Under the pieces are notes generated by a model, which saw only the letters and a list, made by a program, of their open reading frames with translations, ran no database searches and had not been told where the DNA came from. This document shows, piece after piece, positions 1 through 64,000 of a stretch of 64,000 nucleotides of DNA. The translations under genes and the position numbers were made by a program. The first letter of the stretch is position 1. Each line of letters opens with the position of its first letter. Source of the DNA: Brachionus manjavacas (taxonomy: Eukaryota; Rotifera; Eurotatoria; Ploima; Brachionidae); the NCBI GenBank assembly GCA_019054805.1, contig JAHQIY010000052.1:1-64000 (forward strand). The letters are read 5' to 3'.

Positions 1-55
1 AAAAACACAAACATATAATCACTAATAAATAAAAGTAGGTTAATTGATCAATTTT

Positions 56-3000
56 CTAAAAAGTAATTTCACTAAATATTGCCGAATGATCGCTGAACCA
101 AGTCGTGTAAGGCTGTGAGTGAAAGCCGGCACTTGGATTGGCGGCGGTGGCAAAAATATGATTGTGTTTATTGTAGAAACACCAGTCCAATTGTGATATG
201 TTTTTGTGTGTTTTGCACTTGTCAAAATACGGTTCCAAATTGAATTGTTGTTTAAAAAAGTGCAAATACTTTTTGTTTGACGCTTGATTGAAATCAATGT
301 TAAAATCGCCCATTACAATTAGTGAACAATTAGTGCTATTTGTGTAATATTTTGAAATGAATTTGTCTAAATCGACTAGAAACATTTCGTTTTCGTACTT
401 GGGATGTTTGTACAAGTTAAGCAAATAGATTTTTTGACGTTCAAGTCTTGTTTACGACAAACAAATTCAAATAGACTCAATTCAACGCATTTATTTTGTG
501 TCATACCAGTGTAATCGTATTGTAATGATGCATTGTGAGCTAACAATCTGAAACAAGAACGGCTCAACTCTTTTCGAACATAACATATTTGACCATTTGA
601 CGCATTTAAATCAGTTGCATACGAATAGTACACACAATCGTATTGATTATTTGATTCAAACAATCGAGTTGCATGCAAACGATTTGCTCTTGTATTGTGA
701 CATTCACTCAAAAGTATAATGTCAGCTTGTTTGTAGCCAAAGTCTGATTTTAAATTTTCTTTGTTCGTATTGAACGATTGAATATTTTGAAATACAATTG
801 TCAAGTCACATGTTCTTTTCTTTTCAAATGTGAAGTCTAGAAAAGAGTAGTTATTTTTCAATTGAGCTTGGCTGCGCAAACGACTCATTTCAATGCGAAC
901 TGGATCATTTTGTTCAAAGTATTCCAATTCTTGTTGGCGTTGTCGCTTGGACAATCGTTGTACACGTGCACTCTCAATTGACAAACTTCCGTACAAGTAC
1001 AAACCATTTAATTTTGTTGCACGACTCAATGCCACATACAACAATGATCGTTTCAACGAATCACCAATACAAACGGCAACACACTCGTACGATTGTCCTT
1101 GTGATTTGTGTATTGTCATTGATTCACATTCAACAAGTGAAAATTGTTTTCGTTCAACGTGATAATTGCCGCCTGATTTTGGTCTTTTTATAGTTTGTTG
1201 CTCACAGACAAGAGCAGTCAATTGTGGACTTATTGATTGCTTTAATATTAGCGAATCGTCTCTTATCCATTTTTTGTTTTTCATTTTCATTACGTGACAA
1301 ATGACCAACATCTTTATCAGCAAATTCCAAATACAAACGTTTTACCAATGGTTTTTCGTCAGTTTTTTTCTTTGTAAATATCACATGTTTCAAACAACCA
1401 ACTGCACCGTTGACCAAACCATCTTCCGTACGCAAATTTGTCGTAATCATATACTTACAATTTTGTTTTAATCGAAGCAAAGTCGGCATGCCACACGTTT
1501 TATTCAAATCAATTTCATTGCGTACACTAGCAACAAGATTTTTGGCCCCATTCGATTGCTTATCTTTGCCACGCGCCAAATCAACAGCTCTATTTTCAAT
1601 TAGAATTGCCAGGCATTGATTTCAATTTGTATTCGTTGTATTCATTTACGCCTTTGTTCGAATGTATGACACAAATAGCCTCGTTTGGTATTTGATCAAT
1701 GTTAACAATACGTGAATTAAACATTTTTACTTGATCTTCACTCAAACCAATAACACCTTTGTTTCCCAAGACATTTAGAGCTTCGGCAAACACTGCATCG
1801 TCACGTTGTCTCATTATTTCTTTAAGCTCAATAAATTTAAACATTTGCCATAGCATTTCACCAGCCAAAATTGAATAGCCATTGTCTTGTCGTTTTGACT
1901 TTGTTTCAAATATCCAACTATCGTGCACAGGACATATTTGATTTAAATCACCTACGACAACCAATGAAACATTGCCAAACGGTTGATTATTGTCCATTAT
2001 TTGTTGTAATCGTTTGTTTAATTTGGCAAATAGATTTGCGCCAACCATTGATATTTCGTCAATGATAATTAGTTTCACATTGCCAATTGAATGTCGAACA
2101 CGAGCTAAAAGTTTATCCGACAAACGATCCAATTTATTCGAATGTATTGGCAAATGAAACATAGAATGAAGCGTTAACCCCAGTAAATGCTGTCAACAAT
2201 GCTGTTTTTGCATTTGGATCATCACGATTCAAATCGCAAACTCTTATAAATGTTTGATACAACGAATTGATCAAATGTGATTTGCCAGTGCCAGCGCCAC
2301 CACTTACAAAATGATAAAAAGCTTTGTTCGCTCGTACACAATCAATAAAATTGACCAAATATTTGTGTTGAATTCGATTGAGCGATTTCATTAGACTTGT
2401 GTATGCTTCGTTCGATTTACGTTTTGGCAACGTGATCATGTCACCTGTATTTGTGTTTAACATACTTTGAATTGTGCTCAATTCATCTTGTATTATAGCA
2501 TGATAGCCAAATTCGGCTTCGAACTCTTCATTTTGTGCTTCGTTTACATTTGTAATCAAATTTTCGTTTGCTCTCATTTACTCTGTCCACATAATCTTCG
2601 ACCAAACGTTCATAGTGTTCTTTGAATGGCCGTTTCTATTTCATTTTGAGCACGATCAAATTTTTTTCGGCCACAAACCGACTCAAAAAGAGCATGATTT
2701 TTGGCAATTTCACATTTGTTTAACTCAAATTTTTCGAACGGATCACGTATTTCGATTTCACGCTTTTCATTTCGCCACGCTAAAAACAACATCAGCTCAA
2801 CGCGATAATAATTGTGCGGATCTTTTATTCGATTGTATCGTTTGTAACGAATTATTTTGCACTTGCATCGACGTTTAACAAAACCGTCTCGATTCTTAAG
2901 TTGAATCAAATTTGAATTTTCATTGTCATTTTTAGTATTTGCAATTCTTTTCGTAGCCATAAATATTTCATTATCATCGTTATCATTGTTTATCATATTA

Positions 3001-6000
3001 TTGTTTGACGACGTTATTGTTGTTCTTGAGCAAGCATAATTATTATGTTCCGAATTATTTTCGTCAATTGTAGCCAAACATTCATTGGCAAAATGTTGAT
3101 TGTTGTCATCTTCGTCAAGGTTTTCGTCGTCGTCCGGTTGAAATCGACCAATTCGAGTCAAATCGTTTGGATTTTTGGCTCTTTCGTTCGATACAAAATC
3201 ATAATGTGTTGCAAACTCAGCTAAACACATATTTTCCATTGAATTCGGTCTGTTTAATTACATAATGTTGCAAAATGCCAGCTCGAAATATGTTGCGCGA
3301 TTCCGGATTTAATATTTCCAAATAGCGATCTTCTTTGAGTATTACATTGCGATCTTTGGATGGAAATGTATTTATGTACGTTGTTTCTCTTGATGTTCTT
3401 GACACTGGCATACTCAACAGTGTGTACGCACATTCTTGTGCTGATATTTCTGAGCAATTGTTAAATTTATTTGCCACTTTAAGTAAACGTTGTTTTACGT
3501 TTAAATTGCCACGAATAACTTCGTCGACAGTATTTTTTAATAAACGAGACATTGATGCATTTGATTTGAGCATGTATGCCGACACATAAGCAGCTGCACC
3601 ATACGGATCGGTTATAAATTGTATGTCCATATTTGCTCTGTGACGCACGTATATTTGTTTGTTATATGGATTAACCATTATGTTGTTTGATGTACGTTTT
3701 AAAAATACTGTTGTTCTTGTGACCGAAGTTGACAATGCTTCAATATAAGATTTTTCATTTAAATTAATTGATTTCAAAAATTCGCCATACGTAATTGAAT
3801 ACAGATTATTTTGTTTAAATTTTGTGTTTATTTCGTTTAATTTGTCTCTTATCATTAGAAAATGTTCATACGATTTAGCAAAGTTTTTTGATCCTTTTTT
3901 CATCGGTTCAACAATGATTGTTTTATCCAGTATTGGCCATGGAAATCCATACTTGCACAATAAATTTCCGTGTTCGTCACAATATTTACAATTATCTTTG
4001 TGGACATGAATTTGATATTTAATTGAAATATTTTGCAATGTTTGTGTCCTATTTTCATAGTCGTCTTCATTTACACGATTATTTGAAGTTCTCTCAGTTG
4101 TAATGTGTTTATCAATAAACTCGACACATTTTAATTTAATATCAATATAAGATTGACCATTAACATTATTGGCATCATTTGTTTCTTCTGTCACTTCATT
4201 TCGTTCATATTGTGGCGCATTTTTATTCCAACAAATCATGTGAACATGAGGACTACCACGATTTTGAAATTCGACACGCCAAAAATAATCAAACACTGGA
4301 TTTTGTCTAAATGGTCCATTTTGATTGAAAACGTACTTGATCAATTCACCCATTCTATTCTCAAAATATCTTGCCACCGTAATTGGGTCACGACTTACCA
4401 ATTCAATTCGCTTTTCTCTCGATACTGTTCTCAATTCGTCATTTGTCAAACATTTATTTTCGAGTGTTTTCATCAAAATGCAGGGCTGGACTCTACGTAA
4501 TGAAAAACGATGGACAACCCAATTGTCGAATCATTGCATTTATTTCCATTTTTTTCCATTCCCAATACTGTGGACTCGATCGAATTGTACGCAAAAACAT
4601 TTGTGCTTCATTTCGAACGATTAATTCATTTATTTTTTGTTTATTTAGTGCATCACGTGCAGTCATCGAATCAATTTCTTTCGTTTTACGCAAACATGTA
4701 TCTATTGCTGCGTTTAGTTTTTTGCTGACCAATTTTTTATACGAATAAAATATTTTGTTTATGTCTTCGGCACAGCGACGATCGAAACGACGAAATTCTG
4801 ACTTACATCTCATGCCATACTTTAATTGTACTTTTGGTAAATATTTCTCGCCTCCGTATATTTTGATAAATGTCAACTCTTCTGCATCTTTATCAGAAAG
4901 TATTGAACGCGGATGAATACCTTCGCCAGGAGCAATTATTTTTACCATATCGTTATTATTCACTAATAATGTTTGCTGATTATCAATGTAATCGTCTTCA
5001 AAGTTATTCTCTTGAATAACATCTATTTGATCTTCTTGACAAATAGTTCTACTTGTAATATGTTTGTCTAAATTTAGATTTAGTTCAACTAAATTTCTAT
5101 CATCATTGTTAACAATAAAATTTTCTGTTACGTCCATGCTAACTATGTGTTTATGGTTTTCGAACCATTTAGTTGAAAGTTTAATTTGATTTTCTTTGAA
5201 CAATGGTCTTTCGATTAAATATTTAATCGCTTTCAAAATAACAAGGGGTCTAATTTTATCTAATCTGTACGCTTTTATATAATCCATTCTTCTTTTAAGT
5301 ACAAGTTGAATTGTTTCGGATTCGTTAAATTGTCTTGGTAAAATTTCCAAGGTTTTCTCGGTATCAATTGGAACATTTACAACATTGCCCACAATTTTTT
5401 GCTGATGATCCCAATTGACTAATTCTTTTATGCGAATAAATGGCAATCTTGGCGAACATAGCCTTTCTTCCAAATCATTCAAAGATTTAATTTCATCGCA
5501 AACAAGTGGAAAATCCAATCCATTCGATAGTGCTAATGAAGGTACTTTATTTTCTTTAATGTACTTATTGCAAGTGACACAAATCCAATAATAGCCACAC
5601 TCTGATTTAGCGTCAACATTGAATACCATTTCGTAAAGTGAATTTATTTGATTGAGTAGAAATTTGTTAACTGTTCGTTTAAAAAAAAGTCCACCACAAC
5701 AAACACAAACAAATGACGGACCATTTTTAATACCATTTTCATAAATTTCAATTAAAAAATTTTGTTCAGATCTTCTCACTTGATGCTCAATTGTATTCCT
5801 TGATTGTTCACACGCTCTGTATGTTGAATCTTGTCTTCTCAATTGATGCTCAATTGTATTCCTTGATTGTTCACACGCACTGTATGTTGAATCTTGTCTT
5901 CTCACTTGATGCTCAATTGTATTCCTTGATTGTTCACACGCACTGTATGTTGAATCTTGTCTTCTCACTTGATGCTCAATTGTATTCCTTGATTGTTCAG

Positions 6001-6708
6001 ATGCTTTGTATGTTGAATCTTGTCTTCTCACTTGATGCTCAATTGTATTCCTTGATTGTTCACACGCACTGTATGTTAAATCTTGTCTTCTCACTTGATG
6101 TTCAATTGTATTTCTTGACTGTTCAGATGCTTTGTATGTTGAATCTTGTCTTCTCACTTGATGTTCAAATGAGTTTCTCTTTTGCTCAATAATTCTGAAA
6201 TTGGCATCATTTTCTCTCTTTTCTCCTTTTCTCATTGTATTGTTAATTTGTTCCTTTTGTTTTTCGACTAGATTTTTTTCGTTTATTTTTCATCCATTCT
6301 TTTTTATATTCTTTTCTTTTTTTATAGCTTCTTTTTTACTAATTTTTTCTATCTTTTGACTTTTTTATGATTTGATTGATTAATTTCAACGATTGAGTGA
6401 CTCGAATTTTTCTATAACTTGAATGTCATCGTCATTATACTGTACACTCATTTGTGATTCAATTGTTAAAGTCCTTTGCATTTGTTGTACTGAATCCATT
6501 GGTGTTGATTGATCCATTGATTTATTGCCCTGTAAATTAGTTTATCTAATCGATTCGATTTGAGATTGCGTTTTTAATTTGTAAAATAAAATATAAGATT
6601 GGCTTGATTGTCTTCTTGAACGAATAAAGTCATCTACAGTCTTGTACATTTCGATAATTTCGTCGTCAAAATAATGCCAAATTTTTTTTTTTTCACAAAA
6701 AATCAATG
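56..6708 (-). pseudogene. Rep-helicase-endonuclease (RepHel-EN) of unit A, degenerate
   Basis: Read from 6708 downward, the gene starts with the end of the USP fold (WHYFDDE near 6650-6680). It continues with a charged 21-residue repeat region (about 5770-6190), a Cys-rich CVCC...CVTC zinc-finger-like block (about 5560-5715) and Helitron-type N-terminal sequence. The HUH Rep motif SPHVHMICW is near 4227-4256 and a two-tyrosine YVSAY motif near 3570-3597. The PIF1-type helicase follows, with Walker A GGAGTGKS near 2281-2304, Walker B IIIDEISMVG near 2041-2072, the IHKSQGQ motif near 1090-1115 and YVALSRATK near 1015-1045. A C-terminal EEP nuclease carries GDFN near 300-312 and SDH near 85-95. 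The reading frame changes near 400, 1260, 1590, 2150, 2595, 3230 and 4485, so it is not translatable as one protein. The 3' splice acceptor is at 6709-6710. The family is clear; the copy is inactive. Confidence 0.9.
5770..6190 (-). repeat. 63-bp tandem repeat inside RepHel coding sequence (unit A)
   Basis: About seven in-frame copies of a 21-residue unit (core RRQDSTY..CEQSRNTIEHQ) lie just upstream of the zinc-finger-like block. The unit is rich in Arg, Gln and Glu and is probably helical. The younger units carry a related 21-residue repeat (core EHQLRRLDPQYREEEQLRN) with about four near-identical copies, so copy number differs between families. Confidence 0.85.
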
Positions 6709-6777
6709 CTTAAATAAAACAAATATTTAATTTGCAAATAGAAACAAAATATTTTTAAACTTTAAAAATAAAATTAC

Positions 6778-7835
6778 ATGTTATATGTCCTGAATTTGAA
6801 GAATTTCCCAAGTGAAAACAAACAGAGAACAACTGATATTCTGTGATTTGATTGTGCTCATTTGATCCCCAAATAAAATTTTTAAATCTAGACTCTCTCC
6901 AAATTCAATAAAATTATCAATTTTTACTAGACTTCCTTTTTCGTCAATCTAAAATAAGCACAAAAAAAAAATTAGTAAATTGAATTTAAAATTTTATATT
7001 TTTTTTTATTGTCTAAAAATCAATTTACTTTAAATCGTTTTATCATTATTATAAGATTTTCATTTGTTGTTTGAATTTTTGATTGGCAATTAAATTTTTG
7101 ATTTGAATTGCATTGGGAACAATTTATATAATCGATTAACTCGTTTTGGAAGCATAATTCGACGCAATCTTCTATTTTTCTGCAATTTGCATTAATTGGC
7201 ACTTGTAGGCAGAATTGAGACGCTTGAATTTGTTTTTGATGAAAAACATTCCGAGAACAGGTCATCTTTTGCAATGTTTTAAACATAAAACTATTGCTCA
7301 TTAAATTGTGCGTGTCTTTGTATTGTTCGAAAACGCTTTTCAAATTATCGTTTGGCCTTAGACCTCTTTTGGCAATTTCTATTTCAACAACACACTTGTC
7401 AATATACTCAACAAATTGAATCAAAAATTCATGGGCATCGCCTTGCTCGAATTGTTCAAAATAAATATTCAACTCTGACTCGTAGAGTTTATCAAAAAAC
7501 GAGTGAACCAGCTGAATAAATTCATTTTTTTTCGATTTTATAGCTTGATTTAAACCTAAATAGACCAGATTTGCGTACGATTCAGCGAGTTGATAATCCT
7601 TTTGAGCATAAACATTTTGATTTCTAAACTTGTGTTCGACTAGTTGGCGCAAAACTTGATCAAACGAATTTAAACATTGTAAAATTGAGCCAACAAAACA
7701 AGTGTTTGTCAAATTTGGTATTGGACGCCCAATGAACCAAGAAGTAGCTTCATACACAAAACTTGTTCGTCCCGAAGTGTTTCTCATCATTTGATTTAGC
7801 ATTTTAAGTTTGTTCAATGATAATTGTTTCGCCAT
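6778..7835 (-). pseudogene. USP (peptidase C19) N-terminal exons of the unit A RepHel gene
   Basis: Exon 1 (7029-7835) is open and encodes a USP catalytic core: Cys box NTCFVGSILQ with the nucleophile Cys, QGDAHEFLIQF, a CSQCNSN zinc-binding pair, and IIMIKRFK at its end. The donor is GTAAATT at 7028 downward. Exon 2 (6778-6948) carries the His box FHLGNSSNSGHIT and ends at a GTAATT donor. A 69-bp intron then leads to the RepHel exon at 6708, where the fold resumes with WHYFDD. The same splice phase is used in units B, D and E. Exon 2 is 171 bp where phase needs one more base, so it holds a one-base frame break. Tyr of the usual GHYT is Ile here. The expected role is ubiquitin cleavage as the N-terminal domain of the transposase polyprotein; this copy is probably dead. 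Confidence 0.85.
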
Positions 7836-7956
7836 TTGTCCAAAATTAGCTGTTTGACAGATGAGTTGACAGATGAGTTTAAATTAATTTTTTCAATCTA
7901 AATTTATTTTAATAAAAGAATATCAAAATAAAATAAAATTGAGTAAAAAATAAACA

Positions 7957-9859
7957 TTAAACTAAAACAAAATTAGAGTGTGATTTTTTTGAATTTTTAT
8001 AAAATCTCAAACAAAAATATAGAATTAAAAAGGTCACTAAAAAAAATAAAAGAATAAAGAGTATAATTGTAAATTTTTCTTTGATGAAAATATTTAAATT
8101 ACTCAATCCATTTGAAAAAGTTGTGCCAATTGTTTCAAATGGGTTTTGGTTAATAAAAGCCCGTTTTTCGTCAAAATAGGAGTTTATTTTGATTGTTCGC
8201 GAATCAATCAACGAAGAAAATGCCAAATTTGTATTGCCAATCATAAATTCACTTACTTGTTCAATAATGTCACTACCATTTAATAGATACGAATGATGAT
8301 TGTATAAATTTTTAGCAAGGCCAACATTTAAATTAAAATCGGTTAAATGATGACGTAATTAATCCAAATAAATTTGTTGCTGATTTCTTTTAACCGAATA
8401 ACTTGTGCCATTTAAATATTTTACAATAAGTGATTGTTTGCATATGTTTGTTTTTGACGAGTATTGAGTTATTATATTATCCTGGCGAATAAATCCAATA
8501 TTAAATCCAGCACTATTTTCAAGTCTATACTCAATTGGTATTTGTTTTGTACATGTAATATCACCTGAAAAATTTCGAATACGAATTGAACTAACGTTCG
8601 AACAGATTGGTAAAAATGCTTGTCCGTCATTTATATATATTATATAATCGTGTTTTTCTAAACCATAAAATTCACGATTTTAAAATAATTTTAATTTAAA
8701 AAAGCATATTACCCAAATTATTCAAATTTAAAAATGTATCATCCAAATGAAGACTTTGTTTAATTGAATTTATCATCATACTACATTGTAATTTTTTGAT
8801 TAAATCTAGTAGTCGATTGTTTTCATAGTCTTGTTCGGTTAAAATTAGATCATTTTTGTCACGATCAGTAAAATGATTTAGATCGTATTTTGATATTGGT
8901 AATTGTTCCAGTTTTTTCTTCAAATTGCTTTGTCTATTGTGAAATGAAAGGTATAAACCTTCAGATGTTGAATAAAAATCAATGTCACATTCGTTTACTT
9001 TTTCAACCAATTTAAAAAGATAATTTTGACGTTGCGAAATTATGATAGTATCATCGTACCTTGATTCAAAATAAAAATCATCAACATGAATCAATCTTTC
9101 ATATGGACATTTTCTAATTTCGTTTGTATTCCAAATAATTGTGCTTTGTGGCATAAAACAAATACCATCTGCAGCTAAGCATGGTTTATCTGAATTTTGA
9201 AAAACATTCTGAAGCGAATTTTGTGCCATGACAATTTTTTCACTCAAGTGACATTCTACAAAGCGTTTTTCAATTGTTCCAAAGTAAAAAGGAAACTCTT
9301 CAACAATATCTTGATTAAACAAACATGTCCTATTGTTAGTTGTACATTTCATTACGAATGATTCTCTAAAATCACCGCATTTTTTCTCAATAAGCATTTT
9401 TTTACAATCTTGCTTAGACAATTGAATGAGCTCAAAATCATTTTGAACAAATTTATTAAAAAACAAATCTCTACTAAATCTATATTTTTTTACGAGCATT
9501 TTACATTCTGTACCCATTGTCTCAAGAATAAAATTGTGCTTGGAAAATACGTAAGCTTCAGTTACACTTTGTAAATTGGACAATCCGATTGTTTTTTTAT
9601 TCGAACGATTTTTTGAAAAACAATCTGATTGTATATTTAACATATTTATATTTGAATTTACCGTGCACATTTTAAAATTTCCATTTATATCTGTATATTT
9701 TTGTCCGAACAAATGTTTGATAATAAAAATGAATTGGATCATTAAAGATCTGAAATTCATTATAACAAATATATCAATTTTGTTTAAATAAAAATAATTA
9801 TCTAAAATAAATATAAAATTGCAGAAATAAACAAACAAGTAAACAAGAAAAATATACAA
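7957..9859 (-). pseudogene. Envelope-like membrane glycoprotein of unit A (two exons, one internal stop)
   Basis: Exon 1 (8712-9859) is open. Translation probably starts at the Met at 9760, giving a hydrophobic signal-like N terminus; an upstream Met at 9859 is also possible. The ectodomain is Cys-rich. The donor is GTAATA at 8711 downward and the acceptor is at 8658-8659, giving a 54-bp intron with the same position and phase as the 61-bp intron in units B, D and E. Exon 2 (7957-8657) has an in-frame stop at 8359-8361 and then continues to a strong C-terminal transmembrane segment near 8000-8080 with a short basic tail. This is the layout of a type I viral fusion/envelope glycoprotein. Assignment to a virus family is inference; arthropod chuvirus-like glycoproteins are my first guess. 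Confidence 0.65.
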
Positions 9860-10345
9860 TTGCGAATATTCGAAAAAAAAAACAATTCCATTAACTCTTT
9901 TTTGGTTTTTCTTCTAGCCTGAGTTTTAAAGAATAAATTTAATTTTAAAGTTAAAAATAGTAAATTTAATATAAAAAAAATCTATTTAAAGGAAATTTTT
10001 TATTAAATTGGGTCAATATCAAATTTTCATCGAAAGTGTTTATTACTAAAGATAAAATCATGTCAAAATTATTATGTCAACTTTAATCATTTATCATTTT
10101 ATCTTTTAATTAATCATTAAAAGCGTTAAGTGCTTAAGATAAAATCATTAAAACTTTTTTGACAATTTTATCTTTTTATTAATCATTAAGTAAATTCGAT
10201 AAGATCAAATGATAAATTTTTTTTTTTTAATTTTTTCATTAAGTGACAAAAGCACTTTTTATTCATGAATTTTATAGTATAAAAACAAATAAATTTATTT
10301 CAGATCTAATTTAATTTGAAAAGCAAATCTACAAAGAAATCAAAA
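9860..10345. other. AT-rich non-coding stretch with short direct and inverted repeats
   Basis: I see no gene here. A 22-bp near-identical direct repeat (10099-10120 and 10168-10189) ends in ATTAATCATTAA. An imperfect inverted repeat of about 13 bp (10094-10106 with 10136-10148) is built on ATTTTATCTT. The motif AAGATAAAATCAT recurs. The stretch may be the upstream region of the plus-strand ORF at 10346, or the decayed 5' end of unit A. Confidence 0.5.
10278..10285 (+). promoter_or_regulatory. TATA box-like sequence
   Basis: TATAAAAA lies 68 bases before the ATG at 10346 in a plausible core-promoter position. It is one of very few plus-strand signals in the window. Confidence 0.4.
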
Positions 10346-10441
10346 ATGTCTCAAAATTCCGATTACGATAACAAGCTTTTGAATGAATATATGGATAGCT
10401 TTGAAAAAAAGGAAACAAACAATAGTCAAGTATTGGGTTAG
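10346..10441 (+). CDS. Truncated 5' end of an unrelated plus-strand ORF (31 codons)
   Basis: An ATG in a fair context (caaaaATG) opens a hydrophilic reading frame (MSQNSDYDNKLLNEYMDSF...). Its stop TAG is supplied by the telomere-like bases at the junction with unit B (10435-10450). A TATA box precedes it. This looks like the first codons of a host or other element gene interrupted when unit B or the array arrived. I do not recognise the protein and too little remains to assign it. Confidence 0.4.
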   Translation: MSQNSDYDNKLLNEYMDSFEKKETNNSQVLG

Positions 10442-10450
10442 GGGTTAGGG
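10435..10450 (+). repeat. Telomere-like repeat remnant at the array's left junction
   Basis: GGGTTAGGGGTTAGGG sits exactly between the interrupted plus-strand ORF and the terminal GGGTTGCC of unit B. It is about two and a half TTAGGG-like units, the last GGG being shared with the element end. The other unit junctions lack this extra sequence. Confidence 0.5.
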
Positions 10451-10654
10451 TTGCCTAGATTTTTCGCTGATATATGAATATCAAGAAAAAAAAAATCTAG
10501 GTATTACGTTTGTCGTGTCCGTCCGTCCGTCCGTCCGTCCGTCTGTGGACACATTTAACCCTAGTTTTTAGATGTTAACCCTAGTTTTAAAAATGACAAA
10601 AAATATGTCGATCGATAGCATTGAATACATAAAAGGCGCGAAAAATCTAGGCAA
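10448..10654 (-). repeat. Unit B 3' terminus: hairpin, 17-bp inverted repeat, (CCGT)n
   Basis: TTGCCTAGATTTTTCGC (10451-10467) is inverted exactly at 10638-10654. A closer partial copy (AAAAATCTAGG near 10490-10502) allows a local hairpin with a TGATAT/ATATCA inner stem. The CCGT tract has about six units in this copy. AACCCTAG occurs twice in between. Terminal hairpins are expected at the 3' end of rolling-circle transposons. Confidence 0.8.
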
Positions 10655-10780
10655 TCTAATTTTTTAAAAATTAAACTTTAAATCGATCAATCACTAAAAC
10701 AAAAAATATTAATCAAAAAGATTAAAGTAATAAAAAATTTATTGACAACAAAAGTTGAACTAAATAAGAAAAAAAGAGAA

Positions 10781-13700
10781 TTAAAATGTGATCTCGGTGA
10801 AAATAGCCTGATGATCACTGAACCATGTTGAATATGGCTGTGATTTAAATTGACCAAAAGAATGTGACTTGCTCGTTAGACACCAATCCAATTGAGAAAT
10901 ATCCTTGAAAGTTAAACATTTGCTAAACACGGGTGTCATGTTCAAATTGTCTCTTAGCGTATCAAGATATTTAGAATTGTTTTCTCTATTAAAGTCAATA
11001 TTGAAATCACCAAAGATTACCAAAGAGTCTTGGCTGTGCAAATTTAAATTCAAAAAGGCAATCAACTCTTGAATAAACTTGTCATTGTCCATCTTTGGAT
11101 GCTTGTAAAGATTTAAAAAATAAACAACTGTTGAATTTCCCTTTCTAAATTTGAATAAATTCAATTCAACACATTTCGATTGATTAATGCCCGAATACTC
11201 AAACCCTGTGGATGCATTGTGTGCAACTAATTCAGAATTGTCAACAAGTGATTTTTCCTTGCGGATTAAACATATTTGTCCATTTGAACAATTTAAATTG
11301 ATTCCACTTGAATAATAAACAAGGTGATAATTGTCAAATAATAATTTTGCTTCATTTTGTCTAAAATTTTTTCTATTGTGACATTCACTTAGAAAAATAA
11401 CATCAGCTTGCTTATATCCATAATCATATTTGACATTTTCTTTGTTTGAATTAAACGATTGAATATTTTGAAACATTATTGTCAAATCACTTGTTCTCTT
11501 CAACTCAAAACCATAGTCCAAAAAAGAGTAATGGTTTCTCATGTTAGCATTCGATCTTAGTCTATTCATTTCAATGCGAACCGGATCATTTTGTTCAAAC
11601 AATTGCAATTCTTTTTCTCGTTGTTCTTTGGACAATCGTTGAACACGTGCACTCTCAATCGAAAGACTGCCATACAAATACAAACCAGTCAGCTTAGTTG
11701 CTCTACTCAATGCTACATACAACAACGATCGTTTCAAACTGTCTCCAATGAACACAGCAACACATGTATACGATTGTCCCTGTGATTTGTGTATGGTCAT
11801 TGATTCACATTCAATCAAAGTAAATTGTCTCCTATCCACGCGATAATTGCCACCCGCTTTTGGTCTTTTAATTGTCTGTTGTTCGTAAACCAACGCAGTC
11901 AAATGTGGATCTATTGTTTCTTTTAGAATCAATGCATCATCTCTCATCCATTTAAGTTGATCGTTTTCATTTCGTGACAAATGACCAACATCTTTATCTG
12001 CAAATTCCAAGTACACTCGTTTAACCAATGGCTTTACGTCTGTTTTTTTCTTTGTAAAAACAATATGTTTCAAACACCCAACTGCACCATTCACTAGACC
12101 ATCTTCTGTTCGCACATTTGTTGTCATCATGTATTTGCAGTTGACTTTAAATCTCAACAATGTAGGCATTCCACATGTTTTATTCATGTCCATTTCATTT
12201 CTAAGACTTGCCACTAGGTTTTTTGCTTTATTTGAATTTTTCTCTTTGCCTTGAGCCAAATCAATTGCTCGATTTTCAATTAAATCACCAGGCATTGATC
12301 TCAACTTGTAATCGTTGTATTCATTCACTCCTTTATTTGAATGAATAACACAAATAGCTTCTCTTGGTATTTGATCAATGAGAACAATGCGTGAATTAAA
12401 CATTCTCACTTGTTCTTCACTCAAACCTATAACACCTTTGTTTCCAAGTGTATTAAGAGCTTCAGCAAACACTGCATCGTCACGTTGTCTCATTATTTCC
12501 TTGAGTTCAACAAATTCAAACTTGTGCCACAACAAATCACCTGCCAAAATCGAATAGCCACTCTCTCCTCTAGATCTTTCAAATATCCAACTGTCTTGCA
12601 CTGGACATATTTGATTTAAATCACCAACAACAACAATAGATATATTGCCAAATGGCTTTGAATTGTCCATTATTTGCATTAAACGCTTATTTAATTTCGA
12701 AAATAAATTGCTTCCGACCATCGATATTTCATCAATTATTAATAATTTTACTTTTTAAATAGCTTTCGCACTTTTGTCAATAAATTTTCTGACAATCTGT
12801 CCATATTGTTTGTATGAATTGGAAAATGGAACAATGAGTGCAAAGTTGATCCTTTAATGTTAAAAGCTGCTTTGCCAGTAAATGCTGACAAGAGAACAGT
12901 AATAGAAGTTGGATCATCGATATTGTCACTATTTATTCTTATAAACGTTTGATATAACGACTTGATTAGATGAGACTTACCAGTGCCCGCACCACCACTA
13001 ACAAAATGATAAAATGGCTCTGTTGATCGTACACAATCGATAAAATTTGACAAATACTTGTGTTGAATACGATTAAGAGACTTCATCAATGTTGCATATT
13101 CATCATTTGTTGTTCGCTTTGGCAAAATTATCGAATCACAATCGGCATTAATCATACTTTGCAAATTACTAATTTCATCTTGAATAACAGCATGATATCC
13201 AAATTCATCTTCAATTTCTTCATTTCTCGCTTCATTTGCATTCGTCACAAGGTTTTCATTTGCTTCATTCACTCGTTCCACATAATCTTCGACCATACGT
13301 TCATAATGCTCTTGTATTTCTGTTTCCAAATCATTTATAGCTTTATCAAACTCTTCTGCCACAACAGATTCAAAGCGTGCACGATTATTACCTATAATTG
13401 TCTTGTTGAGCTCAAATATTTCAAATGTATCTTTTACTTCAACTTCTTTTTTTCATTTCTCCACGGGTGAAACAACATTATTTCAACACTATAGTAATTT
13501 TCCGGATCTTTTATTCGATTATATCTTTTGTAACGCAATATTTTACACTTGTTTCTTTTTTTACATATCCATCGTTATTTTTCAATTTAATCAATTTTGA
13601 ATTACTTGCTATTTCAACAGTGTCAGAAACATCATCGTCTTCACCAGTGTTCGTTTCAACTCTTGCCAATTGTTCATTTTCAAAATAATAATTGTTGTCA

Positions 13701-16700
13701 TCTTCGTCCAAATTTTCGTCTTCTTCTTCTTGAAATCGTCCAACTCGAGTCAAATCGTTTGGATCTTTTGCTCTTTCTCTTGAAAAATAGTCAAAGTAAG
13801 TGGCAAATTCGGCCAAACACATTCTTTCCATTTCAATAGGTCTATTAACATAATGCTGAAGTATGCCAGCTCGAAATATGTTTTTGGATTCAGGATTCAT
13901 TATTTCCAAATAGCGATCCTCCTTAAGTATAACATTTCTTTCTTTGGAAGGAAATGTATTTACGTAAATGGTTTCACGAGATGTTCGCGACACTGGCATA
14001 CTCAACAATGTATATGTACACTCTTGAGCTGATATTTCACAACAATTGTTAAACTTGTTGGCTACCTTTAACAAACGTTGTTTAACACTCAAATTTCCAC
14101 GCACCACTTCCTCAACAGTATTTTTAAGTAGTCGTGACATTGAAGCATTTGATTTGAGCATGTACGCTGACACATAAGCTGCAGCACCATACGGATCAGT
14201 AATAAATTGAATGTCCATATTTGCTCTGTGACGAACATAAATGGGTTTATTGTATGGATTAACCATTATGTCATTAGATGATCTTTTTAAAAAGACTGTA
14301 GATCTTTTAATAGAACGTGAAAGTGCCCTCAAATAATCAATTTCATTTAATCCTATCATTTCTAAAAATTGTTCAAAATTAATTGAATATGATGAGTTAC
14401 TTTTGAATTTTGTATTTATTTCATTCAATTTCTCTCTTATCATTAGAAAATTTTCGTAAGCCTTGTGAAAATCGTTATCATCTTTTTTCAAAGGCTCTAA
14501 TATTGTTGTTTTGTCCAGAATGGGCCATGGAAATCCATACTTGCACAAAATGTTACCATGATCATCGGTAATTTTACAGTTACTTTTGTGCACATGAACT
14601 TGATACTTCAAAGGTACCTCTTGCAAAATACAACTACGATTCTCATAATCGTCTTCCTCAATCATATTGTTTGCTGGACACTTTGACGTTATGTATTTAT
14701 CAATAAATTCGGCACAATTTTTGACCAATTCACTTTTGTCTTGCAAATCTTCATCATATTTTAGAGCATCTATATTCCATGTTATCATATGAATGTGAGG
14801 ACTTCCACGATTTTGAAATTCCACACGCCAAAAGTAATCAAACACAGGATTTTCTTTAAAGGGTCCATTCAAATTGAAAATGTATTTGAGCAATTCGCCC
14901 ATTCTATTTTCAAAATATCTTGCCACAGTGATTGGATCACGACTTACCATTTCAATACGCTTGTCTCTTGTTATGTTAGTCAATTCATCATCTGAAAGAT
15001 ATTTATTGTCGAGCGTTTTCGACAATACTTGAATCAATTCATTCCAATCTATTTCTGCCGGACTCAATGTAATAAAAAACGACGGACAGCCCAATTGACG
15101 AATCATTGCATTTATTTCCATTTTTTTCCACTCCCAATACTGTGGACTTGATCTTATTGTACGCAAAAACATTTGTGCTTCATTTCGAACTATTAAATCA
15201 TTTATTTTTTGTTTATTTAGAGCATCACGTGCGGTCAGCGATTCAATTTCTTGGGTTTTTCTCAAGCATGTGTCTATGGCTGCATTTAGTTTTTTGCTCA
15301 CCAATTTCTTGTACGAATAAAACAATTTATTTATGTCATTGGCACAACGTCTGTCAAATCGACGAAATTCCGACTTGCATCTCATTCCGTATTTGATTTG
15401 TAATTTTGGTTGAAACTTTTCACCACCATATATTTTAATAAATGTCAACTCTTCAGCATCTTTATCTGAAAGAATTGATCTTGGCTGAATACCTTCGCCT
15501 GGCGCTATTGTCTTTACCAAATCGTTGTTGTCAAACAAAAGAGTAGGTTGTGCATTTTGAAATTGTTCAACATAATCAGCGTCTTCATTTCTTTTTTCTA
15601 ACCCTTGTAAATTTGGATAAAGTCTTTTTAAATTACCCGAAGCCAATAATCTATCTTCATTATTTACAATGAAATCTTCAGTCAAATCCACATTGTCAAA
15701 ATCTTTATGTTTCTCGAACCATTCCGTTGATAATTTTATGTTATTCTCTTTGAAAAGGGGCCTATTAAGCAAATATCTAATTGCTTTTTAAAATTAAATA
15801 TGGTCGTATTGAATCGAACATATAAGGTTTTGTATAGTCCATTCTCCTTTTTAATACCAACTGAATTGTTTCGGATTGTTCAAATGAACGCGGAAGAATT
15901 TCCAATGTTTTTTCTGTATCAATTGGTACATTTACTACATTACCAGATATTTTTTGTTGATGATCCCAATTAACCAATTCTTTGATACGCATAAATGGAA
16001 GTCTTGGCGAACACAAGCGTTCTTCAACTTCATTTAAATGTTTTAATTCGTCTGGAACAACTGGGAATTGTAATCCATTTGACAATGCGAGATTTGGTAT
16101 TTTGTTTTCTCTCACATATTTAGAACAAGTAACACAAATCCAATTAAAACCACATTCCGATTTTATATCTACATTAAATATTTGATTGAACAAACTGTTA
16201 TTTCTACTAAGTGTGAACTTATTTACTGTTCTCTTAAAAAAAAACCACCACAACAAACACAAACAAACGACGGACCATTTTGAATTCCTTCTTCATAAAC
16301 ATCTATCAAAAATTTAATATTTGATCTTTGATTTCGTTTACTAATTGAATTTCTAGCTTGTTCTTCAATCCTAAAAGTTTCATTTGATCTTCTATTTCTG
16401 TGTTGTTCGGTATTTGACAATTGTTCTTGCATTCTGTATTCAATATTTTTTCTTCTTAATGCATGCTCGATTGTGTTTGTTATTTGTTCATCGTTTCGAT
16501 ATATGGAATTACTTCTTCTTAATTGATGTTCTTCAGTGTTTCTTAGCTGTTCTTCTTCTCTGTATTGTGGATCGAGTCTTCTTAGTTGATGTTCTTCAGT
16601 GTTTCTTAGCTGTTCTTCTTCTCTGTATTGTGGATCGAGTCTTCTTAGTTGATGTTCTTCAGTGTTTCTTAGCTGTTCTTCTTCTCTGTATTGTGGATCG

Positions 16701-17445
16701 AGTCTTCTTAGTTGATGTTCTTCAGTGTTTCTTAGCTGTTCTTCTTCTCTGTATTGTGGATCTGTTCTTCTCATTTGATGTTCTTGAGTGTTTCTTGATT
16801 TCTCAAAATTTCTATATGCTTGATCTTGTCTTCGTAATCTATGCTCTTGACTATTTCTGATTTGTTCATTGATCCTATATTCGACATCGTTAATTCTTTT
16901 ATTTTTTTTAAGAAAAGTGTTTTTTAATTGTTCGTATTGTTTTTCGTACAAATCTTCACGTTTAACTTGTTTACTTATTTTTTGTATTGATTTTTCGACA
17001 TTTCTATAATTTTCATCTTCTCTTTTCTTTCTCATCCATTCTCTCTTGTATTCTTTTCGTTTATCATGCTGTGATATATTTTCTGGAGTTTGACTAATTT
17101 CTTGCAATCCAAACTCCCTATCAGATTCTATGATTTTCATTTCAACACTTGTTTTTTGGATAGAAAATGACATTTTTTCATCCTCTAATGATTGAAAACT
17201 CATATGAGAATCATGTCTTTGTTTTCTATTTGCTTGCGCACTAGCTGAATTATCCGGAATAACCGGCCTTACAACATTGACACGTCGAATTTGATTTTGG
17301 GATCTTCTATTCAATTTGTAAAATAAAAGGTAACATTGATTTGTACTCATATCAATTGTTTGTTTAAATTGATTTAGGCTCGGAAAAACTTTAATATTTT
17401 CGTCGTCAAAATAATGCCAATTATTAGATTTTGAACGAACCAATG
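10781..17445 (-). pseudogene. RepHel-EN of unit B, frame-broken
   Basis: This is a full set of Helitron domains from the USP C-terminal tail (17445 downward) through the 21-residue repeats (about 16510-16770), the zinc-finger-like block, HUH Rep SPHIHMITW (about 14786-14815), YVSAY, Walker A GGAGTGKS (about 12975-13000), Walker B and motif VI YVALSRATK, to the EEP nuclease (GDFN, SDH) ending at 10781. A poly(A) signal AATAAA lies at 10743-10738. Frame breaks fall near 12755, 13455, 13555, 15785 and 16240, and those I compared with unit D are A/T homopolymer length changes. The break near 12755 (five T instead of six) is shared with unit D. The 5' end is cut off from its USP exons by the duplication, so this copy cannot make the USP fusion. 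Confidence 0.9.
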
Positions 17446-17752
17446 CTTTGAAAAATAATAATTAATTAAGTTTTTAAAATATTTAAATTAAAAATAGGTC
17501 AAAATAAAAGATCCAATTAAAAGAATTTTATTTAATTTGACTAATTACAAAAAAATATGAATTAAAATTAATAAGCTAACCCTATACTTCTATTAAGCCG
17601 AAATCCCTAAACCGGGGCTTCGCCCCAGACCCCATTAAGACTTCAATTTTGTTAAAATAAAATCAAGCCTAAAATAAACCATAGTTTGGCTAAGCGAGAG
17701 ACGTCGCCAGACGTCTTGAGCTAGACGTCTTGAGCAAAGACGTCTTGAGCAA
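17446..17752 (-). other. Duplication/inversion junction inside unit B
   Basis: The segment begins as the normal RepHel intron up to the inverted-repeat arm at 17662-17680. There the loop is present in flipped orientation (17681-17721). Three slipped copies of a GACGTCTTGAGC-like unit follow, and the sequence then jumps back into RepHel coding sequence at 17753. This is the signature of template switching at a palindrome. Confidence 0.8.
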
Positions 17753-19658
17753 AGAGTAGGTTGTGCATTTTGAAATTGTTCAACATAATCAGCGTCTTCA
17801 TTTCTTTTTTCTAACCCTTGTAAATTTGGATAAAGTCTTTTTAAATTACCCGAAGCCAATAATCTATCTTCATTATTTACAATGAAATCTTCAGTCAAAT
17901 CCACATTGTCAAAATCTTTATGTTTCTCGAACCATTCCGTTGATAATTTTATGTTATTCTCTTTGAAAAGGGGCCTATTAAGCAAATATCTAATTGCTTT
18001 TAAAATTAAATATGGTCGTATTGAATCGAACATATAAGGTTTTGTATAGTCCATTCTCCTTTTTAATACCAACTGAATTGTTTCGGATTGTTCAAATGAA
18101 CGCGGAAGAATTTCCAATGTTTTTTCTGTATCAATTGGTACATTTACTACATTACCAGATATTTTTTGTTGATGATCCCAATTAACCAATTCTTTGATAC
18201 GCATAAATGGAAGTCTTGGCGAACACAAGCGTTCTTCAACTTCATTTAAATGTTTTAATTCGTCTGGAACAACTGGGAATTGTAATCCATTTGACAATGC
18301 GAGATTTGGTATTTTGTTTTCTCTCACATATTTAGAACAAGTAACACAAATCCAATTAAAACCACATTCCGATTTTATATCTACATTAAATATTTGATTG
18401 AACAAACTGTTATTTCTACTAAGTGTGAACTTATTTACTGTTCTCTTAAAAAAAAGACCACCACAACAAACACAAGCAAACGACGGACCATTTTGAATTC
18501 CTTCTTCATAAACATCTATCAAAAATTTAATATTTGATCTTTGATTTCGTTTACTAATTGAATTTCTAGCTTGTTCTTCAATCCTAAAAGTTTCATTTGA
18601 TCTTCTATTTCTGTGTTGTTCGGTATTTGACAATTGTTCTTGCATTCTGTATTCAATATTTTTTCTTCTTAATGCATGCTCGATTGTGTTTGTTATTTGT
18701 TCATCGTTTCGATATATGGAATTACTTCTTCTTAATTGATGTTCTTCAGTGTTTCTTAGCTGTTCTTCTTCTCTGTATTGTGGATCGAGTCTTCTTAGTT
18801 GATGTTCTTCAGTGTTTCTTAGCTGTTCTTCTTCTCTGTATTGTGGATCGAGTCTTCTTAGTTGATGTTCTTCAGTGTTTCTTAGCTGTTCTTCTTCTCT
18901 GTATTGTGGATCGAGTCTTCTTAGTTGATGTTCTTCAGTGTTTCTTAGCTGTTCTTCTTCTCTGTATTGTGGATCTGTTCTTCTCATTTGATGTTCTTGA
19001 GTGTTTCTTGATTTCTCAAAATTTCTATATGCTTGATCTTGTCTTCGTAATCTATGCTCTTGACTATTTCTGATTTGTTCATTGATCCTATATTCGACAT
19101 CGTTAATTCTTTTATTTTTTTTAAGAAAAGTGTTTTTTAATTGTTCGTATTGTTTTTCGTACAAATCTTCACGTTTAACTTGTTTACTTATTTTTTGTAT
19201 TGATTTTTCGACATTTCTATAATTTTCATCTTCTCTTTTCTTTCTCATCCATTCTCTCTTGTATTCTTTTCGTTTATCATGCTGTGATATATTTTCTGGA
19301 GTTTGACTAATTTCTTGCAATCCAAACTCCCTATCAGATTCTATGATTTTCATTTCAACACTTGTTTTTTGGATAGAAAATGACATTTTTTCATCCTCTA
19401 ATGATTGAAAACTCATATGAGAATCATGTCTTTGTTTTCTATTTGCTTGCGCACTAGCTGAATTATCCGGAATAACCGGCCTTACAACATTGACACGTCG
19501 AATTTGATTTTGGGATCTTCTATTCAATTTGTAAAATAAAAGGTAACATTGATTTGTACTCATATCAATTGTTTGTTTAAATTGATTTAGGCTCGGAAAA
19601 ACTTTAATATTTTCGTCGTCAAAATAATGCCAATTATTAGATTTTGAACGAACCAATG
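17753..19658 (-). pseudogene. RepHel N-terminal fragment joined to unit B USP exons
   Basis: This is a second copy of the region at about 15540-17445. It starts at the splice acceptor below 19659 and runs through the USP tail (WHYFDDE, LFYKL), the 21-residue repeats (about 18720-18980), the CVCC/CVTC block and the start of the Helitron N-terminal domain. It then breaks at the duplication junction and reads into unrelated residues ending at 17635. It lacks Rep, helicase and nuclease domains. It is the part actually connected by splicing to the unit B USP exons. Confidence 0.85.
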
Positions 19659-20049
19659 CTTTGAAAAATAATAATTAATTAAGTTTTTAAAATATTTAAA
19701 TTAAAAATAGGTCAAAATAAAAGATCCAATTAAAAGAATTTTATTTAATTTGACTAATTACAAAAAAATATGAATTAAAATTAATAAGCTAACCCTATAC
19801 TTCTATTAAGCCGAAATCCCTAAACCGGGGCTTCGCCCCAGACCCCATTAAGACTTCAATTTTGTTAAAATAAAATCAAGCCTAAAATAAACCCTAATTT
19901 GTCAAAGCTCAAGACGTCTGGCGACGTCTCTCGCTTAGCCAAACTATGGTTTATTTTAGGCTTGATCTAATTAAACAGGAGTTATTTTTTTTTTAAATTG
20001 TTTTAATTGGAATATTTTCTTTTACTGATATTGTTAAAAGCTTACTTAC
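19659..20049 (-). other. USP-RepHel intron of unit B with internal 92-bp inverted repeat
   Basis: The donor is GTAAGT at 20049 downward and the acceptor AG is just above 19658. It contains 19-bp perfect arms ATCAAGCCTAAAATAAACC (19875-19893) and its complement (19948-19966), plus a GGGGC-TTC-GCCCC hairpin. The homologous intron in unit A is only 69 bp, so about 320 bp were gained. Confidence 0.8.
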
Positions 20050-21083
20050 AAGTATAATGTCCCGAGTTTGATGCGTCTCCAAGATGAAAACAAATTGATG
20101 TTAGCTCATAAATTCTGTCATTTAAATTTGAAACTTTATATTTGCTCAAGTTTAATTCTTCTTGAAAATCAATAGAATTTGACAATTTTCTAACAGTCCC
20201 AAAATTATCTATCTTTTTTTTTTAAATAGAAATTTGATAAAAATTTGGAAAAAAAATTTGTATAAAATTAAATTACTCTAAATCTTTTGAGCATTATAAT
20301 CAAATTGTCCTTCATTGCATTTAATTTTGAACTTGAAGTAAAGGTTTGATTTGAATTGCACTGATTGCAAAACGTATCCTCAATCAATTCATCACGAATA
20401 AATATTTCCAAACAATCGTTTATTGATTTACAATTCGAATCCATTGGCAATTGTAAGCAAAGATTTGTAGAAGTGATTTGTTTTTGATGCATTGAATTTT
20501 TGCCACATTTCATTTTCTGCATTGTTTCGAATATAAAGCTTTGACTCATTAGATTATGAGTAAACTTGAAATTTTCAAAGACATCTTCTAAACGATCGGT
20601 TGATCTAAGTCCTCGTTTTCCAATCTCAATCTCAATTACACATTCATCTATGTAACCCATGAATTGTATGAGAAATTCATGAGCATCGTGCTGATTAAAT
20701 TGTGTAAAAGTCTCACTTAATTTCGACTCGTACAATTGATCGAAAAAATTTTGATACAAATTTTTAAATTCTTTTTGTTTCAGTCTTTTTGTTAAATTCA
20801 AACCTTCGTACACAAAATTAACATATGTATCAACCAAATTGTACTCGTCTTGATCATAGGCAAATTGATGTTGGTATTTGTGTTCAATAACATTTTTTAA
20901 TACCATGTCGAATGAATTAATGCATTGAACTATTGAACCGACAAAACAAGTGTTAATTAAATTTGGAATTCCTTTGCCAACAAAGGAAGAATTTCGATCG
21001 TAGTCAAAGTTTGTCAATAGTAAATTGTTTCTAATCAATTGATTGATCGAATTAATTTTGCTTCTTGTTAATTGTCTGCTCAT
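20050..21083 (-). CDS. USP (peptidase C19) N-terminal exons, unit B
   Basis: Exon 1 is 20277-21083 and exon 2 is 20050-20212 (163 bp), with a short AT-rich GT-AG intron between. The start chosen is the Met of MSRQLTRSK at 21083, shared with D and E. An upstream in-frame Met at 21110 arises only from an extra T here. The active-site Cys box is NTCFVGSIVQ, QHDAHEFLIQF follows, then the CNQCNSNQ zinc pair, IIMLKRF and the His box LGDASNSGHYT. The third catalytic region (WHYFDDE) comes from the RepHel exon after splicing. The usual first USP Cys pair is reduced to one Cys (KCGKN). The frame is intact, but the downstream RepHel exon is truncated in this unit. Confidence 0.85.
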
Positions 21084-21230
21084 TTTTCGTTGGTTAAAAT
21101 AATTTTTCAATAGGATTTTTTTGATTTCTAAATATCTAAAATGAAAAAAAAATTTATTTAAAAATTAAAATATAAAAAATTAAAACAAAACTAAAAGAAA
21201 AAAGACATATTCAAGGGCTAAGGTTTAATA

Positions 21231-23162
21231 TTAGGCATATTCAACATTGCCTTTTGAATAATTGCCATATTTTACTTTGCTAAAATAAAAGTAAATCAAA
21301 TAAATGGTAATAGTTACAAGAAATAAAATTCCAAAAAATATTAAAATTGTTGAAAAAAATTTCTTATCAGATCATAAATATTTCCAATTTTGTTTGCAAA
21401 CCATTGCACAATTTTTCCCATTGAATTGGTTTCGATCAAATTTCCATTTACGTCCAATTTTGAAAGCTCTTTTGGCGAGTCCATTACAATAAATGGCGAA
21501 TTAAAAAATAACGATTCATCTTCCAAAATATGTATGTTCTCAATAAAGTCCGTTCCGTTCAACAAGTACGCGTGATGATCGTATAAATTTTTTAAATCGC
21601 CTGTTTTCAATTTAAAATCAGTAGAATGGTGAGTTAAATTTGAAATGCGAATAGTATTCTGTGACAATCTTTCCACTAGAACTGCTTTTTTATTTGACAT
21701 TCTTAACATTATTGATTGATCACATTCGACAGTTTTTTGAATATTGGGTTATTATGTTATTTGGCCGTATGTAACCTGGTCTGAAGTTTTTGAATTTTGA
21801 ATACGATATTCAATTGGCAAATGTTTGGTGCATTCTTTTGAATTAACTTTATTTTTGATTCGAATTTTGTCGATTTTCGAACAAAGTGGTATAAATACTT
21901 GGCCATTGTTTATGTAAAAAAGGAAATTTTTATTATCTTTTAAAACAAAATAAAAAATTCAAATTATTAAATAAAAAAGTAATTTAATATTTATTACCTA
22001 TATGCGTTAGATTCAAGAACGTATCTTCTAGATGAAGATTTTGTTTAATTGAATTGATAAAAATGCTACAATGCAATTGTTTAATCATTTCCAACATAAC
22101 AAATGTTTTATAGTCTTGTTCAGAAACTAAAAGCCTATTTTTGTCTTTCTCTGTAAAATGACTTAATGAGTACTTTGATGTGGGAAGGTTTTCAAGCTTA
22201 TCCTTAATGACTTGGCTATTAGCGTGTAAGATTTGATACATCCCATCATGCGCCTGGTGGAAAACCCCAGGGTAGAAAGAAAGGTAGAGTCCCTCTGATG
22301 TTTTCCAAAAATCAAATCCACAATCTTTAACATAACCAGTCACCATAAAAAGATAATTTACTTTTGACGAATAAAGAACTAATCTTTTAATCCCATTATT
22401 CACTTTATCCATTTTAATCATATCATCAAAATGTAATAATCTTTCATATTGACAATTGTGAATATCCTTTCTATCCCATATTATTGTACTTTGAGGCATT
22501 TTACAAAATTCATCTTCGGCATAGCATGGTTCAATTGAGTTGTGAAAAATATTTTGATTTTTATTTTGAGCGAATACAATCTTTTCATTGAAATGACATT
22601 CGTAAAAAGTTTTTTCAATTGTTCCAAAATAAAATGGATATTTTTCGACAACATCTTGTGAAAACGAGCAAGTGTTATTGTTAGTACATAGCATATTGAA
22701 TTTTTTATTCGAAAAGCCACACTGTTTTTCCTTAAACATTTGAACACAATCATGTTTAGATAAATAAATTTTTTCTAAATCATTTTGAACATATTTATTG
22801 AAGAAAATATCTCTACTAAATTTATATTTTCGCACTAACATTCTACATTCGATTCCTTTTGTCTCTAAAATAAAATTATGCTTGGAAAAAACGTATCCAT
22901 GTGAACCTATGGAATGAATGTCACCTTCTAACCCACCTGAATTCTGCTCTTCTTTACCTTTCAAAGCTTTTAATGAAAACTCATGCACAGATTTACTAAA
23001 AGACTCCATAAAACAATCATTCTCTAAATTTAGCATATTCAAATGGTTGTTGACGATACACATTTTGAAATCGCCCAAGATTTGTTCATAAAGTTGACTT
23101 TTGTTTTTTACAACAATTATTGCCATTAAAATCAAAGCTTGGGTAAAATAAAGTCTAACCAT
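21231..23162 (-). pseudogene. Envelope-like membrane glycoprotein, unit B (exon 2 broken)
   Basis: Exon 1 (21998-23162) is open. It begins with a signal-peptide-like hydrophobic stretch in the first 20 residues and carries about 13 Cys. The donor is GTAATA, followed by a 61-bp intron and exon 2 from 21936 downward. Exon 2 encodes the membrane-proximal ectodomain and a transmembrane segment near 21260-21350. Frame breaks occur in T/A runs near 21735, 21775 and 21353. The last of these separates the ectodomain frame from the transmembrane frame. The layout is that of a type I envelope/fusion glycoprotein. It lies about 150 bp upstream of the USP start on the same strand. Confidence 0.65.
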
Positions 23163-23560
23163 TTTGAAGAAAATTTAAAATGAAACTTTCTCTTAGGAAA
23201 AATTCAGCCTTTTAAATTGGTTTTTCTAATATATATTATATAATATTATTTTTACTTATAAAAAAACTATTTCAAATAACCAAAATTATGGAATGGTTAT
23301 TAATGGAATTGTATGGTAAAGCAAATACAATCATTATTTAAAAATTCGTCAACTTAATTTTTTTATCGATTTTTTTCCTAGCAACTAAAATTAATTTTTA
23401 GAAATTATTAATAATTATTTTGCTGAAATATTTTAAGTTAAAAATTGGGTTTTTTTTTCAAATTAAATAAAGAAAAACAATTTGAAAAGCAATTTGTGTG
23501 CTTCATAGAATTTCATTTATAAATTTCGAAAAAAATGGGTCGCAAAAATAAAAAGATTTT
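23163..23560 (-). promoter_or_regulatory. Leader/putative promoter of the envelope-like gene, unit B
   Basis: AT-rich, with no gene. A TATATAATATATAT-like stretch near 23228-23248 lies about 65-85 bases upstream of the envelope-like ATG (minus strand). The region ends where the minisatellite begins. The promoter role is inferred from position. Confidence 0.45.
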
Positions 23561-24592
23561 AGCATAAATATTCTCATAAATTAATTCTAAAATCTTAATC
23601 CAAAAATAATTAATTGTTTGCGTTAAACCACTTATTGGTACAAGGTTCCGGTTAGGGAATTGCTCTAATTGATAGAAAAAAATTAGTGAGAACGGGGTCC
23701 GGGGCGGAGCCCTGGTTTAGGGTTCCGGGTATGCAGTAAGCTAGAGAACCATTAGTAAAAATTACTATTATTTTTGAATGTTAAATAATCTAAAAAATTA
23801 TTAGTAATTATTTTAGCATAAATATTCTCATAAATTAATTCTAAAATCTTAATCCAAAAAAATAATTAATTGTTTGCGTTAAACCACTTATTGGTACAAG
23901 GTTCCGGTTAGGGAATTGCTCTAATTGATAGAAAAAAAATTAGTGAGAACGGGGTCCGGGGCGGAGCCCTGGTTTAGGGTTCCGGGTATGCAGTAAGCTA
24001 GAGAACCATTAGTAAAAATTACTATTATTTTTGAATGTTAAATAATCTAAAAAATTATTAGTAATTATTTTAGCATAAATATTCTCATAAATTAATTCTA
24101 AAATCTTAATCCAAAAAAATAATTAATTGTTTGCGTTAAACCACTTATTGGTACAAGGTTCCGGTTAGGGAATTGCTCTAATTGATAGAAAAAAAAATTA
24201 GTGAGAACGGGGTCCGGGGCGGAGCCCTGGTTTAGGGTTCCGGGTATGCAGTAAGCTAGAGAACCATTTGTAAAAATTACTATTATTTTTGAATGTTAAA
24301 TAATCTAAAAAATTATTAGTAATTATTTTAGCATAAATATTCTCATAAATAAATTCTAAAATCTTAATCCAAAAAAATAATTAATTGTTTGCGTTAAACC
24401 ACTTATTGGTACAGGGTTCCGGTTAGGGAATTGCTCTAATTGATAGAAAAAAAAAATTAGTGAGAACGGGGTCCGGGGCGGAGCCCTGGTTTAGGGTTCC
24501 GGGTATGCAGTAAGCTAGAGAACCATTTGTAAAAATTACTATTATTTTTGAATGTTAAATAATCTAAAAAATTATTAGTAATTATTTTAGCG
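23561..24592 (-). repeat. Minisatellite, four ~257-bp copies (unit B 5' end)
   Basis: Periods are 254-259 bp, varying mainly in A-run length. Each copy has a GC-rich core (GGGGTCCGGGGCGGAGCCC) in an AT-rich unit and two TTAGGG matches. The first copies are of the AATTAATTC/TACAAGG type; the fourth is of the AATAAATTC/TACAGGG/CATTTGT type, like those of unit C. Confidence 0.95.
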
Positions 24593-24823
24593 GGGTTGCC
24601 TAGATTTTTCGCTGATATATGAATATCAAGAAAAAAAAAATCTAGGTATTACGTTTGTCGTGTCCGTCCGTCCGTCCGTCCGTCCGTCCGTCCGTCCGTC
24701 CGTCCGTCCGTCTGTGGACACATTTAACCCTAGTTTTTAGATGTTAACCCTAGTTTTAAAAATGACAAAAAATATGTCGATCGATAGCATTGAATACATA
24801 AAAGGCGCGAAAAATCTAGGCAA
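24593..24823 (-). repeat. Unit C 3' terminus: hairpin, 17-bp inverted repeat, (CCGT)n
   Basis: The inverted-repeat arms are 24596-24612 and 24807-24823, identical over 17 bp. The CCGT tract holds about 12 units. The left flank adds one G before GGGTTGCC, exactly as at the C/D junction. Confidence 0.8.
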
Positions 24824-24951
24824 TCTAATTTTTTAAAAATTAAACTTTAAATCGATCAATCACTAAAACAAAAATATTAATCAAAAAGATTAAAGTAATA
24901 AAAAATTTATTGACAACAAAAAGTAGAACTAAATAAGAAAAAAAAAGAGAA

Positions 24952-27900
24952 TTAAAATGTGATCTCGGTGAAAATAGCCTGATGATCACTGAACCATGTT
25001 GAATATGGCTGTGATTTAAATTGACCAAAAGAATGTGACTTGCTCGTTAGACACCAATCCAATTGAGAAATATCCTTGAAAGTTAAACATTTGCTAAACA
25101 CGGGTGTCATGTTCAAATTGTCTCTTAGCGTATCAAGATATTTAGAATTGTTTTCTCTATTAAAGTCAATATTGAAATCACCAAAGATTACCAAAGAGTC
25201 TTGGCTGTGCAAATTTAAATTCAAAAAGGCAATCAACTCTTGAATAAACTTGTCATTGTCCATCTTTGGATGCTTGTAAAGATTTAAAAATAAACAACTG
25301 TTGAATTTCCCTTTTTAAATTTGAATAAACTCAATTCAACACATTTCGATTGATTAATGCCCGAATACTCAAACCCTGTGGATGCATTGTGTGCAACTAA
25401 TTCAAAATTGTCAACAAGTGATTTTTCCTTGCGTATTAAACATATTTGTCCATTTGAACAATTTAAATTGATTCCACTTGAATAATAAACAAGGTGATAA
25501 TTGTCAAATAATAATTTTGCTTCATTTTGTCTAAAATTTTTTCTATTGTGACATTCACTTAGAAAAATAACATCAGCTTGCTTATATCCATAATCATATT
25601 TGACATTTTCTTTGTTTGAATTAAACGATTGAATATTTTGAAACATTATTGTCAAATCACTTGTTCTCTTCAACTCAAAACCATAGTCCAAAAAAGAGTA
25701 ATGGTTTCTCATGTTAGCATTCGATCTTAGTCTATTCATTTCAATGCGAACCGGATCATTTTGTTCAAACAATTGCAATTCTTTTTCTCGTTGTTCTTTG
25801 GACAATCGTTGAACACGTGCACTCTCAATCGAAAGACTGCCATACAAATACAAACCAGTCAGCTTAGTTGCTCTACTCAATGCTACATACAACAACGATC
25901 GTTTCAAACTGTCTCCAATGAACACAGCAACACATGTATACGATTGTCCCTGTGATTTGTGTATGGTCATTGATTCACATTCAATCAAAGTAAATTGTCT
26001 CCTATCCACGCGATAATTGCCACCCGCTTTTGGTCTTTTAATTGTCTGTTGTTCGTAAACCAACGCAGTCAAATGTGGATCTATTGTTTCTTTTAGAATC
26101 AATGCATCATCTCTCATCCATTTAAGTTGATCGTTTTCATTTCGTGACAAATGACCAACATCTTTATCTGCAAATTCCAAGTACACTCGTTTAACCAATG
26201 GCTTTACGTCTGTTTTTTTCTTTGTAAAAACAATATGTTTCAAACACCCAACTGCACCATTCACTAGACCATCTTCTGTTCGCACATTTGTTGTCATCAT
26301 GTATTTGCAGTTGACTTTAAATCTCAACAATGTAGGCATTCCACATGTTTTATTCATGTCCATTTCATTTCTAAGACTTGCCACTAGGTTTTTTGCTTTA
26401 TTTGAATTTTTCTCTTTGCCTTGAGCCAAATCAATTGCTCGATTTTCAATTAAATCACCAGGCATTGATCTCAACTTGTAATCGTTGTATTCATTCACTC
26501 CTTTATTTGAATGAATAACACAAATAGCTTCTCTTGGTATTTGATCAATGAGAACAATGCGTGAATTAAACATTCTCACTTGTTCTTCACTCAAACCTAT
26601 AACACCTTTGTTTCCAAGTGTATTAAGAGCTTCAGCAAACACTGCATCGTCACGTTGTCTCATTATTTCCTTGAGTTCAACAAATTCAAACTTGTGCCAC
26701 AACAAATCACCTGCCAAAATCGAATAGCCACTCTCTCCTCTAGATCTTTCAAATATCCAACTGTCTTGCACTGGACATATTTGATTTAAATCACCAACAA
26801 CAACAATAGATATATTGCCAAATGGCTTTGAATTGTCCATTATTTGCATTAAACGCTTATTTAATTTCGAAAATAAATTGCTTCCGACCATCGATATTTC
26901 ATCAATTATTAATAATTTTACTTTTTTAAATAGCTTTCGCACTTTTGTCAATAAATTTTCTGACAATCTGTCCATATTGTTTGTATGAATTGGAAAATGG
27001 AACAATGAGTGCAAAGTTGATCCTTTAATGTTAAAAGCTGCTTTGCCAGTAAATGCTGACAAGAGAACAGTAATAGAAGTTGGATCATCGATATTGTCAC
27101 TATTTATTCTTATAAACGTTTGATATAACGACTTGATTAGATGAGACTTACCAGTGCCCGCACCACCACTAACAAAATGATAAAATGGCTCTGTTGATCG
27201 TACACAATCGATAAAATTTGACAAATACTTGTGTTGAATACGATTAAGAGACTTCATCAATGTTGCATATTCATCATTTGTTGTTCGCTTTGGCAAAATT
27301 ATCGAATCACAATCGGCATTAATCATACTTTGCAAATTACTAATTTCATCTTGAATAACAGCATGATATCCAAATTCATCTTCAATTTCTTCATTTCTCG
27401 CTTCATTTGCATTCGTCACAAGGTTTTCATTTGCTTCATTCACTCGTTCCACATAATCTTCGACCATACGTTCATAATGCTCTTGTATTTCTGTTTCCAA
27501 ATCATTTATAGCTTTATCAAACTCTTCTGCCACAACAGATTCAAAGCGTGCACGATTATTACCTATAATTGTCTTGTTGAGCTCAAATATTTCAAATGTA
27601 TCTTTTACTTCAACTTCTTTTTTTTCATTTCTCCACGGGTGAAACAACATTATTTCAACACGATAGTAATTTTCCGGATCTTTTATTCGATTATATCTTT
27701 TGTAACGCAATATTTTACACTTGTTTCTTTTTTTTACATATCCATCGTTATTTTTCAATTTAATCAATTTTGAATTACTTGCTATTTCAACAGTGTCAGA
27801 AACATCATCGTCTTCACCAGTGTTCGTTTCAACTCTTGCCAATTGTTCATTTTCAAAATAATAATTGTTGTCATCTTCGTCCAAATTTTCGTCTTCTTCT

Positions 27901-30312
27901 TCTTGAAATCGTCCAACTCGAGTCAAATCGTTTGGATCTTTTGCTCTTTCTCTTGAAAAATAGTCAAAGTAAGTGGCAAATTCGGCCAAACACATTCTTT
28001 CCATTTCAATAGGTCTATTAACATAATGCTGAAGTATGCCAGCTCGAAATATGTTTTTGGATTCAGGATTCATTATTTCCAAATAGCGATCCTCCTTAAG
28101 TATAACATTTCTTTCTTTGGAAGGAAATGTATTTACGTAAATGGTTTCACGAGATGTTCGCGACACTGGCATACTCAACAATGTATATGTACACTCTTGA
28201 GCTGATATTTCACAACAATTGTTAAACTTGTTGGCTACCTTTAACAAACGTTGTTTAACACTCAAATTTCCACGCACCACTTCCTCAACAGTATTTTTAA
28301 GTAGTCGTGACATTGAAGCATTTGATTTGAGCATGTACGCTGACACATAAGCTGCAGCACCATACGGATCAGTAATAAATTGAATGTCCATATTTGCTCT
28401 GTGACGAACATAAATGGGTTTATTGTATGGATTAACCATTATGTCATTAGATGATCTTTTTAAAAAGACTGTAGATCTTTTAATAGAACGTGAAAGTGCC
28501 CTCAAATAATCAATTTCATTTAATCCTATCATTTCTAAAAATTGTTCAAAATTAATTGAATATGATGAGTTACTTTTGAATTTTGTATTTATTTCATTCA
28601 ATTTCTCTCTTATCATTAGAAAATTTTCGTAAGCCTTGTGAAAATCGTTATCATCTTTTTCAAAGGCTCTAATATTGTTGTTTTGTCCAGAATGGGCCAT
28701 GGAAATCCATACTTGCACAAAATGTTACCATGATCATCGGTAATTTTACAGTTACTTTTGTGCACATGAACTTGATACTTCAAAGGTACCTCTTGCAAAA
28801 TACAACTACGATTCTCATAATCGTCTTCCTCAATCATATTGTTTGCTGGACACTTTGACGTTATGTATTTATCAATAAATTCGGCACAATTTTTGACCAA
28901 TTCACTTTTGTCTTGCAAATCTTCATCATATTTTAGAGCATCTATATTCCATGTTATCATATGAATGTGAGGACTTCCACGATTTTGAAATTCCACACGC
29001 CAAAAGTAATCAAACACAGGATTTTCTTTAAAGGGTCCATTCAAATTGAAAATGTATTTGAGCAATTCGCCCATTCTATTTTCAAAATATCTTGCCACAG
29101 TGATTGGATCACGACTTACCATTTCAATACGCTTGTCTCTTGTTATGTTAGTCAATTCATCATCTGAAAGATATTTATTGTCGAGCGTTTTCGACAATAC
29201 TTGAATCAATTCATTCCAATCTATTTCTGCCGGACTCAATGTAATAAAAAACGACGGACAGCCCAATTGACGAATCATTGCATTTATTTCCATTTTTTTC
29301 CACTCCCAATACTGTGGACTTGATCTTATTGTACGCAAAAACATTTGTGCTTCATTTCGAACTATTAAATCATTTATTTTTTGTTTATTTAGAGCATCAC
29401 GTGCGGTCAGCGATTCAATTTCTTGGGTTTTTCTCAAGCATGTGTCTATGGCTGCATTTAGTTTTTTGCTCACCAATTTCTTGTACGAATAAAACAATTT
29501 ATTTATGTCATTGGCACAACGTCTGTCAAATCGACGAAATTCCGACTTGCATCTCATTCCGTATTTGATTTGTAATTTTGGTTGAAACTTTTCACCACCA
29601 TATATTTTAATAAATGTCAACTCTTCAGCATCTTTATCTGAAAGAATTGATCTTGGCTGAATACCTTCGCCTGGCGCTATTGTCTTTACCAAATCGTTGT
29701 TGTCAAACAAAAGAGTAGGTTGTGCATTTTGAAATTGTTCAACATAATCAGCGTCTTCATTTCTTTTTTCTAACCCTTGTAAATTTGGATAAAGTCTTTT
29801 AAATTACCCGAAGCCAATAATCTATCTTCATTATTTACAATGAAATCTTCAGTCAAATCCACATTGTCAAAATCTTTATGTTTCTCGAACCATTCCGTTG
29901 ATAATTTTATGTTATTCTCTTTGAAAAGGGGCCTATTAAGCAAATATCTAATTGCTTTTAAAATTAAATATGGTCGTATTGAATCGAACATATAAGGTTT
30001 TGTATAGTCCATTCTCCTTTTTAATACCAACTGAATTGTTTCGGATTGTTCGAATGAACGCGGAAGAATTTCCAATGTTTTTTCTGTATCAATTGGTACA
30101 TTTACTACATTACCAGATATTTTTTGTTGATGATCCCAATTAACCAATTCTTTGATACGCATAAATGGAAGTCTTGGCGAACACAAGCGTTCTTCAACTT
30201 CATTTAAATGTTTTAATTCGTCTGGAACAACTGGGAATTGTAATCCATTTGACAATGCGAGATTTGGTATTTTGTTTTCTCTCACATATTTAGAACAAGT
30301 AACACAAATCCA
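24952..30312 (-). pseudogene. RepHel-EN of unit C, 5'-deleted and frame-broken
   Basis: It runs from the CVTC part of the zinc-finger-like block (30312) through the Helitron N-terminal domain, HUH Rep, YVSAY, and PIF1-type helicase to the EEP nuclease. Frame breaks occur near 25287, 28655 and 29800, each one base shorter in an A/T run than unit D. Unlike B and D, the helicase is unbroken between Walker A and Walker B (six T near 26930). The poly(A) signal AATAAA is at 24911-24906. There are no USP exons, so no fusion product is possible. Confidence 0.9.
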
Positions 30313-30638
30313 AACATTCTACATTCGATTCCTTTTGTCTCTAAAATAAAATTATGCTTGGAAAAAACGTATCCATGTGAACCTATGGAATGAATGTCAC
30401 CTTCTAACCCACCTGAATTCTGCTCTTCTTTACCTTTCAAAGCTTTTATTGAAAACTCATGCACAGATTTACTAAAAGACTCCATAAAACAATCATTCTC
30501 TAAATTTAGCATATTCAAATGGTTGTTAACGATACACATTTTGAAATCGCCCAAGATTTGTTCATAAAGTTGACTTTTGTTTTTTACAACAATTATTGCC
30601 ATTAAAATCAAAGCTTGGGTAAAATAAAGTCTAACCAT
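30313..30638 (-). pseudogene. Envelope-like gene, 5' fragment (unit C)
   Basis: Only the signal-like N terminus and roughly the first 107 residues of exon 1 remain, fused out of context to RepHel sequence. The start codon at 30638 and the leader upstream match units D and E. Confidence 0.85.
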
Positions 30639-31039
30639 TTTGAAGAAAATTTAAAATGAAACTTTCTCTTAGGAAAAATTCAGCCTTTTAAATTGGTTTT
30701 TCTAATATATATTATATAATATTATTTTTACTTATAAAAAAACTATTTCAAATAACCAAAATTATGGAATGGTTATTAATGGAATTGTATGGTAAAGCAA
30801 ATACAATCATTTTTTAAAAATTCATCAACACAATTTTTTTTATCGATTTTTTTCCTAGCAACTAAAATTAATTTTTAGAAATTATTAATAATTATTTTGC
30901 TGAAATATTTTAAGTTAAAAATTGGGTTTTTTTTTCAAATTAAATAAAGAAAAAACAATTTGAAAAGCAATTTGTGTGCTTCATAGAATTTCATTTATAA
31001 ATTTCGAAAAAAATGGGTCGCAAAAATAAAAAAGATTTT
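30639..31039 (-). promoter_or_regulatory. Leader/putative promoter, unit C
   Basis: The same TATA-like leader as in the other units. It shares the variant TTTTTTAAAAATTCATCAACACAA (here near 30808-30832) with unit E, against TTATTTAAA..CGTCAACTT in B and D. I see no gene. Confidence 0.45.
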
Positions 31040-31815
31040 AGCATAAATATTCTCATAAATAAATTCTAAAATCTTAATCCAAAAAAATAATTAATTGTTT
31101 GCGTTAAACCACTTATTGGTACAGGGTTCCGGTTAGGGAATTGCTCTAATTGATAGAAAAAAAAAATTAGTGAGAACGGGGTCCGGGGCGGAGCCCTGGT
31201 TTAGGGTTCCGGGTATGCAGTAAGCTAGAGAACCATTTGTAAAAATTACTATTATTTTTGAATGTTAAATAGTCTAAAAAATTATTAGTAATTATTTTAG
31301 CATAAATATTCTCATAAATAAATTCTAAAATCTTAATCCAAAAAAATAATTAATTGTTTGCGTTAAACCACTTATTGGTACAGGGTTCCGGTTAGGGAAT
31401 TGCTCTAATTGATAGAAAAAAATTAGTGAGAACGGGGTCCGGGGCGGAGCCCTGGTTTAGGAGTTCCGGGTATGCAGTAAGCTAGAGAACCATTTGTAAA
31501 AATTACTAGTATTTTTGAATGTTAAATAGTCTAAAAAATTATTAGTAATTATTTTAGCATAAATATTCTCATAAATAAATTCTAAAATCTTAATCCAAAA
31601 AATAATTAATTGTTTGCGTTAAACCACTTATTGGTACAGGGTTCCGGTTAGGGAATTGCTCTAATTGATAGAAAAAAAATTAGTGAGAACGGGGTCCGGG
31701 GCGGAGCCCTGGTTTAGGGTTCCGGGTATGCAGTAAGCTAGAGAACCATTTGTAAAAATTACTATTATTTTTGAATGTTAAATAATCTAAAAAATTATTA
31801 GTAATTATTTTAGCG
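31040..31815 (-). repeat. Minisatellite, three ~258-bp copies (unit C 5' end)
   Basis: All three copies are of the AATAAATTC/TACAGGG/CATTTGT variant. The array ends TTTTAGCG immediately before the terminal GGGTTGCC of unit D. Confidence 0.95.
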
Positions 31816-32046
31816 GGGTTGCCTAGATTTTTCGCTGATATATGAATATCAAGAAAAAAAAAATCTAGGTATTACGTTTGTCGTGTCCGTCCGTCCGTCC
31901 GTCCGTCCGTCCGTCCGTCCGTCCGTCCGTCCGTCTGTGGACACATTTAACCCTAGTTTTTAGATGTTAACCCTAGTTTTAAAAATGACAAAAAATATGT
32001 CGATCGATAGCATTGAATACATAAAAGGCGCGAAAAATCTAGGCAA
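31816..32046 (-). repeat. Unit D 3' terminus: hairpin, 17-bp inverted repeat, (CCGT)n
   Basis: The arms are 31819-31835 and 32030-32046. The CCGT tract has about 12 units flanked by GTGTCC/GGACAC. Two AACCCTAG repeats follow. The minus-strand end reads ...CTAGGCAACCC. Confidence 0.8.
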
Positions 32047-32128
32047 TCTAATTTTTTAAAAATTAAACTTTAAATCGATCAATCACTAAAACAAAAATAT
32101 TAATCAAAAAGATTAAAGTAATAAAAAA

Positions 32129-32134
32129 TTTATT
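32129..32134 (-). terminator. Poly(A) signal AATAAA of the RepHel gene, unit D
   Basis: AATAAA on the minus strand lies about 40 bases after the RepHel stop at 32174. The same signal is at the equivalent place in units B, C, E and F (60873-60878 in F). Confidence 0.6.
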
Positions 32135-32173
32135 GACAACAAAAGTTGAACTAAATAAGAAAAAAAAAGAGAA

Positions 32174-35100
32174 TTAAAATGTGATCTCGGTGAAAATAGC
32201 CTGATGATCACTGAACCATGTTGAATATGGCTGTGATTTAAATTGACCAAAAGAATGTGACTTGCTCGTTAGACACCAATCCAATTGAGAAATATCCTTG
32301 AAAGTTAAACATTTGCTAAACACGGGTGTCATGTTCAAATTGTCTCTTAGCGTATCAAGATATTTAGAATTGTTTTCTCTATTAAAGTCAATATTGAAAT
32401 CACCAAAGATTACCAAAGAGTCTTGGCTGTGCAAATTTAAATTCAAAAAGGCAATCAACTCTTGAATAAACTTGTCATTGTCCATCTTTGGATGCTTGTA
32501 AAGATTTAAAAAATAAACAACTGTTGAATTTCCCTTTTTAAATTTGAATAAACTCAATTCAACACATTTCGATTGATTAATGCCCGAATACTCAAACCCT
32601 GTGGATGCATTGTGTGCAACTAATTCAAAATTGTCAACAAGTGATTTTTCCTTGCGTATTAAACATATTTGTCCATTTGAACAATTTAAATTGATTCCAC
32701 TTGAATAATAAACAAGGTGATAATTGTCAAATAATAATTTTGCTTCATTTTGTCTAAAATTTTTTCTATTGTGACATTCACTTAGAAAAATAACATCAGC
32801 TTGCTTATATCCATAATCATATTTGACATTTTCTTTGTTTGAATTAAACGATTGAATATTTTGAAACATTATTGTCAAATCACTTGTTCTCTTCAACTCA
32901 AAACCATAGTCCAAAAAAGAGTAATGGTTTCTCATGTTAGCATTCGATCTTAGTCTATTCATTTCAATGCGAACCGGATCATTTTGTTCAAACAATTGCA
33001 ATTCTTTTTCTCGTTGTTCTTTGGACAATCGTTGAACACGTGCACTCTCAATCGAAAGACTGCCATACAAATACAAACCAGTCAGCTTAGTTGCTCTACT
33101 CAATGCTACATACAACAACGATCGTTTCAAACTGTCTCCAATGAACACAGCAACACATGTATACGATTGTCCCTGTGATTTGTGTATGGTCATTGATTCA
33201 CATTCAATCAAAGTAAATTGTCTCCTATCCACGCGATAATTGCCACCCGCTTTTGGTCTTTTAATTGTCTGTTGTTCGTAAACCAACGCAGTCAAATGTG
33301 GATCTATTGTTTCTTTTAGAATCAATGCATCATCTCTCATCCATTTAAGTTGATCGTTTTCATTTCGTGACAAATGACCAACATCTTTATCTGCAAATTC
33401 CAAGTACACTCGTTTAACCAATGGCTTTACGTCTGTTTTTTTCTTTGTAAAAACAATATGTTTCAAACACCCAACTGCACCATTCACTAGACCATCTTCT
33501 GTTCGCACATTTGTTGTCATCATGTATTTGCAGTTGACTTTAAATCTCAACAATGTAGGCATTCCACATGTTTTATTCATGTCCATTTCATTTCTAAGAC
33601 TTGCCACTAGGTTTTTTGCTTTATTTGAATTTTTCTCTTTGCCTTGAGCCAAATCAATTGCTCGATTTTCAATTAAATCACCAGGCATTGATCTCAACTT
33701 GTAATCGTTGTATTCATTCACTCCTTTATTTGAATGAATAACACAAATAGCTTCTCTTGGTATTTGATCAATGAGAACAATGCGTGAATTAAACATTCTC
33801 ACTTGTTCTTCACTCAAACCTATAACACCTTTGTTTCCAAGTGTATTAAGAGCTTCAGCAAACACTGCATCGTCACGTTGTCTCATTATTTCCTTGAGTT
33901 CAACAAATTCAAACTTGTGCCACAACAAATCACCTGCCAAAATCGAATAGCCACTCTCTCCTCTAGATCTTTCAAATATCCAACTGTCTTGCACTGGACA
34001 TATTTGATTTAAATCACCAACAACAACAATAGATATATTGCCAAATGGCTTTGAATTGTCCATTATTTGCATTAAACGCTTATTTAATTTCGAAAATAAA
34101 TTGCTTCCGACCATCGATATTTCATCAATTATTAATAATTTTACTTTTTAAATAGCTTTCGCACTTTTGTCAATAAATTTTCTGACAATCTGTCCATATT
34201 GTTTGTATGAATTGGAAAATGGAACAATGAGTGCAAAGTTGATCCTTTAATGTTAAAAGCTGCTTTGCCAGTAAATGCTGACAAGAGAACAGTAATAGAA
34301 GTTGGATCATCGATATTGTCACTATTTATTCTTATAAACGTTTGATATAACGACTTGATTAGATGAGACTTACCAGTGCCCGCACCACCACTAACAAAAT
34401 GATAAAATGGCTCTGTTGATCGTACACAATCGATAAAATTTGACAAATACTTGTGTTGAATACGATTAAGAGACTTCATCAATGTTGCATATTCATCATT
34501 TGTTGTTCGCTTTGGCAAAATTATCGAATCACAATCGGCATTAATCATACTTTGCAAATTACTAATTTCATCTTGAATAACAGCATGATATCCAAATTCA
34601 TCTTCAATTTCTTCATTTCTCGCTTCATTTGCATTCGTCACAAGGTTTTCATTTGCTTCATTCACTCGTTCCACATAATCTTCGACCATACGTTCATAAT
34701 GCTCTTGTATTTCTGTTTCCAAATCATTTATAGCTTTATCAAACTCTTCTGCCACAACAGATTCAAAGCGTGCACGATTATTACCTATAATTGTCTTGTT
34801 GAGCTCAAATATTTCAAATGTATCTTTTACTTCAACTTCTTTTTTTTCATTTCTCCACGGGTGAAACAACATTATTTCAACACGATAGTAATTTTCCGGA
34901 TCTTTTATTCGATTATATCTTTTGTAACGCAATATTTTACACTTGTTTCTTTTTTTTACATATCCATCGTTATTTTTCAATTTAATCAATTTTGAATTAC
35001 TTGCTATTTCAACAGTGTCAGAAACATCATCGTCTTCACCAGTGTTCGTTTCAACTCTTGCCAATTGTTCATTTTCAAAATAATAATTGTTGTCATCTTC

Positions 35101-38100
35101 GTCCAAATTTTCGTCTTCTTCTTCTTGAAATCGTCCAACTCGAGTCAAATCGTTTGGATCTTTTGCTCTTTCTCTTGAAAAATAGTCAAAGTAAGTGGCA
35201 AATTCGGCCAAACACATTCTTTCCATTTCAATAGGTCTATTAACATAATGCTGAAGTATGCCAGCTCGAAATATGTTTTTGGATTCAGGATTCATTATTT
35301 CCAAATAGCGATCCTCCTTAAGTATAACATTTCTTTCTTTGGAAGGAAATGTATTTACGTAAATGGTTTCACGAGATGTTCGCGACACTGGCATACTCAA
35401 CAATGTATATGTACACTCTTGAGCTGATATTTCACAACAATTGTTAAACTTGTTGGCTACCTTTAACAAACGTTGTTTAACACTCAAATTTCCACGCACC
35501 ACTTCCTCAACAGTATTTTTAAGTAGTCGTGACATTGAAGCATTTGATTTGAGCATGTACGCTGACACATAAGCTGCAGCACCATACGGATCAGTAATAA
35601 ATTGAATGTCCATATTTGCTCTGTGACGAACATAAATGGGTTTATTGTATGGATTAACCATTATGTCATTAGATGATCTTTTTAAAAAGACTGTAGATCT
35701 TTTAATAGAACGTGAAAGTGCCCTCAAATAATCAATTTCATTTAATCCTATCATTTCTAAAAATTGTTCAAAATTAATTGAATATGATGAGTTACTTTTG
35801 AATTTTGTATTTATTTCATTCAATTTCTCTCTTATCATTAGAAAATTTTCGTAAGCCTTGTGAAAATCGTTATCATCTTTTTTCAAAGGCTCTAATATTG
35901 TTGTTTTGTCCAGAATGGGCCATGGAAATCCATACTTGCACAAAATGTTACCATGATCATCGGTAATTTTACAGTTACTTTTGTGCACATGAACTTGATA
36001 CTTCAAAGGTACCTCTTGCAAAATACAACTACGATTCTCATAATCGTCTTCCTCAATCATATTGTTTGCTGGACACTTTGACGTTATGTATTTATCAATA
36101 AATTCGGCACAATTTTTGACCAATTCACTTTTGTCTTGCAAATCTTCATCATATTTTAGAGCATCTATATTCCATGTTATCATATGAATGTGAGGACTTC
36201 CACGATTTTGAAATTCCACACGCCAAAAGTAATCAAACACAGGATTTTCTTTAAAGGGTCCATTCAAATTGAAAATGTATTTGAGCAATTCGCCCATTCT
36301 ATTTTCAAAATATCTTGCCACAGTGATTGGATCACGACTTACCATTTCAATACGCTTGTCTCTTGTTATGTTAGTCAATTCATCATCTGAAAGATATTTA
36401 TTGTCGAGCGTTTTCGACAATACTTGAATCAATTCATTCCAATCTATTTCTGCCGGACTCAATGTAATAAAAAACGACGGACAGCCCAATTGACGAATCA
36501 TTGCATTTATTTCCATTTTTTTCCACTCCCAATACTGTGGACTTGATCTTATTGTACGCAAAAACATTTGTGCTTCATTTCGAACTATTAAATCATTTAT
36601 TTTTTGTTTATTTAGAGCATCACGTGCGGTCAGCGATTCAATTTCTTGGGTTTTTCTCAAGCATGTGTCTATGGCTGCATTTAGTTTTTTGCTCACCAAT
36701 TTCTTGTACGAATAAAACAATTTATTTATGTCATTGGCACAACGTCTGTCAAATCGACGAAATTCCGACTTGCATCTCATTCCGTATTTGATTTGTAATT
36801 TTGGTTGAAACTTTTCACCACCATATATTTTAATAAATGTCAACTCTTCAGCATCTTTATCTGAAAGAATTGATCTTGGCTGAATACCTTCGCCTGGCGC
36901 TATTGTCTTTACCAAATCGTTGTTGTCAAACAAAAGAGTAGGTTGTGCATTTTGAAATTGTTCAACATAATCAGCGTCTTCATTTCTTTTTTCTAACCCT
37001 TGTAAATTTGGATAAAGTCTTTTTAAATTACCCGAAGCCAATAATCTATCTTCATTATTTACAATGAAATCTTCAGTCAAATCCACATTGTCAAAATCTT
37101 TATGTTTCTCGAACCATTCCGTTGATAATTTTATGTTATTCTCTTTGAAAAGGGGCCTATTAAGCAAATATCTAATTGCTTTTAAAATTAAATATGGTCG
37201 TATTGAATCGAACATATAAGGTTTTGTATAGTCCATTCTCCTTTTTAATACCAACTGAATTGTTTCGGATTGTTCAAATGAACGCGGAAGAATTTCCAAT
37301 GTTTTTTCTGTATCAATTGGTACATTTACTACATTACCAGATATTTTTTGTTGATGATCCCAATTAACCAATTCTTTGATACGCATAAATGGAAGTCTTG
37401 GCGAACACAAGCGTTCTTCAACTTCATTTAAATGTTTTAATTCGTCTGGAACAACTGGGAATTGTAATCCATTTGACAATGCGAGATTTGGTATTTTGTT
37501 TTCTCTCACATATTTAGAACAAGTAACACAAATCCAATTAAAACCACATTCCGATTTTATATCTACATTAAATATTTGATTGAACAAACTGTTATTTCTA
37601 CTAAGTGTGAACTTATTTACTGTTCTCTTAAAAAAAAGACCACCACAACAAACACAAGCAAACGACGGACCATTTTGAATTCCTTCTTCATAAACATCTA
37701 TCAAAAATTTAATATTTGATCTTTGATTTCGTTTACTAATTGAATTTCTAGCTTGTTCTTCAATCCTAAAAGTTTCATTTGATCTTCTATTTCTGTGTTG
37801 TTCGGTATTTGACAATTGTTCTTGCATTCTGTATTCAATATTTTTTCTTCTTAATGCATGCTCGATTGTGTTTGTTATTTGTTCATCGTTTCGATATATG
37901 GAATTACTTCTTCTTAATTGATGTTCTTCAGTGTTTCTTAGCTGTTCTTCTTCTCTGTATTGTGGATCGAGTCTTCTTAGTTGATGTTCTTCAGTGTTTC
38001 TTAGCTGTTCTTCTTCTCTGTATTGTGGATCGAGTCTTCTTAGTTGATGTTCTTCAGTGTTTCTTAGCTGTTCTTCTTCTCTGTATTGTGGATCGAGTCT

Positions 38101-38840
38101 TCTTAGTTGATGTTCTTCAGTGTTTCTTAGCTGTTCTTCTTCTCTGTATTGTGGATCTGTTCTTCTCATTTGATGTTCTTGAGTGTTTCTTGATTTCTCA
38201 AAATTTCTATATGCTTGATCTTGTCTTCGTAATCTATGCTCTTGACTATTTCTGATTTGTTCATTGATCCTATATTCGACATCGTTAATTCTTTTATTTT
38301 TTTTAAGAAAAGTGTTTTTTAATTGTTCGTATTGTTTTTCGTACAAATCTTCACGTTTAACTTGTTTACTTATTTTTTGTATTGATTTTTCGACATTTCT
38401 ATAATTTTCATCTTCTCTTTTCTTTCTCATCCATTCTCTCTTGTATTCTTTTCGTTTATCATGCTGTGATATATTTTCTGGAGTTTGACTAATTTCTTGC
38501 AATCCAAACTCCCTATCAGATTCTATGATTTTCATTTCAACACTTGTTTTTTGGATAGAAAATGACATTTTTTCATCCTCTAATGATTGAAAACTCATAT
38601 TAGAATCATGTCTTTGTTTTCTATTTGCTTGCGCACTAGCTGAATTATCCGGAATAACCGGCCTTACAACATTGACACGTCGAATTTGATTTTGGGATCT
38701 TCTATTCAATTTGTAAAATAAAAGGTAACATTGATTTGTACTCATATCAATTGTTTGTTTAAATTGATTTAGGCTCGGAAAAACTTTAATATTTTCGTCG
38801 TCAAAATAATGCCAATTATTAGATTTTGAACGAACCAATG
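32174..38840 (-). CDS. RepHel-EN main exon of the USP-RepHel polyprotein, unit D
   Basis: This 6,667-bp terminal exon is spliced to the USP exons at 39229-40259. In order it has: end of the USP fold (WHYFDDE, LFYKL, 38700-38820); charged 21-residue repeats (37900-38165); CVCC...CVTC block (37520-37670); Helitron N-terminal domain with FFITLSPAEIDW; HUH motif SPHIHMITW (about 36175-36205); tyrosine pair YVSAY (35553-35580); PIF1-type helicase with GGAGTGKS (34367-34390), LLIIDEISMVG, GDLNQICPV, IHKSQGQ and YVALSRATK; and EEP nuclease with SECH, GDFN and WFSDH (32174-32900). Expected roles are nicking/joining, unwinding and nuclease functions in rolling-circle transposition. One base is missing in a T run at about 34145-34150 (five T; six in C and E). 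Exon lengths (807+163+6667, plus one) divide by three, giving about 2,545 residues, so this is the only net break. The MVRSK methionine is not the start. Confidence 0.93.
37900..38165 (-). repeat. 63-bp coding tandem repeat (unit D RepHel)
   Basis: Four near-identical copies encode a 21-residue unit around LDPQYREEEQLRNTEEHQLR. Equivalent blocks occur at about 16510-16770, 18720-18980 and 53620-53870. The near identity of the copies suggests recent slippage or conversion. Confidence 0.9.
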
Positions 38841-39228
38841 CTTTGAAAAATAATAATTAATTAAGTTTTTAAAATATTTAAATTAAAAATAGGTCAAAAT
38901 AAAAGATCCAATTAAAAGAATTTTATTTAATTTGACTAATTACAAAAAAATATGAATTAAAATTAATAAGCTAACCCTATACTTCTATTAAGCCGAAATC
39001 CCTAAACCGGGGCTTCGCCCCAGACCCCATTAAGACTTCAATTTTGTTAAAATAAAATCAAGCCTAAAATAAACCCTAATTTGTCAAAGCTCAAGACGTC
39101 TGGCGACGTCTCTCGCTTAGCCAAACTATGGTTTATTTTAGGCTTGATCTAATTAAACAGGAGTTATTTTTTTAAATTGTTTTAATTGGAATATTTTCTT
39201 TTACTGATATTGTTAAAAGCTTACTTAC
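38841..39228 (-). other. USP-RepHel intron of unit D with 92-bp inverted repeat
   Basis: 388 bp, donor GTAAGTAAGC and acceptor TTTTCAAAG, interrupting a codon after its first base. It holds 19-bp perfect inverted arms (39057-39075 and 39130-39148) around a loop with two GACGTC palindromes. It also holds a GGGGC-TTC-GCCCC hairpin near 39009-39022, related in inverted orientation to the minisatellite core. Confidence 0.85.
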
Positions 39229-40259
39229 AAGTATAATGTCCCGAGTTTGATGCGTCTCCAAGATGAAAACAAATTGATGTTAGCTCATAAATTCTGTCAT
39301 TTAAATTTGAAACTTTATATTTGCTCAAGTTTAATTCTTCTTGAAAATCAATAGAATTTGACAATTTTCTAACAGTCCCAAAATTATCTATCTTTTTTTT
39401 AAATAGAAATTTGATAAAAATTTGGAAAAAAATTTGTATAAAATTAAATTACTCTAAATCTTTTGAGCATTATAATCAAATTGTCCTTCATTGCATTTAA
39501 TTTTGAACTTGAAGTAAAGGTTTGATTTGAATTGCACTGATTGCAAAACGTATCCTCAATCAATTCATCACGAATAAATATTTCCAAACAATCGTTTATT
39601 GATTTACAATTCGAATCCATTGGCAATTGTAAGCAAAGATTTGTAGAAGTGATTTGTTTTTGATGCATTGAATTTTTGCCACATTTCATTTTCTGCATTG
39701 TTTCGAATATAAAGCTTTGACTCATTAGATTATGAGTAAACTTGAAATTTTCAAAGACATCTTCTAAACGATCGGTTGATCTAAGTCCTCGTTTTCCAAT
39801 CTCAATCTCAATTACACATTCATCTATGTAACCCATGAATTGTATGAGAAATTCATGAGCATCGTGCTGATTAAATTGTGTAAAAGTCTCACTTAATTTC
39901 GACTCGTACAATTGATCGAAAAAATTTTGATACAAATTTTTAAATTCTTTTTGTTTCAGTCTTTTTGTTAAATTCAAACCTTCGTACACAAAATTAACAT
40001 ATGTATCAACCAAATTGTACTCGTCTTGATCATAGGCAAATTGATGTTGGTATTTGTGTTCAATAACATTTTTTAATACCATGTCGAATGAATTAATGCA
40101 TTGAACTATTGAACCGACAAAACAAGTGTTAATTAAATTTGGAATTCCTTTGCCAACAAAGGAAGAATTTCGATCGTAGTCAAAGTTTGTCAATAGTAAA
40201 TTGTTTCTAAACAATTGATTGATCGAATTAATTTTGCTTCTTGTTAATTGTCTGCTCAT
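39229..40259 (-). CDS. USP (peptidase C19) N-terminal exons of the USP-RepHel polyprotein, unit D
   Basis: The start is Met at 40259 (MSRQLTRSK). Exon 1 is 39453-40259 (269 codons), followed by a 61-bp intron and exon 2 at 39229-39391 (163 bp). The domains match a compact USP: Cys box with NTCF, QHDAHEFL, CNQC zinc pair, IIMLKRF and His box GDASNSGHYT. After splicing the frame continues S-L-V-R-S-K into WHYFDDE, the normal end of a USP active site. USPs cleave ubiquitin from proteins. In the element it might protect the transposase or counter host degradation, which is inference. Other animal Helitrons are known to carry an OTU protease; this is an unrelated deubiquitinase fold in a similar role. 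Both exons are intact. Confidence 0.88.
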
Positions 40260-40405
40260 TTTCGTTGGTTAAAATAATTTTTCAATAGGATTTTTTTGAT
40301 TTCTAAATATCTAAAATGAAAAAAAAATTTATTTAAAAATTAAAATATAAAAAATTAAAACAAAACTAAAAGAAAAAAGACATATTCAAGGGCTAAGGTT
40401 TAATA

Positions 40406-42339
40406 TTAGGCATATTCAACATTGCCTTTTGAATAATTGCCATATTTTACTTTGCTAAAATAAAAGTAAATCAAATAAATGGTAATAGTTACAAGAAATA
40501 AAATTCCAAAAAATATTAAAATTGTTGAAAAAATTTCTTATCAGATCATTAATATTTCCAATTTTGTTTGCAAACCATTGCACAATTTTTCCCATTGAAT
40601 TGGTTTCGATCAAATTTCCATTTACGTCCAATTTTGAAAGCTCTTTTGGCGAGTCCATTACAATAAATGGCGAATTAAAAAATAACGATTCATCTTCCAA
40701 AATATGTATGTTCTCAATAAAGTCCGTTCCGTTCAACAAGTACGCGTGATGATCGTATAAATTTTTTAAATCGCCTGTTTTCAATTTAAAATCAGTAGAA
40801 TGGTGAGTTAAATTTGAAATGCGAATAGTATTCTGTGACAATCTTTCCACTAGAACTGCTTTTTTATTTGACATTCTTAACATTATTGATTGATCACATT
40901 CGACAGTTTTTTTTGAATATTGGGTTATTATGTTATTTGGCCGTATGTAACCTGGTCTGAAGTTTTTTGAATTTTGAATACGATATTCAATTGGCAAATG
41001 TTTGGTGCATTCTTTTGAATTAACTTTATTTTTGATTCGAATTTTGTCGATTTTCGAACAAAGTGGTATAAATACTTGGCCATTGTTTATGTAAAAAAGG
41101 AAATTTTTATTATCTTTTAAAACAAAATAAAAAATTCAAATTATTAAATAAAAAAGTAATTTAATATTTATTACCTATATGCGTTAGATTCAAGAACGTA
41201 TCTTCTAGATGAAGATTTTGTTTAATTGAATTGATAAAAATGCTACAATGCAATTGTTTAATCATTTCCAACATAACAAATGTTTTATAGTCTTGTTCAG
41301 AAACTAAAAGCCTATTTTTGTCTTTCTCTGTAAAATGACTTAATGAGTACTTTGATGTGGGAAGGTTTTCAAGCTTATCCTTAATGACTTGGCTATTAGC
41401 GTGTAAGATTTGATACATCCCATCATGCGCCTGGTGGAAAACCCCAGGGTAGAAAGAAAGGTAGAGTCCCTCTGATGTTTTCCAAAAATCAAATCCACAA
41501 TCTTTAACATAACCAGTCACCATAAAAAGATAATTTACTTTTGACGAATAAAGAACTAATCTTTTAATCCCATTATTCACTTTATCCATTTTAATCATAT
41601 CATCAAAATGTAATAATCTTTCATATTGACAATTGTGAATATCCTTTCTATCCCATATTATTGTACTTTGAGGCATTTTACAAAATTCATCTTCGGCATA
41701 GCATGGTTCAATTGAGTTGTGAAAAATATTTTGATTTTTATTTTGAGCGAATACAATCTTTTCATTGAAATGACATTCGTAAAAAGTTTTTTCAATTGTT
41801 CCAAAATAAAATGGATATTTTTCGACAACATCTTGTGAAAACGAGCAAGTGTTATTGTTAGTACATAGCATATTGAATTTTTTATTCGAAAAGCCACACT
41901 GTTTTTCCTTAAACATTTGAACACAATCATGTTTAGATAAATAAATTTTTTCTAAATCATTTTGAACATATTTATTGAAGAAAATATCTCTACTAAATTT
42001 ATATTTTCGCACTAACATTCTACATTCGATTCCTTTTGTCTCTAAAATAAAATTATGCTTGGAAAAAACGTATCCATGTGAACCTATGGAATGAATGTCA
42101 CCTTCTAACCCACCTGAATTCTGCTCTTCTTTACCTTTCAAAGCTTTTATTGAAAACTCATGCACAGATTTACTAAAAGACTCCATAAAACAATCATTCT
42201 CTAAATTTAGCATATTCAAATGGTTGTTAACGATACACATTTTGAAATCGCCCAAGATTTGTTCATAAAGTTGACTTTTGTTTTTTACAACAATTATTGC
42301 CATTAAAATCAAAGCTTGGGTAAAATAAAGTCTAACCAT
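40406..42339 (-). CDS. Envelope-like type I membrane glycoprotein, unit D
   Basis: Exon 1 (41175-42339) starts with a signal-peptide-like N terminus and carries about 13 Cys and several N-glycosylation sites. The intron is 61 bp (41114-41174). Exon 2 starts at 41113 and is open to 40455 in the ectodomain frame. The hydrophobic transmembrane segment with a short tail ending at 40406 lies in another frame after a T run at 40528-40533, so this copy ends in an altered C terminus unless the run length is an assembly error. The likely role is receptor binding/membrane fusion, by analogy with envelope genes of retrovirus-like elements. Virus-family assignment (chuvirus-like or other) is unproven. 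It precedes the USP start by about 150 bp. Confidence 0.65.
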
Positions 42340-42740
42340 TTTGAAGAAAATTTAAAATGAAACTTTCTCTTAGGAAAAATTCAGCCTTTTAAATTGGTTT
42401 TTCTAATATATATTATATAATATTATTTTTACTTATAAAAAAACTATTTCAAATAACCAAAATTATGGAATGGTTATTAATGGAATTGTATGGTAAAGCA
42501 AATACAATCATTATTTAAAAAATTCGTCAACTTAATTTTTTTTATCGATTTTTTTCCTAGCAACTAAAATTAATTTTTAGAAATTTTTATTAATTATTTT
42601 GCTGAAATATTTTAAGTTAAAAATTGGGTTTTTTTTCAAATTAAATAAAGAAAAAACAATTTGAAAAGCAATTTGTGTGCTTCATAGAATTTCATTTATA
42701 AATTTCGAAAAAAATGGGTCGCAAAAATAAAAAAGATTTT
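42340..42740 (-). promoter_or_regulatory. Leader/putative promoter of the envelope-like gene, unit D
   Basis: AT-rich and gene-free. A TATA-like stretch at about 42405-42425 lies 65-85 bases before the ATG at 42339 (minus strand). It carries the TTATTTAAA..CGTCAACTT variant shared with unit B. Confidence 0.45.
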
Positions 42741-45700
42741 AGCATAAATATTCTCATAAATTAATTCTAAAATCTTAATCCAAAAAATAATTAATTGTTT
42801 GCGTTAAACCACTTATTGGTACAAGGTTCCGGTTAGGGAATTGCTCTAATTGATAGAAAAAAATTAGTGAGAACGGGGTCCGGGGCGGAGCCCTGGTTTA
42901 GGGTTCCGGTATGCAGTAAGCTAGAGAACCATTAGTAAAAATTACTATTATTTTTGAATGTTAAATAATCTAAAAATTATTAGTAATTATTTTAGCATAA
43001 ATATTCTCATAAATTAATTCTAAAATCTTAATCCAAAAAAATAATTAATTGTTTGCGTTAAACCACTTATTGGTACAAGGTTCCGGTTAGGGAATTGCTC
43101 TAATTGATAGAAAAAAAAAATTAGTGAGAACGGGGTCCGGGGCGGAGCCCTGGTTTAGGGTTCCAGGTATGCAGTAAGCTAGAGAACCATTAGTAAAAAT
43201 TACTATTATTTTTGAATGTTAAATAATCTAAAAAATTATTAGTAATTATTTTAGCATAAATATTCTCATAAATTAATTCTAAAATCTTAATCCAAAAAAA
43301 TAATTAATTGTTTGCGTTAAACCACTTATTGGTACAAGGTTCCGGTTAGGGAATTGCTCTAATTGATAGAAAAAAATTAGTGAGAACGGGGTCCGGGGCG
43401 GAGCCCTGGTTTAGGGTTCCGGGTATGCAGTAAGCTAGAGAACCATTAGTAAAAATTACTATTATTTTTGAATGTTAAATAATCTAAAAAATTATTAGTA
43501 ATTATTTTAGCATAAATATTCTCATAAATTAATTCTAAAATCTTAATCCAAAAAATAATTAATTGTTTGCGTTAAACCACTTATTGGTACAAGGTTCCGG
43601 TTAGGGAATTGCTCTAATTGATAGAAAAAAAAATTAGTGAGAACGGGGTCCGGGGCGGAGCCCTGGTTTAGGGTTCCGGGTATGCAGTAAGCTAGAGAAC
43701 CATTAGTAAAAATTACTATTATTTTTGAATGTTAAATAATCTAAAAAATTATTAGTAATTATTTTAGCATAAATATTCTCATAAATTAATTCTAAAATCT
43801 TAATCCAAAAAAATAATTAATTGTTTGCGTTAAACCACTTATTGGTACAAGGTTCCGGTTAGGGAATTGCTCTAATTGATAGAAAAAAATTAGTGAGAAC
43901 GGGGTCCGGGGCGGAGCCCTGGTTTAGGGTTCCGGGTATGCAGTAAGCTAGAGAACCATTAGTAAAAATTACTATTATTTTTGAATGTTAAATAATCTAA
44001 AAAATTATTAGTAATTATTTTAGCATAAATATTCTCATAAATTAATTCTAAAATCTTAATCCAAAAAAATAATTAATTGTTTGCGTTAAACCACTTATTG
44101 GTACAAGGTTCCGGTTAGGGAATTGCTCTAATTGATAGAAAAAAAATTAGTGAGACCGGGGTCCGGGGCGGAGCCCTGGTTTAGGGTTCCGGGTATGCAG
44201 TAAGCTAGAGAACCATTAGTAAAAATTACTATTATTTTTGAATGTTAAATAATCTAAAAAATTATTAGTAATTATTTTAGCATAAATATTCTCATAAATT
44301 AATTCTAAAATCTTAATCCAAAAAAATAATTAATTGTTTGCGTTAAACCACTTATTGGTACAAGGTTCCGGTTAGGGAATTGCTCTAATTGATAGAAAAA
44401 AATTAGTGAGAACGGGGTCCGGGGCGGAGCCCTGGTTTAGGGTTCCGGGTATGCAGTAAGCTAGAGAACCATTAGTAAAAATTACTATTATTTTTGAATG
44501 TTAAATAATCTAAAAAATTATTAGTAATTATTTTAGCATAAATATTCTCATAAATTAATTCTAAAATCTTAATCCAAAAAATTAATTAATTGTTTGCGTT
44601 AAACCACTTATTGGTACAAGGTTCCGGTTAGGGAATTGCTCTAATTGATAGAAAAAAATTAGTGAGAACGGGGTCCGGGGCGGAGCCCTGGTTTAGGGTT
44701 CCGGGTATGCAGTAAGCTAGAGAACCATTAGTAAAAATTACTATTATTTTTGAATGTTAAATAATCTAAAAAATTATTAGTAATTATTTTAGCATAAATA
44801 TTCTCATAAATTAATTCTAAAATCTTAATCCAAAAAATTAATTAATTGTTTGCGTTAAACCACTTATTGGTACAAGGTTCCGGTTAGGGAATTGCTCTAA
44901 TTGATAGAAAAAAAAATTAGTGAGAACGGGGTCCGGGGCGGAGCCCTGGTTTAGGGTTCCGGGTATGCAGTAAGCTAGAGAACCATTAGTAAAAATTACT
45001 ATTATTTTTGAATGTTAAATAATCTAAAAAATTATTAGTAATTATTTTAGCATAAATATTCTCATAAATTAATTCTAAAATCTTAATCCAAAAAATAATT
45101 AATTGTTTGCGTTAAACCACTTATTGGTACAAGGTTCCGGTTAGGGAATTGCTCTAATTGATAGAAAAAAAATTAGTGAGAACGGGGTCCGGGGCGGAGC
45201 CCTGGTTTAGGGTTCCGGGTATGCAGTAAGCTAGAGAACCATTAGTAAAAATTACTATTATTTTTGAATGTTAAATAATCTAAAAAATTATTAGTAATTA
45301 TTTTAGCATAAATATTCTCATAAATTAATTCTAAAATCTTAATCCAAAAAATTAATTAATTGTTTGCGTTAAACCACTTATTGGTACAGGGTTCCGGTTA
45401 GGGAATTGCTCTAATTGATAGAAAAAAAAAATTAGTGAGAACGGGGTCCGGGGCGGAGCCCTGGTTTAGGGTTCCGGGTATGCAGTAAGCTAGAGAACCA
45501 TTAGTAAAAATTACTATTATTTTTGAATGTTAAATAATCTAAAAAATTATTAGTAATTATTTTAGCATAAATATTCTCATAAATTAATTCTAAAATCTTA
45601 ATCCAAAAAAATAATTAATTGTTTGCGTTAAACCACTTATTGGTACAAGGTTCCGGTTAGGGAATTGCTCTAATTGATAGAAAAAAAAATTAGTGAGAAC

Positions 45701-47537
45701 GGGGTCCGGGGCGGAGCCCTGGTTTAGGGTTCCGGGTATGCAGTAAGCTAGAGAACCATTAGTAAAAATTACTATTATTTTTGAATGTTAAATAATCTAA
45801 AAAATTATTAGTAATTATTTTAGCATAAATATTCTCATAAATTAATTCTAAAATCTTAATCCAAAAAAATAATTAATTGTTTGCGTTAAACCACTTATTG
45901 GTACAGGGTTCCGGTTAGGGAATTGCTCTAATTGATAGAAAAAAAATTAGTGAGAACGGGGTCCGGGGCGGAGCCCTGGTTTAGGGTTCCGGGTATGCAG
46001 TAAGCTAGAGAACCATTAGTAAAAATTACTATTATTTTTGAATGTTAAATAATCTAAAAAATTATTAGTAATTATTTTAGCATAAATATTCTCATAAATT
46101 AATTCTAAAATCTTAATCCAAAAAAATAATTAATTGTTTGCGTTAAACCACTTATTGGTACAAGGTTCCGGTTAGGGAATTGCTCTAATTGATAGAAAAA
46201 AAAATTAGTGAGAACGGGGTCCGGGGCGGAGCCCTGGTTTAGGGTTCCGGGTATGCAGTAAGCTAGAGAACCATTAGTAAAAATTACTATTATTTTTGAA
46301 TGTTAAATAATCTAAAAAATTATTAGTAATTATTTTAGCATAAATATTCTCATAAATTAATTCTAAAATCTTAATCCAAAAAATTAATTAATTGTTTGCG
46401 TTAAACCACTTATTGGTACAAGGTTCCGGTTAGGGAATTGCTCTAATTGATAGAAAAAAATTAGTGAGAACGGGGTCCGGGGCGGAGCCCTGGTTTAGGG
46501 TTCCGGGTATGCAGTAAGCTAGAGAACCATTAGTAAAAATTACTATTATTTTTGAATGTTAAATAATCTAAAAAATTATTAGTAATTATTTTAGCATAAA
46601 TATTCTCATAAATTAATTCTAAAATCTTAATCCAAAAAAATAATTAATTGTTTGCGTTAAACCACTTATTGGTACAAGGTTCCGGTTAGGGAATTGCTCT
46701 AATTGATAGAAAAAAATTAGTGAGAACGGGGTCCGGGGCGGAGCCCTGGTTTAGGGTTCCGGGTATGCAGTAAGCTAGAGAACCATTAGTAAAAATTACT
46801 ATTATTTTTGAATGTTAAATAATCTAAAAATTATTAGTAATTATTTTAGCATAAATATTCTCATAAATTAATTCTAAAATCTTAATCCAAAAAAATAATT
46901 AATTGTTTGCGTTAAACCACTTATTGGTACAAGGTTCCGGTTAGGGAATTGCTCTAATTGATAGAAAAAAAATTAGTGAGAACGGGGTCCGGGGCGGAGC
47001 CCTGGTTTAGGGTTCCGGGTATGCAGTAAGCTAGAGAACCATTAGTAAAAATTACTATTATTTTTGAATGTTAAATAATCTAAAAAATTATTAGTAATTA
47101 TTTTAGCATAAATATTCTCATAAATTAATTCTAAAATCTTAATCCAAAAAAATAATTAATTGTTTGCGTTAAACCACTTATTGGTACAAGGTTCCGGTTA
47201 GGGAATTGCTCTAATTGATAGAAAAAAAATTAGTGAGAACGGGGTCCGGGGCGGAGCCCTGGTTTAGGGTTCCGGGTATGCAGTAAGCTAGAGAACCATT
47301 AGTAAAAATTACTATTATTTTTGAATGTTAAATAATCTAAAAAATTATTAGTAATTATTTTAGCATAAATATTCTCATAAATTAATTCTAAAATCTTAAT
47401 CCAAAAAAATAATTAATTGTTTGCGTTAAACCACTTATTGGTACAAGGTTCCGGTTAGGGAATTGCTCTAATTGATAGAAAAAAAAATTAGTGAGAACGG
47501 GGTCCGGGGCGGAGCCCTGGTTTAGGGTTCCGGGTAT
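42741..47537 (-). repeat. Minisatellite, ~18.7 copies of ~257 bp (unit D 5' end)
   Basis: There are eighteen full copies and a partial one of about 177 bp, cut just after GGGTTCCGGGTAT where unit E starts. Copies are nearly identical, mostly of the AATTAATTC/TACAAGG/CATTAGT type; two carry TACAGGG (near 45387 and 45905). It is the longest array here and the copy number may be collapsed or expanded by assembly. Confidence 0.95.
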
Positions 47538-47749
47538 GGGTTGCCTAGATTTTTCGCTGATATATGAATATCAAGAAAAAAATCTAGGTATTACGTTTGT
47601 CGTGTCCGTCCGTCCGTCCGTCCGTCCGTCCGTCCGTCTGTGGACACATTTAACCCTAGTTTTTAGATGTTAACCCTAGTTTTAAAAATGACAAAAAATA
47701 TGTCGATCGATAGCATTGAATACATAAAAGGCGCGAAAAATCTAGGCAA
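47538..47749 (-). repeat. Unit E 3' terminus: hairpin, 17-bp inverted repeat, (CCGT)n
   Basis: The arms are 47541-47557 and 47733-47749. The CCGT tract has about eight units and the A run in the hairpin is shorter than in the neighbours. Confidence 0.8.
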
Positions 47750-47877
47750 TCTAATTTTTTAAAAATTAAACTTTAAATCGATCAATCACTAAAACAAAAA
47801 TATTAATCAAAAAGATTAAAGTAATAAAAAATTTATTGACAACAAAAAGTTGAACTAAATAAGAAAAAAAAAGAGAA

Positions 47878-50800
47878 TTAAAATGTGATCTCGGTGAAAA
47901 TAGCCTGATGATCACTGAACCATGTTGAATATGGCTGTGATTTAAATTGACCAAAAGAATGTGACTTGCTCGTTAGACACCAATCCAATTGAGAAATATC
48001 CTTGAAAGTTAAACATTTGCTAAACACGGGTGTCATGTTCAAATTGTCTCTTAGCGTATCAAGATATTTAGAATTGTTTTCTCTATTAAAGTCAATATTG
48101 AAATCACCAAAGATTACCAAAGAGTCTTGGCTGTGCAAATTTAAATTCAAAAAGGCAATCAACTCTTGAATAAACTTGTCATTGTCCATCTTTGGATGCT
48201 TGTAAAGATTTAAAAAATAAACAACTGTTGAATTTCCCTTTTTAAATTTGAATAAACTCAATTCAACACATTTCGATTGATTAATGCCCGAATACTCAAA
48301 CCCTGTGGATGCATTGTGTGCAACTAATTCAAAATTGTCAACAAGTGATTTTTCCTTGCGTATTAAACATATTTGTCCATTTGAACAATTTAAATTGATT
48401 CCACTTGAATAATAAACAAGGTGATAATTGTCAAATAATAATTTTGCTTCATTTTGTCTAAAATTTTTTCTATTGTGACATTCACTTAGAAAAATAACAT
48501 CAGCTTGCTTATATCCATAATCATATTTGACATTTTCTTTGTTTGAATTAAACGATTGAATATTTTGAAACATTATTGTCAAATCACTTGTTCTCTTCAA
48601 CTCAAAACCATAGTCCAAAAAAGAGTAATGGTTTCTCATGTTAGCATTCGATCTTAGTCTATTCATTTCAATGCGAACCGGATCATTTTGTTCAAACAAT
48701 TGCAATTCTTTTTCTCGTTGTTCTTTGGACAATCGTTGAACACGTGCACTCTCAATCGAAAGACTGCCATACAAATACAAACCAGTCAGCTTAGTTGCTC
48801 TACTCCATGCTACATACAACAACGATCGTTTCAAACTGTCTCCAATGAACACAGCAACACATGTATACGATTGTCCCTGTGATTTGTGTATGGTCATTGA
48901 TTCACATTCAATCAAAGTAAATTGTCTCCTATCCACGCGATAATTGCCACCCGCTTTTGGTCTTTTAATTGTCTGTTGTTCGTAAACCAACGCAGTCAAA
49001 TGTGGATCTATTGTTTCTTTTAGAATCAATGCATCATCTCTCATCCATTTAAGTTGATCGTTTTCATTTCGTGACAAATGACCAACATCTTTATCTGCAA
49101 ATTCCAAGTACACTCGTTTAACCAATGGCTTTACGTCTGTTTTTTTCTTTGTAAAAACAATATGTTTCAAACACCCAACTGCACCATTCACTAGACCATC
49201 TTCTGTTCGCACATTTGTTGTCATCATGTATTTGCAGTTGACTTTAAATCTCAACAATGTAGGCATTCCACATGTTTTATTCATGTCCATTTCATTTCTA
49301 AGACTTGCCACTAGGTTTTTTGCTTTATTTGAATTTTTCTCTTTGCCTTGAGCCAAATCAATTGCTCGATTTTCAATTAAATCACCAGGCATTGATCTCA
49401 ACTTGTAATCGTTGTATTCATTCACTCCTTTATTTGAATGAATAACACAAATAGCTTCTCTTGGTATTTGATCAATGAGAACAATGCGTGAATTAAACAT
49501 TCTCACTTGTTCTTCACTCAAACCTATAACACCTTTGTTTCCAAGTGTATTAAGAGCTTCAGCAAACACTGCATCGTCACGTTGTCTCATTATTTCCTTG
49601 AGTTCAACAAATTCAAACTTGTGCCACAACAAATCACCTGCCAAAATCGAATAGCCACTCTCTCCTCTAGATCTTTCAAATATCCAACTGTCTTGCACTG
49701 GACATATTTGATTTAAATCACCAACAACAACAATAGATATATTGCCAAATGGCTTTGAATTGTCCATTATTTGCATTAAACGCTTATTTAATTTCGAAAA
49801 TAAATTGCTTCCGACCATCGATATTTCATCAATTATTAATAATTTTACTTTTTTAAATAGCTTTCGCACTTTTGTCAATAAATTTTCTGACAATCTGTCC
49901 ATATTGTTTGTATGAATTGGAAAATGGAACAATGAGTGCAAAGTTGATCCTTTAATGTTAAAAGCTGCTTTGCCAGTAAATGCTGACAAGAGAACAGTAA
50001 TAGAAGTTGGATCATCGATATTGTCACTATTTATTCTTATAAACGTTTGATATAACGACTTGATTAGATGAGACTTACCAGTGCCCGCACCACCACTAAC
50101 AAAATGATAAAATGGCTCTGTTGATCGTACACAATCGATAAAATTTGACAAATACTTGTGTTGAATACGATTAAGAGACTTCATCAATGTTGCATATTCA
50201 TCATTTGTTGTTCGCTTTGGCAAAATTATCGAATCACAATCGGCATTAATCATACTTTGCAAATTACTAATTTCATCTTGAATAACAGCATGATATCCAA
50301 ATTCATCTTCAATTTCTTCATTTCTCGCTTCATTTGCATTCGTCACAAGGTTTTCATTTGCTTCATTCACTCGTTCCACATAATCTTCGACCATACGTTC
50401 ATAATGCTCTTGTATTTCTGTTTCCAAATCATTTATAGCTTTATCAAACTCTTCTGCCACAACAGATTCAAAGCGTGCACGATTATTACCTATAATTGTC
50501 TTGTTGAGCTCAAATATTTCAAATGTATCTTTTACTTCAACTTCTTTTTTTCATTTCTCCACGGGTGAAACAACATTATTTCAACACGATAGTAATTTTC
50601 CGGATCTTTTATTCGATTATATCTTTTGTAACGCAATATTTTACACTTGTTTCTTTTTTTACATATCCATCGTTATTTTTCAATTTAATCAATTTTGAAT
50701 TACTTGCTATTTCAACAGTGTCAGAAACATCATCGTCTTCACCAGTGTTCGTTTCAACTCTTGCCAATTGTTCATTTTCAAAATAATAATTGTTGTCATC

Positions 50801-53800
50801 TTCGTCCAAATTTTCGTCTTCTTCTTCTTGAAATCGTCCAACTCGAGTCAAATCGTTTGGATCTTTTGCTCTTTCTCTTGAAAAATAGTCAAAGTAAGTG
50901 GCAAATTCGGCCAAACACATTCTTTCCATTTCAATAGGTCTATTAACATAATGCTGAAGTATGCCAGCTCGAAATATGTTTTTGGATTCAGGATTCATTA
51001 TTTCCAAATAGCGATCCTCCTTAAGTATAACATTTCTTTCTTTGGAAGGAAATGTATTTACGTAAATGGTTTCACGAGATGTTCGCGACACTGGCATACT
51101 CAACAATGTATATGTACACTCTTGAGCTGATATTTCACAACAATTGTTAAACTTGTTGGCTACCTTTAACAAACGTTGTTTAACACTCAAATTTCCACGC
51201 ACCACTTCCTCAACAGTATTTTTAAGTAGTCGTGACATTGAAGCATTTGATTTGAGCATGTACGCTGACACATAAGCTGCAGCACCATACGGATCAGTAA
51301 TAAATTGAATGTCCATATTTGCTCTGTGACGAACATAAATGGGTTTATTGTATGGATTAACCATTATGTCATTAGATGATCTTTTTAAAAAGACTGTAGA
51401 TCTTTTAATAGAACGTGAAAGTGCCCTCAAATAATCAATTTCATTTAATCCTATCATTTCTAAAAATTGTTCAAAATTAATTGAATATGATGAGTTACTT
51501 TTGAATTTTGTATTTATTTCATTCAATTTCTCTCTTATCATTAGAAAATTTTCGTAAGCCTTGTGAAAATCGTTATCATCTTTTTTCAAAGGCTCTAATA
51601 TTGTTGTTTTGTCCAGAATGGGCCATGGAAATCCATACTTGCACAAAATGTTACCATGATCATCGGTAATTTTACAGTTACTTTTGTGCACATGAACTTG
51701 ATACTTCAAAGGTACCTCTTGCAAAATACAACTACGATTCTCATAATCGTCTTCCTCAATCATATTGTTTGCTGGACACTTTGACGTTATGTATTTATCA
51801 ATAAATTCGGCACAATTTTTGACCAATTCACTTTTGTCTTGCAAATCTTCATCATATTTTAGAGCATCTATATTCCATGTTATCATATGAATGTGAGGAC
51901 TTCCACGATTTTGAAATTCCACACGCCAAAAGTAATCAAACACAGGATTTTCTTTAAAGGGTCCATTCAAATTGAAAATGTATTTGAGCAATTCGCCCAT
52001 TCTATTTTCAAAATATCTTGCCACAGTGATTGGATCACGACTTACCATTTCAATACGCTTGTCTCTTGTTATGTTAGTCAATTCATCATCTGAAAGATAT
52101 TTATTGTCGAGCGTTTTCGACAATACTTGAATCAATTCATTCCAATCTATTTCTGCCGGACTCAATGTAATAAAAAACGACGGACAGCCCAATTGACGAA
52201 TCATTGCATTTATTTCCATTTTTTTCCACTCCCAATACTGTGGACTTGATCTTATTGTACGCAAAAACATTTGTGCTTCATTTCGAACTATTAAATCATT
52301 TATTTTTTGTTTATTTAGAGCATCACGTGCGGTCAGCGATTCAATTTCTTGGGTTTTTCTCAAGCATGTGTCTATGGCTGCATTTAGTTTTTTGCTCACC
52401 AATTTCTTGTACGAATAAAACAATTTATTTATGTCATTGGCACAACGTCTGTCAAATCGACGAAATTCCGACTTGCATCTCATTCCGTATTTGATTTGTA
52501 ATTTTGGTTGAAACTTTTCACCACCATATATTTTAATAAATGTCAACTCTTCAGCATCTTTATCTGAAAGAATTGATCTTGGCTGAATACCTTCGCCTGG
52601 CGCTATTGTCTTTACCAAATCGTTGTTGTCAAACAAAAGAGTAGGTTGTGCATTTTGAAATTGTTCAACATAATCAGCGTCTTCATTTCTTTTTCTAACC
52701 CTTGTAAATTTGGATAAAGTCTTTTTAAATTACCCGAAGCCAATAATCTATCTTCATTATTTACAATGAAATCTTCAGTCAAATCCACATTGTCAAAATC
52801 TTTATGTTTCTCGAACCATTCCGTTGATAATTTTATGTTATTCTCTTTGAAAAGGGGCCTATTAAGCAAATATCTAATTGCTTTTAAAATTAAATATGGT
52901 CGTATTGAATCGAACATATAAGGTTTTGTATAGTCCATTCTCCTTTTTAATACCAACTGAATTGTTTCGGATTGTTCAAATGAACGCGGAAGAATTTCCA
53001 ATGTTTTTTCTGTATCAATTGGTACATTTACTACATTACCAGATATTTTTTGTTGATGATCCCAATTAACCAATTCTTTGATACGCATAAATGGAAGTCT
53101 TGGCGAACACAAGCGTTCTTCAACTTCATTTAAATGTTTTAATTCGTCTGGAACAACTGGGAATTGTAATCCATTTGACAATGCGAGATTTGGTATTTTG
53201 TTTTCTCTCACATATTTAGAACAAGTAACACAAATCCAATTAAAACCACATTCCGATTTTATATCTACATTAAATATTTGATTGAACAAACTGTTATTTC
53301 TACTAAGTGTGAACTTATTTACTGTTCTCTTAAAAAAAAGACCACCACAACAAACACAAGCAAACGACGGACCATTTTGAATTCCTTCTTCATAAACATC
53401 TATCAAAAATTTAATATTTGATCTTTGATTTCGTTTACTAATTGAATTTCTAGCTTGTTCTTCAATCCTAAAAGTTTCATTTGATCTTCTATTTCTGTGT
53501 TGTTCGGTATTTGACAATTGTTCTTGCATTCTGTATTCAATATTTTTTCTTCTTAATGCATGCTCGATTGTGTTTGTTATTTGTTCATCGTTTCGATATA
53601 TGGAATTACTTCTTCTTAATTGATGTTCTTCAGTGTTTCTTAGCTGTTCTTCTTCTCTGTATTGTGGATCGAGTCTTCTTAGTTGATGTTCTTCAGTGTT
53701 TCTTAGCTGTTCTTCTTCTCTGTATTGTGGATCGAGTCTTCTTAGTTGATGTTCTTCAGTGTTTCTTAGCTGTTCTTCTTCTCTGTATTGTGGATCGAGT

Positions 53801-54541
53801 CTTCTTAGTTGATGTTCTTCAGTGTTTCTTAGCTGTTCTTCTTCTCTGTATTGTGGATCTGTTCTTCTCATTTGATGTTCTTGAGTGTTTCTTGATTTCT
53901 CAAAATTTCTATATGCTTGATCTTGTCTTCGTAATCTATGCTCTTGACTATTTCTGATTTGTTCATTGATCCTATATTCGACATCGTTAATTCTTTTATT
54001 TTTTTAAGAAAAGTGTTTTTTAATTGTTCGTATTGTTTTTCGTACAAATCTTCACGTTTAACTTGTTTACTTATTTTTTGTATTGATTTTTCGACATTTC
54101 TATAATTTTCATCTTCTCTTTTCTTTCTCATCCATTCTCTCTTGTATTCTTTTCGTTTATCATGCTGTGATATATTTTCTGGAGTTTGACTAATTTCTTG
54201 CAATCCAAACTCCCTATCAGATTCTATGATTTTCATTTCAACACTTGTTTTTTGGATAGAAAATGACATTTTTTCATCCTCTAATGATTGAAAACTCATA
54301 TGAGAATCATGTCTTTGTTTTCTATTTGCTTGCGCACTAGCTGAATTATCCGGAATAACCGGCCTTACAACATTGACACGTCGAATTTGATTTTGGGATC
54401 TTCTATTCAATTTGTAAAATAAAAGGTAACATTGATTTGTACTCATATCAATTGTTTGTTTAAATTGATTTAGGCTCGGAAAAACTTTAATATTTTCGTC
54501 GTCAAAATAATGCCAATTATTAGATTTTGAACGAACCAATG
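47878..54541 (-). pseudogene. RepHel-EN main exon, unit E (four homopolymer breaks)
   Basis: It has the same domain order as unit D, with HUH Rep, YVSAY, an unbroken PIF1-type helicase (GGAGTGKS through LFKKVKLLIIDE, six T near 49850) and an EEP nuclease. Frame breaks of one base occur in T or A runs near 50550, 50655, 52692 and 54003. Helicase motif VI reads YVAWSRATK instead of YVALSRATK because of one substitution at 48805-48807. The poly(A) signal is at 47837-47832. It is spliced from the USP exons by an intron at 54542-54931. If the run-length breaks are assembly errors this would be a coding copy; as given it is broken. Confidence 0.9.
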
Positions 54542-54931
54542 CTTTGAAAAATAATAATTAATTAAGTTTTTAAAATATTTAAATTAAAAATAGGTCAAAA
54601 TAAAAGATCCAATTAAAAGAATTTTATTTAATTTGACTAATTACAAAAAAATATGAATTAAAATTAATAAGCTAACCCTATACTTCTATTAAGCCGAAAT
54701 CCCTAAACCGGGGCTTCGCCCCAGACCCCATTAAGACTTCAATTTTGTTAAAATAAAATCAAGCCTAAAATAAACCCTAATTTGTCAAAGCTCAAGACGT
54801 CTGGCGACGTCTCTCGCTTAGCCAAACTATGGTTTATTTTAGGCTTGATCTAATTAAACAGGAATTATTTTTTTTTAAATTGTTTTAATTGGAATATTTT
54901 CTTTTACTGATATTGTTAAAAGCTTACTTAC
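54542..54931 (-). other. USP-RepHel intron of unit E with 92-bp inverted repeat
   Basis: 390 bp with the same donor, acceptor and phase as unit D. The inverted arms are 54758-54776 and 54831-54849, with the same flanking GC hairpin. Confidence 0.85.
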
Positions 54932-55962
54932 AAGTATAATGTCCCGAGTTTGATGCGTCTCCAAGATGAAAACAAATTGATGTTAGCTCATAAATTCTGT
55001 CATTTAAATTTGAAACTTTATATTTGCTCAAGTTTAATTCTTCTTGAAAATCAATAGAATTTGACAATTTTCTAACAGTCCCAAAATTATCTATCTTTTT
55101 TTTAAATAGAAATTTGATAAAAATTTGGAAAAAAATTTGTATAAAATTAAATTACTCTAAATCTTTTGAGCATTATAATCAAATTGTCCTTCATTGCATT
55201 TAATTTTGAACTTGAAGTAAAGGTTTGATTTGAATTGCACTGATTGCAAAACGTATCCTCAATCAATTCATCACGAATAAATATTTCCAAACAATCGTTT
55301 ATTGATTTACAATTCGAATCCATTGGCAATTGTAAGCAAAGATTTGTAGAAGTGATTTGTTTTTGATGCATTGAATTTTTGCCACATTTCATTTTCTGCA
55401 TTGTTTCGAATATAAAGCTTTGACTCATTAGATTATGAGTAAACTTGAAATTTTCAAAGACATCTTCTAAACGATCGGTTGATCTAAGTCCTCGTTTTCC
55501 AATCTCAATCTCAATTACACATTCATCTATGTAACCCATGAATTGTATGAGAAATTCATGAGCATCGTGCTGATTAAATTGTGTAAAAGTCTCACTTAAT
55601 TTCGACTCGTACAATTGATCGAAAAAATTTTGATACAAATTTTTAAATTCTTTTTGTTTCAGTCTTTTTGTTAAATTCAAACCTTCGTACACAAAATTAA
55701 CATATGTATCAACCAAATTGTACTCGTCTTGATCATAGGCAAATTGATGTTGGTATTTGTGTTCAATAACATTTTTTAATACCATGTCGAATGAATTAAT
55801 GCATTGAACTATTGAACCGACAAAACAAGTGTTAATTAAATTTGGAATTCCTTTGCCAACAAAGGAAGAATTTCGATCGTAGTCAAAGTTTGTCAATAGT
55901 AAATTGTTTCTAAACAATTGATTGATCGAATTAATTTTGCTTCTTGTTAATTGTCTGCTCAT
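54932..55962 (-). CDS. USP (peptidase C19) N-terminal exons, unit E
   Basis: Exon 1 is 55156-55962 and exon 2 is 54932-55094 (163 bp), with a 61-bp intron between. The start MSRQLTRSK, Cys box NTCFVGSIVQ, QHDAHEFL, CNQC, IIMLKRF and GHYT boxes match unit D; exon 1 reads the same protein. Splicing at phase 1 joins it to WHYFDDE in the RepHel exon at 54541. Both exons are intact although the RepHel exon has breaks. Confidence 0.88.
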
Positions 55963-56107
55963 TTTCGTTGGTTAAAATAATTTTTCAATAGGATTTTTTT
56001 GATTTCTAAATATCTAAAATGAAAAAAAAATTTATTTAAAAATTAAAATATAAAAAATTAAAACAAAACTAAAAGAAAAAGACATATTCAAGGGCTAAGG
56101 TTTAATA

Positions 56108-58041
56108 TTAGGCATATTCAACATTGCCTTTTGAATAATTGCCATATTTTACTTTGCTAAAATAAAAGTAAATCAAATAAATGGTAATAGTTACAAGAAA
56201 TAAAATTCCAAAAAATATTAAAATTGTTGAAAAAAATTTCTTATCAGATCATTAATATTTCCAATTTTGTTTGCAAACCATTGCACAATTTTTCCCATTG
56301 AATTGGTTTCGATCAAATTTCCATTTACGTCCAATTTTGAAAGCTCTTTTGGCGAGTCCATTACAATAAATGGCGAATTAAAAAATAACGATTCATCTTC
56401 CAAAATATGTATGTTCTCAATAAAGTCCGTTCCGTTCAACAAGTACGCGTGATGATCGTATAAATTTTTTAAATCGCCTGTTTTCAATTTAAAATCAGTA
56501 GAATGGTGAGTTAAATTTGAAATGCGAATAGTATTCTGTGACAATCTTTCCACTAGAACTGCTTTTTTATTTGACATTCTTAACATTATTGATTGATCAC
56601 ATTCGACAGTTTTTTTGAATATTGGGTTATTATGTTATTTGGCCGTATGTAACCTGGTCTGAAGTTTTTTGAATTTTGAATACGATATTCAATTGGCAAA
56701 TGTTTGGTGCATTCTTTTGAATTAACTTTATTTTTGATTCGAATTTTGTCGATTTTCGAACAAAGTGGTATAAATACTTGGCCATTGTTTATGTAAAAAA
56801 GGAAATTTTTATTATCTTTTAAAACAAAATAAAAAATTCAAATTATTAAATAAAAAAGTAATTTAATATTTATTACCTATATGCGTTAGATTCAAGAACG
56901 TATCTTCTAGATGAAGATTTTGTTTAATTGAATTGATAAAAATGCTACAATGCAATTGTTTAATCATTTCCAACATAACAAATGTTTTATAGTCTTGTTC
57001 AGAAACTAAAAGCCTATTTTTGTCTTTCTCTGTAAAATGACTTAATGAGTACTTTGATGTGGGAAGGTTTTCAAGCTTATCCTTAATGACTTGGCTATTA
57101 GCGTGTAAGATTTGATACATCCCATCATGCGCCTGGTGGAAAACCCCAGGGTAGAAAGAAAGGTAGAGTCCCTCTGATGTTTTCCAAAAATCAAATCCAC
57201 AATCTTTAACATAACCAGTCACCATAAAAAGATAATTTACTTTTGACGAATAAAGAACTAATCTTTTAATCCCATTATTCACTTTATCCATTTTAATCAT
57301 ATCATCAAAATGTAATAATCTTTCATATTGACAATTGTGAATATCCTTTCTATCCCATATTATTGTACTTTGAGGCATTTTACAAAATTCATCTTCGGCA
57401 TAGCATGGTTCAATTGAGTTGTGAAAAATATTTTGATTTTTATTTTGAGCGAATACAATCTTTTCATTGAAATGACATTCGTAAAAAGTTTTTTCAATTG
57501 TTCCAAAATAAAATGGATATTTTTCGACAACATCTTGTGAAAACGAGCAAGTGTTATTGTTAGTACATAGCATATTGAATTTTTTATTCGAAAAGCCACA
57601 CTGTTTTTCCTTAAACATTTGAACACAATCATGTTTAGATAAATAAATTTTTTCTAAATCATTTTGAACATATTTATTGAAGAAAATATCTCTACTAAAT
57701 TTATATTTTCGCACTAACATTCTACATTCGATTCCTTTTGTCTCTAAAATAAAATTATGCTTGGAAAAAACGTATCCATGTGAACCTATGGAATGAATGT
57801 CACCTTCTAACCCACCTGAATTCTGCTCTTCTTTACCTTTCAAAGCTTTTATTGAAAACTCATGCACAGATTTACTAAAAGACTCCATAAAACAATCATT
57901 CTCTAAATTTAGCATATTCAAATGGTTGTTAACGATACACATTTTGAAATCGCCCAAGATTTGTTCATAAAGTTGACTTTTGTTTTTTACAACAATTATT
58001 GCCATTAAAATCAAAGCTTGGGTAAAATAAAGTCTAACCAT
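56108..58041 (-). pseudogene. Envelope-like membrane glycoprotein, unit E (exon 2 broken)
   Basis: Exon 1 (56877-58041) is open and encodes the same product as unit D. The intron is 61 bp and exon 2 starts at 56815. Exon 2 has a one-base shorter T run near 56610 than unit D. A further run near 56230 puts the transmembrane segment (stop at 56108) out of the ectodomain frame. The signal-like start and the Cys pattern are preserved. Function and family assignment carry the same uncertainty as in unit D. Confidence 0.65.
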
Positions 58042-58441
58042 TTTGAAGAAAATTTAAAATGAAACTTTCTCTTAGGAAAAATTCAGCCTTTTAAATTGGT
58101 TTTTCTAATATATATTATATAATATTATTTTTACTTATAAAAAAACTATTTCAAATAACCAAAATTATGGAATGGTTATTAATGGAATTGTATGGTAAAG
58201 CAAATACAATCATTTTTTAAAAATTCATCAACACAATTTTTTTTATCGATTTTTTTCCTAGCAACTAAAATTAATTTTTAGAAATTATTAATAATTATTT
58301 TGCTGAAATATTTTAAGTTAAAAATTGGGTTTTTTTCAAATTAAATAAAGAAAAAACAATTTGAAAAGCAATTTGTGTGCTTCATAGAATTTCATTTATA
58401 AATTTCGAAAAAAATGGGTCGCAAAAAATAAAAAAGATTTT
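58042..58441 (-). promoter_or_regulatory. Leader/putative promoter, unit E
   Basis: Gene-free AT-rich leader with the TATA-like stretch. It carries the TTTTTTAAAAATTCATC variant shared with unit C. Confidence 0.45.
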
Positions 58442-60563
58442 AGCATAAATATTCTCATAAATTAATTCTAAAATCTTAATCCAAAAAAATAATTAATTGT
58501 TTGCGTTAAACCACTTATTGGTACAAGGTTCCGGTTAGGGAATTGCTCTAATTGATAGAAAAAAAAAATTAGTGAGAACGGGGTCCGGGGCGGAGCCCTG
58601 GTTTAGGGTTCCGGGTATGCAGTAAGCTAGAGAACCATTAGTAAAAATTACTATTATTTTTGAATGTTAAATAATCTAAAAAATTATTAGTAATTATTTT
58701 AGCATAAATATTCTCATAAATTAATTCTAAAATCTTAATCCAAAAAAATAATTAATTGTTTGCGTTAAACCACTTATTGGTACAAGGTTCCGGTTAGGGA
58801 ATTGCTCTAATTGATAGAAAAAAAAATTAGTGAGAACGGGGTCCGGGGCGGAGCCCTGGTTTAGGGTTCCGGGTATGCAGTAAGCTAGAGAACCATTAGT
58901 AAAAATTACTATTATTTTTGAATGTTAAATAATCTAAAAAATTATTAGTAATTATTTTAGCATAAATATTCTCATAAATTAATTCTAAAATCTTAATCCA
59001 AAAAAATAATTAATTGTTTGCGTTAAACCACTTATTGGTACAAGGTTCCGGTTAGGGAATTGCTCTAATTGATAGAAAAAAATTAGTGAGAACGGGGTCC
59101 GGGGCGGAGCCCTGGTTTAGGGTTCCGGGTATGCAGTAAGCTAGAGAACCATTAGTAAAAATTACTATTATTTTTGAATGTTAAATAATCTAAAAAATTA
59201 TTAGTAATTATTTTAGCATAAATATTCTCATAAATTAATTCTAAAATCTTAATCCAAAAAAATAATTAATTGTTTGCGTTAAACCACTTATTGGTACAAG
59301 GTTCCGGTTAGGGAATTGCTCTAATTGATAGAAAAAAAAATTAGTGAGAACGGGGTCCGGGGCGGAGCCCTGGTTTAGGGTTCCGGGTATGCAGTAAGCT
59401 AGAGAACCATTAGTAAAAATTACTATTATTTTTGAATGTTAAATAATCTAAAAAATTATTAGTAATTATTTTAGCATAAATATTCTCATAAATTAATTCT
59501 AAAATCTTAATCCAAAAAATAATTAATTGTTTGCGTTAAACCACTTATTGGTACAAGGTTCCGGTTAGGGAATTGCTCTAATTGATAGAAAAAAAAATTA
59601 GTGAGAACGGGGTCCGGGGCGGAGCCCTGGTTTAGGGTTCCGGGTATGCAGTAAGCTAGAGAACCATTAGTAAAAATTACTATTATTTTTGAATGTTAAA
59701 TAATCTAAAAAATTATTAGTAATTATTTTAGCATAAATATTCTCATAAATTAATTCTAAAATCTTAATCCAAAAAAATAATTAATTGTTTGCGTTAAACC
59801 ACTTATTGGTACAAGGTTCCGGTTAGGGAATTGCTCTAATTGATAGAAAAAAAAAAATTAGTGAGAACGGGGTCCGGGGCGGAGCCCTGGTTTAGGGTTC
59901 CGGGTATGCAGTAAGCTAGAGAACCATTAGTAAAAATTACTATTATTTTTGAATGTTAAATAATCTAAAAAATTATTAGTAATTATTTTAGCATAAATAT
60001 TCTCATAAATTAATTCTAAAATCTTAATCCAAAAAAATAATTAATTGTTTGCGTTAAACCACTTATTGGTACAAGGTTCCGGTTAGGGAATTGCTCTAAT
60101 TGATAGAAAAAAAAATTAGTGAGAACGGGGTCCGGGGCGGAGCCCTGGTTTAGGGTTCCGGGTATGCAGTAAGCTAGAGAACCATTAGTAAAAATTACTA
60201 TTATTTTTGAATGTTAAATAATCTAAAAAATTATTAGTAATTATTTTAGCATAAATATTCTCATAAATTAATTCTAAAATCTTAATCCAAAAAAATAATT
60301 AATTGTTTGCGTTAAACCACTTATTGGTACAAGGTTCCGGTTAGGGAATTGCTCTAATTGATAGAAAAAAAAATTAGTGAGAACGGGGTCCGGGGCGGAG
60401 CCCTGGTTTAGGGTTCCGGGTATGCAGTAAGCTAGAGAACCATTAGTAAAAATTACTATTATTTTTGAATGTTAAATAATCTAAAAAATTATTAGTAATT
60501 ATTTTAGCATAAATATTCTCATAAATAAATTCTTAAATCTTAATCCAAAAAAATAATTAATTG
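58442..60563 (-). repeat. Minisatellite, eight full and one partial ~257-bp copies (unit E 5' end)
   Basis: The last, partial copy has AAATTCTTAAATC, a variant otherwise seen in the first two copies of unit F. The array is cut after TAATTAATTG, where the terminus of unit F starts. Confidence 0.95.
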
Positions 60564-60790
60564 GGGTTGCCTAGATTTTTCGCTGATATATGAATATCAA
60601 GAAAAAAAAAATCTAGGTATTACGTTTGTCGTGTCCGTCCGTCCGTCCGTCCGTCCGTCCGTCCGTCCGTCCGTCCGTCTGTGGACACATCTAACCCTAG
60701 TTTTTAGATGTTTACCCTAGTTTTAAAAATGACAAAAAATATGTCGATCGATAGCATTGAATACATAAAAGGCGCGAAAAATCTAGGCAA
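60564..60790 (-). repeat. Unit F 3' terminus: hairpin, 17-bp inverted repeat, (CCGT)n
   Basis: The arms are 60567-60583 and 60774-60790. The CCGT tract has about 11 units. One base differs in the AACCCTAG duplicate (TTTACCCTAG). Confidence 0.8.
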
Positions 60791-60916
60791 TCTAATTTTT
60801 TAAAAATTAAACTTTAAATCGATCAATCACTAAAACAAAAATATTAATCAAAAAGATTAAAGTAATAAAAAATTTATTGACAACAAAAGTATGAACTAAA
60901 AAAGAAAAAAAGAGAA

Positions 60917-61274
60917 TTAAAATGTGATCTCGGTGAAAATAGCCTGATGATCACTGAACCATGTTGAATATGGCTGTGATTTAAATTGACCAAAAGAATG
61001 TGACTTGCTCGTTAGACACCAATCCAATTGAGACATATCCTTGAAAGTTAAACATTTGCTAAACACGGGTGTCATGTTCAAATTGTCTCTTAGCGTATCA
61101 AGATATTTAGAATTGTTTTCTCTATTAAAGTCAATATTGAAATCACCAAAGATTACCAAAGAGTCTTGGCTGTGCAAATTTAAATTCAAAAAGGCAATCA
61201 ACTCTTGAATAAACTTGTCATTGTCCATCTTTGGATGCTTGTAAAGATTTAAAAAATAAACAACTGTTGAATTT
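60917..61274 (-). pseudogene. EEP nuclease C-terminal fragment of RepHel, unit F
   Basis: About 118 codons with GDFNIDF and WFSDHQAIF, equivalent to the end of the unit D gene. Upstream coding sequence is deleted. A Met at 61228 opens a 103-residue frame, but nothing suggests it is expressed as such. Confidence 0.9.
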
Positions 61275-61650
61275 AGAAAAGATTCAGCCTTTTAAATTGG
61301 TTTTTCTAATATATATTATATAATTTTATTTTTACTTTTAAAAAAACTATTTCAAATAACCAAAATTGTTAATTATGGAATGGTTATTAATGACATTGTA
61401 TGGTGATGCAAATACAATCATTATTTAAAAATTCGTCAACATAATTTTTTTTATCGATTTTTTTCCTAGCAACTAAAATTAATTTTTAGAAATTATTATA
61501 AATTATTTTGTTGCAATATTTTTAGTTAAAAATCGGGTTTTTTTTTCAAATTAAATAAAGAAAAAACAATTTGAAAAACATATTGTGTGCTTCATAGAAT
61601 TTCATTTATATATTTCGAAAAAAATGGGGCGCAAAAAATAAGAAAGATTT
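61275..61650 (-). other. Partial leader region, unit F
   Basis: Homologous to the ~400-bp leader of the other units but without the envelope-like start codon. It has several substitutions and a small insertion near 61365. I see no gene. Confidence 0.6.
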
Positions 61651-63942
61651 AACATAAATATTCTCATAAATAAATTCTTAAATCATAATCCAAAAAAATA
61701 ATTAATTGTTTGAGTTAAACCACTTATTGGTACAGGGTTCCGGTTAGGGAATTGCTCTAATTGATAGAAAAATAAATTTAGTGAGAACGGGGTCCGGGGC
61801 GGAGCCCTGGTTTAGGGTTCCGGGTATGCAGTAAGCTAGAGAACCATTAGTAAAAATTACTATTATTTTTGAATGTTAAATAATCTAAAAATTATTAGTA
61901 ATTATTTTAGCATAAATATTCTCATAAATAAATTCTTAAATCTTAATCCAAAAAAATAATTAATTGTTTGCGTTAAACCACTTATTGGTACAGGGTTCCG
62001 GTTAGGGAATTGCTCTAATTGATAGAAAAAAAATTAGTGAGAACGGGGTCCGGGGCGGAGCCCTGGTTTAGGGTTCCGGGTATGCAGTAAGCTAGAGAAC
62101 CATTAGTAAAAATTACTATTATTTTTGAATGTTAAATAATCTAAAAAATTATTAGTAATTATTTTAGCATAAATATTCTCATAAATTAATTCTAAAATCT
62201 TAATCCAAAAAAATAATTAATTGTTTGCGTTAAACCACTTATTGGTACAAGGTTCCGGTTAGGGAATTGCTCTAATTGATAGAAAAAATTAGTGAGAACG
62301 GGGTCCGGGGCGGAGCCCTGGTTTAGGGTTCCGGGTATGCAGTAAGCTAGAGAACCATTAGTAAAAATTACTATTATTTTTGAATGTTAAATAATCTAAA
62401 AAATTATTAGTAATTATTTTAGCATAAATATTCTCATAAATTAATTCTAAAATCTTAATCCAAAAAAATAATTAATTGTTTGCGTTAAACCACTTATTGG
62501 TACAAGGTTCCGGTTAGGGAATTGCTCTAATTGATAGAAAAAAAAATTAGTGAGAACGGGGTCCGGGGCGGAGCCCTGGTTTAGGGTTCCGGGTATGCAG
62601 TAAGCTAGAGAACCATTAGTAAAAATTACTATTATTTTTGAATGTTAAATAATCTAAAAAATTATTAGTAATTATTTTAGCATAAATATTCTCATAAATT
62701 AATTCTAAAATCTTAATCCAAAAAAATAATTAATTGTTTGCGTTAAACCACTTATTGGTACAAGGTTCCGGTTAGGGAATTGCTCTAATTGATAGAAAAA
62801 AAAAATTAGTGAGAACGGGGTCCGGGGCGGAGCCCTGGTTTAGGGTTCCGGGTATGCAGTAAGCTAGAGAACCATTAGTAAAAATTACTATTATTTTTGA
62901 ATGTTAAATAATCTAAAAAATTATTAGTAATTATTTTAGCATAAATATTCTCATAAATTAATTCTAAAATCTTAATCCAAAAAAATAATTAATTGTTTGC
63001 GTTAAACCACTTATTGGTACAAGGTTCCGGTTAGGGAATTGCTCTAATTGATAGAAAAAAAAATTAGTGAGAACGGGGTCCGGGGCGGAGCCCTGGTTTA
63101 GGGTTCCGGGTATGCAGTAAGCTAGAGAACCATTAGTAAAAATTACTATTATTTTTGAATGTTAAATAATCTAAAAAATTATTAGTAATTATTTTAGCAT
63201 AAATATTCTCATAAATTAATTCTAAAATCTTAATCCAAAAAAATAATTAATTGTTTGCGTTAAACCACTTATTGGTACAAGGTTCCGGTTAGGGAATTGC
63301 TCTAATTGATAGAAAAAAAAATTAGTGAGAACGGGGTCCGGGGCGGAGCCCTGGTTTAGGGTTCCGGGTATGCAGTAAGCTAGAGAACCATTAGTAAAAA
63401 TTACTATTATTTTTGAATGTTAAATAATCTAAAAAATTATTAGTAATTATTTTAGCATAAATATTCTCATAAATTAATTCTAAAATCTTAATCCAAAAAA
63501 ATAATTAATTGTTTGCGTTAAACCACTTATTGGTACAAGGTTCCGGTTAGGGAATTGCTCTAATTGATAGAAAAAAAAATTAGTGAGAACGGGGTCCGGG
63601 GCGGAGCCCTGGTTTAGGGTTCCGGGTATGCAGTAAGCTAGAGAACCATTAGTAAAAATTACTATTATTTTTGAATGTTAAATAATCTAAAAAATTATTA
63701 GTAATTATTTTAGCATAAATATTCTCATAAATTAATTCTAAAATCTTAATCCAAAAAAATAATTAATTGTTTGCGTTAAACCACTTATTGGTACAGGGTT
63801 CCGGTTAGGGAATTGCTCTAATTGATAGAAAAAAATTAGTGAGAACGGGGTCCGGGGCGGAGCCCTGGTTTAGGGTTCCGGGTATGCAGTAAGCTAGAGA
63901 ACCATTAGTAAAAATTACTATTATTTTTGAATGTTAAATAAT
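61651..63942 (-). repeat. Minisatellite, eight full and one partial ~257-bp copies (unit F 5' end)
   Basis: The first two copies carry diverged markers (AATAAATTCTTAAATC, TACAGGG); later copies are of the common type. The array is cut within GAATGTTAAATAAT before unit G. Confidence 0.95.
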
Positions 63943-64000
63943 GGGTTGCCTAGATTTTTCGCTGATATATGAATATCAAGAAAAAAAATCTAGGTATTAC
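63943..64000 (-). mobile_element. Unit G: first 58 bases of a further element
   Basis: GGGTTGCCTAGATTTTTCGC and the hairpin mark another 3' terminus in the same orientation, so the array continues beyond the window. Confidence 0.9.

What the first reader, a model, noticed from the sequence alone, without database searches (positions are those of the whole stretch)
32174..40259. USP deubiquitinase spliced in frame onto a Helitron Rep-helicase-endonuclease
The catalytic Cys and His boxes of a C19 USP lie in two upstream exons, and the third catalytic region (WHYFDDE...LFYKL) lies at the start of the RepHel exon. GT-AG splicing at phase 1 restores a normal USP end. Exon lengths in unit D sum to a multiple of three once the single run-length break is allowed for. 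The same intron position and phase occur in the diverged unit A (6709-6777). Established: some animal Helitrons carry an OTU cysteine protease. Inference: here an unrelated deubiquitinase fold was recruited for a similar job, giving a ~2,545-residue polyprotein. I do not know a described USP-RepHel fusion.
Basis: partly seen in the sequence, partly recalled or inferred. Interest (0 to 1): 0.92.

Follow-up and report, generated by a model that had tools for sequence, protein, structure and literature searches.

The report
Rolling-circle transposon with fused deubiquitinase
A family of jumping genes in an unnamed, probably animal, genome appears to encode one long protein in which an enzyme that removes ubiquitin is spliced in front of the jumping machinery, and beside it lies a gene resembling a viral membrane-fusion protein.

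Summary
In unit D (minus strand, 40259-32174) two GT-AG introns join three exons into a complete USP (C19) domain continuing in frame into a Helentron-type Rep-helicase-endonuclease. The spliced USP matches Pfam UCH end to end (E 3e-31); a profile built without window sequences is covered without gap by the three exons. Both intron sites recur in diverged units A and C18 (C18 has lost one acceptor), with purifying selection. Outside support: 5 of 120 listed relatives (142 found) hold UCH and Helitron_like_N in one protein, two being Brachionus calyciflorus entries; 3 more begin with the USP tail, a fourth perhaps. All USP-bearing rows fall in one RepHel clade without OTU or VTD rows. So USP is a third deubiquitinase class in Helentrons, after OTU and VTD (PMC9741609). 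I found no paper describing it (searches under Tried and rejected). Two further features may matter more: a linked gene resembling class III viral fusion glycoproteins, and mostly one-way arrays whose constant end can join TTAGGG-type telomere repeats. Splicing and enzyme activity are inferred, not shown.

The parts
39453..40259 (-). USP exon 1 (unit D): Cys box (NTCF, Cys codon 40124-40122) and QHDAHEF box
   Evidence: PF00443 2-159 E 5e-10; PDB USP8/USP15 matches E 1e-9 to 1e-8; position
39392..39452 (-). intron 1, GT-AG, phase 0
   Evidence: same site in unit A and C18
39229..39391 (-). USP exon 2: His box SGHYT (His codon 39238-39236)
38841..39228 (-). intron 2, GTAAGT...AAAG, phase 1 (388 bp; 69 bp in unit A)
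34141..38840 (-). exon 3: USP C-terminal part WHYFDDEN...CYLLFYKL (38840-38704), 21-residue repeats, CxCC motif, DUF6570, HUH Rep, helicase N part; stop from a run-length break at its end in this copy
   Evidence: Pfam; motifs; spliced UCH end to end
32174..34147 (-). helicase C part and Exo_endo_phos endonuclease, end of the gene
   Evidence: PF05970 2.6e-15, PF13538 2.5e-8, PF03372 7e-7; GDFN/SDH motifs
41164..42339 (-). glycoprotein-like ORF, first part (signal-peptide-like start by eye), upstream in the same unit
   Evidence: weak PF00974 E 0.019; homologues; class III fold of homologue P0130
40455..41135 (-). glycoprotein-like ORF, second part (probably after a short intron); no Pfam hit
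   Evidence: homologues P0128/P0130 run on beyond the first part
42736..47538 (.). about 256-bp satellite, flank on the gene-5' side of unit D
31815..32161 (.). end on the gene-3' side: inverted 16-17-bp repeats, palindromes and (GTCC)n microsatellite (31885-31935); this end abuts telomere repeats in some copies
7029..7835 (-). USP exon 1 of diverged unit A
6778..6948 (-). USP exon 2 of unit A (frame broken in this copy)
6545..6708 (-). USP tail, start of exon 3 of unit A
55156..55962 (-). USP exon 1 of unit E, a near-identical copy (exon 2 54932-55094, exon 3 from 54541)
20277..21083 (-). USP exon 1 of unit B, a near-identical copy (exon 2 20050-20212, exon 3 from 19658)

Best explanation
The feature is the main gene of a Helentron-type rolling-circle transposon family. 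Two introns are removed to give one protein of about 2,540 residues: N-terminal USP deubiquitinase, repeat-rich linker, zinc-type motif/DUF6570, HUH Rep, PIF1-like helicase, C-terminal AP-type endonuclease. Shown here: gene anatomy, conservation of splice sites and catalytic residues, purifying selection, and fused homologues elsewhere. Inferred: that the RNA is spliced as drawn; that the USP is an active ubiquitin hydrolase; and that it works in cis, keeping the Rep-helicase (or host factors bound to it) from ubiquitin-dependent removal during transposition, the kind of role proposed for VTD domains of other Helentrons.
For: Spliced USP matches PF00443 2-254/254, E 3e-31, against 39.9 bits for exon 1 alone. 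Three exons cover an independent USP profile; all 29 hits at i-E < 1 among 2362 ORF pieces lie in these units. Same two intron sites in unit A and C18. In the 17 copies of exon 2 found in the loci held, 17 carry GTAAGT at or next to the exon end, 17 an AAAG before the exon, 15 an open frame, and 13 an exact exon 3 joint. D against C18: exon 1 pN 0.274/pS 0.766, exon 2 0.332/0.870, USP tail 0.334/0.469, exon 3 dN/dS 0.16. Database: 5 of 120 listed (142 found) with UCH plus Helitron_like_N in one protein; P0015 and P0036 keep Cys, His and Asp boxes in one chain. A pattern for the USP tail occurs 8 times in the 120 proteins, always ahead of the RepHel region: the 5 above plus P0003, P0019 and P0028, which start within it as an intron-blind gene caller would make them; P0010 starts near YLLFY (by eye). 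RepHel tree: 7 USP and 4 USP-tail rows all inside one 39-row set (SH-aLRT 100) with no VTD or OTU rows; the 28 others in it have at most 417 residues ahead of the region, against 507-661 in the 5 database rows with USP.
Against: No RNA reads seen; splicing is inferred. I did not establish that any one copy is intact over all exons; units A, D and E each have frame breaks. The C18 relative has lost the AG of intron 1, and one C4 copy its donor. P0002 lacks the His box and P0030 the Cys box as given. The USP tail alone (43 codons) shows weak constraint (0.60). On the labels as given, the tree needs 5 changes for USP and 4 more for USP tail; four unlabelled rows of the clade (P0006, P0007, P0017, P0021) reach as far upstream as the USP-tail rows without showing the tail, so loss or repeated gain is possible. 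The AlphaFold model of a USP-RepHel homologue failed (pLDDT 37), so the USP rests on sequence only.
Confidence: 0.88

Rival explanations
1. USP and RepHel are two genes: the USP transcript ends before exon 3 and RepHel starts at an internal methionine of exon 3.
For: Exon 3 has methionines at codons 32, 81, 91; unspliced, exon 1 meets a stop after two codons of intron 1.
Against: A separate USP would lack the WHYFDDE...YLLFYKL end, which lies in exon 3; profile positions 302-345 come only from there. Fused proteins exist elsewhere.
Confidence: 0.06
2. Captured host gene fragment: the Helitron has picked up pieces of a host USP without function.
For: Helitrons are known to capture gene fragments (PMC6431247, passages); the genome has 90 UCH matches, only part of them in these units.
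Against: Whole domain, three catalytic boxes kept, pN well below pS in exons 1 and 2, same place in relatives from B. calyciflorus and unnamed sources.
Confidence: 0.03
3. The USP acts mainly as a self-processing protease that frees Rep-helicase from a polyprotein, not as a deubiquitinase.
For: Viral DUBs often also process polyproteins (PMC9741609 introduction, passage); repeat-rich linker after the USP.
Against: USPs normally need ubiquitin-like substrates (recalled); I looked for no cleavage site.
Confidence: 0.08
4. Intron retention makes a truncated USP without His and Asp; the fused form is minor and the USP is a dead ubiquitin-binding decoy.
For: Intron 1 kept gives a 271-residue product.
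Against: His and Asp/Asn boxes are kept in D, C18, P0001, P0015, P0036.
Confidence: 0.04

Closest known systems
Helentrons with VTD (herpes-tegument-type) deubiquitinases, zebrafish DrT1/DrT2 (PMC9741609, passages)
   Same: Helentron RepHel plus C-terminal AP endonuclease with a cysteine-protease deubiquitinase in the same protein; suggested to protect proteins needed for transposition
   Different: Unrelated DUB class (PF04843, not USP); those have shown activity; VTD rows fall outside the USP clade
Helentrons with OTU domains (PMC6431247, PMC4067079, passages)
   Same: Accessory cysteine protease of a deubiquitinase class on a Helentron
   Different: OTU fold, PF02338, in 9 of 120 listed relatives, none in the USP clade
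Brachionus calyciflorus 'ATP-dependent DNA helicase' entries P0001 and P0002
   Same: UCH + DUF6570 + Helitron_like_N + PIF1 in one protein (P0001 also an endonuclease domain); P0001's contig (27,800 bases) has the same length as that of glycoprotein homologue P0130
   Different: 52% identity in the RepHel region; unnamed database entries, no described USP fusion found
Subtelomeric helitrons of Oscheius tipulae (PMC8022731, passages)
   Same: Helitron-like Pif1 elements at chromosome ends (on 11 of 12 extensions in that paper)
   Different: Nematode; no USP or glycoprotein mentioned in the passages seen
DINE-1/HINE non-autonomous Helentrons (PMC4067079, PMC7492417, passages)
   Same: (GTCC)n-type microsatellite, subterminal inverted repeats, palindrome, satellite-like central repeats
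   Different: Here the inverted pair lies within the last 350 bp, in the HINE left-to-right order on the strand opposite to the genes, and the neighbouring sequence can be telomere repeat
Class III viral fusion glycoproteins (herpesvirus gB, rhabdovirus G)
   Different: Sequence match is marginal (PF00974: P0127 24.2 bits against cut-off 22; P0128, P0129, P0130 below it); fusion untested

Membership tests
Helentron | HUH Rep with two tyrosines | tested here: met
   PF14214 E 2.2e-26; HxH 36192-36184 and YxxxY 35571-35557
Helentron | PIF1-like helicase in the same protein | tested here: met
   PF05970 2.1e-9 and 2.6e-15 on the two sides of the break
Helentron | C-terminal AP-type endonuclease | tested here: met
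   PF03372 7e-7; GDFN and SDH motifs
Helentron | subterminal inverted repeats at both ends and a 3' palindrome | tested here: inconclusive
   Inverted repeats, palindromes and (GTCC)n sit together in the terminal 350 bp; no second end was found beyond the satellite
Helentron | insertion in TT without duplication | tested here: inconclusive
   End joins telomere repeat as GGGT/TGCC on the + strand, compatible with the TT of GGGTTA; no empty site compared
USP / peptidase C19 | whole UCH domain | tested here: met
   PF00443 2-254 of 254, E 3e-31 for the spliced chain
USP / peptidase C19 | Cys, His and Asp/Asn boxes in order | tested here: met
   NTCF, SGHYT, WHYFDDE; aligned; that Asn is accepted is recalled
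USP / peptidase C19 | cleaves ubiquitin | not testable with these tools
   needs protein
OTU- or VTD-bearing Helentrons | OTU (PF02338) or VTD (PF04843) domain | tested here: not met
   neither in the Pfam scan of five unit D frames at E up to 1
Class III fusion glycoprotein | class III fold | tested here: met
Class III fusion glycoprotein | membrane anchor after the ectodomain | tested here: inconclusive
   hydrophobic C-terminal stretch in P0128 and P0130 and in one frame of unit A, judged by eye; unit D's second part ends without a clear one
Class III fusion glycoprotein | fuses membranes | not testable with these tools
   -

The most novel reading that the evidence does not exclude
A rolling-circle transposon with a virus-like kit: a USP-Rep-helicase-endonuclease plus a class III fusion glycoprotein, so that it could move between cells or animals as enveloped retroelements do, and which builds chromosome ends. 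Its constant end is joined to GGGT(T) on the G-rich strand and its other end is ragged and can be capped by telomere repeats, as expected if Rep joins the element's end straight to the 3'-OH of the telomere overhang.
Probability: 0.2. Interest if true: 0.95.

Novelty: new variant of a known kind. Interest (0 to 1): 0.82.

Why it matters
A deubiquitinase of a third, unrelated fold in the same kind of transposon argues that ubiquitin-dependent control is a real obstacle for Helentrons: OTU, VTD and USP each occur in RepHel proteins, and USP in its own clade. That makes the open question (what does the host ubiquitinate, and does a DUB matter for transposition?) testable by comparing three enzymes with one supposed job. 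The linked fusion-glycoprotein-like gene, kept in a diverged copy and perhaps on the same contig in another rotifer, would if functional give a route for the horizontal spread of DNA transposons. The telomere-joined, mostly one-way arrays may be a case of a DNA transposon that extends chromosome ends.

Tried and rejected
Rejected: chance ORFs (independent profile); host gene fragment (selection and outside homologues). Not adopted: a purely 5'-truncated, retroelement-like reading of the arrays. Short units keep both the satellite and the common end, while a C19 unit starts inside intron 2 beside telomere repeats, so both kinds occur. Led nowhere: a protein search with the B. calyciflorus USP part found only itself among 1241 candidates; viral contigs gave no relative of the glycoprotein (16 pattern stretches, none confirmed) nor of RepHel (2, none confirmed); a profile search of PDB sequences with the glycoprotein alignment gave one unrelated weak row (E 0.22); the USP homologue model was too poor to use. 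The host species was not identified; rotifer is an inference from the nearest named relatives. The contexts of the far glycoprotein relatives could not be read. Whole-genome counts are lower bounds by the tool's own note.

Papers: PMC9741609, PMC6431247, PMC4067079, PMC8022731, PMC7492417, PMC8447722: passages by term search only. All others: search listings only. 'Not found in print' rests, in the held open-licence library only; the listings (25 of 44; 15 of 411) were capped.
Full report
WHAT WAS CHECKED. The window is bases 1-64000 of contig C52 (120,400 bases) of an unnamed 114-Mb genome in 61 contigs. It holds transposon units on the minus strand, head to tail, most of them near-identical, separated by an about 256-bp satellite. 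Unit D is the one in the finding. Its gene reads: ATG at 40259; exon 1 to 39453; intron 39452-39392; exon 2 to 39229; intron 39228-38841; exon 3 from 38840; stop at 32174 after a frame break between the ORFs 38856-34141 and 34147-32174.

THE USP. Exon 1 alone matches Pfam UCH at positions 2-159 (E 5e-10) and USP8/USP15 chains in the PDB (best E 1.1e-9). Spliced, the match runs 2-254 of 254 at E 3e-31. To avoid circularity I built a profile from the USP parts of five database proteins only and searched 2362 ORF pieces of at least 25 residues from contig C52 and the C18 locus. All 29 hits at i-E below 1 lie in these units: exon 1 pieces end at position 247 (one fragment of a broken copy covers 22-70), exon 2 pieces end at 299-301 and start at 234-251 (272 in broken unit A; early starts are frames read back into the intron), exon 3 pieces cover 298/300-345 of 350. 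Cys lies in exon 1, His in exon 2, the Asp motif in exon 3. That Asn is accepted at the third site is recalled.

CONSERVATION IN DIVERGED COPIES. Unit A of the window and a copy at C18:1314-1324 kb share both intron sites with unit D; amino-acid identity of D against C18 is 54% (exon 1), 50% (exon 2) and 44% (USP tail). Phases are 0 and 1 in D and C18; in A, whose exon 2 frame is broken, they agree when judged from the frame next to each joint. Intron 2 is 69 bp in A and 388 bp in D. D against C18: pN/pS 0.274/0.766, 0.332/0.870, 0.334/0.469 for the three USP pieces; dN/dS 0.16 over 1504 codons of exon 3. In 17 copies of exon 2 found in the loci held, 15 are open, 17 carry GTAAGT at or next to the exon end, 13 an exact exon 3 joint, and one (C4:3063) has lost the donor of intron 1. 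C18 has lost the acceptor AG of intron 1. Decayed copies exist beside better-kept ones.

OUTSIDE EVIDENCE. A search with the RepHel region found 142 relatives, 120 listed. By their precomputed Pfam domains 5 of 120 carry UCH (P0001, P0002, P0015, P0030, P0036), 18 VTD (PF04843) and 9 OTU (PF02338). P0001 and P0002 are Brachionus calyciflorus entries of 2506 and 2529 aa; P0015 (2723 aa) and P0036 (920 aa, partial RepHel) are from unnamed sources and keep Cys, His and Asp boxes; P0002 lacks the His box and P0030 the Cys box as given. A pattern for the USP tail ([FY][DN]D ... YLLFY-like) occurs 8 times in the 120 proteins, every time ahead of the RepHel region: in the five above and at the very start of P0003, P0019 and P0028, as expected when a gene caller misses an intron. 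P0010 starts with six residues and then YLLFY; I counted it as USP tail in the tree by eye. A quick maximum-likelihood tree of 118 rows (116 of the 120 listed proteins passing a coverage filter, dropped: P0068, P0095, P0107, P0108; plus D and C18) puts all 7 USP and 4 USP-tail rows in a 39-row set with SH-aLRT 100 that holds no VTD or OTU row. The other 28 rows of that set have 0-417 residues before the aligned region, against 507-661 in the five UCH rows, so none could show a whole USP with its linker; but P0006, P0007, P0017 and P0021 reach as far as the USP-tail rows (282-363) without the tail. On the labels as they stand the tree needs 5 changes for USP (shuffled mean 6.9, as low in 2 of 500) and 4 for USP tail: one acquisition is plausible, not proved.

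TELOMERES. The constant end of the units reads GCGAAAAATCTAGGCA. In the loci held, 28 exact copies of this end were printed (imperfect ones are missed): all 28 are followed by ACC; 6 run on into CCCTAA-type repeats (C52:10467, C1:1798341, C1:1816649, C19:38051, 13647, 6284; the first two of C19 look like one mirrored pair); 21 reach the next unit's satellite after ACCC, ACCCC or ACCCT, starting at five satellite positions, 14 of them at the same one; one (C18:1324234) leads into other sequence. The outermost unit of C52 goes from satellite straight into terminal TTAGGG-type repeats. Against a simple picture, the starts of C4 and C19 show no telomere repeats, so not every array end seen is a chromosome end. 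A search for the terminal 347 bp scored 40 of 186 candidates: 35 lie within about 60 kb of a contig end (C52 itself being only 120 kb), 4 on contigs of unknown length (C50, C57), and one (C1:1.798 Mb) is internal. At right ends the genes mostly run on the minus strand and at left ends on the plus strand; C19 and C4 also hold mirrored pieces. On the G-rich strand the constant end reads GGGT-TGCCTAGATTTTTCGC with an inverted repeat and (GTCC)n following, like the left end of HINE elements (PMC7492417 passages; sequence). I infer that Rep may join this end to the 3'-OH of the telomere overhang, leaving the other end ragged for telomerase to cap; unequal recombination between satellites is a rival for the tandem copies, which the shared satellite position of 14 junctions favours.

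MECHANISM AND STATUS. Shown: anatomy, conservation, outside fusions, separate clade. Inferred: splicing in vivo, activity, function. VTD domains of zebrafish Helentrons cleave ubiquitin chains, and the authors suggest protection of proteins required for transposition from degradation and note OTU besides or instead of VTD (PMC9741609 passages). A USP doing that job is the simplest reading. No paper on a USP or a fusion glycoprotein in a Helitron was found in the searches named in Tried and rejected; I rate it a new variant of a known kind.

Noticed in passing
window 40455-42339: Two-part glycoprotein-like gene upstream of the USP-RepHel gene; a homologue is predicted to fold like class III viral fusion proteins (gB, rhabdovirus G).
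   Followed up: yes
C52:10467 (window) and C52:119510 (L025), C1:1798341 (L015), C19:6284, 13647, 38051 (L029, L030, L032): Constant unit end, or the ragged other end at C52:119510, joined directly to CCCTAA/TTAGGG-type telomere repeats; orientation mostly the same relative to the contig end.
   Followed up: partly
window 31815-32161: Inverted repeats, palindromes and (GTCC)n that resemble a whole short HINE on the strand opposite to the genes, inside the element's end; why both inverted copies lie at one end is unexplained.
   Followed up: partly
window 60563-61274 and C18:1324-1333 kb, C28:836-845 kb: Short non-autonomous units: satellite, last 370 bp of the endonuclease region and the common end, in tandem.
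   Followed up: partly
window 38841-39228: Intron 2 is 69 bp in unit A and 388 bp in unit D; the extra part holds an inverted repeat and a GC-rich stretch resembling one in the satellite.
   Followed up: no
window 37846-38228: 63-bp tandem repeats in the coding frame of exon 3 give charged 21-residue repeats between the USP and the CxCC motif; unit A has its own version at 5771-6168.
   Followed up: no
C4:1-30000 (L026-L028), C19:1-40000 (L029-L032): Mirror-image arrangements of units near contig starts, either real palindromes or assembly folding; no telomere repeats at these contig starts.
   Followed up: no
C26:578601, C32:176803, C6:1302305, C3:1259940, C10:2205675, C37:363863, C11:583196: Seven far relatives (23-30% identity) of the glycoprotein's first part away from the arrays, one in a 1501-residue frame; host element unknown.
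   Followed up: no
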